A DNA stretch of 64,000 bases, taken from NCBI GenBank assembly GCA_947650285.1, contig CANTFL010000002.1:186001-250000 (forward strand). The letters are read 5' to 3'. Of this stretch, positions 1 through 64,000 are shown piece after piece (position 1 is the first letter of the stretch; each line of letters begins with the position of its first letter). The stretch comes from Hyaloperonospora brassicae. Taxonomy: Eukaryota; Oomycota; Peronosporomycetes; Peronosporales; Peronosporaceae. A model generated the notes under the pieces. It was not told the origin of the DNA, ran no database searches, and saw only the letters and a list, made by a program, of their open reading frames with translations. A program made the position numbers and the translations under genes.

Positions 1-2821
1 CTACGCTCATTGTTGATGCAGAAGTTGCGGGGCTATCCCTATCCAAATGTGCATCATCGTTCGTCTTTGCATAACGGGCAGACGGCTTGGCGTCAAGTTC
101 CTCGTGACCAAGCTCGTCAAGCGTCATTGCACCTTTCTCTCGAGCAGCACAGACACTTGAAGCTGGTTGAACGAACACGTTTTCATGGAAAGGTGTTGAC
201 CGATCAATCGCTTCCGTCGCTTCTTGATATCCCGATGCCTCACCATTGCTACTTTCTCGTGCAGAACGTACATCATACCCGCTATTCGCATGCTCTTCCG
301 ATGTTTTTCCAGAGGTTCCCGATGGAAGTGTCACAAAGGCGTCATGCATCGAAATCGTCGTATCAGGTGATACACCTTCCGTGCCAGCAGCGGATTTCCC
401 AGCAAGTGGTATTTCCTTGTACTCAGCAGCAACCATTCTCTCCTTTCCAGTGACCGCTTCATCCGGCTCGAAGTAACTCCATGACGCATGGCCCTGGTAG
501 CTTGCTGCAGCATAATCGGCCGGCGTGTCCAGGACTGGCCCAACATCAGTTTTACGTTCACCGCTATGGAAAGAATTCAGTGGCGCCGTGCTGCTGTCCC
601 GATTTCGAAAGTCGCTGCTAGCAGTAGCAACGGCACCAAACGATCCCAATATCCTCCTCTCATTCATGTTGGTAGCTTCGGGCACTTCGCAAACAACGAT
701 CTTGCTCACAGAAGTGTCAAGCGCCTTTGACGTTATTGCGTCCCCATCGCCCGTTAGTGATGGCACATCTTTCCGTGTCACTTTTACGCCAGCCTTGCCG
801 AAGGTGACCCAGGATCTACCAGCATTAGATTGCTGCACGACTGTCTTCTCAGGTGTCGGACGGTCCCTACATGCCAGTGTCGCTAGTTCATCGATTGATA
901 AGTCGCCATTTACTCCTCCATTGGTGTCAATCTCGTGGTACGAACTTGCCGGATGAGCGACGATAGCAAGGGACTCCACATCATCATCAGCCAACGTGCT
1001 GCCTGTTGCCACAGCGCTGACATTGTATGCTTTTCGTTTGACATCAAGGGCGCTAACGTCAGCACATGACAGTCCTGAGCTCGACAAATGAACTTCGGTC
1101 AGAGGAGCGATAGTTCGCATGGTCCCTGCGCCATCGAATGTCGTCGTGACTCCCTGGCCCTCAGTGGGAGCTGTAGAGGATGTGCCCATAGCGTCCTCAG
1201 CTGCTTCACGTGCATGGCTTACGGAAGGCGGCGACCGAGTGACCCCTGCTCGACTTCTGCTCAGTATCTCCATACTTCTCGCCACGGAGTACTTACCGCG
1301 ACTTGATTGACCGAGCGATTCGTCGTTGCTGAAGTCGTCCTCACTTGCAACACTTTCTGCATCGACCCCATCCAGTTCGTCCATGTCGGCTTCAGTGCGA
1401 GAGCTTGTCGTGCCATTTCGAACGACCATGCGACGAACGACACGCTGCGGGGTGACTACACGACGAGTAACAATGCGTCGACTCGTTCGGCTAGTGGAAA
1501 TGTCGCTCGAAACACTGCTAACACTACTGGAGAAGCTCCTGGCACTGAACAGTGCATTGTCTGCCTCTTCAGCCATTTCGTCACCCCAATTCATGTACTC
1601 TTGGGCCGGGACCGAAGTCTCTTCCTTCCGGGTCAGCGTACGGCGATGTACGTGACGCGTGACAATCCGTGAGCCCAAGGCCTCGGTAGAGTTTTCGTGC
1701 ATCGAAGTGTCCGATGCTGTCTGTCTGCTCTGCTGGACTCTGCTACCGTAAGTCGATGTACTTTCATCGCTTTCATCGCTTTCAACGACACTGCCATCAG
1801 TATCTTCGAGCTGCACTTCTTCATGGACCTCTCCATCCGTCTCGATCTTCTGCACAACGACTCGTTTCGAGCTGTGAACAGGAATCTCATCTTGCTGTGT
1901 CGCCTCATTAGCTTCCGAAGAGCTCGAAGTACTGCGACCTTCCGACCGCACGACGTTGCCATGCATGTCCACGAATTTGACTTCTTCGTGAACTTGTCCA
2001 TCTGCTCCAGTCCGTCGGACTACAACACGCCGCAATGTAGTCGCTGACGTCGGGAGCTCACGACTGAAGATCGCTTGTCCGGAGAGAGCCGCCGACTCCT
2101 TCGTCGTTGTCTCAGCTTCGGCAGAACGCACTTGTTCGTGTTGCTGGACAACCTGTCCGTCAGCGTCGACGTACCGCACTTCTTCATGAACTCGTCCGTC
2201 GGCACCAGTTCTGCGGATGACGACACGACGTATCATCTTGCGTGGCAACGCGGTGATCTGTTGAGTCGGTTGGGTCAAAGTCCGAGGCGACACCGATGCT
2301 CTCGAGCTCGACGCGTCTTGACTGACATCGTAGCTGAATGGCACTCGCTTCACCACCAAGTTGCTCAGTATCTCTCCAGGAGGCAAATCACGGCTAGTGG
2401 TCGTAGTCACTGTGTTCGTCTCAAATTTCGTGTCCATCAGATGTCTCGCAAGCGATGCACGACTCGGAGACGACAGTTTCTTGGTCATTTGCTTATACGA
2501 CGTTGCTGTGCCATGGTCCGACTTGGTCCTCCCGGACGATAGCGTGCCCGCATCCGAGAATCCGTTCGAGGAAACGCTATCCTCGAACGACGAAGCAGAT
2601 GTCGCCGAGCCTGGAGTTGTCAACTGTTTCCGAAGAAATTGACGCGTTCCAAGACCCCCAAAGTCCGCTGGCGAGGACAGCTGACTGACGTTTCCGTGTG
2701 CCGGACGCTGCAAGTGACGGAGCTCACTAGTGCTACGGTCAGTTGCATCGGTGACGGACGTATGGCTGCTAACCAAAGGACTTGCGTCACGGGGGTCAGT
2801 GCGTTGAGCAGACTCCGCCAT
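1..2821 (-). CDS. Uncharacterised large Ser-rich acidic protein with RVVVRR...EEV repeats, 3' end outside window
   Basis: I read one minus-strand frame from an ATG at 2821-2819 to the left edge without a stop, about 940 codons, so the C-terminus is missing. An in-frame stop lies upstream near 2940 with no ATG between, which fixes the start unless there is a spliced leader. The N-terminal ~190 residues are Ser/Thr-rich and low in complexity. Three imperfect repeats follow, starting near residues 196, 263 and 319. Each has a basic-hydrophobic core (RRVVVRRTGADG), then HEEV, an acidic segment and GxVV. A further Arg/Val-rich stretch (VVTPQRVVRRMVVR) lies near residue 455, followed by acidic Ser-rich sequence. 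I see no signal peptide, membrane segment or enzyme motif. The alternating basic and acidic repeats suggest a scaffold or cytoskeletal linker, but that is a guess; I recognise no family. The many short ORFs on the other frames here are shadows. Confidence 0.8.
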   Translation of the reverse strand, partial: MAESAQRTDPRDASPLVSSHTSVTDATDRSTSELRHLQRPAHGNVSQLSSPADFGGLGTRQFLRKQLTTPGSATSASSFEDSVSSNGFSDAGTLSSGRTKSDHGTATSYKQMTKKLSSPSRASLARHLMDTKFETNTVTTTTSRDLPPGEILSNLVVKRVPFSYDVSQDASSSRASVSPRTLTQPTQQITALPRKMIRRVVIRRTGADGRVHEEVRYVDADGQVVQQHEQVRSAEAETTTKESAALSGQAIFSRELPTSATTLRRVVVRRTGADGQVHEEVKFVDMHGNVVRSEGRSTSSSSEANEATQQDEIPVHSSKRVVVQKIETDGEVHEEVQLEDTDGSVVESDESDESTSTYGSRVQQSRQTASDTSMHENSTEALGSRIVTRHVHRRTLTRKEETSVPAQEYMNWGDEMAEEADNALFSARSFSSSVSSVSSDISTSRTSRRIVTRRVVTPQRVVRRMVVRNGTTSSRTEADMDELDGVDAESVASEDDFSNDESLGQSSRGKYSVARSMEILSRSRAGVTRSPPSVSHAREAAEDAMGTSSTAPTEGQGVTTTFDGAGTMRTIAPLTEVHLSSSGLSCADVSALDVKRKAYNVSAVATGSTLADDDVESLAIVAHPASSYHEIDTNGGVNGDLSIDELATLACRDRPTPEKTVVQQSNAGRSWVTFGKAGVKVTRKDVPSLTGDGDAITSKALDTSVSKIVVCEVPEATNMNERRILGSFGAVATASSDFRNRDSSTAPLNSFHSGERKTDVGPVLDTPADYAAASYQGHASWSYFEPDEAVTGKERMVAAEYKEIPLAGKSAAGTEGVSPDTTISMHDAFVTLPSGTSGKTSEEHANSGYDVRSARESSNGEASGYQEATEAIDRSTPFHENVFVQPASSVCAAREKGAMTLDELGHEELDAKPSARYAKTNDDAHLDRDSPATSASTMSV

Positions 2822-5800
2822 TGGTGACGAGATACACCGTATGTACAGGTGTTGTTGCAGTGCAATGCTGGACTCGCTCGGCGGTTCGACTCTCTCTTTT
2901 GGAATGACCTCGAGCGTCGAAGTGAAGTGAGTGTTTGTAGTAGCTCAGTGGGCTCTCCGGCGTTTGTGCTGTTAATTTTCACGGTCGTCACGTGGCGAAA
3001 GTAGCTGCTGGACGTGTATGATGTCTCGGCTGTCAGGAAGCGATAGACGCGAGCTGAGCTGACTCGTTAGAGTTCAGAGCAGTAGATGAGCCACTATCGC
3101 TGGTCGTCGAGGTCGGATCGGCGCGAGCGACTGCGAAGTCGCACGCCCCAGTCGAAGAAGTAACACGAGGCACGAGAGCAGAGACCAAACTGCCCGATCG
3201 TCCACAAAAAGGTGATTGTCTCTGTGCTCAAAGGCAGCAAGAAACAAGAACATGTCCCTCGTGGCAGGTGAGCGCGGCAACTGTGTCGGTAGAGAGCCCC
3301 TTCTTGTGCCATATCCGGTGTTACGTAACACGGCACATATGAGAGGAGATCGATTGTTTGGTTGCTCGACGACGCGCGTGGAATGTCGTCACGTCACGAC
3401 CCGACGACGACGTCACGGATGAGCCTGTTGCACACGTGTGAGATCGTTGTATGTAATGGCACTTGCCAAGCGGCGATCGAGGCCACAGCCTGAAGCGCGA
3501 GCGTATATTCGATCGTTTGGTCGACCTGCGCGACGTCACGACGGCAGCAAAGGCCAGTGGCATTGTACAACGCCAGTGCAGATGTGATACCGCTGTGAGG
3601 AGCAGAGCAGGTCTTTTCTACGGCTGCCAGCGTTCTTCAACATGTCGAGGGGCGACGCCACTGACGTTTGTGTCGTCGAAGCCTTGTCATTGCTGGTACT
3701 ACGTCGCATAACAACAAATGGGCTGCTTTGTGCTCTGGGAGTGGAAGCTACGAGTTCCCGAGAGAGGTGCGCTGCTAGGTGTGCGGTCGCTGGAGAGGCC
3801 GGTCTCTATCAATCGTGAAAGTGTACATACTGAGGCGAATAGATCTGATGATACAAGAAGCACGTACGTTGGGCATTCGGCAGGTCCGGACTGCATGCGA
3901 CACTAGTGCAACAATGTCGTCTGCTACCAGCCACTGGGTGAGACGTTACCATTTCTTTATCGACAAGACCGAGACTGCCTCGCAGGCTCTGTACGATTTT
4001 GCTACTTGAGTCACGAGGTTGGCTCTGTTGCTAGTCTACCAGACTAAACTCTAGCCCTTCCTGTGTCTCTGGCGGAGATGATCTTGTTAGCGACTCGTTT
4101 GCTGCATTCGAGATCCATTGCAGTTTAATTGTGCAACTGAATCTCGGTCAGGCATGTTCGTAGTCAGAGGGTCGTTGTTGTCCACCCGCGCTTTCTTTCT
4201 GCACGCTCGCCCGAACACTTACGACGAACGCGTCATTGAATCTGAGCTTTTCCCACCGCTAGCTTCCCACCAACCACCCGATTCTTACACAGTGCTAATT
4301 ACGTATCCTACAGTACATGTAGCCCAAGTGTCTACTGCTCTCGTGTGTGCGGATCGAAGACAACGAAAACGCACGCTACAAAGAGGACATGACTTGACAG
4401 CACGCACCTGCTCATCGATCTGTGACAACAATGTGAGACGGCAAAGCTTCTGCCAGACCAAAGGTTCCCAGTTTGGGTCCTGAGTTACATGATCTCTCCA
4501 GGACTTCTGTTGGAATGCGAACAAGACGTGCGCGACGACAGGCGACTGCGAGAAATGCAACACGTACGCCTCTGTTGGCAAACCGGCGTGGTAAGTGTGT
4601 CTAACTCGTCGAGTAGATGGATCGATGTATGTTTCTCGACGCTCGACGCTCGACGCTGTGCGCAAAACAACTTACTTTCTGGTTAGAGACGCGCTGCAAA
4701 GATGATAGACCATTCATGTTCTACTAGCACAAATGTTAGGTTGCATAGTTGCGCAAACATGTGACAAAGTCAGTTTAATTTGGTGCACCATGGGAATTGG
4801 TTGCTAGCCAAAAGAAGACGAAACCGTCGACGACCTCTCTGTGCATCTGCATGAATGCACTCGAGCTGTTACGTCAGACGATCTTGTAACATGTGCACCT
4901 CCATAGCAAAGCCCGTCTTGCGAGCGATTCGCTCATTACCAACCTTTGATGCAATAATCCTTGGCGACCGAAGTATGAGGCGCAAGACGCTGGCGCCACT
5001 CGTGCAAGTTGTGGTCACGCCCATAAGATACGTGAAACTTGAGACATCCATATGCTGGTCGAGATAACGAGCTCAAACCTATAATTTTTTTGGCGGCCAA
5101 AATCATAAATCTTTTTTCGCCGTTTCCACAACCAAAACGCCTATTCCAACGCTACAGTCGCACTGTACACAATAAGCACGTATTTTGCGTGTTTCCAACA
5201 CCAGCCGATGTTATTGTCAACAAACACCAACATGCCGCGCCCTAACAAATGGCTACGGAACTTGCAGGTCATGAGGGTTGTTGCCGCGCCCGAAGTGTCA
5301 TCCGCAATGATTTTTCGAGCCAAAAAAGCTTTACGAAAGGGACTATCACTCCGGCCGCCCGTCACATAATTTTACACTGTTGTATTGCGTACTGATCTTT
5401 ATCGAAATGTTCTGGGGACAGCCAAAATGCCAAGCTCGAAAAATTTGCGACCGCACGTTCAAACGCACCGACTAGATGGCCCCAAATTTCCTTGCATCCG
5501 TCTCCCTCCCAACTATCCGCCGCCATACTCAAAACTGCTTTCGATACATGGACGTAAATCGCTAGAGCCTGACTAGAAAGGCCGCCGAATACGCCGTAAA
5601 GAAGTATACGGTCGCATCATAGGGTAAATATTTAATTCTAATGGATATGAACATTTTAGCTGCTGCCAATTACAGTGCTTTGCAAAATTTGGCATAACGT
5701 GAGAGGTTTTGATGGGTTTTTTTTATGAATGCCTGCGTCTTTCGAAGTAAATTGAGGACATAAACAGGCGAATCAATGTAGTTTAGCGTGACGACAGCCG

Positions 5801-6792
5801 TTTTTGCACTTTTTGAAACTGCAAAATGGGTTGCATGAAAACTATTTTGATGAAATCGAGAAAAATTCTACGCGGGAAATTTCGGGGCGGCTAAATGTGG
5901 CTCGCCGCGAGCCAAAATTGATGAAATTCTCCGAGCTTTAGGGTCCTACCACTTCGCGGGAATATTGTCAAATCAAGATTCGAGACTTTAAATGCGAAGC
6001 TAGTAGCATACTTTAGTCATCTATGGTCATAGATTTGTGCTTAAGGAAATATGGGGTGGGGAGTAGCTGACTGACATCGATCAAAAAACGTTACAGGCTA
6101 TAGATGGGGAACACAATATATGATCTAACAATACTCAAAAATATTACATAATAATAAGTTTTCCAGTATAAACAAGAAGGAGTGTAATACTAATTTTTAC
6201 AATATGCCACTGTACATCAAATTCAACACGATATGCCTTCTCGCATCTGCTAATAATTTTTAGTGCTTTCATTCTGTCATTCGATTCTATTTTCTAGCTC
6301 TGCGCCTTATGGGCATCGGTGCTACTTTAAATTTGCTTGAGGCTGTTCGCCCCCCAAGTACATTTTCTCGATGGTTCCGGGTCAACAACATTGACATCGA
6401 CACTTCTATTAATTATTGCTTTTCATTGGACGCTGGCGGAAAGTAGGGCCTTCTTCACTTGATAAATCGGTCTTTGTTTAAAAGGAGTGTCGCTGCAAGT
6501 ACGATCGCGCAGGAAGCGCGCCGGGAATGCGATGGTGAATGCGACCGATGACTTTGTGTTCATAATTTGAATACATTGTCCGACAAGATGTGCAATATTT
6601 GCTAATCGAGTGGACAGGAAGGATCACGCGAAAAAAGTAGGTAGATGTATAGCACAAGATAAATGACATGAACATTCTACCACAGTGATCGAGACTGCTC
6701 TTTCTCCTATTGCGAAGTGTAGATTAGGTAATAGGGGTTGGGTAGTCGCGTAATATCTCTCTTGCTCAACGTCGGGCCGACCACTCTTGATA
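2822..6792. other. Intergenic region, no gene recognised
   Basis: Only short overlapping open frames are present, with no recognisable domain. From about 5070 the DNA becomes AT-rich. GGCGGCCAAAAT near 5092 and GGCGGC/GCGAGCCAAAAT near 5885-5920 look like loosely inverted fragments of an old DNA transposon, but I could not define ends. Confidence 0.5.
2901..2930 (-). promoter_or_regulatory. Candidate oomycete initiator (Inr) sites
   Basis: On the minus strand, TCATTCC (2907-2901) and two overlapping TCACTTC motifs (2925-2919 and 2930-2924) match the oomycete Inr pattern TCAYTYY. They lie 80-110 bases upstream of the ATG at 2821. The motif is short, so the match is suggestive only. Confidence 0.35.
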
Positions 6793-8657
6793 CAGTATAG
6801 TCCCTCTTGTTTGATATAGCTGGGACCGCCAAATTTTGATTAAATAAGGATATTATTAAATAGCAACGTTAGGGGGATAGGGTTGAAGAGAACGGTGATA
6901 CACGTCTTCACCTTCAGCATGGTCGCCAATGGCCATACCCTCGCAGATATCCTTCGCAAGGCGATCTGCACGGAGAAGGAGAGACGTCCAGGACTCACAT
7001 AGGAAGCTCTGTGTCGGTGGATACTGGAGGAGCATGAAGTCACGGTCACCCAATAAAAAATTAGTAACGGTATGAAGCGTTCTGCATATCTGCTAGGTTC
7101 AGCCAAGAGCGAAGCAGCCCTCCATTACAAGCGACAGTGTGCGTTTTCGTACCCGCTGGTGGAGACGGCGCTTGCGTGGTAAATTATTGAGTATCAGGGT
7201 GTTGTCAACATCAGCGGACACCTTATCCAGGAAAAAGTGACATCGTTCATGAAGACGCTGTATCCAATCGTCAAGGATGAGGATACACCCGCATTATCAA
7301 TCTGTTGGCTGCATAAATTTAAAAATCTCCATGGCAATTACATGCGCCGTCGCTTTGGCGAAACCGGATCTATCGACGTCGGAGCACTGGAAGAAGGCCT
7401 GCCGGAAATCGGCGCTCAATTGGACCCGTTCGACGCCGCCGATATCTACAACATGGATGAGACCGGTCTATTCTACCGACTGCAGGCCGATTTATCGCTT
7501 TCGACATACCAGCTGGCGGTCTAGAAGCAGAGCAAAGAGCGATGACGACGACCATCTGAGGCAACGCAGACGGGTCCGACAAGTTTCCGCTGTAGGTCAT
7601 CGGATAGTTCTTAAGCCCACTCTGTTTCAAACAACGTAGACCACAGAAGCCTGGGCGTGGCCTGTCACGCCAAGAAGAACGAGTGGATGAATCGCAACGT
7701 GTTTAAACTATGGCTGAAAGCCTTCGTCCGACACGTTGCCGGTCGCAAGGTCATTCTGATCCTCGACAAATGCTCGGCGCAAATCAAGGAGGAGGATCTG
7801 AAAGATGACGGAATCACTCTACAGAATACAACGCTGTTGTAATTACCGCTCAATGCGACCAGCAAAATTAAGCCCTGCGACGCTAGAATTATACGCAACT
7901 TCAATACGTATTACGCAGGCGCTTCAACCGCCATCTCCTGGATCGCCTTGAAAACAATCAGCCGGACGCAGCAAAGATAACGTCTTGGAGGAGATTTAGC
8001 TGGCGCATGCTGCATGGACTCTGAATGTGAAGCCTGAGTGCATCCGCAACTGCTTTACGCACTACAAACTCCGCACCTCCGACTTGGACGACGCTGCAAA
8101 CGCCAACGTGAAAGTCCCGCAGGCAGTCGTTGCGGAACATTAGGGGCAAGTTTAACAACTTTATCGCAACCCGATGTCCATCGACTTCCTGTGCAATAAT
8201 CCCGACAAAGATCAGGTGAGCTATACTCCGGTAGAGGCAGAGATTATCGATAGCGTTTAACTACAGGAGTCAGCACGTGGCAGCTACAGCCAGGAGGACG
8301 TCAGCGTGGCCGCACCGCCCTTCCCTCTTGGGAAGCTGCATCGATGCTTTCAAGGCTCAAGCCTTTCTGGTTGCAGCAGGAGACTGGAGAGGAGTTCTTA
8401 GGGATAATTTAAAAGATGTAGGATCAGGTGGGAAATCGTCAGCTAAAATCCCTTAAACAACAAACTGTGAATGAAAAATTTGAAGTAGTCCCCCGGCAGT
8501 AGTATAATATTTGTATGGCGAAAATTTCTCTAGCTTTCATAATAAAATTGAGGGAGTTTTTTTATATTTGGCCTGGGTCCAACATGGGACTCGAAATTAT
8601 TATTAAGTACGGGAGCTTATTAGATAAGAGATTTTAAAAATCACGTAAACTCTACTG
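6793..8657 (+). mobile_element. Decayed pogo-type (Tc1/mariner superfamily) DNA transposon
   Basis: The element is bounded by CAGTATAGTCC on the left and, on the reverse strand, CAGTAGAGTTT on the right. This is a short degenerate inverted repeat of the CAGTA type used by pogo/Tigger elements. TA dinucleotides flank it on both sides (6791-6792 and 8658-8659), the expected target duplication. The 1865-bp body carries a pogo-like transposase relic on the plus strand. The terminal repeats match well only over about 10 bases, so the exact ends are less certain than the identity. Confidence 0.75.
6917..8470 (+). pseudogene. Pogo-like transposase pseudogene (DDE superfamily)
   Basis: Conceptual translation shows a pogo/Fot-type transposase broken by several stops and frameshifts. 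A helix-turn-helix region comes first (LRKAICTEKERRPGLT, then WILEEHEVTVTQ), with in-frame stops at TAG, TAA and TAA codons before 7190. The catalytic region follows: YNMDETGLFYRL near 7450 (first Asp), VILILDKCSA near 7755 (second Asp; the family usually has LDN), and KPCDARIIRNF near 7875 (third Asp; usually QPCDAG). A frameshift separates the first two blocks at about 7525-7650, and the C-terminal region is also interrupted. The protein cannot be functional. Its role in an active element would be cut-and-paste transposition. Confidence 0.85.
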
Positions 8658-11600
8658 TAACTACAAGGGTTATTAGCTAGTAAGAGAATAGTTAAGAGGT
8701 TTTTACTACACCACTATTTGGCAAGGTCCATGGATGTAATCGCTTCGAATTCTGTAAGCCACGCACTCGCACGGACGCCTACACGTGACAAATTTTTAAA
8801 GTGTTAGAGGGCGATTTTTTCACATTTGTGAGCCGTCGACGCTATGTAGAACCGATGGTCTCGCATCTCAGGCAATCTTAGCATTATCGGCAGTTTTACA
8901 ACCTACAGAAGTATCACCTTTACCATCAAATGTTACCGAGAGAACGTTGCTACGACCGACAATTCAAGTGACGATTAAGCAAGGTGCAATCGGAATTTTG
9001 TGTACCGTTGCGGTGTTTGGTAATGTTAGAAATGAAAGTGATATCAAGTGAGACATGGACATATCAGGTAGTTGTTTAGAAAAAGGAAAGGTTGTTATGT
9101 GGGAATGGAGAATACCGTTGGGACTGGTAAGGAAGTTCTACGGGAACGGATAACACCGTTATTATAGGAAAGAACGCCAGTCAATACCACCACAAACGTA
9201 TTTAGTCTTTATTTAACCAACTAGTACGCAAGTGTGTGAGCTAACACATATTCTCACAGGTACTGCTGTCAGTGTAAATAGGAAGATGCACGAGCAAAAA
9301 GACAAAAAGAGATGGAGCATTGGATGTCAAAGTTAGTCGTAATAAAGTCGTCAGAATTTTCACCCTTGAATAGTTTACAAGTCTTTCAATGACCAACAGA
9401 AAAACAGCTTCTTTTAGACAACACGAAGTCTGGCGTGCGTAAAGCAAAAGAGCGGACACGTCGTAACGTAAGAAGAGATTGTGAGACATCAACGCCAGCT
9501 GAACAAATAGCGGGTCACCAGCAGTAGCCGGAACGGGAATCAGTGTTCTGCCTGTTGACATGTCACAAGTCCAGAAGCCATTGACGAGGAACTGTCGGCC
9601 GCCGTGCACAAAACCCTTGCGATCGATGTTCCTTCTCCACAAAAAGACTTAACAAACACCTAAAGGGTTTATAAGCAAGTTACTGAATTTGGCCGAATAC
9701 AAGAGGCTGCACGTTCTCACTTTGACCACATTGTTTTATTCGTGTATATTTATATGAGACGAATATTCGTTTTCTAGCTACATGGATTATTATTTTGACT
9801 TCAGACTCTGTACGGTGCAATCGCAAAAAATGTAATACAGAGGTCAATAGTAGTTTCGACTTGTCATGGTATTAAGAGCTCTGTACATTTGTCATCTGGT
9901 GGTCATTCCGTGCCCGTATGAAAAACTATACACAACATCAGAGACCCAAATAGTCGCGCGTTAAGCAAGTTGCGATAGCAGACAAGGAACGTATTGGCCA
10001 GGCATGCTTAACAAGGTTATATATATGTATGACAATATCATCGTAGTCGTTTTAAGTTAGAAGCCGAAATCACATGTTACTATACAGCTTACACTTACTC
10101 GACTGCACTAAATTGGCCTATGTCAAAGGAAAAGATTCCGTGCTTGCTCCTCCATCATTCATAAGTTTCAGCGACCACACATACTGAACGAGGTGCTATT
10201 TTCGCGTCAAAAAACATACAAATTGTATCGCCAATAGTATTGTCGCAATTCATGACAATCTGGTGGACGTGTGTAGTTACTTGTGATATTGTCGCGAATC
10301 AACCAGCGATTGGGAAAGGTATTTGAAGAAGTCCGTGCAGCTGCATAACAGATCTGGGAGCGATGCACTTGTTGTAACGAAGCGATATTTCATGGGAATA
10401 TCTACCGCAAGATCGAGCTAGGAACATGAAAGTGTAAGGATGAGCGTGAAACTGTCGAAAGATCATCAATCATCGAAACAAGGAATATTGTGGCATTGAA
10501 CATGCTGTTGTGTGCGCGTCTAAAAATTTATTGTGAAGAAGTTTTGTATGCTTTTTTGTACGTAGCTGTGTCAGCAGGACAAAATTGCTGAGGTAGTAAT
10601 TGCTTTCCATTTTGCACCGCAGAAGAAGCACGCGAGTGACGTTCTCTATCCTTTTTACTCTTAAGAGTACATATAGTGCTTACCAACAATCAAGTATTGT
10701 GCACAGTCAATTGATGACAACAACTTGTAGCAGACAGTACTTTCACAAGTCAAAAGGAGGCTGCAATGATCAAAAGCAGACAACACTAGATAATGCTGAC
10801 CGCACTTATTTTTTCATTGTCCACGATTTTTCGATACATCGCACCATCTATTGTTAAATAGAAAGGGTAGAGCTCGTGGACGGGGCACTTTGTATGTGAT
10901 GAGACAGACGCATGGTCCGATGCAACTTACGTCATTCATCCACCAGGTAAACACATGTTTTTAGGTCGGGTACAGTGACTCGTCTTATATTGCGACGGCC
11001 AGCCACCGACCTCTCAGCGTTGGCTACACATACCTTGATGGTTGTCTATACATCTGGGCACGTTCTGGCGGGTGCGTGGATTTTCGTACTACCCGACGGA
11101 AGTATGAGATATCCCAGTTTCTGTGGGCCGAACTTACGCGGCTTTAATCTGTCACATACATGCCCCCACATTGGAGGATCATGAACTTCCAAAGGTGTCT
11201 ATAATTTACTGATTATTTCAGCTGATAATCCGCATGCTCAGCATTGGGGTTCCAGGCCGGTGATGTAGATAAGTATATATCACATGTTGTTTCAGCGCGT
11301 TGCTTTGGTCGTAGATGGGATAGTTCGACAATCGCTACTTGACCGGTTGGCGCTTATTCAATTGCCAAGAACGATGACCACCACATATATCGATGGCAAA
11401 TGGGTCTCTGGAACACTAACGAATGAATAAGCGCTGATAAATGCATCGGGGCATCTATCTCATTGTGTGACGATATGTGCTAGCATTTGATTATGTCAGC
11501 CTAGTCAGGTGAAAGTTCACGTCACAGGCGACGGAGAAGCGATCCTACACCTATAGAAAAACGATTGGTTGTTATAACCATTTGAGATGTAAATCGTTCA

Positions 11601-14216
11601 ATTTGAGTCTCCTCATACTTATTCATCCAAATTACTCGAGTTGTATAAACTAAGTACATCTGTAAAATGACTCGTGCTTGCCACACGTCATGCGCTTGAT
11701 CGACGCTTTCTTGGTCTATGTATTGGCCGGTATTAGCCAACGAGCAAATGCGTAAATATTGTCTTCTTATGACTTCACGCACAATTGACAACTTACGTGA
11801 TGATGTCAAATGGAGCGAGTTGTCCATCGCGAATAAGCACCGCTTTGTTGAGTGGTGTAGTGGTCGTAAACGCTCTGACGAGCACGACTGGAACACATGC
11901 CTGGTCAGAAATATATGGCTGCATCGCAAGCAAACCTACGTCACATCTTGAGCGTGGACTTTGCGATCCTTTGGAATCTACATCCAATCTGAAGTAGCGA
12001 CGGTCAATCGAGAGAGCGACGATGTTTTGGTAGAGTCCTACGCTTACGTACGTGGTAAGCATAATGGTTACCGTCACACTTCGCTTCCGATGGTCAAGAC
12101 GAAACGAAATTTATGTTTTACCCCACGTATTTATGAGATTTGTCTAAACGATCTGCTCATCTTTACAGAGATGTCGGCATACGATACTATGTAGCAGACA
12201 CAACGAGCGAAGATTATTAGCATAGAGTAGCGAGAACGTTTACACGTGAATTGGCACAGCGCGAATGAGGGAGGGGGCAGGCGTCACATCGATTCTTGGT
12301 CAGACGCAAGCCTTTTTGTACTCCTCATCACTTGTTAACAACGAGCTGCGGAGCAAGAGAATAAGTTCATCGAGACTTTTTTACATCACTCTTGAAAAGA
12401 AGAAACGTGACGGCGTACATGCATCAGCGGCGTCTACAGTGATACCACAGGTGTCGGGTGCAAGATAAATTTTCGTTTGCACGAATTCGCTTCTTCGGAG
12501 GCTCGGAATGGACGACATGCTTGCGACGACCTGGAGGCCATCAACTCGAGCTCGAAATCTACCCCGTTCGGAAGCTCTATACTATGAGGAAGGTGCGCAA
12601 TTATTATGACGGAAAGGTGAGCCTGAAGTGGAGTTGGTGGTGCCTGAAGCATGTGATCCTACTCGGCGATACCACGTTTCTGGCGTCTCGTGACTAAAAG
12701 TGGAGGAGCAGCACGTAACGACCAAATTCACCTAGAGGTTGAGGTAATTGATAAAATTTCGCTACACTGGTCGCAATCGTATCGTTTTTGTCGTCAACAG
12801 GGTTTTCACGGGTACGATAGAGGAAGTTTAGCATCTACAATGATCCAAGATTGTAGCTTGTGATGTCGCTCATGTAGTCTGTTCTTCCGTAGCGAATTTT
12901 TCGTGAGGTTCGTTAGCAATGCATCAGCGTGTATTTCGCATAGAGCATGAGTCTAAAAGACCTAAACTTTCACGTACAGCGGCAAGAATGCAAAGCCCAA
13001 ATACGCGTAATTGCTCTCGACCAATCCCCTTCAGCAACGTGACCAAATGCATGTACAACGAGAACCTAGTGCGCGATCGGTTTGCACTACTTGGTATCTC
13101 TATGCGCCTCTAGACAGTCGCGTCCCGCTACTGTTGTTGATACGATATTTACCACACCAATATACCACCAGCTTCAACAGTCTCATTCATCTCCATTCCT
13201 TGCGTGATTAAACCTGCTGGCACATTTCGAGGCAGCCAACACAGGACGGTATAGCTGATCGTACGTGTCATGTGCTTGTTGCTCGAAATTTTGTACTTTT
13301 CATAGCGTTGCCGCCGAGGTCCTATGTGATCGTCCTCGGTCGTACAGCCGATCTGAGGATGCAGATGTAGTTTTAGAGGACATGCAGTTGTGCCACTACC
13401 TATAAGTGCCACCACTCCTTTCGGCTCAAAGCAACTAACATGCATCTTTTCGTCGCCTTGTACAATAACGGTAGTCGAAATGCTTGGGGGTGGGGAAGAA
13501 CGTATACACGATCATGCATGGTTGTTTATATATACGAGGTCATCGGTCTACAGTCTATCCACGTGACGAGTCCGCTACAATCTGGTTACTCGTAGAGTGC
13601 GGTAGTGATCAGGGCGATGGTGCCATATTAGCAGTCAAAAGCAAGTATCGTCCATAAGCCCACGCGCGTCCGATCGTAGGTGAAACCTATCCTTACATGT
13701 ATTCGTTTGCATCAGATTAGACACTGTCGAGGCTATTCGTTGGATCGGACAACGCTCATGTGAGCGAAAAGGTCGCGTTTGCACATCTCCGACCTGCGTT
13801 TTTGAGCAAGGCATGTGCCATGAAAGGATAGCATTCACGGTTCTTGCCTCGTGCAGACACACTGTACTGACATCGCACGAAATTGCACGATAGAGCAAGA
13901 GGCTAAGTAAACGCATTGTGTCAGAATAAGACGCAGCATCCGAGATGCAACATGCTATTAGTACTAGCGACGTGGCAACGAAAAGATCTTTTTTCTGCAC
14001 GTCGAAGCACATTCCATTCTGTGTTCGCATAATTGTAGGGAAAGCCGCAAGGATACAGAAACGACACAAAAGTAGTACACGTGCGTCTGTGTACGCGACT
14101 GAGTCGGTTGGAAAGAAAGCGTAGGTCTCATACGTGTTTGTTTACGTTGACATCGATGTCAAACATTGATCAGCGGCCCGTGGCAGTCCAGCTTGTCAGT
14201 TCTGATGCGCGCCTAG
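8658..14216. other. Gene-poor AT-rich region, nothing recognised
   Basis: No frame here shows a recognisable domain. The longest open frames are minus 9642-9241 (133 codons, TTG-initiated), minus 11929-11522 (135 codons) and minus 14069-13635 (144 codons). None has a convincing start context, signal peptide or compositional signature, and I treat them as chance frames or unrecognisable relics. Confidence 0.5.
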
Positions 14217-14640
14217 TGTAACGGGGCACGCTCTCATCAGATGAATGGTAAGACCTTGTGTTAATAGAATACAAGGCTGCTTACTCCCGACGTCACGTAC
14301 ACGTGGCGTGAGGAAGCGCGAGGAAGTACACAGAACTCGGAAGCTCTGTGAAAGGAAAAAGTAGAACTGTATGTAATATAGTGGAGTTTCTTCAATAAAC
14401 TATCGTTGTCTTGATCTAACTAATCGAACTACAACCTCCTACGTGGGTTTCTTGCTCACCACCCGTTGCGCGCGTCTAGCAGCAAGTGATGGTTAATTTG
14501 GTTGATGTCGCGTCTACATCAACCAAAAAATGGAGCAACCCATCAAAGAAATATTACCCTCGGGGGTAATATCCTGACAATATCACCTCTTCTCGAGTAA
14601 TGTTGATCATATATTATTTAAATGAATAGGAGGCAAAAAT
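14217..14640 (+). repeat. LTR-like remnant plus leader segment of a retroelement
   Basis: The stretch 14217-14433 begins TGTAACGGGGC and ends CTACA, giving TGTA/TACA termini like the gypsy LTR at 29337. It contains a CAATAAA-type signal near 14393. No 5-bp target duplication is seen. The following leader (14440-14640) holds TTGCTCACCACCCGTTGCGCG and a hairpin ATATTACC...GGTAATAT near 14552. It is related to the minus-strand copy at 29010-29200 and weakly to 37790-37930. Element class is undetermined. Confidence 0.45.
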
Positions 14641-14792
14641 TATACAGTCGTATCAATTTTATGTAACTGGATCACCCAGTTACAAAAACAATTTCTCGCT
14701 GGAATGACAACTAAAGTAATTGCTGAGGCACAAACACGTATGTCGAACAAATGGGATTGTGCGAGACATTTGCTCTACCAGAAGTCGGGCCC

Positions 14793-15085
14793 CCTCCAGT
14801 GGCCAAGTAGTTAAGCACTGGAACTGGGACCGCGAGGTACTTGGATCATTTCCGTGGAGCAGGGTTCGATCACCGGGACCGGGGATAGGCCGATATGTCG
14901 ACGAGCAACCTTCCAATGCGATGGCCGTCCTGCTAACCCACCCCCCGGGTGAGGAGAGTTGGGTGGGCTGGAAGCCCCACTAGGCAGAAACGCCCCATAG
15001 TGTAATGAGGGGTGTGGTTCCTCTTAGGAGTACGAGCCCAGCGTACCCGCCGAGTACCCCGGGTACTCTGAAGGAACCCGCGGAC
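14793..15085 (+). mobile_element. tRNA-derived SINE
   Basis: A perfect RNA polymerase III A box (TGGCCAAGTAG, 14800-14810) is followed by a near-perfect B box (GGTTCGATCACC, 14863-14874). The 52-base gap between the boxes is long and suggests a class II tRNA ancestor with a long variable arm (Leu- or Ser-like). A GC-rich tRNA-unrelated body of about 200 bases follows, rich in CCCC/GGGG. The 3' end near 15085 is estimated from the composition change. No clear target duplication was identified. Confidence 0.7.
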
Positions 15086-16196
15086 TAAATCTCTACCCGA
15101 AGACGGATATTATCCAGCCAGCAGCAGCCTCCTCGATGATTCGCGTGAGAGGGGCAGACGTGTCGATTGTGTCTGGCATGGTAGCAGAAGGTCTGATATA
15201 TCCGAAGCCATGTTAGCAATGCCAGTTCTCCACTTGTGAATCCATTGGCTGTGTCGTGGCTTGTCGCCACAAGCGACGGCTCTCGGGGTCGTCTGACTAC
15301 AGTGCTTTGGCATGACAGCAGACGTGCTCTATGTCGCTTGCGTCCGCCCGCCGCCAGTACTCCCGCTTTGCTACAGCTCAGAGTTGCCGCATGCTTTTCT
15401 TTCCAGATTTCCGTGACACTGCCTTCCGTCTTGTCGGCGTCTGTCTGCGTGTAGGCAGTTGCTACAGTCCACGCTACCCACGAGCTAGTGATGCAAACAC
15501 ATCGCAGCATAAACACGAGAGTCACTCGCTCACGGGCTCTTTTCAGCTGGAGATATCGCATTAAAAACGAGTAAATGTATCCACACGCGTCAGCAATAAA
15601 ACGCTCGATGTGGTGTGGACGATACGCAAACGTGTAGCGCGAATGTCGACAAACATGATACAGCGATACCACACGAGCGTCTGCAGAGTCCCCATGCGCG
15701 CGAACGTCATGTTGAAGTAGGCGATCACCCGATACTGTCGAGCAGCGAGTGCTTATACGTCTTCTTCCAGTGGGTTCACTACCACCGGACAAGCTGGCTG
15801 AACGCATTGTCATCGTCAGCTGTCCGTTATCCATCACAGCTGGAAACCGGTTCAAGTGTCTTTGGTTCAGTATCAGTTGTCCGTGTCCGGATCGCAGCGA
15901 CACGGCCCGTTGCCCCACTGGTACTACCTCCTCCACAGGCTCTTTTCGACAACCCTCTCAATCGTATTCGTCGTGTTTCAGAAAGGCCAAAGCGCACCGC
16001 CTCCAAGTGTTTGGACCATACGACACCGGTGGCGTCCGTCTGGTCGGGGGCAAATCCGAACTCCCGCTCTTCGCTCCCCCCGCTCGCTGCTGGTTCCTCT
16101 CCGGCTTTTTCCTGTCGGGGGAAGAGGAGGAGGGGGCGGGGAGTACGACGGCCGATAGTTGACGCGCCTCGAGCGTGTGACAAGTGAGTCCGCCTG
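15086..16196. other. Intergenic and promoter region upstream of the first ABCG gene
   Basis: No recognised gene. A minus-strand frame runs 15936-15085 (283 codons from GTG; 249 codons from the first ATG at 15834), but its product shows no domain and lies in GC-rich DNA where chance frames are long. The last 120 bases contain a polypurine G-rich tract near 16118-16142 ahead of the Inr. Confidence 0.45.
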
Positions 16197-16203
16197 TCAT
16201 TCC
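16197..16203 (+). promoter_or_regulatory. Oomycete initiator (Inr) of the first ABCG gene
   Basis: TCATTCC matches the oomycete Inr consensus TCAYTYY and lies 42-48 bases upstream of the ATG at 16245, the usual distance for short oomycete 5' leaders. Confidence 0.55.
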
Positions 16204-16244
16204 TCATCCAGCGTGACGCACGACAAGCAAACGCACCCTCTGCA

Positions 16245-19064
16245 ATGGCGACGCGTCACTTGTTCTGGGCGTGGACACTGTCGCTCGCGGTCGGTGGCTG
16301 GTGGACTGCCTCGTCGCATGCCGCCAACGTCACGTGCGACGCGGAGTACGGCCAACGCAGTGCGTCCGGTGACTGCGAGTGCCTCGACGGCTTTAGCGGA
16401 TTGGGCTGTCGCCTGTGCTCCATTGACGCGGGAACGGACGCGTGCCGGGCACTGGGCGACGACTACTCGTGCGTCAGTGGGTTCGCCTACGGTACGACCA
16501 CAACCAGTAAAACGTACGCCTGCAGTCTGTCGCCGGACCTGCAAGCGCTGTTTTCAGACGGCGCGCTCGATGTGGCGTGTGACCGGAACGAAGAAGGGGC
16601 AGCCAACTGCACGGCCGTTGTCTACAAAGCTGCGGATACGGTGAACGGGGACCACCTCATTGAGTGCACGATGACCGAGTGCCACTTTCCGTCGGGCAGT
16701 GGCAACGGCGCGTGCGACATGATCCAGTGCAAGTGCGGTACCGGGTGCGCCGAGACGACGAAGATGGTCATTGAGCAAACGCTGAGCGGCAAACCCGTCA
16801 AAGTCCAAGTGCAAGACGGGTCAGACGACATGTCGATCCTCGTGGAAGACTCGCCGCTGCCCCTGTCCGCCACGTGCAAAGTCGCAGGCTGTGAACGTCT
16901 GGGAAGCGCCGCCGCGAGCGATCAGGCCAGTGTGGCTACGGCCAGTGCAGACGAGGACTCGAGCCTCGCAGGTGGAGTCGTGCTCGCGATCGTGGCATGT
17001 GCCATCTTGTCCGTGACGGTGCTGTTGAGTTGCATGGCCTTCTGCTGTGGGGTCGCAGGTACGCGTCGTAGCGAGCAGGACGACGACCTCGAGACGGAGC
17101 TGCTCAAAGTCAACTCGAAAGCCGTGGACACGCTCGAGTTCCGGAACGTCAGCTGCTTTACGACCGGCGGGAAACAGACGGCTGCCAAGTGCATTTTGAA
17201 CAAAATCTCGGGAACAGTGTCACGTGGACAGGTTCTTGGATTGCTCGGACCAAGTGGCTCTGGCAAAACGACTTTGCTCAATGCACTGGCTGTCGTTCAA
17301 AACGGTCAGTCGAAAAACTCGGGGGAGCTCTTGATCGATGGCAACAAAGTGACGAGAGCGTACCGTCGCGTGGCTGCCTACGTGCAGCAGGACGATACGC
17401 TGTACTCGACGCTGACGGTCCGTGAATGCATTACGTACTCCGCTCAACTTCGCCTTCCATTGTCCATGACGGATGCGGCGAAACGCGCCATGGTCGAGCG
17501 CGTCATCGAAGAGCTGAACCTTGGCCATGTCGCGGGTTCTCGTATTGGAGTGGTGGGAGGAAGTAGCTCGGAACGAGGCATTTCTGGTGGCGAGAGACGG
17601 CGTGTTAGCATTGGCATGGAGCTGGTCACGTCGCCCCGCATTCTCATTCTCGACGAGCCCACGTCTGGACTCGACAGCTCATCTGCCCACTCCGTGGTGA
17701 AGCTCATCAAGGAGCTGGCAGGTCACGACCGTATCGTGGTGCTTAGCATCCATCAACCAAGTGCCCGATCCTTTCTACTGCTTGATAAGATCATATTGCT
17801 TGGAAAGGGCCGGATGCTGTACTACGGAGCCCCTGCTAGCGCTGCGAGGTCCTTTCACGATCTCGGCTTTCGCTGTCCTGACAACGAAAACATTGCGGAC
17901 TTTATTCTTGATATCGCGAGCGACGCGGACAATCTGCAGGTGCTTCAATCTCGTGGATCGAACTTGGACTTTGAGGGTGCGCCAGCATCAGGCGTCATGG
18001 CTGGCAGCGCACAGAGTCATTTGCACAAAGCAGTATCTTCTGACACTGCGTTGGACAGCCCTCTGTACAAAGCCGAATCGTCGCCGTTTAAGACGGAAGA
18101 AGCGTCGGGATCTCGAAGTTTAGCCGCCTCGATTCGGATGACTACGGTTGAGATCCGCGTGCTGTTTATACGCACGGCGCAAAACATTCTTCGCCACCGC
18201 TCGCTGTTGGTCCTGCACACTGCGCTGAGCTTGGCGCTGGCTCTTTTCGGTGGCTTGATCTTCAACAACGTCTCGGATGACCTCGCTGGGTTCCAAAACC
18301 GTATGGGCGCTTTCTACTTCACACTGACGTTTTTCGGGTTTGCCAGCATGAGCTCTATGGACGTGTTCATTGGCGAGCGTCAGATTTTCCTCCGCGAGAC
18401 TGGAGCCATGTACTACGGAGCATTCAGCTACTTTCTCGCCAAGACTACGCTCGACTCTATGTTTCTGCGCGTCCTGCCAGCATCGCTGTTTGCGTGCATC
18501 TTCTACTGGCTCATGGGACTGCAAGCTGCAGCGGACCGCTTCTTTCTTTTCTGGCTTACGGTGGTGCTGTTCAATGTGGCCGCGGGCTCGATCTGCCTCT
18601 TTGTCGGGGTCCTGGCAACGCGTGTGGGTTCTGCCAACCTCGGCGCTACAGTCATGCTACTGATTATGCTGCTCTTCGGTGGCTTTCTGATCAACAGCGA
18701 GACAATGCCCGGCTCGGTCGGCTGGCTCCAGCACCTCTCCATCTTTGGCTACGCGTTCGAGATTTTGATGGTGAATGAGCTGGAAGGTACCACTCTGACG
18801 TTCAATGCGCCAGGATACCCGTCCATTCCTGTCTTCGGGGAAGTGTATCTCAAGACATTGGGCATGGACTACGCTGACCGCTACTACGACGTCGCGGCAC
18901 TTGCAGCGATTGCGTGCGTCCTGCAGTTTCTCGCGCTCTGTTGTTTGCTGCGGCAAGTTCCGTCGCACCTTAAGATGGCCGGTTATGACCAAAATGACGG
19001 CGCTACGGCCGTTGCGCAGAAAGATGCTGAATACAAGGCGTGTGGCTCGGATCAAATGCACTAG
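16245..19064 (+). CDS. ABCG-family half-transporter with EGF-like Cys-rich N-terminal ectodomain
   Basis: A 939-residue intronless ATP-binding cassette protein of the G (White/brown) type, probably a plasma-membrane exporter of lipid-like or toxic small molecules; the substrate is unknown. A signal peptide (about 1-26) is followed by a Cys-rich segment (31-216, roughly 20 Cys) with an EGF-like pattern CECLDGFSGLGC near 44-55, then a membrane helix (about 243-266). The cytosolic nucleotide-binding domain follows: Walker A GPSGSGKT 335-342, Q-loop VQQDD near 380, signature ISGGERRR 446-453, Walker B ILILDEPTSGLD 466-477 and switch His in SIHQPS near 503. The C-terminal membrane domain (about 653-925) has some six hydrophobic helices. 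All ATPase motifs are intact. Domain order NBD-TMD is that of ABCG half-size proteins, so it should dimerise. The extra N-terminal ectodomain and helix make it about 300 residues longer than a minimal half-transporter. Codon use is GC-rich. An Inr lies 42-48 bases upstream. Confidence 0.95.
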   Translation: MATRHLFWAWTLSLAVGGWWTASSHAANVTCDAEYGQRSASGDCECLDGFSGLGCRLCSIDAGTDACRALGDDYSCVSGFAYGTTTTSKTYACSLSPDLQALFSDGALDVACDRNEEGAANCTAVVYKAADTVNGDHLIECTMTECHFPSGSGNGACDMIQCKCGTGCAETTKMVIEQTLSGKPVKVQVQDGSDDMSILVEDSPLPLSATCKVAGCERLGSAAASDQASVATASADEDSSLAGGVVLAIVACAILSVTVLLSCMAFCCGVAGTRRSEQDDDLETELLKVNSKAVDTLEFRNVSCFTTGGKQTAAKCILNKISGTVSRGQVLGLLGPSGSGKTTLLNALAVVQNGQSKNSGELLIDGNKVTRAYRRVAAYVQQDDTLYSTLTVRECITYSAQLRLPLSMTDAAKRAMVERVIEELNLGHVAGSRIGVVGGSSSERGISGGERRRVSIGMELVTSPRILILDEPTSGLDSSSAHSVVKLIKELAGHDRIVVLSIHQPSARSFLLLDKIILLGKGRMLYYGAPASAARSFHDLGFRCPDNENIADFILDIASDADNLQVLQSRGSNLDFEGAPASGVMAGSAQSHLHKAVSSDTALDSPLYKAESSPFKTEEASGSRSLAASIRMTTVEIRVLFIRTAQNILRHRSLLVLHTALSLALALFGGLIFNNVSDDLAGFQNRMGAFYFTLTFFGFASMSSMDVFIGERQIFLRETGAMYYGAFSYFLAKTTLDSMFLRVLPASLFACIFYWLMGLQAAADRFFLFWLTVVLFNVAAGSICLFVGVLATRVGSANLGATVMLLIMLLFGGFLINSETMPGSVGWLQHLSIFGYAFEILMVNELEGTTLTFNAPGYPSIPVFGEVYLKTLGMDYADRYYDVAALAAIACVLQFLALCCLLRQVPSHLKMAGYDQNDGATAVAQKDAEYKACGSDQMH

Positions 19065-19197
19065 AGCTCCGCAATGATGCGGACGCGCGTCTTGTAATGG
19101 CTTGTTGACGAGGCGTGTAAGAGAGAAGTCATTGTCCGTTAAGTTGCTGTGGCTTTGAAGTGGTGGCTCTGACTATTGCTTCATGTGGCAGCAGCTT

Positions 19198-19291
19198 ACC
19201 GTGTGCGAAAGATCAGTCGCTCCGTTTGCATTTGACGGGACCGTATGCGAAAGATCAGTCGCTCCGTTTGCACATGACGGGACCGTATGCG
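19198..19291 (+). repeat. 42-bp tandem repeat, 2.2 copies
   Basis: A 42-bp unit starting ACCGT(G/A)TGCGAAAGATCA occurs at 19198-19239 and 19240-19281 with few differences. A third partial copy runs to 19291. It lies 134 bases past the stop codon of the ABCG gene, likely in or near its 3' untranslated region. Confidence 0.85.
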
Positions 19292-20350
19292 GTAATACTC
19301 GAACAGGTGATAGACACTTTTTGCCAATGGGTATTTGCTGTTTGGTTGTGTAAAATTGCGACCGTGTTGCGTTTGCGCGCATCGTCCCGTCACTGACTTC
19401 CCGGTCGCCATTAATGTTGAGCAATATAGAACGAAAACAAGTAATTGTTTATCCGAATCGAAACCATCAGACTTTTGGATTAAAACTCTTGTGCCGATAA
19501 CAAGCAATTAATTTTCTTTTCGCCGGCGAGAGAGGTCGACCGTCAGTGGATTGCAAGGTGTGACATGGACACGAATGCTGGTGACCATAACGTACGAACA
19601 GTAAGTTCTACTTTTTAGCGAGTGCCTCGCCAAGCAGATGTTAGCGATCGAATCATTGCTCTATGAAGAAGTCCCATGGCGGCAAACAATAAACGAAGGG
19701 CAGCCTTTGCAATTAAACACGACGAAAGACAGTAATGGGAAAACCCAAACATTTCGAGTTTTGGCACACGCAAAAGTCAGAAAGAGAGAGCAAATGTAAG
19801 GGAAGAAAGAGATATACTGACTACGACAGACGTATTCGCTACATGAAGTGCACATGATGTGAAAGACGAGGCCTCGCGCAATCGTAGTCGTATCAGCAAA
19901 TACCAAAATCGCTGTTTTCATCAGATCACGTTGATGTTGCTGCTGCGCCGACCAACCTGCGAAAGTACGCGGCTTAAAACGTGAGCTTAACTGGCCGCCA
20001 GCGTGGCTGATAGGTGTGTGGATTCATGTCTCTTGTTCTTTTGCAGCTAATCGAAATGTGTAACCGGGGAACTGGGATACTGCAGGTTACCCACCCCCCT
20101 CGTCTCCTCTTCCTCCCCGTGTGTCTGAAACGACGTTGACCAATCAATCCGTGACATTTACTTGAGCAACGGCATTCTATCCAATGAAACGCGTCTGTAT
20201 TCTCTACAAACTACGTCTGCCACGAAGATGATCACATAGATGGCTGCATTTGCGACACTGCGTTCGACATCTATTAACGGCAACTTAATCTTTTGACAAC
20301 TCTCCACAGTTAGCAATTGTTGGTCCGGCATCGAGTTGTCGACAACAAGA
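19292..20350. other. Intergenic region between the two ABCG genes
   Basis: No gene or domain recognised. I searched for a TCAYTYY initiator in the 130 bases before the ATG at 20351 and found none. Confidence 0.5.
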
Positions 20351-22198
20351 ATGGCCTCACCTGCTGACCATTTCGTGGAGATCACAACACCGACATCAGA
20401 AGTCGATGCCAAATGTCTATCGAGTCAAACACCACAGTACACACTGCAATGGCGCAACCTGAGTCTCAAAACCGTTGCGATAAGCCGCAAACAATCGGAC
20501 GAGAAGACCATTCTCTCCAACGTCAGTGGATGTGCACAGCCCGGCGAGCTTCTCGTCATCATGGGGCCCTCTGGTGCAGGCAAGAGCTCGCTTCTCGACT
20601 GTATCTCCGGACGCAATAGTGCCGTTGAGGGAGACATTCTACTGAACGGACATCCGTGGAGCGACACCACAAAGCGATTTTCTTCATACGTGATGCAAGA
20701 CGATCTTTTCTATCCGACCATTACTGTGAAGGAGCATCTGATATTCCAGGCAAAGCTGCGCATGGGAAAGACGGTATCACCAAAACAATACCGACAACGT
20801 GTGGACGACGTGATGGAAGAGCTCGGACTTCAGAAATGCCGCGATACGTTGATTGGCGGTATCTCTTTGCGAGGCATTTCGGGTGGAGAGCGCAAGCGTC
20901 TTTCATTTGCAACGGAGATCCTGATAAATCCGTCGATCTTGTTTGCTGATGAGCCAACATCGGGTCTAGATAGTTTCATGGCTGAAACAGTCACGATGCA
21001 GCTGCAGCAAATCGCTCGTGGTGGCCGAACGGTGATCGCGACGATTCACCAGCCATCTTCAGAAGTATTTGCACTTTTCGACCAGCTGTATCTGCTCTCG
21101 GAAGGTTCTTGTGTCTTTCATGGCAAAGCTGTGGACTCGGTAAACTATTTCGCGTCTCTGGGCTACACCTGTCCGTCGTTGATGAATCCAACGGACTATT
21201 TCATGAAGCAATTAGTTGTGATGGACAAAGAAACCGACTTGAATGGTGTTGCACGGATTGAGATGCTAAAAGAGTCGTGGACGCAACATCAATGTCTACC
21301 TCAAATTGAAGAGACTGATGGGGACAATGTGGTTGATGACTATCAAGACCCACGCTTAGGGTTTATCGAGCAGGTGGGAGTGCTTGCGCATCGAAATGTG
21401 GTACGCTTTGTGCGCGATCGCATTACTTTCCGCGCAACGATTTTGCAAACGTTGTTCATTTCTTTGATTGTGGGTCTCATTTACTTGCAGCTAGATCTCG
21501 ACCAGAAAGGAATCCAAAATTTTACAGGCGCTTTCTTTTTCTTGGTTGTCAACCAGACGTTCGGCGCTGCCAACCCAGTTTTCATCTCTGTACCACTGGA
21601 ACTACCGATCATCATTCGCGAGTACAGGGCAGGACTGTTTCACCTGTTCTCGTGGTACCTCGCTAAGAACGTGAGCGAGTTGCCGATGCAAATTCTCTTG
21701 CCGATTTTGTTCTTCGTGCCGACCTATTTCTTGATTGGTATCGGTCATGGATTCGACGTTTACATATCCCAGCAAATTATAATTATTCTAGTAAGCAGCT
21801 GTGCTGTGGGCATTGGATACATGGTTTCATGTTTAGTTCGTCGAGTGGACATCGCCCCCATTATTGGCGTTGTCATCATCCTACCCTTCTTGCTGTTCGG
21901 AGGACTGCTGATCAACTCTGAGGACTGCCCGGATTACTTTGTGTGGATCCAATATGTGTCCCCTATCAAATACGGATTCGAAGCTATGATGAAGATATTC
22001 TGGAAACAGGTTCCAATGGTCGCTTGCAACGACGCAATCGAAAATTGTTCGGCGCGTACTGGGGAAGACGTGCTGAAGAATTTTAGCATGCAGTCAAGGT
22101 CAGCACTAGTTGACGGTTTGATTCTATTGGCTATCAATGCTGGCTTCCGCACAATTGGATTCGCCGGTTTGTGGCTTAATCTGCGGAGGGGAGGATGA
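20351..22198 (+). CDS. ABCG-family half-transporter
   Basis: A 615-residue intronless ABC transporter with NBD-TMD order. I place the start at the ATG at 20351 (context ACAAGAATGG); the frame can be extended to a TTG at 20336, but that is unlikely to be used. The nucleotide-binding domain has Walker A GPSGAGKS 72-79, Q-loop MQDD near 116, signature GISGGERKR 175-183, Walker B ILFADEPTSGLD 196-207 and switch His near 233. A linker with NPTDYFMKQL follows near 280. The membrane domain (about 360-610) holds about six helices and the GGLLINSEDCPDYF extracellular segment typical of White-type ABCGs. Such proteins dimerise at the membrane and export hydrophobic compounds or sterols; the substrate cannot be inferred. 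It lies 1.3 kb downstream of another ABCG gene on the same strand, but it lacks that protein's ectodomain and differs in codon use, so a recent tandem duplication is unlikely. Confidence 0.95.
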   Translation: MASPADHFVEITTPTSEVDAKCLSSQTPQYTLQWRNLSLKTVAISRKQSDEKTILSNVSGCAQPGELLVIMGPSGAGKSSLLDCISGRNSAVEGDILLNGHPWSDTTKRFSSYVMQDDLFYPTITVKEHLIFQAKLRMGKTVSPKQYRQRVDDVMEELGLQKCRDTLIGGISLRGISGGERKRLSFATEILINPSILFADEPTSGLDSFMAETVTMQLQQIARGGRTVIATIHQPSSEVFALFDQLYLLSEGSCVFHGKAVDSVNYFASLGYTCPSLMNPTDYFMKQLVVMDKETDLNGVARIEMLKESWTQHQCLPQIEETDGDNVVDDYQDPRLGFIEQVGVLAHRNVVRFVRDRITFRATILQTLFISLIVGLIYLQLDLDQKGIQNFTGAFFFLVVNQTFGAANPVFISVPLELPIIIREYRAGLFHLFSWYLAKNVSELPMQILLPILFFVPTYFLIGIGHGFDVYISQQIIIILVSSCAVGIGYMVSCLVRRVDIAPIIGVVIILPFLLFGGLLINSEDCPDYFVWIQYVSPIKYGFEAMMKIFWKQVPMVACNDAIENCSARTGEDVLKNFSMQSRSALVDGLILLAINAGFRTIGFAGLWLNLRRGG

Positions 22199-24887
22199 AG
22201 AAAGGATGGATGCAGCTGCAGGAATTAGCCAGAAAACATGGTCTTGACGCGGCCACATGACAAGTACCTGCAGTAATCATGGATATTATAAATTGGACGC
22301 GCATGTTTCCGCTTATTTGCAGGGATTATAATGAAGTAAAAGCTGCTACAGGATCTGTAACGTCTAGTTTCACTTCTTTGTTTGTGGAAGAGTATCTATC
22401 GATACTTTTCCGAACCAAACTACCGATCCTTTTGGCCAATAAGTCTTTCTGAAGTGAATGCCCCATAATCGTTTCAACAGCTGCTGATGAATGTCACTTA
22501 GTCCTACGCTCGTGATTTACACAACATTTCTGATATGGTCGGGACTTCATTACAAGCTGCCAATATAGGTGCCAGTACGGCTGCCAATGACTTGGCGGTA
22601 CCTTCTAGCAGCTTTCACGATGGTTCGCTAAAGACGAGCTATTCAGTTGCCGATGAACCGTCTGTAAACTTTGTACATCCTTTGGCTGACTCAAGCGCGT
22701 CTGCTACTTTTTTATAAACACAGCTATCTTCGACATGAACAACTATTGCACTCGGAGTGAATCGAATTTGACGTTGCTAGACACCACACATGTAAATGCG
22801 AGATAGCCAAATTGACTTGCTTTTCCGACTCGATGGTTATTTCCCTTTTGTGATGGAGAGGCCATGGCGGACACGCCGTTTCAGGTCGACACGTCAGATA
22901 CCGAGATGCGACAGTTATCGTGAAAGCGACGAATGTGATGCAGTGATATTGAGCGGGTTTGCATCGATGGCAATCGTGGTAAATCTTTCTCAGTAGTGCG
23001 CGTTCATGAACGGAATTTGTTGATCGAACAAGGTGACATTGTTGAACGCCAATCTGTCATCCGGAACAATTGAAGGTAGATACAGCCTTTACTAAGCCTC
23101 CTCTCTGATTGTAGAGCTCTCCTTTATTCTGCACACGACCGCGTCATAAAGTATCCCCCTAGCACTGCGTATGAGATGCAGAATCGAATTTTGCTTGAGT
23201 GCTACCAACCCGATTTGCGGACTCACCGCAAAAGCGAAAAGTCCTCGAAAAGACGAGAATTTTGCGCGAATCTACAAGCAGAAGTACTCCGTCCGCCGTC
23301 ATCTCCCTCACACCACATGGTGATACAATTAGAACAAATTGGTACTTAGAAATCTGCTAGTATATAGTAGCACGACGCGAGTCTCTGAACCAACAGATAG
23401 ACCTAAACGAAAACGGCTAAAACGGTCCACAGATATTGTGCAAATCATACTCTCACCTCATCATGTTGCAACTGCCGACGTTTGGAAAATTTGTACATCT
23501 CAGTGATCACCATGAGAAGTGTCGCATCGTGATCGACGCTCTGACCCGCCCCAAGAGTACATTGACTTCAACAACGGCGATTGGCAGTGGATTCTGATGG
23601 TTCGTGGGATTATTTGAAGGTGGTAAAAAGCACTGGAGCCCGCGGCATTACCAGACTTCCTTCGTTTCCACATATAGAGAGCAAAGTCTACAATAAAATA
23701 GTAGCAAACTAAACGTTGCGCATCAATAGAATACATATGTGATTTCAGCAAGATGTCATCAGGTCAAATGGGCTGGTGTATCGGAATGAGCCCCGTGTCA
23801 TGCATGACACCGGGAACACATCGAATGTCGATATCGAAACTGTCAATGGAATGCATGCAATAAAATTTCCTTCAAAGGTAATGTGGTAAATATTACCTTG
23901 AGAAAGCTAGTAGGTGGTAAGAAGATATCGACACGCTGCTTATCGGTCGACACAGGACGTGGTACCAATCTATACAGCTAACACGATCATGTGCACTGAG
24001 CAACTAGCACTGAGCCACAATACATAGATGTGGTGATCAGATATAACGCTGGACCTTTAAGAATGACTAGATCGGCGAATTCAGACTGTATGAAATTCAG
24101 TTTATTACACTCTCAGACGCCATGTTCTTCTTTCGGTACATCCACTGCCTGTACGAGAAACGTACGTGTGACTCCTGTAAAACACTCGGTACTGCCGCTA
24201 TTGTACGCTACTACACTCTTGTAAGTGCAGGTGACGTATCCACATTACACCTGGTAGCACTTCATGACCCACCCAGCGACAATGGACGATGCACGGTGGA
24301 ACCAGCGGATGTGTCAACCTTTTCACGCTGCGAGTCGGAGCTACTGCCATATTACTTACGACGAATGGCTGGTAGCTCAGTGAACGGATGGGTATGTCGG
24401 TGATGCTGCTGTCGCAATCGTATTGACTCTTCGCCGAGATGAGCAACATGCACTTGTCACCAAGTTTTTCCGATATGAACTTGAAGAGTGTAAGAACGCC
24501 TTGCTCTAGAGAAAGTGTCCAGTAGCATTGGTAGCTGGTAGGTATAGCCACTTGACAGCTCGACGTGCTTCAAGAGTGGTGTTCTTACACTCATGATTGT
24601 GATATGTCATCAGAAGATAGTGCATCTGGGCAGACATGTCCGCGTCGGGACAGGATTTTTGATATCAATCCATTCGGGGTAACACTCAGCTAAACGTGAA
24701 TACCTGTTTTGACGATTGTTCGATGTAGTCATTGTCGAGGGAGCTCTTCACACCGTTGACGATGCATTTTTGGGCGGCTTTTGCTGCACACCGCGTAGGC
24801 TTGTTTGATCCATGGTGATGGACGTTGAAAGGGATAAATGTAACGTACACGTACTATATTTTTTGAGACCGCCTTAACGGGGATCCA
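22199..24887. other. Intergenic region, nothing recognised
   Basis: Only short frames with no domain. A hairpin with 11-base arms (around AGTATCTATCGATACT, 22387-22402) lies 190 bases after the ABCG stop codon. No RNA gene is evident. Confidence 0.5.
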
Positions 24888-25108
24888 GACACTGCGAAAC
24901 CAAAGTCAAAAATGCACCGATTTAGTAGAGGGTGATGTAACGATATAACCCGCTACATGCCATTGGCGTTTTATGTAAAGCTTGATCTGAATAAAATCGA
25001 CACTGCGTAACTCAAATCAAAAATGCGACGAGTTAGTAAGGGGGATACAACGAAATAACCCGCTACATGCCATTGGCGTTTTATGTAAAGCTTGATCCAA
25101 ATATAATC
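24888..25108 (+). repeat. 111-bp tandem duplication
   Basis: Two adjacent copies start GACACTGCG at 24888 and 24999. The last ~40 bases, around CCGCTACATGCCATTGGCGT, are identical, while the first half has diverged. The second copy leads into an unrecognised 112-codon frame (25067-25405). Confidence 0.85.
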
Positions 25109-26894
25109 GATGCGGCATTTTATTCAACTATAGACCCTAAGCTTATGATGATCAGCAATAAAATACTCAAAGTGAATATTCCAGCAATATTATATGTGAA
25201 AAGAATATTTACGATGTTTCGCTTTGGAGGATATATCAAGGAATATCACGTTCAAGGGGAAACTCTGTCTGTTCACATTCTAAGAAAATATGAAGGAAGT
25301 ATCTTTTTGGAGGGAATACAAAAGAAACGTAACTTTCTGAGGCAATTTCCGGCGGCTGATGACGACACTCTACTCATCGTTCACACAGACCACGATGTGA
25401 GCTGACCCATACACTTTTCATAACCAGACGCGCGCAATGTGTGGAGAACGAATTGTCGCATATCCATTTACTGCTAGATATTATCGGTTGGACAAAACTG
25501 GTGATAAATGTCATAACTATCCTGAAAATAGTCCTATATTGGCCCATTCAACGAAGCGTGCTCTACGATGTCCTCCGCGCTTCTGCATACACAAGAGTAC
25601 GTATGCCTTTTGGTGCACGTGCCTTATTGTTGTCAGTATGCATAGCTTATACTGAGTCAGCATAGGTGATTCGTACTCCGTTCTATGGTCGACTTCGTCG
25701 ATGTTACCGTCCGCCTCGCGCTCGTCACAATCACCCACGTTCTGCAGATGACAGCGGCCAAAGTGCCGCTTGGGATCCGAGACGATGCCGTACCCATCGA
25801 CTGGGTCTTGTCGTCGGTTCTGGTGTAGAAGCTGAACCCTGACATCGGCAAGCATTTGGCCATCCGTCATATGCCACGGGACTCTCGTTCTAACGCAAAC
25901 ACTGAGTCAAACCACTGCATTACCACGGCTTCTACCGCGATGATCGTTGATGGAAAATCAAACCACATGGAAAGCAGTAACAGACGCACCCTCACCTTTC
26001 GGCACTCGTAGAAGCCAACCTTGACGCCTGAACAGAAATTACCCGTCAAGAGTATGAGGATTGGAGATATTGGACGTAGTTTCCGGCCTCATTGTAGGTG
26101 ATATTGGCTTGGCGGAGTGGTGACGTGTGTTTGCTACTGTACGCTTTGTTTGCGTACGCAAAGTGACTTGCCTTGCATATGGAACCCACTGTTATCCTGA
26201 TGCGATTGACAACTCCGATAGGCTCTCAAACTTCGCCGTCTATCGAGCCAGTACTCATAAGGGGAGGTATTACCCTGTGGTGTGTGGGGACATATGATTT
26301 AGCCAAAGCTCCCGCTGCAAATCGAAGACTCAATCTGCACGATGGTAAGCGGTAAGAGCAGTGCCTTCTTTGTCCTATCGACACTTCGTCGCGCTTGACA
26401 AGCATGTTTCGTGTCCCTTTTTCGTGCGGTCAATAAATCCGCATGTTTCTAGAGCGCTCGTGAACGTGTGACAAGTGTGCAATGCCTACAGCCATTCTCT
26501 ACCGGCTCCTCTTGCAGCAAGAAACGCTTTTGATTGTCCGCGACTTCGAACATACCCACCACTTTCGCGACCGCACCCAGCAGCAATCTCCAGGTCCATA
26601 CGCTCCGTGGTTGTTTTAGAGTGAGTCTGCGGTTTTCTTCGGCACGCTAGATGCATCCAGATGTACGCGCGACATGACGGAGCAACCTTCAACGATCGGC
26701 CAGAACGCCCCAGCCTCGGGAATACTGCTGGATCGATGGGTATTTGCGACACTTTTACCCTACGCATCGTGTGCCAACAATCCCTTCCCAGCCATCACTT
26801 TCAAGCTTCAATGACGTGCTGCCCATGGCACGACGATCGTCTGTAGCTGCGTCGTAACGGACAGAATAGTAAGCGATCGTCGCAGTCTGGATCC
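25109..26894. other. Intergenic region with possible gene relic
   Basis: No intact gene. A hydrophobic relic (25441-25860) is described separately. The rest, up to the promoter of the pectin methylesterase gene, shows nothing recognisable. Confidence 0.45.
25441..25860 (+). pseudogene. Possible relic of a hydrophobic (membrane?) protein gene
   Basis: One plus frame (25441-25665) encodes a hydrophobic stretch (WTKLVINVITILKIVLYW). A different frame from about 25680 continues in a protein-like manner (VDFVDVTVRLALVTIT and VPLGIRDDAVPIDWVLSS) before a stop near 25830. Together they look like a frameshifted fragment of a polytopic membrane protein, but I recognise no family and there is no ATG in a good context. 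This could be chance. Confidence 0.25.
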
Positions 26895-26901
26895 TCACTC
26901 T
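26895..26901 (+). promoter_or_regulatory. Oomycete initiator (Inr) of the pectin methylesterase gene
   Basis: TCACTCT fits the TCAYTYY consensus and lies 41-47 bases upstream of the ATG at 26942, nearly the same spacing as for the first ABCG gene. A CT-rich stretch follows it. Confidence 0.5.
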
Positions 26902-26941
26902 GCCTTCTTCCTCGCCGCCACCAAGACCACGTCCTCGAAGT

Positions 26942-27985
26942 ATGAAGATATTCGCGCTGCCCATTGTGGCGCTTGCCAGCATCCTGTCGATAACTGCCGA
27001 CAGTGGAACGTGCAGTGGACCACAAGCTCGGTTCAAACCGCCGCCTGGTGCAATCGTTGTCGATGCGAAGGGTGATCCCAAGCACGACCAAGGCAGCTAC
27101 CGGACGATGAAGGAGGGCTTTGCAAAACTTGATGTCCGTACGGATAAAGAGCAGACGATCTTCATCTTTCCGGGAGTCTACAAGGAGCAGGTGGTCGTTC
27201 CGCCTCTCAAAGGTGCTCTCGTGATCCAAGGCGCCACGTGCGATGCGACGTCGTACGTCAAGAACGAGGCGACGATTACGCACGCGATGGCGCGGAAGGA
27301 CCTACCTCCAAATGTGACTGGTGATCACAATGCAATGACCAGCACAATGCGATTCAGGTCCAACAACGTGAAGGTTTACAATCTCAACATCGCCAATACG
27401 GCAGGCAATGTGGGACAGGCCGTCGCTGCTACCGTCGACGCCACAAACTGCAGCTTCTACGGCTGCAGCTTCACCGGACATCAAGACACTTTGTTGACCA
27501 AGAAAGGTCTTCAGCTGTATGCGAAGTCATACATCAATGGCGCTGTCGACTATATATTCGGCACCAGGGCGACGGCTTGGTTCGAAGGCTGCGATATTGA
27601 AAGCATTGGCAAGGGGTTCATCACCGCCAACGGTCGGTCTAGCGAAGACAGTGATTCCTTTTACGTCTTCAACCACGCGCGCGTGTACAGCTCCGATGCC
27701 AAGGCCTTCAACACAACCTTCCTTGGTCGTCCGTGGCGGCATTTTGCTCGCGTCGTGTGGCAAAACGGCGAGCTTGGCCGCGTTGTCAATCCTGCTGGTT
27801 GGTCAAAGTGGGGAGACGACGACACGTCGAAGTTGTACTTCGGAGAGTTCAACAATTTTGGCCCAGGCGCAGCTACGGGTCATCGAGCAAACTTCAGCCA
27901 ACAGTTGAACAAAGCGGTGGACATCAAGGAACTCTTTGGTGACAGCTACAAGAGCGAGTGGTGGGTCGACCCATCGTACCTATAG
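26942..27985 (+). CDS. Secreted pectin methylesterase (carbohydrate esterase family 8)
   Basis: A 347-residue intronless protein with a signal peptide (about 1-19). It should be secreted and hydrolyse methyl esters of homogalacturonan, producing methanol and de-esterified pectin open to lyases and polygalacturonases. The CE8 signatures are present in order: GSYRTMKEG near 51 (usual start of the parallel beta-helix), GHQDTLL at 179-185 with Asp182 as the acid/base, YINGAVDYIFG at 197-207 with Asp203 as the nucleophile, and FLGRPW at 260-265 with Arg263. The WSKW segment follows near 287. All catalytic residues are intact and the length fits microbial family members. It is flanked by intergenic DNA and later repeats; an Inr precedes it. 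A broken pectin/pectate lyase copy lies 21.8 kb to the right. Confidence 0.96.
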   Translation: MKIFALPIVALASILSITADSGTCSGPQARFKPPPGAIVVDAKGDPKHDQGSYRTMKEGFAKLDVRTDKEQTIFIFPGVYKEQVVVPPLKGALVIQGATCDATSYVKNEATITHAMARKDLPPNVTGDHNAMTSTMRFRSNNVKVYNLNIANTAGNVGQAVAATVDATNCSFYGCSFTGHQDTLLTKKGLQLYAKSYINGAVDYIFGTRATAWFEGCDIESIGKGFITANGRSSEDSDSFYVFNHARVYSSDAKAFNTTFLGRPWRHFARVVWQNGELGRVVNPAGWSKWGDDDTSKLYFGEFNNFGPGAATGHRANFSQQLNKAVDIKELFGDSYKSEWWVDPSYL

Positions 27986-29009
27986 ACCCGTGATGCTCGC
28001 TTGCTAAGAGCTGCAGTAGTTGTCGTCTTTCTTTTTGCTTTAACATCGATAACACTGCATTCTTGATCTTCTTTTCATCGGACGAACACAAGGCCATACG
28101 ACTGCGCTAAATACCTGACATTCATTGGGTGCCCGGACTACACAAAGCCTCAATATCATGGACGACACAAAGTCTCGATATCAGGGCGTACCATGGATCC
28201 AAACGGCCACCCGCAGCCCACGTAGGCCTTCAGACCGAGAGATGTTCGACCTCGGCGACGCCACGTCACCTCAGTGCATTTTAGGCGTATAGACCAGAGA
28301 TGACCTTCAGTCGAGTTTCACCGAATCTGTTCATCCTTACGAAGTTACTACTCACGAAAGTCAGTCGCTTGACACGCAGAATAGTGCGCCTCACACTAAT
28401 GCCGATGTCAACACGTAGCTTTTCTCTACGTCTTTTTTGGTCTGCAAGAAAGCGCTTCTGTGTTCTTGCGTTGCTTATCATGAGTCACTGTCCGTCTGTT
28501 TCGCGTCGTTGTCGACGATTAAAGGACATAGATGTGTCACAACAGCCCCGCAGCGACACTTCGGTCGGCAAGTGATCCAGAGCCGGAAACGAGACAACCT
28601 GTAAGCGAGGCAACCCGTAAACGCGACGCGACGCCCCGATGGTGTACCCTTTGCAATACATGTATTGCTTGCAACAAAGTCGACCATCTGATTAATGCTC
28701 TTCGATCTGCACTTGTTGTTGATCGCGAATTGTGGACAGCTGTCGATCGCATGATCACGTCTGCCAATGGACAAGCTTCGACGTATTGGTCAAGAAATAG
28801 ACGGAGATTTCATGACGGTTTCTTACTATAGGAGTATGCACAAGATGTCCGATACGTCTGAGCTAGATACAAGCGCCAATCTGTAGCTTGTCGAAGCAGA
28901 TCTCTATGGAAGCCGATAATCCTCATGTAAAAGAACGAAAAGGTTGATAGAGGCGCGTAGTAGATGTGAAGGGGTGAACCTGTCACATGTCATTAGCACG
29001 AAACATGTC
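27986..29009. other. Intergenic region, nothing recognised
   Basis: The stretch contains a small imperfect direct repeat (ACACAAAGYCTCRATATCA, 28140-28182) and short frames without domains. Confidence 0.5.
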
Positions 29010-29200
29010 AGTGCAAACAATATCTTATTGGTGATATTTAGCAATGTTACTCTTGCGGGGAATTACTAAATGAATATTACCTTTAGAGGTAATTTTCGGC
29101 ACCGCTTCACCTGTAATTGATAGAGGTCCTTTTCCTGATCAAATAACCACTAATCGTAATCATACGCGCGCAATGGGTGGTGAGCGAGATTCTACATTGT
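29010..29200 (-). repeat. Minus-strand copy of the 14.4-14.6 kb retroelement leader
   Basis: Read on the minus strand, this stretch holds CTCGCTCACCACCCATTGCG and then a TTACCTCTAAAGGTAATATT hairpin, in the same order and spacing as 14450-14570 on the plus strand. The copies are inverted relative to each other. Confidence 0.6.
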
Positions 29201-29336
29201 ACGGGTCTAGATGAATGTAGTGTATGTAAGAAAAGAAGATTTATCCTAAGAGGCTTCGAGTATGTTAAACCCAGTTTAACTTTTCGTGACTCTGAGCAGT
29301 TTCTTCCTCAGGTAGTTCTTTCCTCTGCACGTACCC

Positions 29337-29862
29337 TGTAACGGGGTTACACGTCGGCTGGTAGCCGACGATAGGTGTGGTGCACACACGAGAGGGGGGT
29401 ATCCTATAAGGTAATATTAGAACACAGTGAGCGTATCAATTGTTGAAGACTGGTGTCTGTCATCAATTGATTGCAAGATCTTTTAAGAGGTTATTTAGGG
29501 CAGGTTAAACACGTTGTTCTAAGGTGTTCTTTTAGGTTAAATGAAGAAATAAAATTCAGTTCCCATTTTGACCAACATAAGACACGTGCCTTACGAGGCG
29601 TCTTTGATCGGGAGGACAGAAGCAACGCCTGTAAAGGTAGCTTGTCCTCGAGCACTCTGTGCTGTGATTCATTTGAATCGTTTGGTCCCTCTGGAACGGG
29701 GACCGTAAGCTCTCTGAGCTGTTGACTCTCTGAGCCGGGTTCTCTGAACCACCCTTTAAGCTCTCTGAGCTGTTGACTCTCTGAGTCGGGTTCTTTGAAC
29801 CGAAGTTGCTCATTGAGCGTAAAGTCTTCCTCTGACTTAAGGAGCTGTGTAGCTCCGCTACA
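29337..29862 (+). repeat. 5' LTR of element A (526 bp)
   Basis: Begins TGTAACGGGG and ends GCTACA with TGTA/TACA inverted termini. An internal duplicated motif (GCTCTCTGAGCTGTTGACTC) occurs twice near 29709 and 29759. The target-site duplication TACCC precedes it. Confidence 0.95.
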
Positions 29863-29864
29863 CT

Positions 29865-29880
29865 TGGTAGCACTTGTAGT
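29865..29880 (+). other. Primer-binding site of element A
   Basis: TGGTAGCACTTGTAGT begins two bases after the 5' LTR and starts with the TGG expected to pair with a tRNA CCA end. It is not the common initiator-Met sequence. The same first nine bases recur at 40137-40145. Confidence 0.55.
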
Positions 29881-29921
29881 CAATCTACACATGAGTCGGT
29901 AACGACTGATCCTCTGCGAGG

Positions 29922-30956
29922 ATGGAGCAATCCACACCCCTCTCTGAGGCTCAAAAGGTCGCGCTTGATAAGCTGACCGCGGCTGTAGGCCTAGAGTATG
30001 TGGAGTTTCTAGCTGCACAGGGTCCCGATGTGCTCAATGCACGAGTAGAGGCCTTTATGCAGTATGAAACGGCCCTGTTGGGCCAGGTTCAAAACCATGT
30101 AGCGTCGGCTATGCCGACACGCTACGTGGATATGCCACCAGAAGAGGCGAAGCCTCGTCCCCTTCGGGTGGACGTTAAACTTTACTCCGGGAAGGAGGGG
30201 GAAAACTTGACCCTCTGGATCCGTGAGATTGAGATGGCCATGGACTCTGGTCTCATCTCACTAGAGAACCAGCGGGTCTCTTTGGCCATCTCTAAGCTCG
30301 ATGGTAGAGCTAGAGAGTGGGCTTTGACGTGTGGCACGTCGGTCAATTCGGCATTTCCCACGTGGGAATCGCTCAAGTTGGACCTTTTTCCAGTTTTCTC
30401 GCCGCCTAACCAGGCATATCGCGTGCGATCACGCTTCTTATCAACCCGGCAGGGTAAGAACGAGTTAACGGACTATGTCCAAGAGTTGAGAACTCTAATG
30501 GCTGCTATGCAGTCTGACCCTCTCCCTGAGACTGTCTACGTGACAGTGTTCATGGAAGGTCTCCGCACTGGCGTGACCAGAGCCGAGGTTTTTCGGGTCC
30601 ATCCCTCTACTTTTGAGGAAGCTGTGAGCGTCGCTCAAAATGATGAGCACAACTTCAAGTCGGCCAGACTTGGTTGGAATGGGTACAACCCAAGCTTTGC
30701 GAGGGCGGCCTCTGCGAGGACTTCGGCTTACTGTAAGCCAGAACCGATGGATCTCAGCCATGCTGAAGATGAAGGCGAAGCGGAGCTTCATGTTGCGGAG
30801 CAACGACAGGATGTGAGACGCTGTCACATGTGCGGAAGCACTAAACACTTGCGTCCCACTTGTCCTTTGCGTAAGCAACAACCGACTCCTATGAGTCGAA
30901 ACCCCAGCCTCAACCAGAAACCTGGTATGGCACGGGGAAACGTCGACACCCAGTAG
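29922..30956 (+). CDS. Gag protein of element A
   Basis: A complete 344-codon frame from ATG 29922, 60 bases after the LTR. The middle part is a retrotransposon Gag capsid-type region (LTLWIREIEMAMDSG, later ELTDYVQELRTLM). A single CCHC zinc knuckle (CHMCGSTKHLRPTC) lies near residue 303 and would bind template RNA. It would form the virus-like particle in which reverse transcription takes place. The stop is followed by a pol frame that is offset, consistent with frameshift expression. Unlike pol, this frame is undamaged. Confidence 0.92.
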   Translation: MEQSTPLSEAQKVALDKLTAAVGLEYVEFLAAQGPDVLNARVEAFMQYETALLGQVQNHVASAMPTRYVDMPPEEAKPRPLRVDVKLYSGKEGENLTLWIREIEMAMDSGLISLENQRVSLAISKLDGRAREWALTCGTSVNSAFPTWESLKLDLFPVFSPPNQAYRVRSRFLSTRQGKNELTDYVQELRTLMAAMQSDPLPETVYVTVFMEGLRTGVTRAEVFRVHPSTFEEAVSVAQNDEHNFKSARLGWNGYNPSFARAASARTSAYCKPEPMDLSHAEDEGEAELHVAEQRQDVRRCHMCGSTKHLRPTCPLRKQQPTPMSRNPSLNQKPGMARGNVDTQ

Positions 30957-30959
30957 GCG

Positions 30960-33900
30960 CGGGGCGGCCTACTGGGGTAGAATTGAGTTCTGTTGCATCT
31001 CTACGAGGTAGAGCAAAACAGGGCGTAGCCCCACAGAGCTCCGTGCCAGCAAGCACAGAGCGTGGATACAAGCCTGGCTTGTTAGTCGCTGAGGCGATAG
31101 ATAAAGGCTTTGGAAGCACTGGTCGATATTAATCGATTCTGGGGCGTCATGCAACTATGCTAGACGCCGTTCCCTTGAGGGGAGTCAGCAATATGCTGAG
31201 GCGCTCAAAGCGCACGACGGTGATTCCATCACTGTTCGGTTAGCGACGGGTAGTCGCGTTACTGTGCCTAAAGTTCCATTGAACTTGGGCGTGAGGTTTT
31301 TGGACTTTGATAGCACAGAACGCTGTCTCGTCCTTGACTTGGATTCGAGATACGATCTCATCCTAGGCATGGCATGGCTTGAACGCCACGAACCATGGAT
31401 CGATTGACGGAAGATGTCAATGTGCTGGACATTGGTATGTCAGAGTTATTTAACTCGAATGTCTATGACATGAATGTTGAGCGGAGCTCTTCTAATATGT
31501 TTGAAGAGAGTTGTACTCCGTTGAGTGATACTCGTTGTGATAATGAGTCACTGCATGCGTCAAGCATGGTTGGCCTACGGGCGGGACATACAGGAAGTAA
31601 TTCCCATGATGTCAGTGCGGTGGCACGTGAAAATACACAGAGAGAGGAAGGCCGTGATGGCACCTCACTGAATGTCGGTAATGACATTGATGGCGAGAAG
31701 CCAGAGTGTTCAGGGCTAAGCCCGAATGCTGTACGTGAAGTGGTCCGTGTAAATCCACTGGGTGAAGTGTTTGAGTTACGTAACACTTCACCAGATGTCG
31801 TTCAAGACATGAGCTCTCGTCTAGAGCGTGCTAAGACAAATAGCAATCACGGGGACTCGACTGTCCCGGCCTCTAGGAGGCGTACGGTTTCTGTGAGGAA
31901 ACGATTCCAGCGTAAGGTGGCCACTGTGAAGCGCCCATCGTATAAGAAGTCACGAAGTGATAATAGTAATAATACACTATTTACACTTGTCAATGGGTTG
32001 ACTGGCCATATCGATGACAATATTAGTCTTGAGACTCTTCCATCCGTGGATAAAATCTTTGAACTAGACGAAATGTCTGACGGCGAATTTAGCCAAGCCT
32101 TGCAGGCAGGAGAATTATACGAGTTAGTGGTCATTCGACCAGATATTGAGTTGAACTCATCCTCGTTATTGGACGAGTCTGTCCTTGAGGACACAAAGGC
32201 GGCATTGGATGCCCGTAGTGGATCCTCGATCCTTAAGGATCCTCTTGATCCGTTCTATCCTTTGTTAAAGGAATTTCAGGACGTGGTGTGTCACGACCCA
32301 CCGTCTGTATTACCTCCTGATAGAGGTGTGCGTCATGAAATTGACTTAGTTCCTGGAACTAAATACTGCGTAACACGGCAGTGGCCTTTGCCCAAGGAAC
32401 AGTGTGACGTCATAGACGACTTCTTTCGTGCAAAGCACGCGGCGGGGATGGTTCGTGAGAGCAAATCTCCCCATTCCACACCGACCTTCTGTGTCAAAAA
32501 TCCCAACGGGAAGTGGCGCATTGTTCATGCTTACAATAAGCTTAATGTGGCCACCATCCCGGCTCAGACACCAATTCCGAGGAAGGATGTTCTTCAGAAC
32601 AATATGGTGGGATGTACAATGTACAGTGCGCTCGACTTAGTCGATGGTTATTACCAGCTTCTCATGCGTGAGAAAGGATATTCCGCTAACAGCGGTCAGC
32701 ACTACAAGCGGTATGCTCTGGGAGTGGATCGTTATGCCACAGGGCTTGTCAAACGCGCCAGCTACGTTCAATCGTCTTGTGACGCAACTGTTTCGGCCTC
32801 ACCGAGGTTATGCACAGACCTACTTTGATGACATCTTTGTCCATAGTCGTGCAATGAACGGCCGGTCTGATGTGGATAATCACATCGACCATTTACGAGC
32901 AGTGCTCGAGTGCATGCGCACGAATAAGTTGTATGCCAACGCCTCTAAGTGCATCTTTGGTGCTCAAAAGATTCCCTTTTTGGGGTGCTTCATCGGGAAG
33001 CGTGGTCTTGGAGCGGATCCCGCTAAGATAAAAGCCATAGTCGATTGGCCGGTTCCTCAGAACCAGAAGGACTTACGTAAGTGGCTTGGTCTTGCCAATT
33101 ACTTACACAAGTATAGTGCAAACTATGCAGACATGGCTCGACCATTGACCAATCTCCTTAAAAAAGATGTGGAATGGTGTTGGACGAACACCGAGCAGGA
33201 AGCCTTTACGGCTGTAAAAGAGAGCCTTCTTCATGCGCCAATCTTGGCTTTGCCCGATCCTGTTCGGCCTTTCAGTGTCGTCTGTGACGCATCTGACTTT
33301 GCCATTGGCAGCGCTCTGTTACAAACAGATGATGATGGGCGGGAACGCGTTATTGCGTTTGAGTCCCGACAGCTAAAGGCTGCGGAGAAGAACTATCCTG
33401 TTCATGACAAAGAGCTACTTGCAATGAAGTATGTTCTCGTCATATTCAGAGTTCATCTTCTTGGCTCTAAGATGTTTGTGATCTATACAGATCATGCGTC
33501 ACTACGCACTGCGACCCAGTCGCCTCACCTCTCTCAGAGAATGGCTCGTTGGCTTTCCTTCTTTGCCGAGTACAACTTCGAGGTGAAGTATAAGCCGGGC
33601 AAGCAAAATGATTTGGCGGATGCGTTGTCACGCAGGCCTGACTATGAGCTTGCTCATGTTACGACTCTGTCGTCACCGGTCACTGACCTAATCCGCACGG
33701 CATATGTCAAGGATGAACATTGTGTAGCCCTGCTACGTGCTCTAGGGAGCGAGGAGTTTAAAGACTCGGACATAAAATTGTCGGCACGGTTACGTGCGAG
33801 GTTACATCGATATTCCATCGATCAAGGCCTGTTGTGCTATAGCACGGATGTGGAGGATACCCCTCGCATCGTTGTCCCTCATGATGAGGAGTTGAAGTAT

Positions 33901-35470
33901 CGGATCCTCTATGAGGCACATGATACTGCGTTGAGTGGTCATCTCGGTCGTGAAAAGACCTACGGCTCTGTGAGCCAATGATATTGGTGGCCCAAACTAT
34001 ACAAATGGGTGAGCACCTATGTACGTACGTGTGAAACGTGTCAACGGGTGAAACCCTCACCACATGCGGCAGCGCCGCTGGCTAGTTTGCCTATACCCAA
34101 AGGGTGTTGGGAGTCCATCAGTATGGACTTCCTGTTCGGTTTACCGAAGGATTCGTATGGAAATACGGGTATTGTGGTCTTTGTTGACCGTTTGAGCAAG
34201 ATGGCTCATTTAACGGCGGTGCCAGACACCATTGATGGTGAAGGTACAGCGACGCTGTTTATCGATCGCGTGTTTCGACAACACGGTCTGCCGTTGGCAA
34301 TTGTCTCTGATAGAGATCCTCGCTTCACTGGGACGTTTTGGAATTCCATCTTCAAGGTGCTCGGCACACGTTTGGACATGTCCACAGCGGATCATCCGCA
34401 GACCGATGGTCAAACGGAGCGCGTTAATCGTGTCATTGGTGACATCTTGCGCAGTGTTTGCGCTGAAACACCTAAGCGTTGGAGCTCGATGCTCCCTGTC
34501 GTTGAGTTTGCGTTGAATAACGCTGTGCATGCCTCCACCGGCTACACCCCGTTCTACGTGAACGGTCTCACACACCCTCGCGTTCCGTTAACGCTACCAC
34601 TACGTGGTTCAGGGCTTGGTGGGGGAGAGAGTTGCCGATCGGCTTGCTGATATCAGCCCTGCTACTGTTCAAAAACAGGTAAGCGAGTTTCTCGCAACGC
34701 GATTGAATGTCTTACGACATGTGCGTGACGCACTGGCTGATAGCCAAGATAAGCAGAAGGAACAAGCAGATGCCAAAGGCAGAGGTTGTATTGAACGTTA
34801 TAAGGTCGGAGACCAAGTTCTACTCAATGCTAAAAACCTACCTACAAATGTAGTATCCGCCGTCTTCAAGACGAAGTTGCGCCCGCGCTTCATTGGACCC
34901 TTTACGGTCGTCGCAAAGAAGGGACTTGCGTATACGCTCAACCTTCCGCGCAAACTGCGCACACACCCCGTGTTCTACGTTGGCATGCTTAAGCCGTATC
35001 GGGATCCGTCCCACGTGAACTTGGAGGCGCTTGCGCCGGGTAGGTTGGCTTAGCCATCGGTTGCTGAATCCGTATCAGGAGGTCAAGCTGAGCCTCCATC
35101 CGGGCTTTGCCCAACTCCAACGCCCGAACACGGGCTCGCATTGCGTCGAACGCACTCTGGGTCTGACCCAACGTCTCACGAAGACCACTCAGCTCGAGAA
35201 GCACCTTCTCGTGCTCCTCCTTCGGTATACCGACCACCTCCGACGCTGCTCGATGAGCAAGGGAACCGCCATTTCCATGTGGAACGACTCCTGAAACGAC
35301 GTCGTCGTCAGGGTCAATACCAGTATCTGGTAAAGTGGCGAGGGTACCCGGAGTCGGAGAACTCGTGGGAATTTGAGGTACCCCTTCGGCAGGATTGCCC
35401 ATACGCCGTTGATGTTTTTGAACATCGTGGCAGGGGTCATCCTTCGACCGATATCGCTTCCCACCAATAG
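30960..35470 (+). pseudogene. Pol polyprotein pseudogene of element A (PR-RT-RH-IN-chromodomain)
   Basis: Domains in order: aspartic protease (ILIDSGASCNYARR near 31135; YDLILGMAWLERH near 31360); reverse transcriptase (YFDD at 32821-32832); RNase H (CDASDFAIGSALL near 33284); integrase with an HHCC zinc finger (CETCQR near 34033) and a DD35E triad (Asp 34126, Asp 34309, Glu 34417); chromodomain (YLVKWRGYPESENSWE, about 35270-35405). Compared with element B I see these lesions: a one-base deletion before the protease, a 106-bp deletion near 31403, a one-base insertion near 32670, a TGA at 33979, a one-base insertion near 34628 and a TAG at 35051 between integrase and chromodomain. The catalytic residues themselves are intact. 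Confidence 0.93.
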
Positions 35471-36290
35471 TGGTGGAAGCAGGTGGGTACTTTGGTTCCG
35501 CTTGACCAACTCCCACTTCCATCGGCACAGCCGGAGCATAGCGGGTGCGAAATCGCAATTGGCCTCTGGCCTTAAGCTTGGCATAGTCATACCGAAGCTT
35601 TCGTTCGAGACGAACATCTGCCACATTGGCACTTGCTGTGAGAGCTAGCATGCTGCTGAGGTGACGTTTCCGGTGCACCCAGCGCACAAAAGTGTTGTCC
35701 TCCTCCTCCGGAGATTCGCCTGCGAATAAGAGGATGGGTATACCCCTCATCGGTGGCACCGGTGCACCCCGTGCTTGCGTGTCAAGTCGCAACTTGTATT
35801 GACTTAGAGTCGTCAAGTGGGGTTGCAGGTACCTCTCACGAAGTGCCTGTCGGCTCGCCACTTCATCAGAAGATGTCGGCTCAGCGCCAATGGCCCACGT
35901 TGCCAGGGAACGACCTGTCGTTTGGCGTATACGCTCTTCCACATTGAGTGGCGTGAACTGATAGCCACGACGACCCTCAAGGTCTGCCGCAAGCTGCATA
36001 CGGCGCTGAGCGCTCTCCTCTTGTTGGATTACCAACTCTTGTTGCTCATCGAGCGGGTTGGTGATGATGTGTTCACCTGCATCTGTGGTATGATGCTGCG
36101 TTTCTCACGCGGTGGTCTCACTACGCTCGGCAAATGGGTTTGGTGCAGTATGAGGCGATGCCTCTTGCACTGGTGAGTTGGACATTGTCCGTTCTTCACC
36201 ACGGACATCGGTATCACTACCATAGTCCTCCTCCACATTAATGCCGAGGTGAGAAGAGAGAGTCGGGGACTCGTAAGGTGGCGATGCCAT
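34989..36290 (-). pseudogene. Antisense open reading frame at the 3' end of element A
   Basis: On the strand opposite to gag-pol, one frame runs from ATG 36290 to a TAA at 34989, about 433 codons, with a single in-frame TGA at 36107-36105. The part after the stop is 348 codons long. It overlaps the sense chromodomain and integrase tail. The product would be hydrophilic, with an acidic Ser-rich N-terminus (MASPPYESPTLSSHLG), a basic middle and a heptad-like C-terminal segment (KEEHEKVLLELSGLRETLG) that looks coiled-coil. I recognise no domain. Element B keeps a homologous N-terminal frame and other fragments. Antisense ORFs at this place are known in some plant Ty3/gypsy elements, where their function is unresolved. 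The alternative is a by-product of sense-strand coding, but about 800 codons' worth of sequence outside pol is also open, which speaks against that for the N-terminal half. Confidence 0.6.
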
Positions 36291-36385
36291 GGTGTTTCGT
36301 GCTTTGCAAACCGTGAGGTTAGAGTGCACACACACCGTTCTCTTCGAGGAAAAGTTCGATTGACGTTTTGTGGTAACGTCAGTCT

Positions 36386-36397
36386 GGTGGGGGAGGG
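36386..36397 (+). other. Polypurine tract of element A
   Basis: A G-rich run (GGTGGGGGAGGG) directly precedes the 3' LTR, where plus-strand DNA synthesis would be primed. Confidence 0.7.
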
Positions 36398-36918
36398 TGT
36401 AACGGGGTTACACGTCGGCTGGTAGCCGACGATAGGTGTGGTGCACACACGAGAGGGGGGTATCCTATAAGGTAATATTAGAACACAGTGAGCGTATCAA
36501 TTGTTGAAGACTGGTGTCTGTCATCAATTGATTGCAAGATTTTTTAAGAGGTTATTTAGGGCAGGTTAAATACGTTGTTCTAAGGTGTTCTTTTAGGTTA
36601 AATGAAGAAATAAAATTCAGTTCCCATTTTGATCAACATAAGACACGTGCCTTACGAGGCGTCTTTGATCGGGAGGACAGAAGCAACGCCTGTAAAGGTA
36701 GCTTGTCCTCGAGCACTCTGTGCTGTGATTCATTTGAATCGTTTGGTCCCTCTGGAACGGGGACCGTAAGCTCTCTGAGCTGTTGACTCTCTGAGGGGTT
36801 TTGAACCACCTTTAAGCTCTCTGAGCTGTTGACTCTCTGAGTCGGGTTCTTTGAACCGAAGTTGCTCATTGAGCGTAAAGTCTTCCTCTGACTTAAGGAG
36901 CTGTGTAGCTCCGCTACA
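36398..36918 (+). repeat. 3' LTR of element A (521 bp)
   Basis: It matches the 5' LTR except for three substitutions (each C in the 5' and T in the 3' copy) and a small indel cluster around 36795. The target duplication TACCC follows at 36919-36923. Confidence 0.95.
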
Positions 36919-36923
36919 TACCC

Positions 36924-39133
36924 TGTCCGTGATGTTTCGATGCAAAAACTTTTGTACTGTATCGATGCGTGTTCTTGCCAGTTATGATAATAGTTCTACC
37001 TCATTACTACAAAATCTCTTGTATACCAGGGTCAGGACCGCGACGTTCGCGTTTACGCAGCTTTGTGAGTTAGCATATTACCCAGTTCCCCAAAACTGTG
37101 AAGCGATTTGCGATGTCGTGGGCTCACATTTCGAAGAGCAACGCCATTGAGCACAATCCATAAGTGAGTCCCACATATCCCTACGCAATAGGAACTATAT
37201 CCGTTACCAGTCGTTTACTCTTGTCTCGACGCCGTATACAGGCCCTCAATGTCTCTGCTGTTGCGATTACTCGATCTTGTCGGGATGCGACACCCGACAG
37301 AGAGACCAGGATCATCCAGATATACATCCGATAACCATGTACAATGACTACAGAATTTTACTTTGGCGCACGTGTCTTTTTACAGGTCCAAAGATGTGAG
37401 ACGAAGTGTATTCACACTGTGGCAGGCGACATATTCTGAAAACTATTATCAACCGACGATCCAAATTGTAGATTAAGGCTCTTGGTATCATTCAGTATTA
37501 ACCTTGACGCTGAGTTTGCTTCTAGGCACTGGCCATGATCCTGCATCTTACATGAGCGATAATGCGCCTCTACATGCGACCTTTAAACATTGCTGATAAT
37601 TGTGACGGAGTACTCTCACTTGTACTGCCACATTGGAGCTACATATACTGACGAAAAGTAGGCATATGATTCGTATCCTCAAGTCCACTGTACGTGCAGA
37701 GAAAAGGTCATCTTCTGAAAGAACACGTTTACGAGATGGGAAAGGTAGTGTACTTTATCGATACTTATATTTCCTACTAAGATCCATTTGATATTGTCTT
37801 GACTATTTTCAACTACAAACTTAAACTCGAAACTCGATCGCTAACATTTGCGCGCGTCTAGCAGTGGCCGGTGGTAGTTACGTTAGTTTATATAAGGGCC
37901 TTGATCATAAATAATTGGAGCTACTATTCCATTCAAGCTTTTATGAAGCAATTCGATTTGCTCAATATTAGCAATTTGAGAACATTTATATCAACTCAAT
38001 CTGGTGTCAACGATATCTAGCTGTCTTGACGTTGACATTCAAGCCACCACTTGCTAGTACATCAATGGAGTGGTAACGACAGGCTGTCGTCGTTTGTAAA
38101 GCCGAACGCGCGCCAAAAAAGTGTCGTCCAAGTCGAACCACTCGCGGCGTGATCTGCGACTGATCGAATTCCGGTGGTGTCGCGAATGGGCGGCAAGCCG
38201 CCTCTGTGCGCTGGAGTCGTGCAACTTAGGCTAATGCTCATTTCTCAGAGTCTTTACTATTTAAGCGAAGATGCAAGAAGAATACACGACAGCATCAAAC
38301 TACTGCTTCAATGGGACCTGACCCTTCGCAAAATTCCTATGATCCGTCGTATCTCTACACAGCGACCTGACCCCATTCATAAGAGGCGTGCTTGAACGGA
38401 GTCTGCCATACTGAGAGACAGTTCGCGAGATCCCATTCATCACCAATGTGAAATGGAGGGGAACCGAATGTTACGGTCATGTCCCCAATTATTGAGCTGA
38501 ATGCAGGGGATATGTTGGTCCCGCAGAAGATATGCTACAGGCACACTTAGTGGATTCGATCCTACGGATGCGTTTTTATATAATGGCTAGAAGATTTCAT
38601 GTCTTATCTGACCGAATCAGTTGCAAACACGGCTCCTCCCGAACTCAGTGGCGTTTATACGACCAATCACATTCCAAAATTTGGACTACCACATACAAGT
38701 GAGAATTCTAAAGATGATGATGCATGCGTAAGGCATATAGATTTAAAATACCTGTATTTTGCATTCCAGCTAATTCCTGACTACATTAAGCAAGGTGCGT
38801 CGTGTCTAGTCACTTCGTTCCATGTCGATACCGATTGCAATGTCGTGGCCGATGAGCCTTATTCGGATTCCGCAGAGACCGCTTTATCGGTTGCTGTTCT
38901 ATATATACCGAACACTCGCATTTTAGATGTTGCATCTTCAAATCATACCAAAACGATCTTTGTCCGGATAAGCCCGGCAAAGCGACTAAATTTTTTATTA
39001 TGGAGCTCCGCAAGACACTGCAAAATTTAGAGTACGTTCTGATATGATGGCTCCTTGAATATGGGATAGCTCAACTGAGACATACACTTGCACTTGTACA
39101 GTATCCTAGGAAGTTTAAGTAAAAAATATTAAG
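36924..39133. other. Repeat-derived DNA, no gene recognised
   Basis: The first 60 bases (TACC-TGT-CGTGAT-TTTCGAT pattern) resemble 40070-40105, suggesting that element A landed in an older repeat. A 143-codon frame at 38599-39030 has no recognisable domain. Confidence 0.45.
37790..37930 (+). repeat. Diverged third copy of the 14.4 kb leader repeat
   Basis: Shares TTGTCTTGA, AACTACAA, GCGCGCGTCTAGCAG and a later TTGGAGC-like segment with 14400-14540 in the same order. Confidence 0.4.
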
Positions 39134-39458
39134 TGTTAACTACCCTTCGTTCTGAACCATACCATATGCAGTTAAAGACCGGCACTGCAACTTTAACTAG
39201 TCAAGTTACACCTGGTAAACATTAGCGGGAACATCAACGTTTGTCGAACCTGGACCCATATGGCGTCCGTATGTCTTCGTCTCACCTATCATCTCCGATT
39301 GAACTTCGACATGACGATCGATTTACCCATTCCCACATGTGAAGGTGTCGCGTCTTGGCCCCTCTTGTCGACTTGCTAAACAATCAGGTGAGGTTCCCTT
39401 TATCTGTCATGGGTCTTGCAGTCTTCATCCGAGCTTCCATGATCTGACAGAAACAACA
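39134..39458 (+). repeat. LTR-like sequence (diverged relative of 40916-41218)
   Basis: Begins TGTTAACTACC after a purine-rich run (GGAAGTTTAAGTAAAAAATA) and ends near CAACA. It shares the purine run, AACTGCAACTT-like core and AACAATCAGGTGA with the copy at 40916. Confidence 0.45.
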
Positions 39459-40915
39459 TCTTATACCATCAACTACAAAAGCGTGTTTGTAAATGCAGAG
39501 TAGTCTTCAATTGAATCATCCTGTCACGCATTTACTAAGGTGTCGAAAATTGAGGTCGCACATAGAGTGACCGGTAAAAGAATGACGTTCAATTCAGCGC
39601 TCAATTCTAGACTCTGGTCGTCACAGTGTAATCACAAGCAGATTCCACTGTAGCTGATACATGTGAAGTGCTCGCTAACGATGGTGTACCTCATCTGTAA
39701 TAAGGCCACCAAGTTGTAGTATAATGAATAATTATGCGAGTATAACCTTACGATAGTATTAAAATGTTTGTAAAGCGTTTTCGGCAGTACAAAAATATAA
39801 TGATTGGTTGACTTTGACCATGATGTAGACGGAAAACAATTAATTTTGGATATTTCCATGATTATTATCACCAACGATATCACAAATCAAGGATAGTTAC
39901 GCGCAATCAGTGTTGAGCAATAAGACCGCTTGCACGCTTGCAATAAATACAGAAAATATGAAAGATTTAGTACTACTTAAACTTGGTACTAAGGTAAATG
40001 GTAGACAATTCTATTTACTACCTCACATCCAAACTGCCGAACCATTTGGCTGAGCTCATCTCCGCGCTACCGTGTACGTGATATTTCGATAAAAAACGAG
40101 CTGTTATCATTATGAGCTGGCGTGCTTCATAGCACCTGGTAGCACTGGTAGACTCGTCGATTAATTAGAGAGCCAATTTATGATGGACATGGTGCGATAA
40201 AAAGTCTTAAGTATAGTATACGTTATATTATCGTACGAGATGGCTCGAACAAAAAGAAGGTTGTGAACTCGTACGTTTGACTGTCGTCAGTCATTTATAA
40301 GTGCAGTGAGCAATAGTGTACTATTGTCCAATTTATTCAGCATGATCTTGACGTGGCTCATAGAAAAGTTTCTTGATTCACCGACGAATGCAAAAGGCAG
40401 GCTGAATTGACAACAAATCCATCACCTGAGATGTTCTAAAAGTAGCAAAGTAATTATTTACAAGTTTGATGCATGTTCGTCCGTCCATATGCTTTCGCTT
40501 CGAGAGAAACTTCGATGTTGCATAAAGGTTCTTCTTTTACTCGTTAAGACAGGAAAGGAAGAGCATTCCTGCAACCTCAAGATTTCTCTTATATTACCGT
40601 CTGTATCCGTCTATAATAGCAGGCTGCACTTATCGAAATGAACTTGAGTCAATATTTGGCTAGCTAATGATTCGAAAGCGTATAGAATGATCATGTCGGA
40701 TATTTACAAAGATATCAAGAAATCTGGCGTTCTCCAGTCGCCGTGACCTCCGCATGAGTCATTTTGGTCCAAAATCGAGAACCTTGATTGCGACCACCAC
40801 GACGTGTGCAGCTCGTTGAGCCGCACCGTCGTCACGTTTATTTGGGCTCATAATCTGTTAGAACGAAGGCGCACTTGCGCAGTAGAAGTAGGAAGTAAAA
40901 GTAAAATATATTGAG
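39459..40915. other. AT-rich repeat-derived DNA, no gene recognised
   Basis: It includes TGGTAGCACTGGTAG at 40137-40151, like the primer-binding site of element A, two bases after CATAGCA. This suggests the 3' end of another LTR at about 40134. Confidence 0.4.
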
Positions 40916-41218
40916 TGTTAAGAACTACCTCCTTCAACACGGCGACATGCATGACCAGAGACGGGAACTGCAACTTGACCATGTCAAGTCACACATGGTG
41001 TCAGTCTCTACCTTTCCCATGTGACATCCTGTCACATGGCTTCCGTCTCTCACATTCCCAACTGTCCTGCTTTTCCTCTGTCCCACACGTCCTATTTGGT
41101 CGATCGCCCCGTCGTGGTCCCACATGTCACGTCGTTCGGTAATCAACCAATCAGGTGACACCGTCCCATGGTATAGCACTTGAACCTTGAAACCTGTCAA
41201 ACACGATAATTTCTAACA
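40916..41218 (+). repeat. LTR-like sequence (303 bp) abutting truncated element B
   Basis: Starts TGTTAAGAACT, ends TTCTAACA (TGTTA/TAACA inverted termini) and is preceded by a purine-rich tract (AGGAAGTAAAAGTAAAA) like a polypurine tract, so it may be a 3' LTR. Gag of element B starts immediately after it. No target duplication is seen. Confidence 0.5.
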
Positions 41219-41219
41219 A

Positions 41220-42140
41220 GATGTGCTAAATGCACGAGTCGAGACCTTCATGCACTAGGAACCAGCCCTCCTAGGGCAGGTTCAAAACCAAGTAGCGTCG
41301 GCTATGCCAATACGCGACGATGCCAGATGAAGAGGCTAAGCCTCATCCCCTTCGGGTGGACGTCAAACATTACTCCGGGAAGGAGGGGAGATCTCACTCT
41401 CTGGATCCGTGAGATTGAGATGTCCGTGAGATCTGGCCTTATCCCACTCAAGTACCACCGAGTATCGATGGCTAATTCAAAGTTTGATGGAAGAGCAAGA
41501 GAGTGGGCCGTGACGTGCAACACGTCTGTCGACTTGGCTTTTCCCACATAGGGTTCGCTCAAGTTAGACCTTTTGCTAGTTTCTAGCCGCCTAACCAGGC
41601 TCACCGCGTGCGCTAACGCTTCTTGGCTACCCTTCAGGGTAAGAATGAGTTAACGGACTATGTCCAAGAGTTGAGAACTCTGATGGCTACTATGCAGTCT
41701 GACCCCCTCCATGAGACAGTCTTTGTGACTGTATTTATAGAAAGTCTTCGTAATGACGTTGCCAGGACCAAGGTTTTTTTTGGGTCCATCCCTCCTCTTT
41801 TGAAGAGGCGTTGAGCATCTCTCAAAAAATGCTGAGTACAGCCATAAGTCGGCCAGACTTGGTTGGGATGGGTACAGCCCAAGCTTTGCAAGGGCATCCT
41901 TAGCAAATACTTCTGCTTACTGTAAGCCAGAACCGATAATCTTAGCTGTGCTGAAGATGAAGGTGAAGCTGAGCATCAGGTTTCGGAGAAACAACAGGAA
42001 GTAAACTGTTGTTATGTGTGCTGAAGCACTAAACACTTCCGCCCCACTTTCCTTTTGCGCAAGCAGCTACCAGAATCCTATGAGTCGAATGCCCGGTCTC
42101 AACCAGAAGTCTTTATGGCACGGAGGAATGTCGACACCTA
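41220..42140 (+). pseudogene. Gag pseudogene of element B
   Basis: Aligns with A gag from residue ~35 to the C-terminus (LTLWIREIEMSVRSG near 41393; ELTDYVQELRTLM near 41645). It is broken by stops and frameshifts, among them a run of T near 41775. The zinc-knuckle Cys are partly lost (VMC followed by a stop near 42022). Confidence 0.88.
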
Positions 42141-42149
42141 GTAGGCGCG

Positions 42150-45100
42150 GTGTGCCCTACTCGGGTAGGTCTGACTTATGTTACTTCTCTACGATGTAGA
42201 GCTAAACAGGGTTTAGCCCCACTAATCTTTGTACCCGCCGCCAGCACAGAGCGTGGACAAAAGAATGGATTATTAGTCGCCGAGGAAAAAGTCAAAGGCT
42301 TTGAGAAGAAGTGGTCGATCTTAGTCGACTCAGGAGCATCATGCAATTATGCTCGACGTCGTTCCATTGAGGGAAGTCGGAGATGTGCTGAGGCGCTCAA
42401 AGCGCATGAAGATGATCCGATCACCGCTCGTTCATCGACTGGTAGTCGCGTCACGGTGCCTAAACTTTCGTTACACTTAGGCGTGAAGTTTTTGGACTTT
42501 GACAGCATTGAAAGCTGCCTTGTCTAGATTTGGATTCGAGTTATGATCTCATCCTAGATATGGATTGGTTTGAACGCCACGAGCCATGGATTGATTGGAG
42601 TTCTAAGACCTTAAGTGCAACGCGCAATATTCCTAGCGAAGCTTTGGAAAGTCAAGAACCCACCTTCGCTAGACAACAAAAGCGCTATTGGCGCGAGCCA
42701 TTGACGGAAGATGTCAATGTGCTAGACATTGGTATGTCAGAGTTAATTATCTCTAATGTCAATGACATCAATATTGAGCGGAGCTCTTTCACAGTATGTG
42801 AAGGGAGTTATACTCCGTTGAGTGAAACTCGTTGTGATACTGAGTCACTGCATGCTGCGGGCATGGTTGTCCTAGGGCCGAGACATCAAGAATGTAATTT
42901 CTCTGATGTGAGTGGGGTGGCACGTGAAATTCCACCGAGTGAGGGCGGCCGAGGTGGAACCGTACTGAATGTCGGAAATGAAATTGTTGGCGAGAAGCCA
43001 GGGTGTTCAGGGATAGGCCTCGATGCTGTACATGAAGTGGTACGTGTAAATTCACTGGGTGAGGTTTTCGAGTTACGTAAGTCTACCTCATATGTCGTTA
43101 AAGACATGAGCTCTCGTATAGAGCGTGATACGATAATAGCACTAACGGAGAACCTACCGTCGCGGCCTCTAGGAGGAGTAAGGTTTCTTTGAGGAAGCAA
43201 TCTCAGCGTAGGGTAGCAACTGGTAAGCGCCTAACGTCTAAGAAGTCACGAAGTGATAATAGTAATGATACACTGTATACACTTGTCAATGGATTGACTG
43301 GCCAGATTGATGGCAATATTAGTCTTGAGACTCTTCCATCCGTGGATAAAATCTTTGAGCTAGACGAGATGTCTGACGGCGAATTTAGCCAAGCCTTGCA
43401 GGCAGGAGAATTTTCCGAGTTAGTGGTCATTCGGCCTGATATTGAGTTGAACTCATCCTCGTTATTGGACGAGTCTGTCCTTGAGGACACAAAGGCGGCA
43501 TTGGATGCCCGTAGTGGATCCTCGATCCTTAAGGATCCTCTTGATCCGTTCTATCCTTTGGTAAAGGAATTTCAAGACGTGATGTGTCACGACCCACCGT
43601 CTGTATTACCTCCCGATAGAGGTGTGCGTCATGAAATTGACTTAGTTCCTGGAACTAAATACTGCGTAACCCGGCAGTGGCCTTTGCCCAAGGAATAGTG
43701 TGACGTCATAGACGACTTCTTTCGTGCAAAGCACGCGGCGGGGATGGTTCGTGAGAGCAAATCTCCCCATTCCACACCGACCTTCTGTGTCAAAAAGCCC
43801 AACGGGAAGTGGCGCATTGTTCATGCTTACAATAAGCTTAATGTGGCCACCATCCCGGCTCAGACACCAATTCCGAGGAAGGATGTTCTTCAGAACAATA
43901 TGGTGGGATGTACAATGTACAGGGCGCTCGACTTAGCCGATGGTTATTACCAGCTTCTCATGCGAGAAAGCGATATTCCGCTGAAAGCGGTCAGCACTCC
44001 AAGCAGGATGCTCTGGGAGTGGCTAGTTATGCCACAGGGCTTGTCAAACGCGCCAGCTACGTTCAATCGTCTTGTGACGCAACTTTTTCGGCCTCACCGA
44101 GGTTATGCACAGACCTACTTTGATGACATCTTTGTCCATAGTCGTGCAATGAACGGCCGGTCTGATGTGGATAATCACATCGACCATTTACGAGAAGTGC
44201 TCGAGTGCATGCGCACGAATAAGTTGTACGCCAACGCCTCTAAGTAGATCTTTGGTGCACAAGAGATTCCCTTTTTAGGGTGCTTCATCGGGAAGCGAGG
44301 TCTTCGAGCGGATCCCGCTAAGATAAAAGCCATAGTCGATTGGCCGGTTCCAAAGAACCAAAAGGACTTACTTAATTGGCTTGGCCTTGCTAATTACTTA
44401 CACAAGTACAGTGCGAACTACGTAGACATGGCTCGGCCATTATCCAATCTCCTTAAAAAAGATGTGGAATGGTGTTGGACGAACACCGAGCAGGAAGCCT
44501 TTACGGCTGTAAAAGAGAGCCTTCTTCATGCGCCAATCTTGGCTTTGCCCGATCCTGTTCGGCCTTTCAGTGTCGTCTATGACGCATCTGACTTTGCCAT
44601 TGACAGCGCTCTGTTACAAACAGATGATGATGGGCGGGGACGCGTTATTGCGTTTGAGAACCGGCAGCTAAAGGCTGCAAAAATGAACTATCCTGTTCAT
44701 GACAAACAGCTACTTGCAATGAAGTATGCTCTCGTCAAATTCAGATCTCATCTACTTGGCTCTAAGCCGTTTGTGATCTACACCGATCATGCGTCATTGC
44801 GCACTGCAACCCAGCCGCCTCACCTATCTCAGAGAATGGCTCGTTGGCTTTCCTTCTTTGCCGAACAGAACTTCGAGGTGAAGTATAAGCCGGGCAAGCA
44901 GAATGCTTTGGCTGATGCGTTGTCACGCAGGCCTGACTATGAGCTTGCTCATGTTACGACTCTGTCGTAGTCGGTCACTGACCTAATCCGTACGTCATAT
45001 GCCAAGGATGAACATTGTGTAGCACTGATACGTGCTCTTTGGAGCGACGAGTTCGAGACTCAAACATAGAATTGTCGGTACGATTACGTGCGTGGCTACA

Positions 45101-46760
45101 TCGATATTCCATCGATAAAGTCTTGTTGTGCTATAGCACGGACGTAGAGGATACCCCTCGCATCGTTGTCCTTCATGATGAGGAGTTGAAGTATCGTATT
45201 CTCTATGAGTTACACGATACTGCGGTGAGTGATCATCTCGGTCGAGAGAAGACATATAGCGCCGTGAGCCAATATCATTGGTGGCCCAAACTTTACAAAT
45301 GGGTAAGCACATACGTGCGTACGTGTGAAACGTATCAACGGGTGAAATCTTCAGCGCATGCGACTGCGCCGCTAGCTTGTTGGCCATACCCTCGAGGTGT
45401 TATGAGTCCATCAGCATGGATTTCATGTTCGGTCTGCCGAAAGATGGGCAAGGCAATACGGGTATCGTGGTCTTTGTTGACCGTTTGGGAAAGATGGCTC
45501 ACTTAGCGGTGGTGCCGGATACCATTGTTGGTGGAGGTACAGCTACGCTGTTTATCGATCGCGTGTTTTGACAACACGGTTTGCCGTTGGCAATTGTATC
45601 TGATAGAGATCCTCGCTTCACTAGGAAGTTTTGAATATACATCTTAAAGGTGCTCGGCACACGTTTGGACATGTCCACAGCGGATCATCCGCAGACCGAT
45701 GGTCAAACGGAGCGCGTTAATCGTGTCATTGGTGACATCTTGCGCAGTGTTTGCGCTGAAACACCTAAGCGTTGGAGCTCGATGCTCCCTGTCGTTGAGT
45801 TTGCGTTGAATAACGCTGTGCATGCCTCCACCGGCTACACCCCGTTCTACGTGAACGGTCTCACACACCCTCGCGTTCCGTTAACGCTACCACTACGTGG
45901 TTCAGGGCTTGGTGGGGGAGAGATGGCCGATCGGCTTGCTGATATCAGCCCTGCTACTGTTCAACAAACAGATAAGCGAGTTTCTCGCACGCGATTGAAT
46001 GTCTTACAACATGTGCGTGACGCACTGGCTGATAGCCAAGGAAGGCAGAAGGAACAAGCTGATGCTAAAGGCAGAGGTTGTATTGAACGGTGTGAGGTCG
46101 GAGACCAACTTCTACTCAATGCTAAAACTTACCTACAAATGTAGTGTCTGCTGTCTATAAGACAAAGTTGCGTCCGCGCTTCATTGGACCATTTACAGGC
46201 GTCGCAAAGAAGGGACTTGCGTATACGCTCAACCTTCCGCGCAAACTGATCACACACTTTGTGTTCTACGTGGGCTTGCTCAAGCCGTATCGGTATCCGT
46301 CCCACGTAAACTATGAGGCGCTTTCACCGCGTAAGTTGGCGTTGCCATCGGTTGCTGAACCGTATCAGGGGTCAAGCTAAGCCTCAATCCGGTCTTGGTC
46401 CATCTACAACGCCTGAACACGGGCTCGCATCGCGTCGAGCGCACTCTAGGTCTTACTTAAATTTCTCACGATGACCACTTATCTCGAGAAGTACCTTCTC
46501 ATACTCCACCTTCGGTATACCAACCACCTCCGACGCTGCTCGATGAGTAAGGGAACCGCCAGTTCCATGTGGAACGACTCCTGAAACGACGTCGTCGTCA
46601 GGGTCAATACCAGTATCTGGTAAAGTGGCGAGGGTACCCGGAGTCGGAGAACTCGTGGGAATTTGAGGTACCCCTTCGGCAGGATTGCTGGTACGCCGTG
46701 AATTGTTTTGAATATCGTTGCAAGGGTCATCCCTCAACCGAGAGCGCTTCTCACCAATAG
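42150..46760 (+). pseudogene. Pol pseudogene of element B
   Basis: Protease (ILVDSGASCNYARR near 42335; the segment missing in A near 42595-42700 is present here), reverse transcriptase (YFDD near 44117), RNase H, integrase and chromodomain (about 46560-46690) can all be followed. Lesions include a two-base deletion at 42525, TAG stops at 43696 and 44245, a frameshift near 43190, a TAG at 44968 and several in integrase (near 45070, 45400, 45569 and 46140). At the position of A's TAG at 35051, B has a Leu codon, showing that the ancestral pol read through into the chromodomain. Confidence 0.9.
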
Positions 46761-47579
46761 TGGTGGGAAGTAGCGGTTTGCTCCGCGAAAAGGGTCGGAA
46801 CCCGCGGCTACCGTCGTAGCCGAAGCATATCGTGTGAGATTACTCAACTGGTCTCTAGCCTTGAGCTCGGCGTATTCGAACCGAAGCTTTCGTTCTAGAC
46901 AAACATCGGCCACATTAACACTTTATCTCAGAGATGGGACGCTTCTGAGGTGTCGGTTGCGGTACACCTAACGGATGCACTGGTTGTCCTCCCCCTCAGG
47001 CAAATCATCGACAAACAACAAGATGGATTCACCCCTAAGCGGTCGTTCCAAATGACCACGATCCAAGCTTTCAAATTGTGCCTTGTATTGACCTTAAGTT
47101 GCTAGGAAAGTTTCGAGATACCTCTCATGTAGTAATTGGCGTAATAAGATGTCTTTAGGAGTCGTAGCCTCTAGGCCAATGGCCCATGCTGAATCGCTAC
47201 GGCCTTCCGTTTATCAGAGACGTTGCTCCACGTCAGGTATAAAATCACACAACCGCTCCGGTTTTGAATGACCCCTCTGGGTCCGAGCGCGACGAAGATT
47301 AATCTCCTCTTGTTGGAGAACCAAGTCCTGTTTCAAATCAATCGGATTGGTGATGATGTTACCATCCGCATCTGTTGTATGATGCTGCGCCTCGGCTGTG
47401 GTGGTATCACCACGTTTAACGAGCGGATTGGGTGCTGAAAGAGGTCGTACCTCAAGCACAAGTGAGTGGGACGATGTCTGTTCATCTCCATGTACATTGT
47501 TATTGCTACCGTGGTCTATTTCCTCATCGAAGTCGAGGTAGGAGGAAAGAGTCCGAGACTCATTAGATGGCAAGGCCAT
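46453..47579 (-). pseudogene. Antisense ORF relic of element B
   Basis: From ATG 47579 an open minus-strand frame runs to 47214 (121 codons) and is homologous to the N-terminus of the antisense frame in A: both start MA-P--ES-TLSS and share APNP, HHTTDA and IITNP. A second open piece (46737-46453) matches the C-terminal half of A's frame. The parts are in different frames, so the copy is broken. Confidence 0.55.
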
Positions 47580-47685
47580 GGTGGTTGGTGTTTTGGTAAA
47601 CCGTGAGGTTGTAGCACACACACCACCCTCTTCGAGAAAAGAAATCGATTGACATTTTACGGTAACGTCAGTCTGGTTGGGACAG

Positions 47686-47946
47686 TGTAACAGGGTAACA
47701 CGTCGACTGGTAGTCGACAATAGGTGTGATGCACACAAAGGATCGAATCCCCTTTTAAGTGATATTAAAACACAGTATCGATTGTTGAAGACTGATGTCT
47801 GTCAATCATTGATTACGAGATCATTTATAAGGTGTTATTTAGGACATTAGCGAGTAGGCTAATTACTTTGTTTTAAGGAGTTCTTTAAGGTTAAAAGAAA
47901 AAATAAAGTTCAGTTCCCATTTTGATCAATATAAGACACGTGCCTA
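47686..47946 (+). repeat. Truncated 3' LTR of element B
   Basis: Begins TGTAACAGGGTAACACG and follows the first half of A's LTR with many differences until GACACGTGCCT, where similarity stops. Confidence 0.85.
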
Positions 47947-49736
47947 TAAAATTGTTTCCACAACAAATGATAGCCACAATCCTTGACTTTTCATTGACAG
48001 TTTTGTGTGTAAATTCATCGTGGTATGACAAACCCATTCCTGATCTTCTCCAAATTTTTACCTGTAGGTACAGCCAGTGCATACAGGTATTTTAACGAAT
48101 AGGTACTACCCTCTTCGAGTGGGTTCTACACACCCCCCCCCCGGTCGTGGTTTTCGTCCCCTACCGAATGCTTTGGTTTCCTGCTAGAGCGGATGGCCCA
48201 ACTATTAGTTGTTGGGGATTTGTGTTTCTTCAAGAGACCTTACTAGCTGGTTCCGGGGTTACCAGGGTGGTAAGAGTGCATCTAGTGTTTTACACACATT
48301 TATCGATGATCTTGAGGTGGTCTGACAGGTAATCGAACCCGCGCCACTTACGTGGCACAAGCGGTATTTATTCATGGCACGATTCTCTCTGGGTTGGTGC
48401 GCTGAGTGTAATAGCTTACTGTAGTAAGCGTCAAATCTGGCTTGCACTGTCATTATTTTTTCGAGTGATGGAGCCAATCGTCATCTCTAATGTTGCGCCT
48501 GTTAGAGTCGCTAGGACTTTCCTATTTTAGCACCCCTAGATTCGTTTCTCGAAAACAGTGCTGGTCCTAGCGTCGACTGTAATGATGGACCCCCTGTGAA
48601 TTCAACCTTTTTCAGACCGCGAACCACTTGACCTAATCTTTCCTGATCCATCTCAACAAGTGATTCGCTTGCTGGGTATTCGCCACCACTTCAAAAGATG
48701 GCAGGTCTGTCCCTCCCGATTGCTATGGTGCAACAAAAAAACTTGGATTAGTCTTGTGTCAGCGAACTTCGGTCAATGAAGCGTGTACTCACAAAATATG
48801 CGTGTACTACGAGGACATCTCTTTCTTACGCCATTCAGTAAAGGCGGAGACAGATGCTGTGACTAGAACTGCGTAAGCAATGAATGCGCTTGTAGTTAGA
48901 AACCGATGTCACAACAGTGGCTTCCTTGTGGAGGAAGAAGCCGTCTCCGGATTGACGAATGGGAAAAGCCAATAATGACTTAGAAAAATACCTCATACTG
49001 CTCCAAACTCATAAAATCGCGTCGCCTTCGCTGGCTGCAGCACTGAAATGTCTATAAAAAGGTGCAGCCGCATATTGATATTCAGAAATAAGAACTGATC
49101 CACTTGCTGGTTCTCGTAGAAGGTCCGATGAATCCGCAAATCGTGCGACGAGTCAAAGAGCTGGTTCCAGTTGATGGGCACGCTCACAAGAAGAGATGAG
49201 TCGTCAGCAAAAGATGAACGGGTGTGCACTTGTTTTAGACGCACCAAGAACCGGAAGTCCGCGAATATCTGGGGACCTGCTGAATTGATAACTACATACT
49301 GCACACTAGGTGACCAACTATTATAACCAGTGGACGGCCTTGACATATCACGGACACGATTGGAAAGGAGTCCGATACTCCGTCATTCGACAGCATATAT
49401 CACTGTTGTCTCCTATGCATCCATTTTTTCATTGAACAAATTTGGGTGAACGTTACGTCACGAATGAAGCTCTGTTGGGCCTCACGCAAAACTCTCTATC
49501 GATCGTGAAATGCACTTTTCGGATACCGACCAAGAAGCGACTCGGATGGGGCTCGTGTGGATGTCCATATTCTACGATGATGCACTCTGATCAATTTGAT
49601 TGAGCTTGTGATGGTTCAGGAGGAAATTATGTAGTCTTTTATCTGGTATCATAGCAAATTCTCGAAACCGTCGCTGTCGTAGCAACTATATCGGCCGATG
49701 ATTGATAAAATGACCCGTATTTTTCAATAAATTTAT
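47947..49736. other. Intergenic region, no gene recognised
   Basis: Apart from a SINE-like stretch (48110-48400) nothing is recognisable. A run of ten C lies near 48131-48141. Confidence 0.45.
48110..48400 (-). repeat. Possible tRNA-derived SINE
   Basis: The minus strand has a B-box-like GGTTCGATTACC (48339-48328), one base from the copy in the SINE at 14863, followed by about 220 bases ending in a G-run and CCACTC. No convincing A box was found, so this is weaker than the 14.8 kb element. Confidence 0.3.
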
Positions 49737-50310
49737 TTATTTTTCCCCCCAGTAGTTGTTGACCATGTGCACGACTACATTGTCACCTTTCTCACCGTCG
49801 ACTTTGGGCGCTCGACTGGAGAACCCATGCACGTAATTGTTGAGCATGGTGATGTCCGTGTTTTTTCGTAGAACAGGAAGGTCCACGTGTTGTGTCCGTG
49901 GCACGACATCGAAAAAATAAATGTTGCCGTCAAATTCAGAGTTCGTGATGGTCATTCCAAATCCCACCAGCCTTGCCCGTAACGACTATTTGGCGACCAA
50001 TTCGAGACATCTTCACGTGGTCGAGCCAAACGTTGTCGTTCGGAATAGTACCACTTCTGTAAACTTTCATGTAAATCGCAGCGCTACCGTGCACCAAATG
50101 TGGGTTTAGTCCCGTCATCTGCAGAGGTTCTTTCTTTTTCCCAGCGCTTATAACAAAGGAAACAAGGTTACCCATGCGAAAGTCGGTTGTTTCACCAAGG
50201 CTGACACCGAATTTATAGATGTCTTGCCATACAAATTTGACCAATCTATTTGGGGCACCATCTTCCGTCTGCCACGATTCTTTATAGCTATACAGACTAA
50301 ACTTTCTCAA
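49737..50310 (-). pseudogene. Pectin/pectate lyase (PL1-type) pseudogene
   Basis: Two overlapping minus-strand frames together encode part of a family 1 polysaccharide lyase. The first (50310-49936) has MTGLNPHLVHG, then NDNVWLDHVKMSRIGRQ, the conserved beta-helix segment holding the substrate-binding region. The second (from about 49967) continues with TITNSEFDGN, later TMLNNYVHGFSSRAPKVDG and ends VNNYWGEK. A one-base frameshift near 49965 separates them. The N-terminus with signal peptide is missing and the segment after EFDG appears shortened. An intact member would cleave pectin by beta-elimination, acting on the same polymer as the esterase at 26942. Confidence 0.8.
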
Positions 50311-50362
50311 AATTAGCTACAGCACTGTATTGGCATAATTTGTCAGCAACCTTTGCCAGCAA

Positions 50363-51221
50363 GTGAATAAAAGTAGGGACAATATCATGTGTCCCATTAA
50401 ATCACAAAAATAAAAATGCCCCAGATAATGGAAATTAAAAAACGCCTCACGTCTTAGTTTGACGAATACGCTTGAGACATCATCGCGCGTATCCTTCCTG
50501 AAATTTGCCTACATACGACGAAGTCTGTAGAAATTAAAGTTATCGATAAAGGCTAAACAGAAATAATTGCATCATTGGGGTCTATCGATATGATTATGCG
50601 TTTTCAAATATCAAAATTGATAGGCGGGCAGGCAATGCGATCCCACAAGTAGAGCAACATTATTAGCAGCCGCAGCACCTACAACGACAACAGCAGTAGC
50701 AACATCAGTAGCAACAGCAGTAGCATTATTTAAAACTACAACAGCAGCAGCAACCGCATCACCCACAGCATCAGCAGCAACAGCAGTAGCAGCATCAACG
50801 ATAGATACTGAAACAACAACAGCAACCGCAGCACCTACAACGGCAATTTCATCAGCAACATCAGCACCAACATCAGCAACAGCAACCGAAACAACAATAA
50901 CAAAATCAATAACATTAATATCAACAACATTAGCACCAACTAACTATGTTCAGGACATCGAAAGATGATACGAAAAAGCATTTACGTCCTCATATCTCGC
51001 GTCTGCGCCTGCAACCGGTGGCTGCAAGCGCAGCACGCCCGCGGCAGAACCCTCTCCGCGGCTTCCCAAATAGGGCGGGGAAAGGACGTGTGGTTTCATG
51101 TGTGCCACATTAACTTGCCTACACACTAAAAGGTGGGGCTTGTTTTTCTATTATCTGGGGCATTTTTTATTATTTTCGTGATCAAATGGGGACTTTTATT
51201 TTCCCCCATAAAAGTTTTCAC
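50363..51221. mobile_element. Small TIR element (MITE-like, 859 bp)
   Basis: About 75 bases at the left end (from GTGAATAAAAGTAGGGAC) reappear inverted at the right end (up to CATAAAAGTTTTCAC). The best-conserved core is AAAATGCCCCAGATAAT (left near 50413, right near 51165 inverted). No transposase is encoded. The target duplication is unclear. Confidence 0.65.
50625..50968 (+). repeat. Imperfect ACA/GCA trinucleotide repeat, open as a Thr/Ala frame
   Basis: A 340-base stretch of ACA, GCA, TCA, ACC and GTA triplets inside the TIR element. Read in one frame it is open throughout and would give a Thr/Ala-rich product, but it contains no ATG. Confidence 0.75.
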
Positions 51222-52685
51222 GAAGTGATATTTTTACTGGTCAAGAAGAAATAACACATTAGAAATGAACTGAAATGAGTAAAGCAACCATTTCAAGGGC
51301 TTGATTGTGGTAGTGTTCGAGGTATTTATTAATACGCTTTCGTGTTTGTGCTATTTTCAGTTGCAGTTTGATTACTTTCTTTGTCTATTACCCACTTATA
51401 TAACTCCTTTTGAGGAATTGTTGACCAACTGAGATGCAGTTTCGATTCTACGATCGTGTACAGAACAGTAAAAGGCACCTCAATTGGTCAATTATTATGT
51501 GAGGAGGTCGGTATATCGATATTAAGTCGCCACTTTATTTGTAGCAAAAAGTGACGTCTTTCTATGTTTATCGATTAAGTTGTTCCATATATTTTCGTTA
51601 TCTATTCATTTTATCAATAAGTGGTGTGAATTCCCTCTCTTCTACTACCACGTTACATATATTAATTGAATTTGAATTGCGTAATGCTGACCTATACGAA
51701 AATTTCGTGGATAAAAGTGGTCATAATATTGAATTATCATTATATTAGCAAGGGCCAGGAGACGATCGTCTAAATGAGTATTGCTCTAATCGATGTGGCT
51801 ATCTCAGGCGAAGTTTGAGTTTTTTGATGACCAAAAAGATCGGGGCGAAAGCTGAACCGCCACCCAAACTCCCTACTCTGCTCAGCGTGCTAAGGGGTGA
51901 CACGCGTATGCGATTGAACAGGTGGATAGAACCGATGACAGTCAAATCAACGATTGATTACGGTTAACGATGAATATGTGCAGAACCGTTTAATCAAGCC
52001 AGCTAAAATTAACGAAATGAAAAGAAAGCACTTTCTTTCAAAGTAGATATGATACATACACAACATGCGCTTATCATCGATCCGCGACACATTATAACGC
52101 GAACGTGTAAATTTATTTGCACACCACTCTTGGTCTGTCTAAGGACACTTATGTGAGTGCGTATGTATATGGTCGGTTTTGACCTATATTAAGATGTCAC
52201 CATCAGTCTATCAAAATATTCTTCCTCGAATAAAGACGACATTTATCAAATATTGACTATCGATGTAACATATCTAATTTACATCGTTTGTGCAATGACG
52301 TTACGCGTATGTGATACAACCAAGAATGTGGTGTCGCCTTGTATACATGCATACTTCTCTCTTTCAATTTATATATATATGCATTACCGGTGCATTTTAG
52401 TTAGCGACCTGTGAGATTTGTAATAGACACGTACATTATGGCGCTTTTAGTGCCTGAAGTTGGGTTGAGCGGTGTCAGCTACCCAGTTAAATACTTTTGA
52501 TTTTTTACTTTGCTACAAAGTCACCGATGACCGTGAGTAAATTAACTCAGGACTAACAATGTTTGTAGAAGATAAAAAACATAGCTGTACATTTATACAG
52601 CAAAAGTCAGAAGCCTAACCAAGGCTTTTGAGCACTTATTGCTGTTGGTGCTTCCTGCTTTATAGCCTTGTAGCTCCGCTCTAAT
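51222..52685. other. AT-rich region, no gene recognised
   Basis: No domains. Near its end, GTAGCTCCGCTCTA followed by TTGGTATCGC (52685-52694) resembles the LTR end plus primer-binding site of element A, so the 5' LTR of element C may end here; its start was not found. Confidence 0.35.
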
Positions 52686-54179
52686 TGGTATCGCTTGCAT
52701 TCATTCTTGCAGATCTCTTGAAAATGATCTCAACAAAGATGTATTAATTATGTAGTAAAGCGACCAGTTAAATTTGAGTTACGCGAAGGGATCGCGCTTC
52801 AGTTACATCCGAGTTGGCAGACAAATGGTAACGAAGGTCCAACAAATGGTCGAATCACGTCCAATGGACGGTTAAAAATTATTGGACATGAGATCAGACA
52901 GGATAAGACCTGCGATATCAGGTTGAAGTACGACGGACAAGGGAATGACTACGTTGGCGATCAGTAGATCAAAAACGAAAACTCGATCAAGGATGCGATC
53001 GTGATGAGGATCGACGATGAGGTACGTGATCGCGGTCGAGCTAGTGTGGACTACACGACATGATATGCAATTAGAAAGGCGAGTGCGATCGGACAATTAT
53101 ATCCGGTGTGTGCCACGCAAGTACAAGATTGCTGCCTTCTGGAGATAGCGCCATGTGGCATGCAATGTCTAAGACATGGGGATCGGGATATGGTCGTTGG
53201 GTTGGATTGGTTAATAGTAAACAGAGTTCAATTTGCTTGTAAGTACACGTGTCGCTTTCTATTCCGGTTTGGATCATTGGCCTTCCGACGTCAATAAATT
53301 TGCATACTTTTATTAAGCAATGTCCCTGGATTGTTTTGCCAGGGATCAAGAACTCTCAAACAACACCCCAACTGCGACTGGACGCAGGAAACCCTTTGTC
53401 GTTGAGGACTCAAGATCGCGAGACAGCTCAAGTGGTCAGAAGGCTCTCGAATCAAGGTCTACATTCGGACAAGGCGATATGTTACAGATCAGGTTGACTC
53501 ACATCGAGCACCTTACAATTATACAAGTGACTCCGTGAAGAATCCCACGAGATCACACCAACCCCGATCGCGGTGGGAAGATTTCCACACCGAGATTGAA
53601 TCTCGACCCCATCGCAACCACGGTCAAGTTTTACATTGACACGAGTTCATCTGGAAGAGTGCAACCCTCCGCAACGACGGGTGCACAAGGTGAGGAAGGC
53701 TATCAAGAACACGAAATCGGAGTACCCTCTCTGTTAGTCTGTCGTCCGGGTGCCAGTGGAGAGTTGGGGTCGACTCCTCAAAAGAGCGATCACCACTCCA
53801 CCACAATAGTGCGCTGCCCGTTTTCGAACCATAGATTTTACCGTGAGGACCTGAATGAAGATGTGAAGAATAAAATTGAACCTGGTATAAAAACTTCGAA
53901 GGCCAAGGAATCGCCACAGACGCGTGAGTCTGAAAAATTCTCAGTTCATCAGAGTCCAGGAGGGGCTCTTATGGAAATAAAATAAAAGAGGAAAATCGAT
54001 CACTCGATTTGGAAGAAAAACCTCGACCCCCTCATGAGGTCCTTTGAAGGACCACCACGGTTCGTGCTACAAAGCAATATTCGCAGGGTGAAATCCCATC
54101 AGGTTTATAACCGAACCAGAGTTGTCTAAGGTCACACCCGCGATCTAGAGAAAAGAGAAATCGAGGACGGCGAGGGTGA

Positions 54180-56050
54180 AAGAAACGACAACCGAGCCCG
54201 ATCAACGTGATCAAGTTAAGAACAAGATCACGAAGCCGTTCAATTTCGTGGAAGATCAAGTAAAGACAGAAGGATGGCAACGTGAAGAGTTGACCAAAGC
54301 GTTTGAGCGGAAGGTGCTGGATTATCTACTATTAAGTGATCCAGTACTCCAAGTGCTGAAGGCAATTCCGGTCGATGCGATTCAAGGTCCAGTATCGGCC
54401 CCGGCAGTGCATCGAACATGCTAAAGGGAATCTACGGGATCCTGCAACTGTTTCATGAATCTGGATTTGTGACGAAGATATTAGAGTGAGGAACTGTCGA
54501 AGTGCGATCACGATCAGGTCACCTATACATGCCGATTGCTGTATGAGAAGCTGATTCCTATCACAGGCAAACCCAAGATTACCGATCAGTCGATTACCGC
54601 GATCGCAGACATACCGTAAGAATACCACACCAAATCTGTCGCAGTATGCCTCAGCGGAATCCGAGATCAAGTTAGATGACTCGATCAACACTCAGCGAAT
54701 GTCGCTAGGCTCCATTGTATCCGCTCATCTGCTTGGTCGCGCAAAAGGAATCAAGGCCGAATCGCGATCGGCTGCTATACGCGCCACCAGAGATGACGCA
54801 TCGGCTATCCAAGGACACCTGATTTCTTACATCAAGAACGCTATGGGACGACTAAAACAGAGACAACAGGAGTCAAGTCTGTTACGCGATCTTTCCAAGT
54901 CAGGCGATCAAGTGGAAAAGAGCTCGATAAACCCATCAACCCGATGTCGAGATGGAATCGGTTGGATCGCGTCAAGGCCGATCGGATTTTGGTGATCTTC
55001 GAGGAAATACCCCGTACGATTTGAAGCATAATGACTTACGGCGTTCATTAATGAATTTTGCGGAATTCTAGATGTACCAAGGACCGTCTCCTCATACTAT
55101 TTCATTTCTCTGTGATCGGCGAATTGAAGGAGTTCAAGGGTTAATATTAAGATAAATACCGTGCTAGAAGGTGTATTAGCAAGGTCAAGTTGGCGTTCCT
55201 AAGGGATCCAATATAGGATAAAATAAAGTGCTGGGTGTTCGGTAATCTACTGACAGGACCGGCGCAAGATTGGCACATTCAACTGAGTCGTACTACTTGA
55301 CGCTTGTGGAACGATCTGCTGAAAGGTTTCATGGTACAATATGAAGGATATGGTGTGTCGAATGCCATACAGTTATACCACGCGCGCAAACAAACGGACG
55401 AAACCCCTCTAAAGTATTTGCACCGATTGAATGGGGCAGCGATCCGAGCCAAGGTGTCGGTTCTAGAAGGTAGAACACGCTACGCGGCGTAAACATGTGG
55501 AACGCCTTTTTTCCCGCTAGATGATCGTGATTTAACAAAAAGTTGACTCTACTGCAATTATCGGATGCCGACGATATGGATGAAACGCTGCGTGCGTATC
55601 AGCGCATGGAAAACCGGTACACGAAGGCATCGATGGGACTAGGCAAGTTTCATCAGCGACTTGGGCCTCATGGGGATCAGGAACCGTCAAAATCAACCCG
55701 AGCAGTAAGAGTGATCAGGGTGGAAAGCGAGAGTAGCATCTCGGAGTCGGATCCAAGTGAATCAGAAGATGATGTGGACCGACGTATGGTTTGTGCGATC
55801 ACTGTCCTTAATTAAATGAAGTTTAACCAAGATCATCATATGTCGCATGAACAAGTGGACCGGGCGGAGCTACGTGATCAAGGAGAACGATTAAAAGCGT
55901 GCACCCACCGTGGATAGAACAAGCATAATGATTGGAGCGTCTGGAAGAGATCGACTTTCCGGAAATGCGGCCGCAAGGGACATCCATCAGGCAAGTATTT
56001 TTACTCGTGTTCTGCTTGTGTGAAAGCGAACGAGAGTGTCAAGTGAGGTG
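54180..56050 (+). pseudogene. Gag pseudogene of element C
   Basis: Fragments in several frames: an N-terminal region (VKTEGWQREELTKAFERKVL near 54250), a Gag capsid-type core (LLTGPAQDWHIQLSRTT near 55248, then WNDLLKGFMVQYEGYG near 55307 and ETPLKYLHRLNGAAIRAK near 55400), and a Ser/Glu-rich segment near 55730. The zinc-knuckle region (RKCGRKGHPSGKYFYSC near 55960) has lost a Cys. Stops are frequent, so no full-length product is possible. Confidence 0.75.
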
Positions 56051-56389
56051 TGAAAAAAGTTCTACAATCTGATGCGCAAGTGGTATGTGCCCACCAAGCA
56101 CGCAGGAATGTGTCCGTCCGAGGCGGGGGAGATGTTAAACTAGGATGCTCGCCGGGACGGAATCTGGTACGAGCTGATCGTTCTAGGCTATGCATAAATG
56201 CTTTAGTAAAGATACGAGTGAAGGATCAAGAGGTTAGCGATCAGGAAGAGCCAATCGCTAAAATACGTAATCATTCAACGTGTGTCCGCGAGGTCCTGAG
56301 TGTGAGAATAATTGACGAATACAACCGATCAGCTGTGAAGATGGAGCTTGATATCGCACCAGGGGAATTACGTAAAATGGTTTAAGAAG

Positions 56390-59300
56390 GAGAAAGCGAT
56401 CGGCAAGATCAATAATGAGAAGCTAACTATGCTGTTTCATTCCGATACTAAGGTGTCAATCATCGACACCACCTTTTCTTGTAACGTAGGGTGCATGATC
56501 GACGAAAGACGGACTCAAGAATGTGTTGGTATAGGCTAAAACGCGTGCATGACGGTTACGAGCACAAAGATCAAGATCACATTGGACGGTTCACTGGTAC
56601 CTTATTTCGACGTATGGGTCGGTGATCAAGTGAGTCAAGAGGCTATACTGGGCATGAAATTTATGGTACCGGCCGGAACGGCTTAAATATAGAGGATAGA
56701 ACGATATGTCTACCCGATGAAGTCCGCATTCGTCTAGCGGGGCATAAGAAACTCTATCTATCAACAATTCAAGCGGTCAAATTTTAATTGATCAAAACGT
56801 GGTGACACCAATCGGCAAACCAACAGAAGCGAGGATAGGTGTCGCGCCACCAAGAGCTAAACTTTGGGTAAGACGAGACGTGGAGTGGTTGCCAACTGTG
56901 ACTAACGGGCCTGGAGCAGGATCAACTACCCACAGCTCGCCAATTTGGGTGGGTTGCGAGGTGATTCTGCGCTGTGGACTCGCTAGGCCTGTGAATGGTA
57001 GCGGACATGATACCTCAATCGCTAGAATACGTGTCTGCAGGGTCGCGACGGTATGACCAATGACAGACGCTAGCGTTCGAAGCTACAACCGATCGGGAAG
57101 AGGTCTCATCAGAAGCGTCTGAAGGACCATTGGTCGAACAGCGATCATACCCTACTCCAAACACGATTTTATAATTGCTAAACGGTAAAGATAGAGGAAT
57201 AGGCGGAGGATTGCAGTGCTGATAAGTTACAACCTGATCGAAACGAGATCGAAGAAGATATGATGCAAGATTTGGATACGAATGAGAGCGATGATCGCGC
57301 CACGAGAAAAGTCCCGCAATCAATGAAGTTATACTTCTGACGGATATGCAAATGACGAGACGCTAGACGATAATCGTATGCAAACCAGGTAAAGGGAAGC
57401 TAGCAGAGTGGTGACGCCGACCGTGACAGGAAAGATCGATTGCGTGGAATCTGATCGGGGACAAAGACGATCCATATACCAAACAGACGCGATCCCGACC
57501 ACGGATGGTGAAGGACAAATCCAGTCCAGAAATTAGTCTGATAAGATCGCGAGAGACGGAGAAGAACGGTGTATGCACCACGAGGAGGATGCAAATCTAC
57601 CAACGAAAGCCTCTTCGTCAATATCTATGACTCAAGTGTGCATGCTGGTCGATCAGTCGTGAGATCGACATGAGGAGCCAAACTCTGAAGTGAAGACGGT
57701 CGACGGTAAAGACATCGAGCGAGGTGTCAACGATTTGCTGCGAGGGAATTACAGCTGTCAGACAGATTGGGGTGCGATCAGAGATTGTGGGTTACAGGAA
57801 AATACTAATCAACAGGCGTAACAAGATGACGTCGAGGCGATGGGGAGGAAAGGACGGATGCAGAACCGTCTACCGTGTCGACGTATCGAAGCAAAAGAGG
57901 ATAGTTGTACGCCGAGGACGTCGATCAGCACATGGCGATTCTACCAGAGGTAGTCGCGCCTGCGGCCGAGATATCTCTAGAATAAATTCAAGTGGACGAC
58001 CCAGGGGAGCCACTGTCGAGTGATCAAAAGAAGGTGCGGCAGTTGGTATGGGAAAATAGCCATCTACTAATTGGCAAAGGTAATGTACTTCCTCCTGAGG
58101 CTCGTGGAGCAGTCTGTGATATCGACGTAGGAGATGTTAAGTCGATCGCACAAAGGGCACGACCGGTATCACCCAAGTTTTCCCCAAAGCTGGCTGATCT
58201 GATCAACGGATTATTGACGGCGCAGATAATTCGGCCGTCCACTTTTCCATGGGCATCACCAATCATGGTGATCGTAAAGAAGGATGGAGATGACATTCGA
58301 TTTTGCATCGACTATAGAAGAGTGAATGAGTTGACAAGACTGATGGTCTATCCCATACCTTTGATCAGCGACTTGCTGCAGAATATTGACAAATCCTTGT
58401 GGTACTGTTCCTTGAATATGGTAATTGGGTTTTGGGTGGTGGAGATGAAGGATAGAAAAAGAGTAACATCGTCGCTTATTACACCATCAGGTCTGTTTAA
58501 ATGGATGATGATGCCGTTAGATTTGAAAAACGCGCTGCATTTTTACCAGCGCCTGATCGACAATGTGTTGTATGGGTATTTGAAGATTGGTACGCGTCCA
58601 ACTACTATCGCCTCGGGATCATCAGATCTTATCAATGTGTTTACCGACGGTGCACCAGATTCTGATATGAAGGCGTCGGTCATTGGTCGAAGGTCATATA
58701 TCGACGATATACTGATAACGGCCGAGTCGTAGGAATTTCTATACCGTAAATTGGAGCGGTTGCTAGACGTATACAATCGATGGAATTTATCGATCAGTTT
58801 GGCTAAGCGTACTGGTACGATACAAGGTAGACTACCTGGGTCATTATATAACTCTGTCCGGATTGGAGGCGGGCCCAATGGATCGAGAATCGTTGGTAAA
58901 TAGACCATTTCCTTGTTCGCTACGGTCTATGCAATCGTTCCTCGGTAGCCTCAACAATTACAGCCGATACATCGATTACTTTTAAGTGTACGCCTCAGTA
59001 CTGTAAGAATTACGAGAATCAGATTCTCACGAGATCCGAAGAACGTATGAAGACCCAAGAGCAGTGGAGGTTCCTGGGTGAAAAGAATTTGCCACATTGC
59101 GACCTGTACCCAGTTGCTGGGGCCTTCGCGATCTGTACCTCATTTTTGGAGACGATCAGGATCCGGAAGTCAGGAGTCTCTGGGAGAAAGCGACGATTGC
59201 TACCACTTTCCTGAAACAGAAGATAACGACTTCACCAATTGTGAAACACCTTAATCCGGATCGACTGCCGTTGATTGTGGTTTATGCCAGCAAGTGGGTA

Positions 59301-61907
59301 GTTTCGGCTGAATTGTTACAGAAAAATGAGGGGGTATTCTGGCCGGTCAAGTTTTCAAGCCGTACGCTCAAGCCCAACGAAGAGTATTATGGTATGGTGG
59401 AGAAGTAAGTACTAGCATTGGAAATAATGCTATACATATGATATGTCATGCTGGTTTCTCGCGAGATCACTGTGCTGACTCGTTATTCAACCTTAGCCTG
59501 CTTTCTATAATCTTCCGGTCTCCACAGGAGATTAGGCAGATGGGCTGCATTGCTATGAAACTGGACATTGGAGATCCGTCGATCGAGAAGGGTGAAGATG
59601 AGCAATTGAGTACTCTGGTGGCGAATATAATCCCTCGGCAAGAAGTGGATGAGATTTTGATCGCGATCGCGCCTATAAAACAAACCCTACAAACGATCAG
59701 TATGCCTCCTCCTACGGTCCACTAGGAAGAATATCTCTGAGTGGCTTGTTTGACGGGTCTGCTAGAGTGGAGATGAAAGTCAGAGCATGCAGCGCGATCG
59801 TATGGAGATTTTCCAGGATGGAAGGTGGTGACTGACGCGTCTACGCTCGTCCCTGATCCAAAGGTCAAGGAAGCAGAGTATAAAGGGCTACTTTTATGCT
59901 TTAATTTGCTGACTGATCAGACTAGGGGACGGGTGATGATAGCGGAGATTCGTATATAGTGTTCGGACAAATGCGTGGAGAGATCGATTGCAAGTCGCCT
60001 ATTCTACAACTGCTGGGATATAAAGCGATGGAGAAACTCCGACCCTGGCCCAAACATGATTTTCTTCATGTAAAACGCGATTGAAACGCGCGTGCAGACC
60101 GATTGGAGAGTAAAGATTTACAGAATGAGAAGGGCTGGATAGTGATGGATGACCAAGATCTCCGAATCTAGTGACTCTGAATCGGCTGGACGAGTTACAG
60201 ATATCCCGAAAGACGAATCAGAGGGTGCGTGTAGCTGCAATTATTCGAGATATCGCACGACGACGCCATTCGCCCCAAATTGTGCGAGAAGATATTGTAC
60301 AACAGATACGAATGGAGCGGATCAAACAAGCGCAAGACGAAGAGAGTTAAATCCTTAATTTAAAGATCTATCATAATGGGGACGTATCTATAATTACATC
60401 AGCGGATGCGAAACTATGTGCCTTGATCGCTCCGGACTATGAGGTCGATCAGTATGGGTTTTCACTCTTTTGTCCTGAATCAGCCACAAAGTCAGGCGAC
60501 CGCGCAGAGCTGGTTCGGTTGTTGACCTGGAGCTCTTGCTGCAGAATGTTTTACATCACTATCATACCAGCTTGGAGGGCGGCCACCAGATTATAGGTGA
60601 ACTTATTAGCGACCAAAACGAATTTTCACTGGAGAGGTCCGTATCGAAGTGTGCAATGGTATGTGGGAGAGTGTGTGAATTGTGAAACGGGTAAAGGACG
60701 TCCCTGCGATAAAAGTGGCTCGCCGGGTAACATACAAGCAACGTACTATTTTCAGATTCTGGCGATGAATCGTATTCCTACTTTAGCGCGATCGTTTCAA
60801 GTGGACACACGTAGCTGTTGATCTGGGTCGAGCTGTTCTCTGGGTATGTGGTTGCTAAGGTAAGTGCATCTCGGACCGCACAAACAATCGCGGAAAATTA
60901 CGAAGAATGTGTATTCAAAAGGTTTGGTGCAAGTGACGCAATTAGTCACGATCAAGAGCCAGGAGTTATGTCTGATTTTTTTCATGCGTTTGATCAGATC
61001 GTGGGCCAGAAATAAAGAGCTGCTATGGGATATAGACCACTGGCAAACGGCACAGCGGAGCGCATGGTACAGACGCTAACTGGAGCGATTAAGATGTATG
61101 TGTGAAATGATAATCGGTGAGATTGGATGGATTTGCCGAGCCATCGACATACGCGATCAACATCGCGCTCGATCGGGTTCGCGGGGACACCCCATTCTAT
61201 CTAATCCACGATTGGAAGCCCCGATCAACGTTGGAAGCCACTTTTTATCGAGAGAGTAGCGCATCGCTCGACTGAGATCCACGACGATGGCGGTATGGCA
61301 TACAATGCCAACACCGACGGGTGAGAGCGGTGGTGAAAATCGACTGGAGGAAGCAATCCAACATCGCGCCGCTCAGCCTAATCAGGATCACGGCCTGCTA
61401 GACAAATGCAGCGTATAGCAAGTCTGGCTGTTTATAGATCGCGTGAAGGAGGGGAACGCTCGCAAATTGGCGCATATGTGGCACGGATCGTTTCTTGTGA
61501 TTGATAAGAGCGTAGATACCGCTGCGAGGTTGGAAATAGTAGATACGCCCTACCAAGCCTTCGTAGTGGCGCATGTGTCGAAGATGAAACTTGTTCGGTT
61601 GTTTCCGGATCGACCGATGGAACGGGTAAGAGTAACAGAAGCGGATCGAATTAATTTTGACGAATCTCTATTACTAGATAACACTTGGGTGGGCGATATG
61701 GTAGAAGACGAGTTCGAAGTGAAGAGAAAAACTGTCGTGCGATCAGGACGACGGGCGCTTTACGGCAGGATGCATCGACAGTTTAAAGTCTATTGGAAAG
61801 GATATCAACATCAGTCGTGGGTGGACAAATCAGACTTAAACCGTGGAGTGTTGATACTAGAATGGGACCGCCATCGCGTGAAAAAGAATCGGTTTGAAGT
61901 GATGTAG
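56390..61907 (+). pseudogene. Pol pseudogene of element C with two RNase H-like regions
   Basis: Protease near 56400-56690, with the usual D-T/S-G triad reading SDTK and a later ILGMK where Asp is usual. Reverse transcriptase 57992-58732 (RFCIDYRRVNE; RSYIDDIL keeps the DD pair). Gypsy RNase H near 59270-59400 (VVYASKWVVSAELLQ). A second RNase H-like block near 59750-60130 (GLFDGSARVE, EAEYKGLLLCFNLL, NARADRLES). Integrase zinc finger (HHYHTSLEGGH near 60555; CVNCETGKGRP near 60675). Integrase core, where the first catalytic Asp appears as Asn in LAMNRIP near 60767, with HDQEPGVMSDFF and ANGTAERMVQT following. A chromodomain-like end (QFKVYWKGYQHQSWVD, 61780-61830) is in an intact frame 61443-61907. 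Many stops make it non-functional. Confidence 0.87.
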
Positions 61908-62603
61908 TCGCGCGAAGAGGGAGATGCGGGTTATTGATGGTTAGACCGTTTGAGTTGAGGTGAAATGCATGGAGAGTGCATAGGAGGATGGAAGAGCACA
62001 TGCAGGGAGGTTGTATGAGAAGGTGGAAAGGCGGTATGAGTTGTGAGTGTGGCAATCGAGAGTTTACAGACTTGATCGCGCAGATCAAAGTCAAAGGTAT
62101 TTTTGATCGCCACGGTGGAACAGTGATCGCGAGCGATCAGAATGTGGATGATCTGATCGAAGTAAAGTCGGCAATTACTTTAATTGCAGGTGATCAAAGT
62201 CTGTAAGACTTGGACCGCGAACGATCGGATTTGTGGGTGACCTGATAGAGGTTGGATAATGATATAAAGAAGCAGGAAGCCGATTTTAACAAAGAAATAC
62301 GAAGCTTAAGACAGGGTAGTAGATATTGAAGGAAGAGAATGACAATTCTGGAACGATCACGATAGAAGGACTTTGCCGGAGATGCGGATGATTGACGATC
62401 CAGGATATTTTGCGATCGCGTATCGATACTGGATGCTCTACGGATAGACTGTATCAGCTAGCAACAAGGCAGTGATCAAATCTGAACTCTCGGTTTTTTT
62501 GCACCCCAACCCGGGGCACCACACTCGTTTTTCTGACGGTACCGGGAAATATAAAAAACGAATTAAATAGAACGTCCAAGTCAAAATACCCGTCGATCAT
62601 CCG

Positions 62604-63981
62604 TTAAAGGATACAGTCAAGTATAGTCTTCCAACGAGGCACAGATCGCGGTCGGCGTTGCCGACGCTCTTGGCAAAATGTGTCTAATTCGCGATTCGCC
62701 TGGCACTGCCGACTAGATATGGGAAGAACATGGGTTGATTCCCACAACGCCTGTCGATGACGATCTTCAAGCGCGCGATACGTTTCCATCAATCCCTTGA
62801 ACCAACCAGTCAATGCAAAAGAGATCGGCTCGGTCGGTCGTTCGAGAATTTCCCAAGGTTCTTGGTTGTGCAAAGACGTGGTCTGCGCCTAGGAAATCAA
62901 CTGGGGAGCGTAGCGATCATCCCGGAGTGTAGACGACTTGATGAGCCTTTAATGAGGAAACGGAAAGAGTTCCGGATCGGCGAAATGCTTGACCATGAAG
63001 TCCACTTCTAGCTCAACGACGCTAGTGTTGATGACTCGACGCGACGACCAGGAACTTACTTGAAAGGTTGACCGGGGAACGCGACAGCTGTATCCAGGAA
63101 CCCACTGATCGCACGGTACGCGAGTGGCTGGCAGCGCGGCATATTGTCTGGGAGCCAAAAGAATGTTCACGTCCTCGCAATCATCACTGGACATACTGAG
63201 GCTGCCCAACGGATTGCTCGACGGATCGCCCAGAAGATCGATCTAGGACACCTTTGCTTACTTAGGACAACTTAAAAAAAGTTGGAGAATGGGATCTCAA
63301 GCTGGATCTGGATTCATCAATGACGATCATGGATGAGGGTGGGTCGAGTGCAGTGGGCTTAGCAGAAGTCAAAGCGCGTATGATGGAAGTAGATCGTGAT
63401 CCCGAATGCGCTGCGCGGGTAACATCCCCCGAAGAACTGGACAATAGCTCATGGTGGAGGACGAAGAGAATTAATTCTCCGGATTAGCTTGATCTGTAAA
63501 CACTCCTGGCGACGTCGTCGGTGAGGTTGCCGGAACACCCTGAACAAAAGGGCGATTACCAGAGTTCTTTCGGCCTATTCCATAGGAACGCTTGAAATAT
63601 ACCGACCGAGATAATTTGATCGAAATTCTCAGGGTGTCCGACCGCTTGGACTTAGGCGATTGCATTGGCTCAACTGAGAGCTCGTGAGAAGACGATCGTG
63701 CGGGTGCTGCCGTCGGTGCGGATACAGTAGATCGGGGAGGTTCGGCCGTTTTCAATAAACCAGCTGACTGTTTGGGATTATTTGTCGATGCCGACTAAGC
63801 TAATCGAGTGGGAGGAGCTGTTCGCGGGGGAAAGTGGGCTTTGTCGACTTCGTACGAGGTGCTGGTTTGTTCGATTGCGGGATTTTGTCCTGAAGCTTGG
63901 AATCACCGGTCTGCACCGAGTCGGCCTATCGCGTGACTGGATATGATCGCGCAGACCCGGAAGACGTTTACGAGCAGACAC
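62604..63981 (-). pseudogene. Antisense coding-like region downstream of pol in element C
   Basis: A chain of minus-strand open frames in two registers (63981-63778, 63755-63471, 63444-63262, 63209-62949, 62873-62604) reads like one broken protein. It has a basic Ser/Pro-rich N-terminal part (SARKRLPG, PKSKRSDTLRIS) and a more globular C-terminal part (EPWEILERPTEPISFALTGW, ALEDRHRQALWEST). I recognise no domain and see no sequence similarity to the antisense frame of A. Its upstream start may lie outside the window. Confidence 0.4.
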
Positions 63982-64000
63982 ATCGCGGCGAAAACTTGAC

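Follow-up and report, generated by a model that had tools for sequence, protein, structure and literature searches.

A putative antisense accessory gene under purifying selection overlaps the chromodomain end of pol in oomycete Ty3/gypsy retrotransposons

Antisense accessory genes of LTR elements have previously come from plants, from the fungal element Boty and from some retroviruses, and their origin and function are mostly unclear. In plants, antisense ORFs of the aORF-3R kind are carried by the Ty3/gypsy elements Grande (gene23), RIRE2 and Retand (TRP28), and two reports hold hints pointing to the nucleus (PMC7264820, PMC11963269); the first-pass annotation of the present locus had mentioned such ORFs at this place in some plant elements. 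For the Grande antisense protein, a nuclear location and a possible regulatory role are described in three papers (PMC7264820, PMC11963269, PMC8365987). Outside plants, the antisense gene brtn of Boty in Botrytis cinerea (Zhao et al. 2011) is cited in PMC7264820 and PMC8365987. HTLV-1 HBZ and HIV-1 ASP are retroviral accessory genes in antisense orientation, placed at the element's 3′ end, and HBZ is a nuclear protein that meets its partners through a C-terminal bZIP domain (PMC10186651). Among oomycete elements, Chronos is a Ty3/gypsy element whose pol ends in a chromodomain and which has a second RNase H, and the word "antisense" occurs 0 times in the paper that describes it (PMC5348765). 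In the open-access literature, covered by titles and the starts of abstracts with subscription papers mostly outside, we found no antisense ORF in oomycete elements or opposite a chromodomain.

The window analysed here is a stretch of 64,000 nucleotides from Hyaloperonospora brassicae (contig CANTFL010000002.1, positions 186,001 to 250,000, forward strand). It contains a full-length Ty3/gypsy element, element A, whose polypurine tract abuts the 3′ LTR, and a second element, B. The features that concern us are, in window coordinates:

29337 to 29862, no strand assigned: 5′ LTR of element A
29910 to 30956, plus strand: gag ORF of element A (Pfam matches Retrotrans_gag and Ty3_capsid)
34808 to 35002, plus strand: Tf2-1-like SH3 domain of pol, with the antisense stop codon opposite its end
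34989 to 36290, minus strand: antisense ORF of element A by translation, 433 codons before the stop codon, codon 62 being a TGA (36105 to 36107)
35057 to 35269, plus strand: pol linker from SH3 to chromodomain, open and unconstrained in the sense frame (pol-frame omega 1.67, 0.88–3.48)
35064 to 35222, minus strand: predicted coiled-coil helix, residues 357–409, opposite the unconstrained pol linker
about 35273 to 35425, plus strand: sense chromodomain of pol (PF00385, E 8.6e-14), opposite the predicted disordered antisense linker (pol-frame omega 0.30, 0.13–0.84)
35403 to 35459, minus strand: bipartite basic cluster resembling an NLS, residues 278–296, a pattern also present in relatives
35556 to 35960, minus strand: predicted globular domain, residues 111–245, with the terminal basic helix ADVRLERKLRYDYAKLKARGQLR
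36069 to 36290, minus strand: acidic, predicted disordered N-terminus, residues 1–74, with the conserved short motifs VDY.SDT and APNPF; IITNPLDE starts at its end
36291 to 36397, minus strand: antisense leader from start codon to 3′ LTR, 107 nt, with the polypurine tract at ~36386–36397
36398 to 36918, no strand assigned: 3′ LTR of element A, the putative source of the antisense transcript
about 46280 to 47579, minus strand: homologue of the antisense frame in element B, broken, resembling a second (B-type) lineage

The LTRs of element A were 98.3% identical (4 mismatches and 3 gap openings over 526 columns), and a 5-bp target-site duplication, TACCC, was present at 29332–29336 and 36919–36923. 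Pfam matches on the sense strand followed the order gag, reverse transcriptase, RNase H, integrase, Tf2-1-like SH3 and chromodomain over several broken frames, the integrase core (E 1.2e-06) falling under Pfam's own cut-off and the integrase zinc domain over it. Element A has both an LTR pair with target duplication and the gypsy domain order, with the chromodomain after integrase. A stop in its pol frame just 5′ of the chromodomain was unique to A among the aligned rows. A second RNase H of the archaeal/plant type was not found in A's pol, which was searched piecewise in the several frames into which it is split; the ORF at 32641–33981 gave reverse transcriptase, gypsy RNase H and the integrase zinc domain only. 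Elsewhere in the window, a pectinesterase frame of 370 residues lies upstream of element A (PF01095, E 1.3e-45; 26873–27985), two adjoining plus-strand frames encode ABC transporters (ABC_tran and ABC2_membrane; 16188–19064 and 20297–22198), and a 248-residue frame at 57986–58732, with a reverse transcriptase match (RVT_1) just under the Pfam cut-off, is a further retroelement remnant.

The antisense frame starts ~110 nt short of the 3′ LTR and ends within the pol tail. Translation of 36290–34989 bore out the earlier description of a minus-strand frame of ~433 codons with one TGA, reaching from the tail of pol to near the 3′ LTR. The C-terminal third of the protein is the part opposite pol; residues 1–272 (of 433) face no pol sequence. 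The TGA interrupts the frame of A, and neither window copy, A or B, codes for an intact antisense protein. A promoter scan gave no hit; it recognises only promoters of the bacterial kind and is uninformative in an oomycete.

Copies of the frame were sought by a six-frame search of the genome (100.56 Mb), with the 371 residues downstream of A's own stop as the query. From 1472 first-look candidates the search gave 110 scored matches, 40 of them with no stop within the aligned stretch. A B-like query, P0027, returned 108 matches, 96 at places outside the first list (62–72% identity to P0027) and 12 at shared places (61–63%). Seventy-two loci were fetched and 59 rows aligned on A, comprising A, B and 57 other loci after L001, L046 and L056 were dropped. 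The start codon was retained in all 59 rows and the TAA end in 54, and 32 rows were intact, with neither a stop nor a frame-breaking deletion (insertions uncounted); these rows favour good matches, having been taken from a list of best matches, and in one batch of ten loci five were chosen from stop-free matches. Frequent stops in the frame, which had been proposed as a sign against a gene, were not seen in this set, and the five other frames of the same stretch had means of 8.6 to 22.9 stops.

To measure selection we compared 42 young with 16 older copies from the same genome. The two single-coding regions had the same synonymous divergence (0.284 and 0.278), which makes this a clean comparison. 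Between these subfamilies, the part of the protein encoded on the antisense strand only (residues 1–272) had a dN/dS of 0.42 (0.31–0.58), the lowest of the six frames in its own stretch (0.42 vs 0.53–1.12 for the others), and integrase in the same copies had an omega of 0.19 (0.13–0.26). Along the protein, omega was 0.55 (0.32–0.97) in the disordered N-terminus, 0.26 (0.15–0.42) in the predicted globular domain, 0.58 (0.21–1.69) in residues 246–272 and 0.37 (0.19–0.78) in residues 341–412; residues 413–433, beside the SH3 domain, were under no selection (1.33, 0.69–2.56). Across the young–old and A/B-type comparisons the omega of the globular domain ranged from 0.13 to 0.26, and between A and B types the antisense-only part had a dN/dS of 0.22 (0.14–0.31) at a dS of 1.32. 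Within the older and young groups the ratios were 0.72 and 0.61, nearer to 1, as free decay of inserted copies would lead one to expect.

Codon models fitted to 16 copies, with omega free or fixed at 1, gave a 2dlnL of 104 for residues 1–272 (omega 0.357), 96 for residues 111–245 (omega 0.237) and 13 for residues 341–412 (omega 0.41–0.43). Both approaches place the ratio outside the overlap well short of 1, as an earlier proposal to compute dN/dS there had asked, and uphold its suggestion of a protein under past selection. The antisense protein is under purifying selection, and its start and end are fixed.

It is conceivable that the frame is a by-product, kept open by the codon usage of pol on the opposite strand with no protein made. 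When pol was randomly recoded with synonymous codons, the antisense strand stayed open opposite the chromodomain alone in 28.5% of trials and over all 159 codons opposite pol in 1.7%. That the frame is open opposite the chromodomain is in itself unremarkable, and antisense omega is ~1 there. Stops were present within residues 1–272 in 8 of the 16 older copies, the other 8 being open; the probability of staying open under neutral drift was 0.016–0.066 per older copy (n = 16). We had considered avoidance of antisense stops as evidence in its own right and set it aside as weak, given the 8 of 16 open older copies and the outcome of recoding opposite the chromodomain. A by-product of pol, however, is already contradicted by the ratios of 0.42 and 0.22 and the 2dlnL of 104 in residues 1–272, which have no pol opposite, and by a conserved globular domain that lies wholly outside the pol overlap; we give it a next to negligible chance. 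Judged by its sequence, the frame of A is a real protein gene, and a chance frame is rejected.

Opposite the chromodomain itself, antisense selection was not detectable within this genome (omega 1.01, 0.52–2.18), and the codon model for residues 273–340 gave a 2dlnL of only 2.7 (omega 0.63–0.64). This likely reflects the fact that the DNA there is held by the chromodomain while the antisense side is a predicted disordered linker. Opposite the coiled coil, the synonymous divergence of pol was 0.053 (0.029–0.089) compared to 0.278 in integrase. Constraint in the overlap is divided: the chromodomain faces an antisense linker predicted to be disordered, and the predicted antisense coiled coil faces an unconstrained pol linker. 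The antisense frame must remain open across the chromodomain in order to reach its own coiled coil.

DNA of relatives was not found in scans of viral and prokaryote contigs, so DNA comparisons come from this genome and the cross-species tests from proteins. Homologue searches traced the antisense family in other species. A first search returned 128 proteins at E ≤ 0.1, the best 120 listed including Peronospora, Hyaloperonospora and Albugo laibachii. A profile search (119 proteins) added Phytophthora cactorum, palmivora and nicotianae, and the next (best 120 of 145 proteins) added P. idaei, ramorum, infestans, sojae, fragariae, fragariaefolia, megakarya, capsici, citrophthora and aleatoria, which brings the Phytophthora species with relatives to 13 among the matches listed. 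Homologues in other oomycete genera match the A frame in length, and almost all of the named rows are uncharacterised, hypothetical or unnamed; no fungal names were seen among the homologues listed. By these searches, the family spans the Peronosporales and Albugo. Two P. cactorum gene models join a piece of the family to something else: P0144 also contains a sense-strand SH3_Tf2-1 and is probably a chimeric model over neighbouring element copies, and P0244 also contains a WY-domain stretch (PF22748), probably because annotation fused an element to an adjacent gene.

The age of the overlap was examined on the proteins alone, using the fact that, given the phase of the frames, any two paired antisense residues restrict which sense residue is possible; the expectation came from substitutions sampled in the same proteins outside the overlap. 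Over the chromodomain core, at 1135 changed positions in 42 relatives, A's sense residue was possible in 83.4% of cases vs 46.1% expected (sd 1.2). The pol tail gave 61.9% vs 50.3% and the pol linker 58.4% vs 50.1%; in nine distant relatives the linker fell to 48.8% vs 47.4% expected, the chromodomain standing at 86.2%. Taken singly, all 14 relatives selected first and all 15 Phytophthora proteins selected in addition passed the chromodomain test at p ≤ 0.001 (1000 draws each), although the relatives are not independent samples, and for the pol linker 1 of 14 and 5 of 15 fell below 0.05. Albugo laibachii, with 31 of 35 changed positions compatible, was among those passing, as were P. infestans, P. 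sojae and P. ramorum. Compatibility was seen in 36 of 37 and 37 of 40 relatives at the two tryptophan positions. The H. arabidopsidis frame P0005 reads past the usual stop into a peptide much like A's frame opposite the SH3 domain.

Retention of the chromodomain residue far above chance in all 29 relatives taken singly indicates that they have an old overlap in common, whether inherited or transferred, as far as protein comparisons can tell. The first-pass annotation had proposed that part of the frame is dual-coding with the chromodomain; the overlap itself holds across the 29 relatives, and antisense selection directly opposite the chromodomain is undetectable in this genome. An overlap common to the tested relatives also means that any capture of a host gene by the element would predate the spread over Albugo and the Peronosporales. 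Such a captured gene, carried along since, would fit the failure of our searches to find similarity to other known retroelement proteins, but an unsystematic look through the homologues listed (120 of 128, 119, and 120 of 145) turned up no named single-copy host family, and we think this origin quite unlikely.

Element B illustrates a second lineage of the antisense gene. Its frame retains the start and the APNP, HHTTDA and IITNP motifs, as had been reported, but the homologous coding is broken: aligned to A's frame, it shows 8 in-frame stops and 4 gaps that break the frame. Open B-type copies are present at other genome loci: of 8 loci, all chosen from matches without stops, the frame was 433 residues long in six, 438 in another and 178 in the last (from the first usable ATG). 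A and B share only ~65% base identity outside the overlap and 94.7% over the chromodomain core, and dS between the two types falls from 1.32 in the antisense-only part to 0.16 in the overlap. We had regarded this near-identity and drop as a strong footprint of dual coding and then gave them up as the principal argument, as dS in integrase is only 0.47. With antisense-only dS near 1.3, the antisense module and pol seem to have had different histories between the types, and recombination near the end of pol seems the simplest account of the mismatch. Module exchange or different ages would confound the chromodomain identity between A and B, which we do not use as proof of dual constraint; the young–old comparison, in which both single-coding baselines agree (0.278, 0.284), was used in its place. 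Because two old antisense lineages sit on more closely related pol genes, A–B divergence overstates the evolutionary rate of the protein. The far greater divergence of the antisense-only module (window 35474–36290 against 46780–47580, L061–L072) than of integrase suggests exchange of 3′ modules between element lineages.

AlphaFold gave the antisense protein an overall pLDDT of 61.6, and we used local features only. The model predicts disorder at residues 16–74 and 248–354, a helix at 79–108, a mixed domain at ~111–245 and a single long helix at 357–409. The basic helix region closing the conserved domain (residues 216–250) has a net charge of +8. A crude pattern detected the bipartite basic cluster in 19 of 30 long relatives, and [QH]KR.RR was present in 11 of 15 Phytophthora relatives; the cluster is partly fixed by the opposite pol codons, so it may in part be a by-product of them. 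Family and fold searches gave no family match above background for the whole protein and no fold match above background for the globular domain. Transposase_28 (PF04195, TRP28) was absent from hits up to E 10 in ten diverse members, and from the best 25 of 27 families matched by 43 members. No significant basic leucine zipper match was obtained in ten members (best bZIP_2, E 7.1, in P0125), and the antisense coiled coil has no adjoining basic region.

On balance, we think it probable that the frame of A represents a genuine accessory gene, decayed in this copy, of an oomycete Ty3/gypsy family with a chromodomain, and that the gene's product would be a nuclear coiled-coil regulator made from antisense RNA of the 3′ LTR. 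The gene would sit antisense between pol and the 3′ LTR, running on beneath the 3′ end of pol, and would be translated from an antisense mRNA starting in or next to that LTR. Its product may enter the nucleus by means of the bipartite basic cluster, form dimers through the coiled coil and bind nucleic acid or chromatin with the conserved basic domain, and would regulate the element's own expression or integration, much as HTLV-1 HBZ or the Grande and Retand antisense proteins may do. The overlap might be tolerated because each strand sets a flexible linker opposite the structured part encoded by the other. A nuclear dimeric regulator is our best guess, for which we infer the transcription, localisation, dimerisation and binding.

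The same features would suit a factor like Rev or CERV, one that binds the element's RNA and moves it from the nucleus or into particles and does not regulate transcription. A basic helix within the most conserved domain, a basic cluster and a coiled coil are what such a factor could use, and an accessory protein of this kind is described for the LTR element Cer1 (PMC10309623). Yet neither homology nor fold matched any RNA-binding family, and an exporter of sense RNA that is encoded antisense would be unusual; we hold this to be unlikely. It is similarly improbable, in our judgement, that the protein counters host small-RNA silencing, or that the antisense transcript is itself the functional product, through double-stranded RNA control, with the protein secondary. 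Sense and antisense small RNAs occur along Gypsy elements of P. infestans (PMC3522703), and retroviral antisense transcripts can work as RNAs (PMC10186651), but a function of RNA alone leaves the amino-acid constraint (globular omega 0.13–0.26) and the fixed start and stop codons unexplained, and such a role might exist beside the protein.

A bolder version of the nuclear regulator, which we regard as possible but doubtful, is that of an ancient, oomycete-wide dual-coding gene: a new nuclear family would govern where or when the element integrates, perhaps by way of the integrase–chromodomain protein, and the overlap would predate the split of Albugo from Phytophthora and link the evolution of both proteins.

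The oomycete gene would add a further case from a distant eukaryotic lineage, one with measured selection and a long-lived overlap of a chromatin-reading domain with a protein of the opposite strand. It is a clean natural example of two proteins on one stretch of DNA, with a structured part against a flexible part on both sides. It also accounts for a set of 'hypothetical proteins' in the annotations of Phytophthora and downy mildews, and supplies a protein family open to functional testing.

Compared with the described systems, element A resembles Chronos as an oomycete Ty3/gypsy element with a chromodomain ending pol, and differs in that no second RNase H was found in its reverse transcriptase–RNase H–integrase ORF. 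Like HBZ and ASP, the putative oomycete gene is antisense, accessory and located where its LTR element has its 3′ end; unlike HBZ, its product has no significant bZIP match, its coiled coil lacking an adjoining basic region. To our knowledge, neither HBZ nor ASP lies opposite a chromodomain. Boty's brtn, compared by description only, is likewise an extra antisense gene of a non-plant LTR element, located close to its 3′ end. Retand differs in that the oomycete family is without the TRP28 domain (ten diverse members), and in that a chromodomain element carries it while Retand is a non-chromovirus. As in plant aORF-3R, the oomycete antisense ORF lies between pol and the 3′ LTR, is present in many copies and is conserved across species; unlike its plant counterparts, the oomycete frame continues under pol and overlaps the chromodomain, in a different host lineage.
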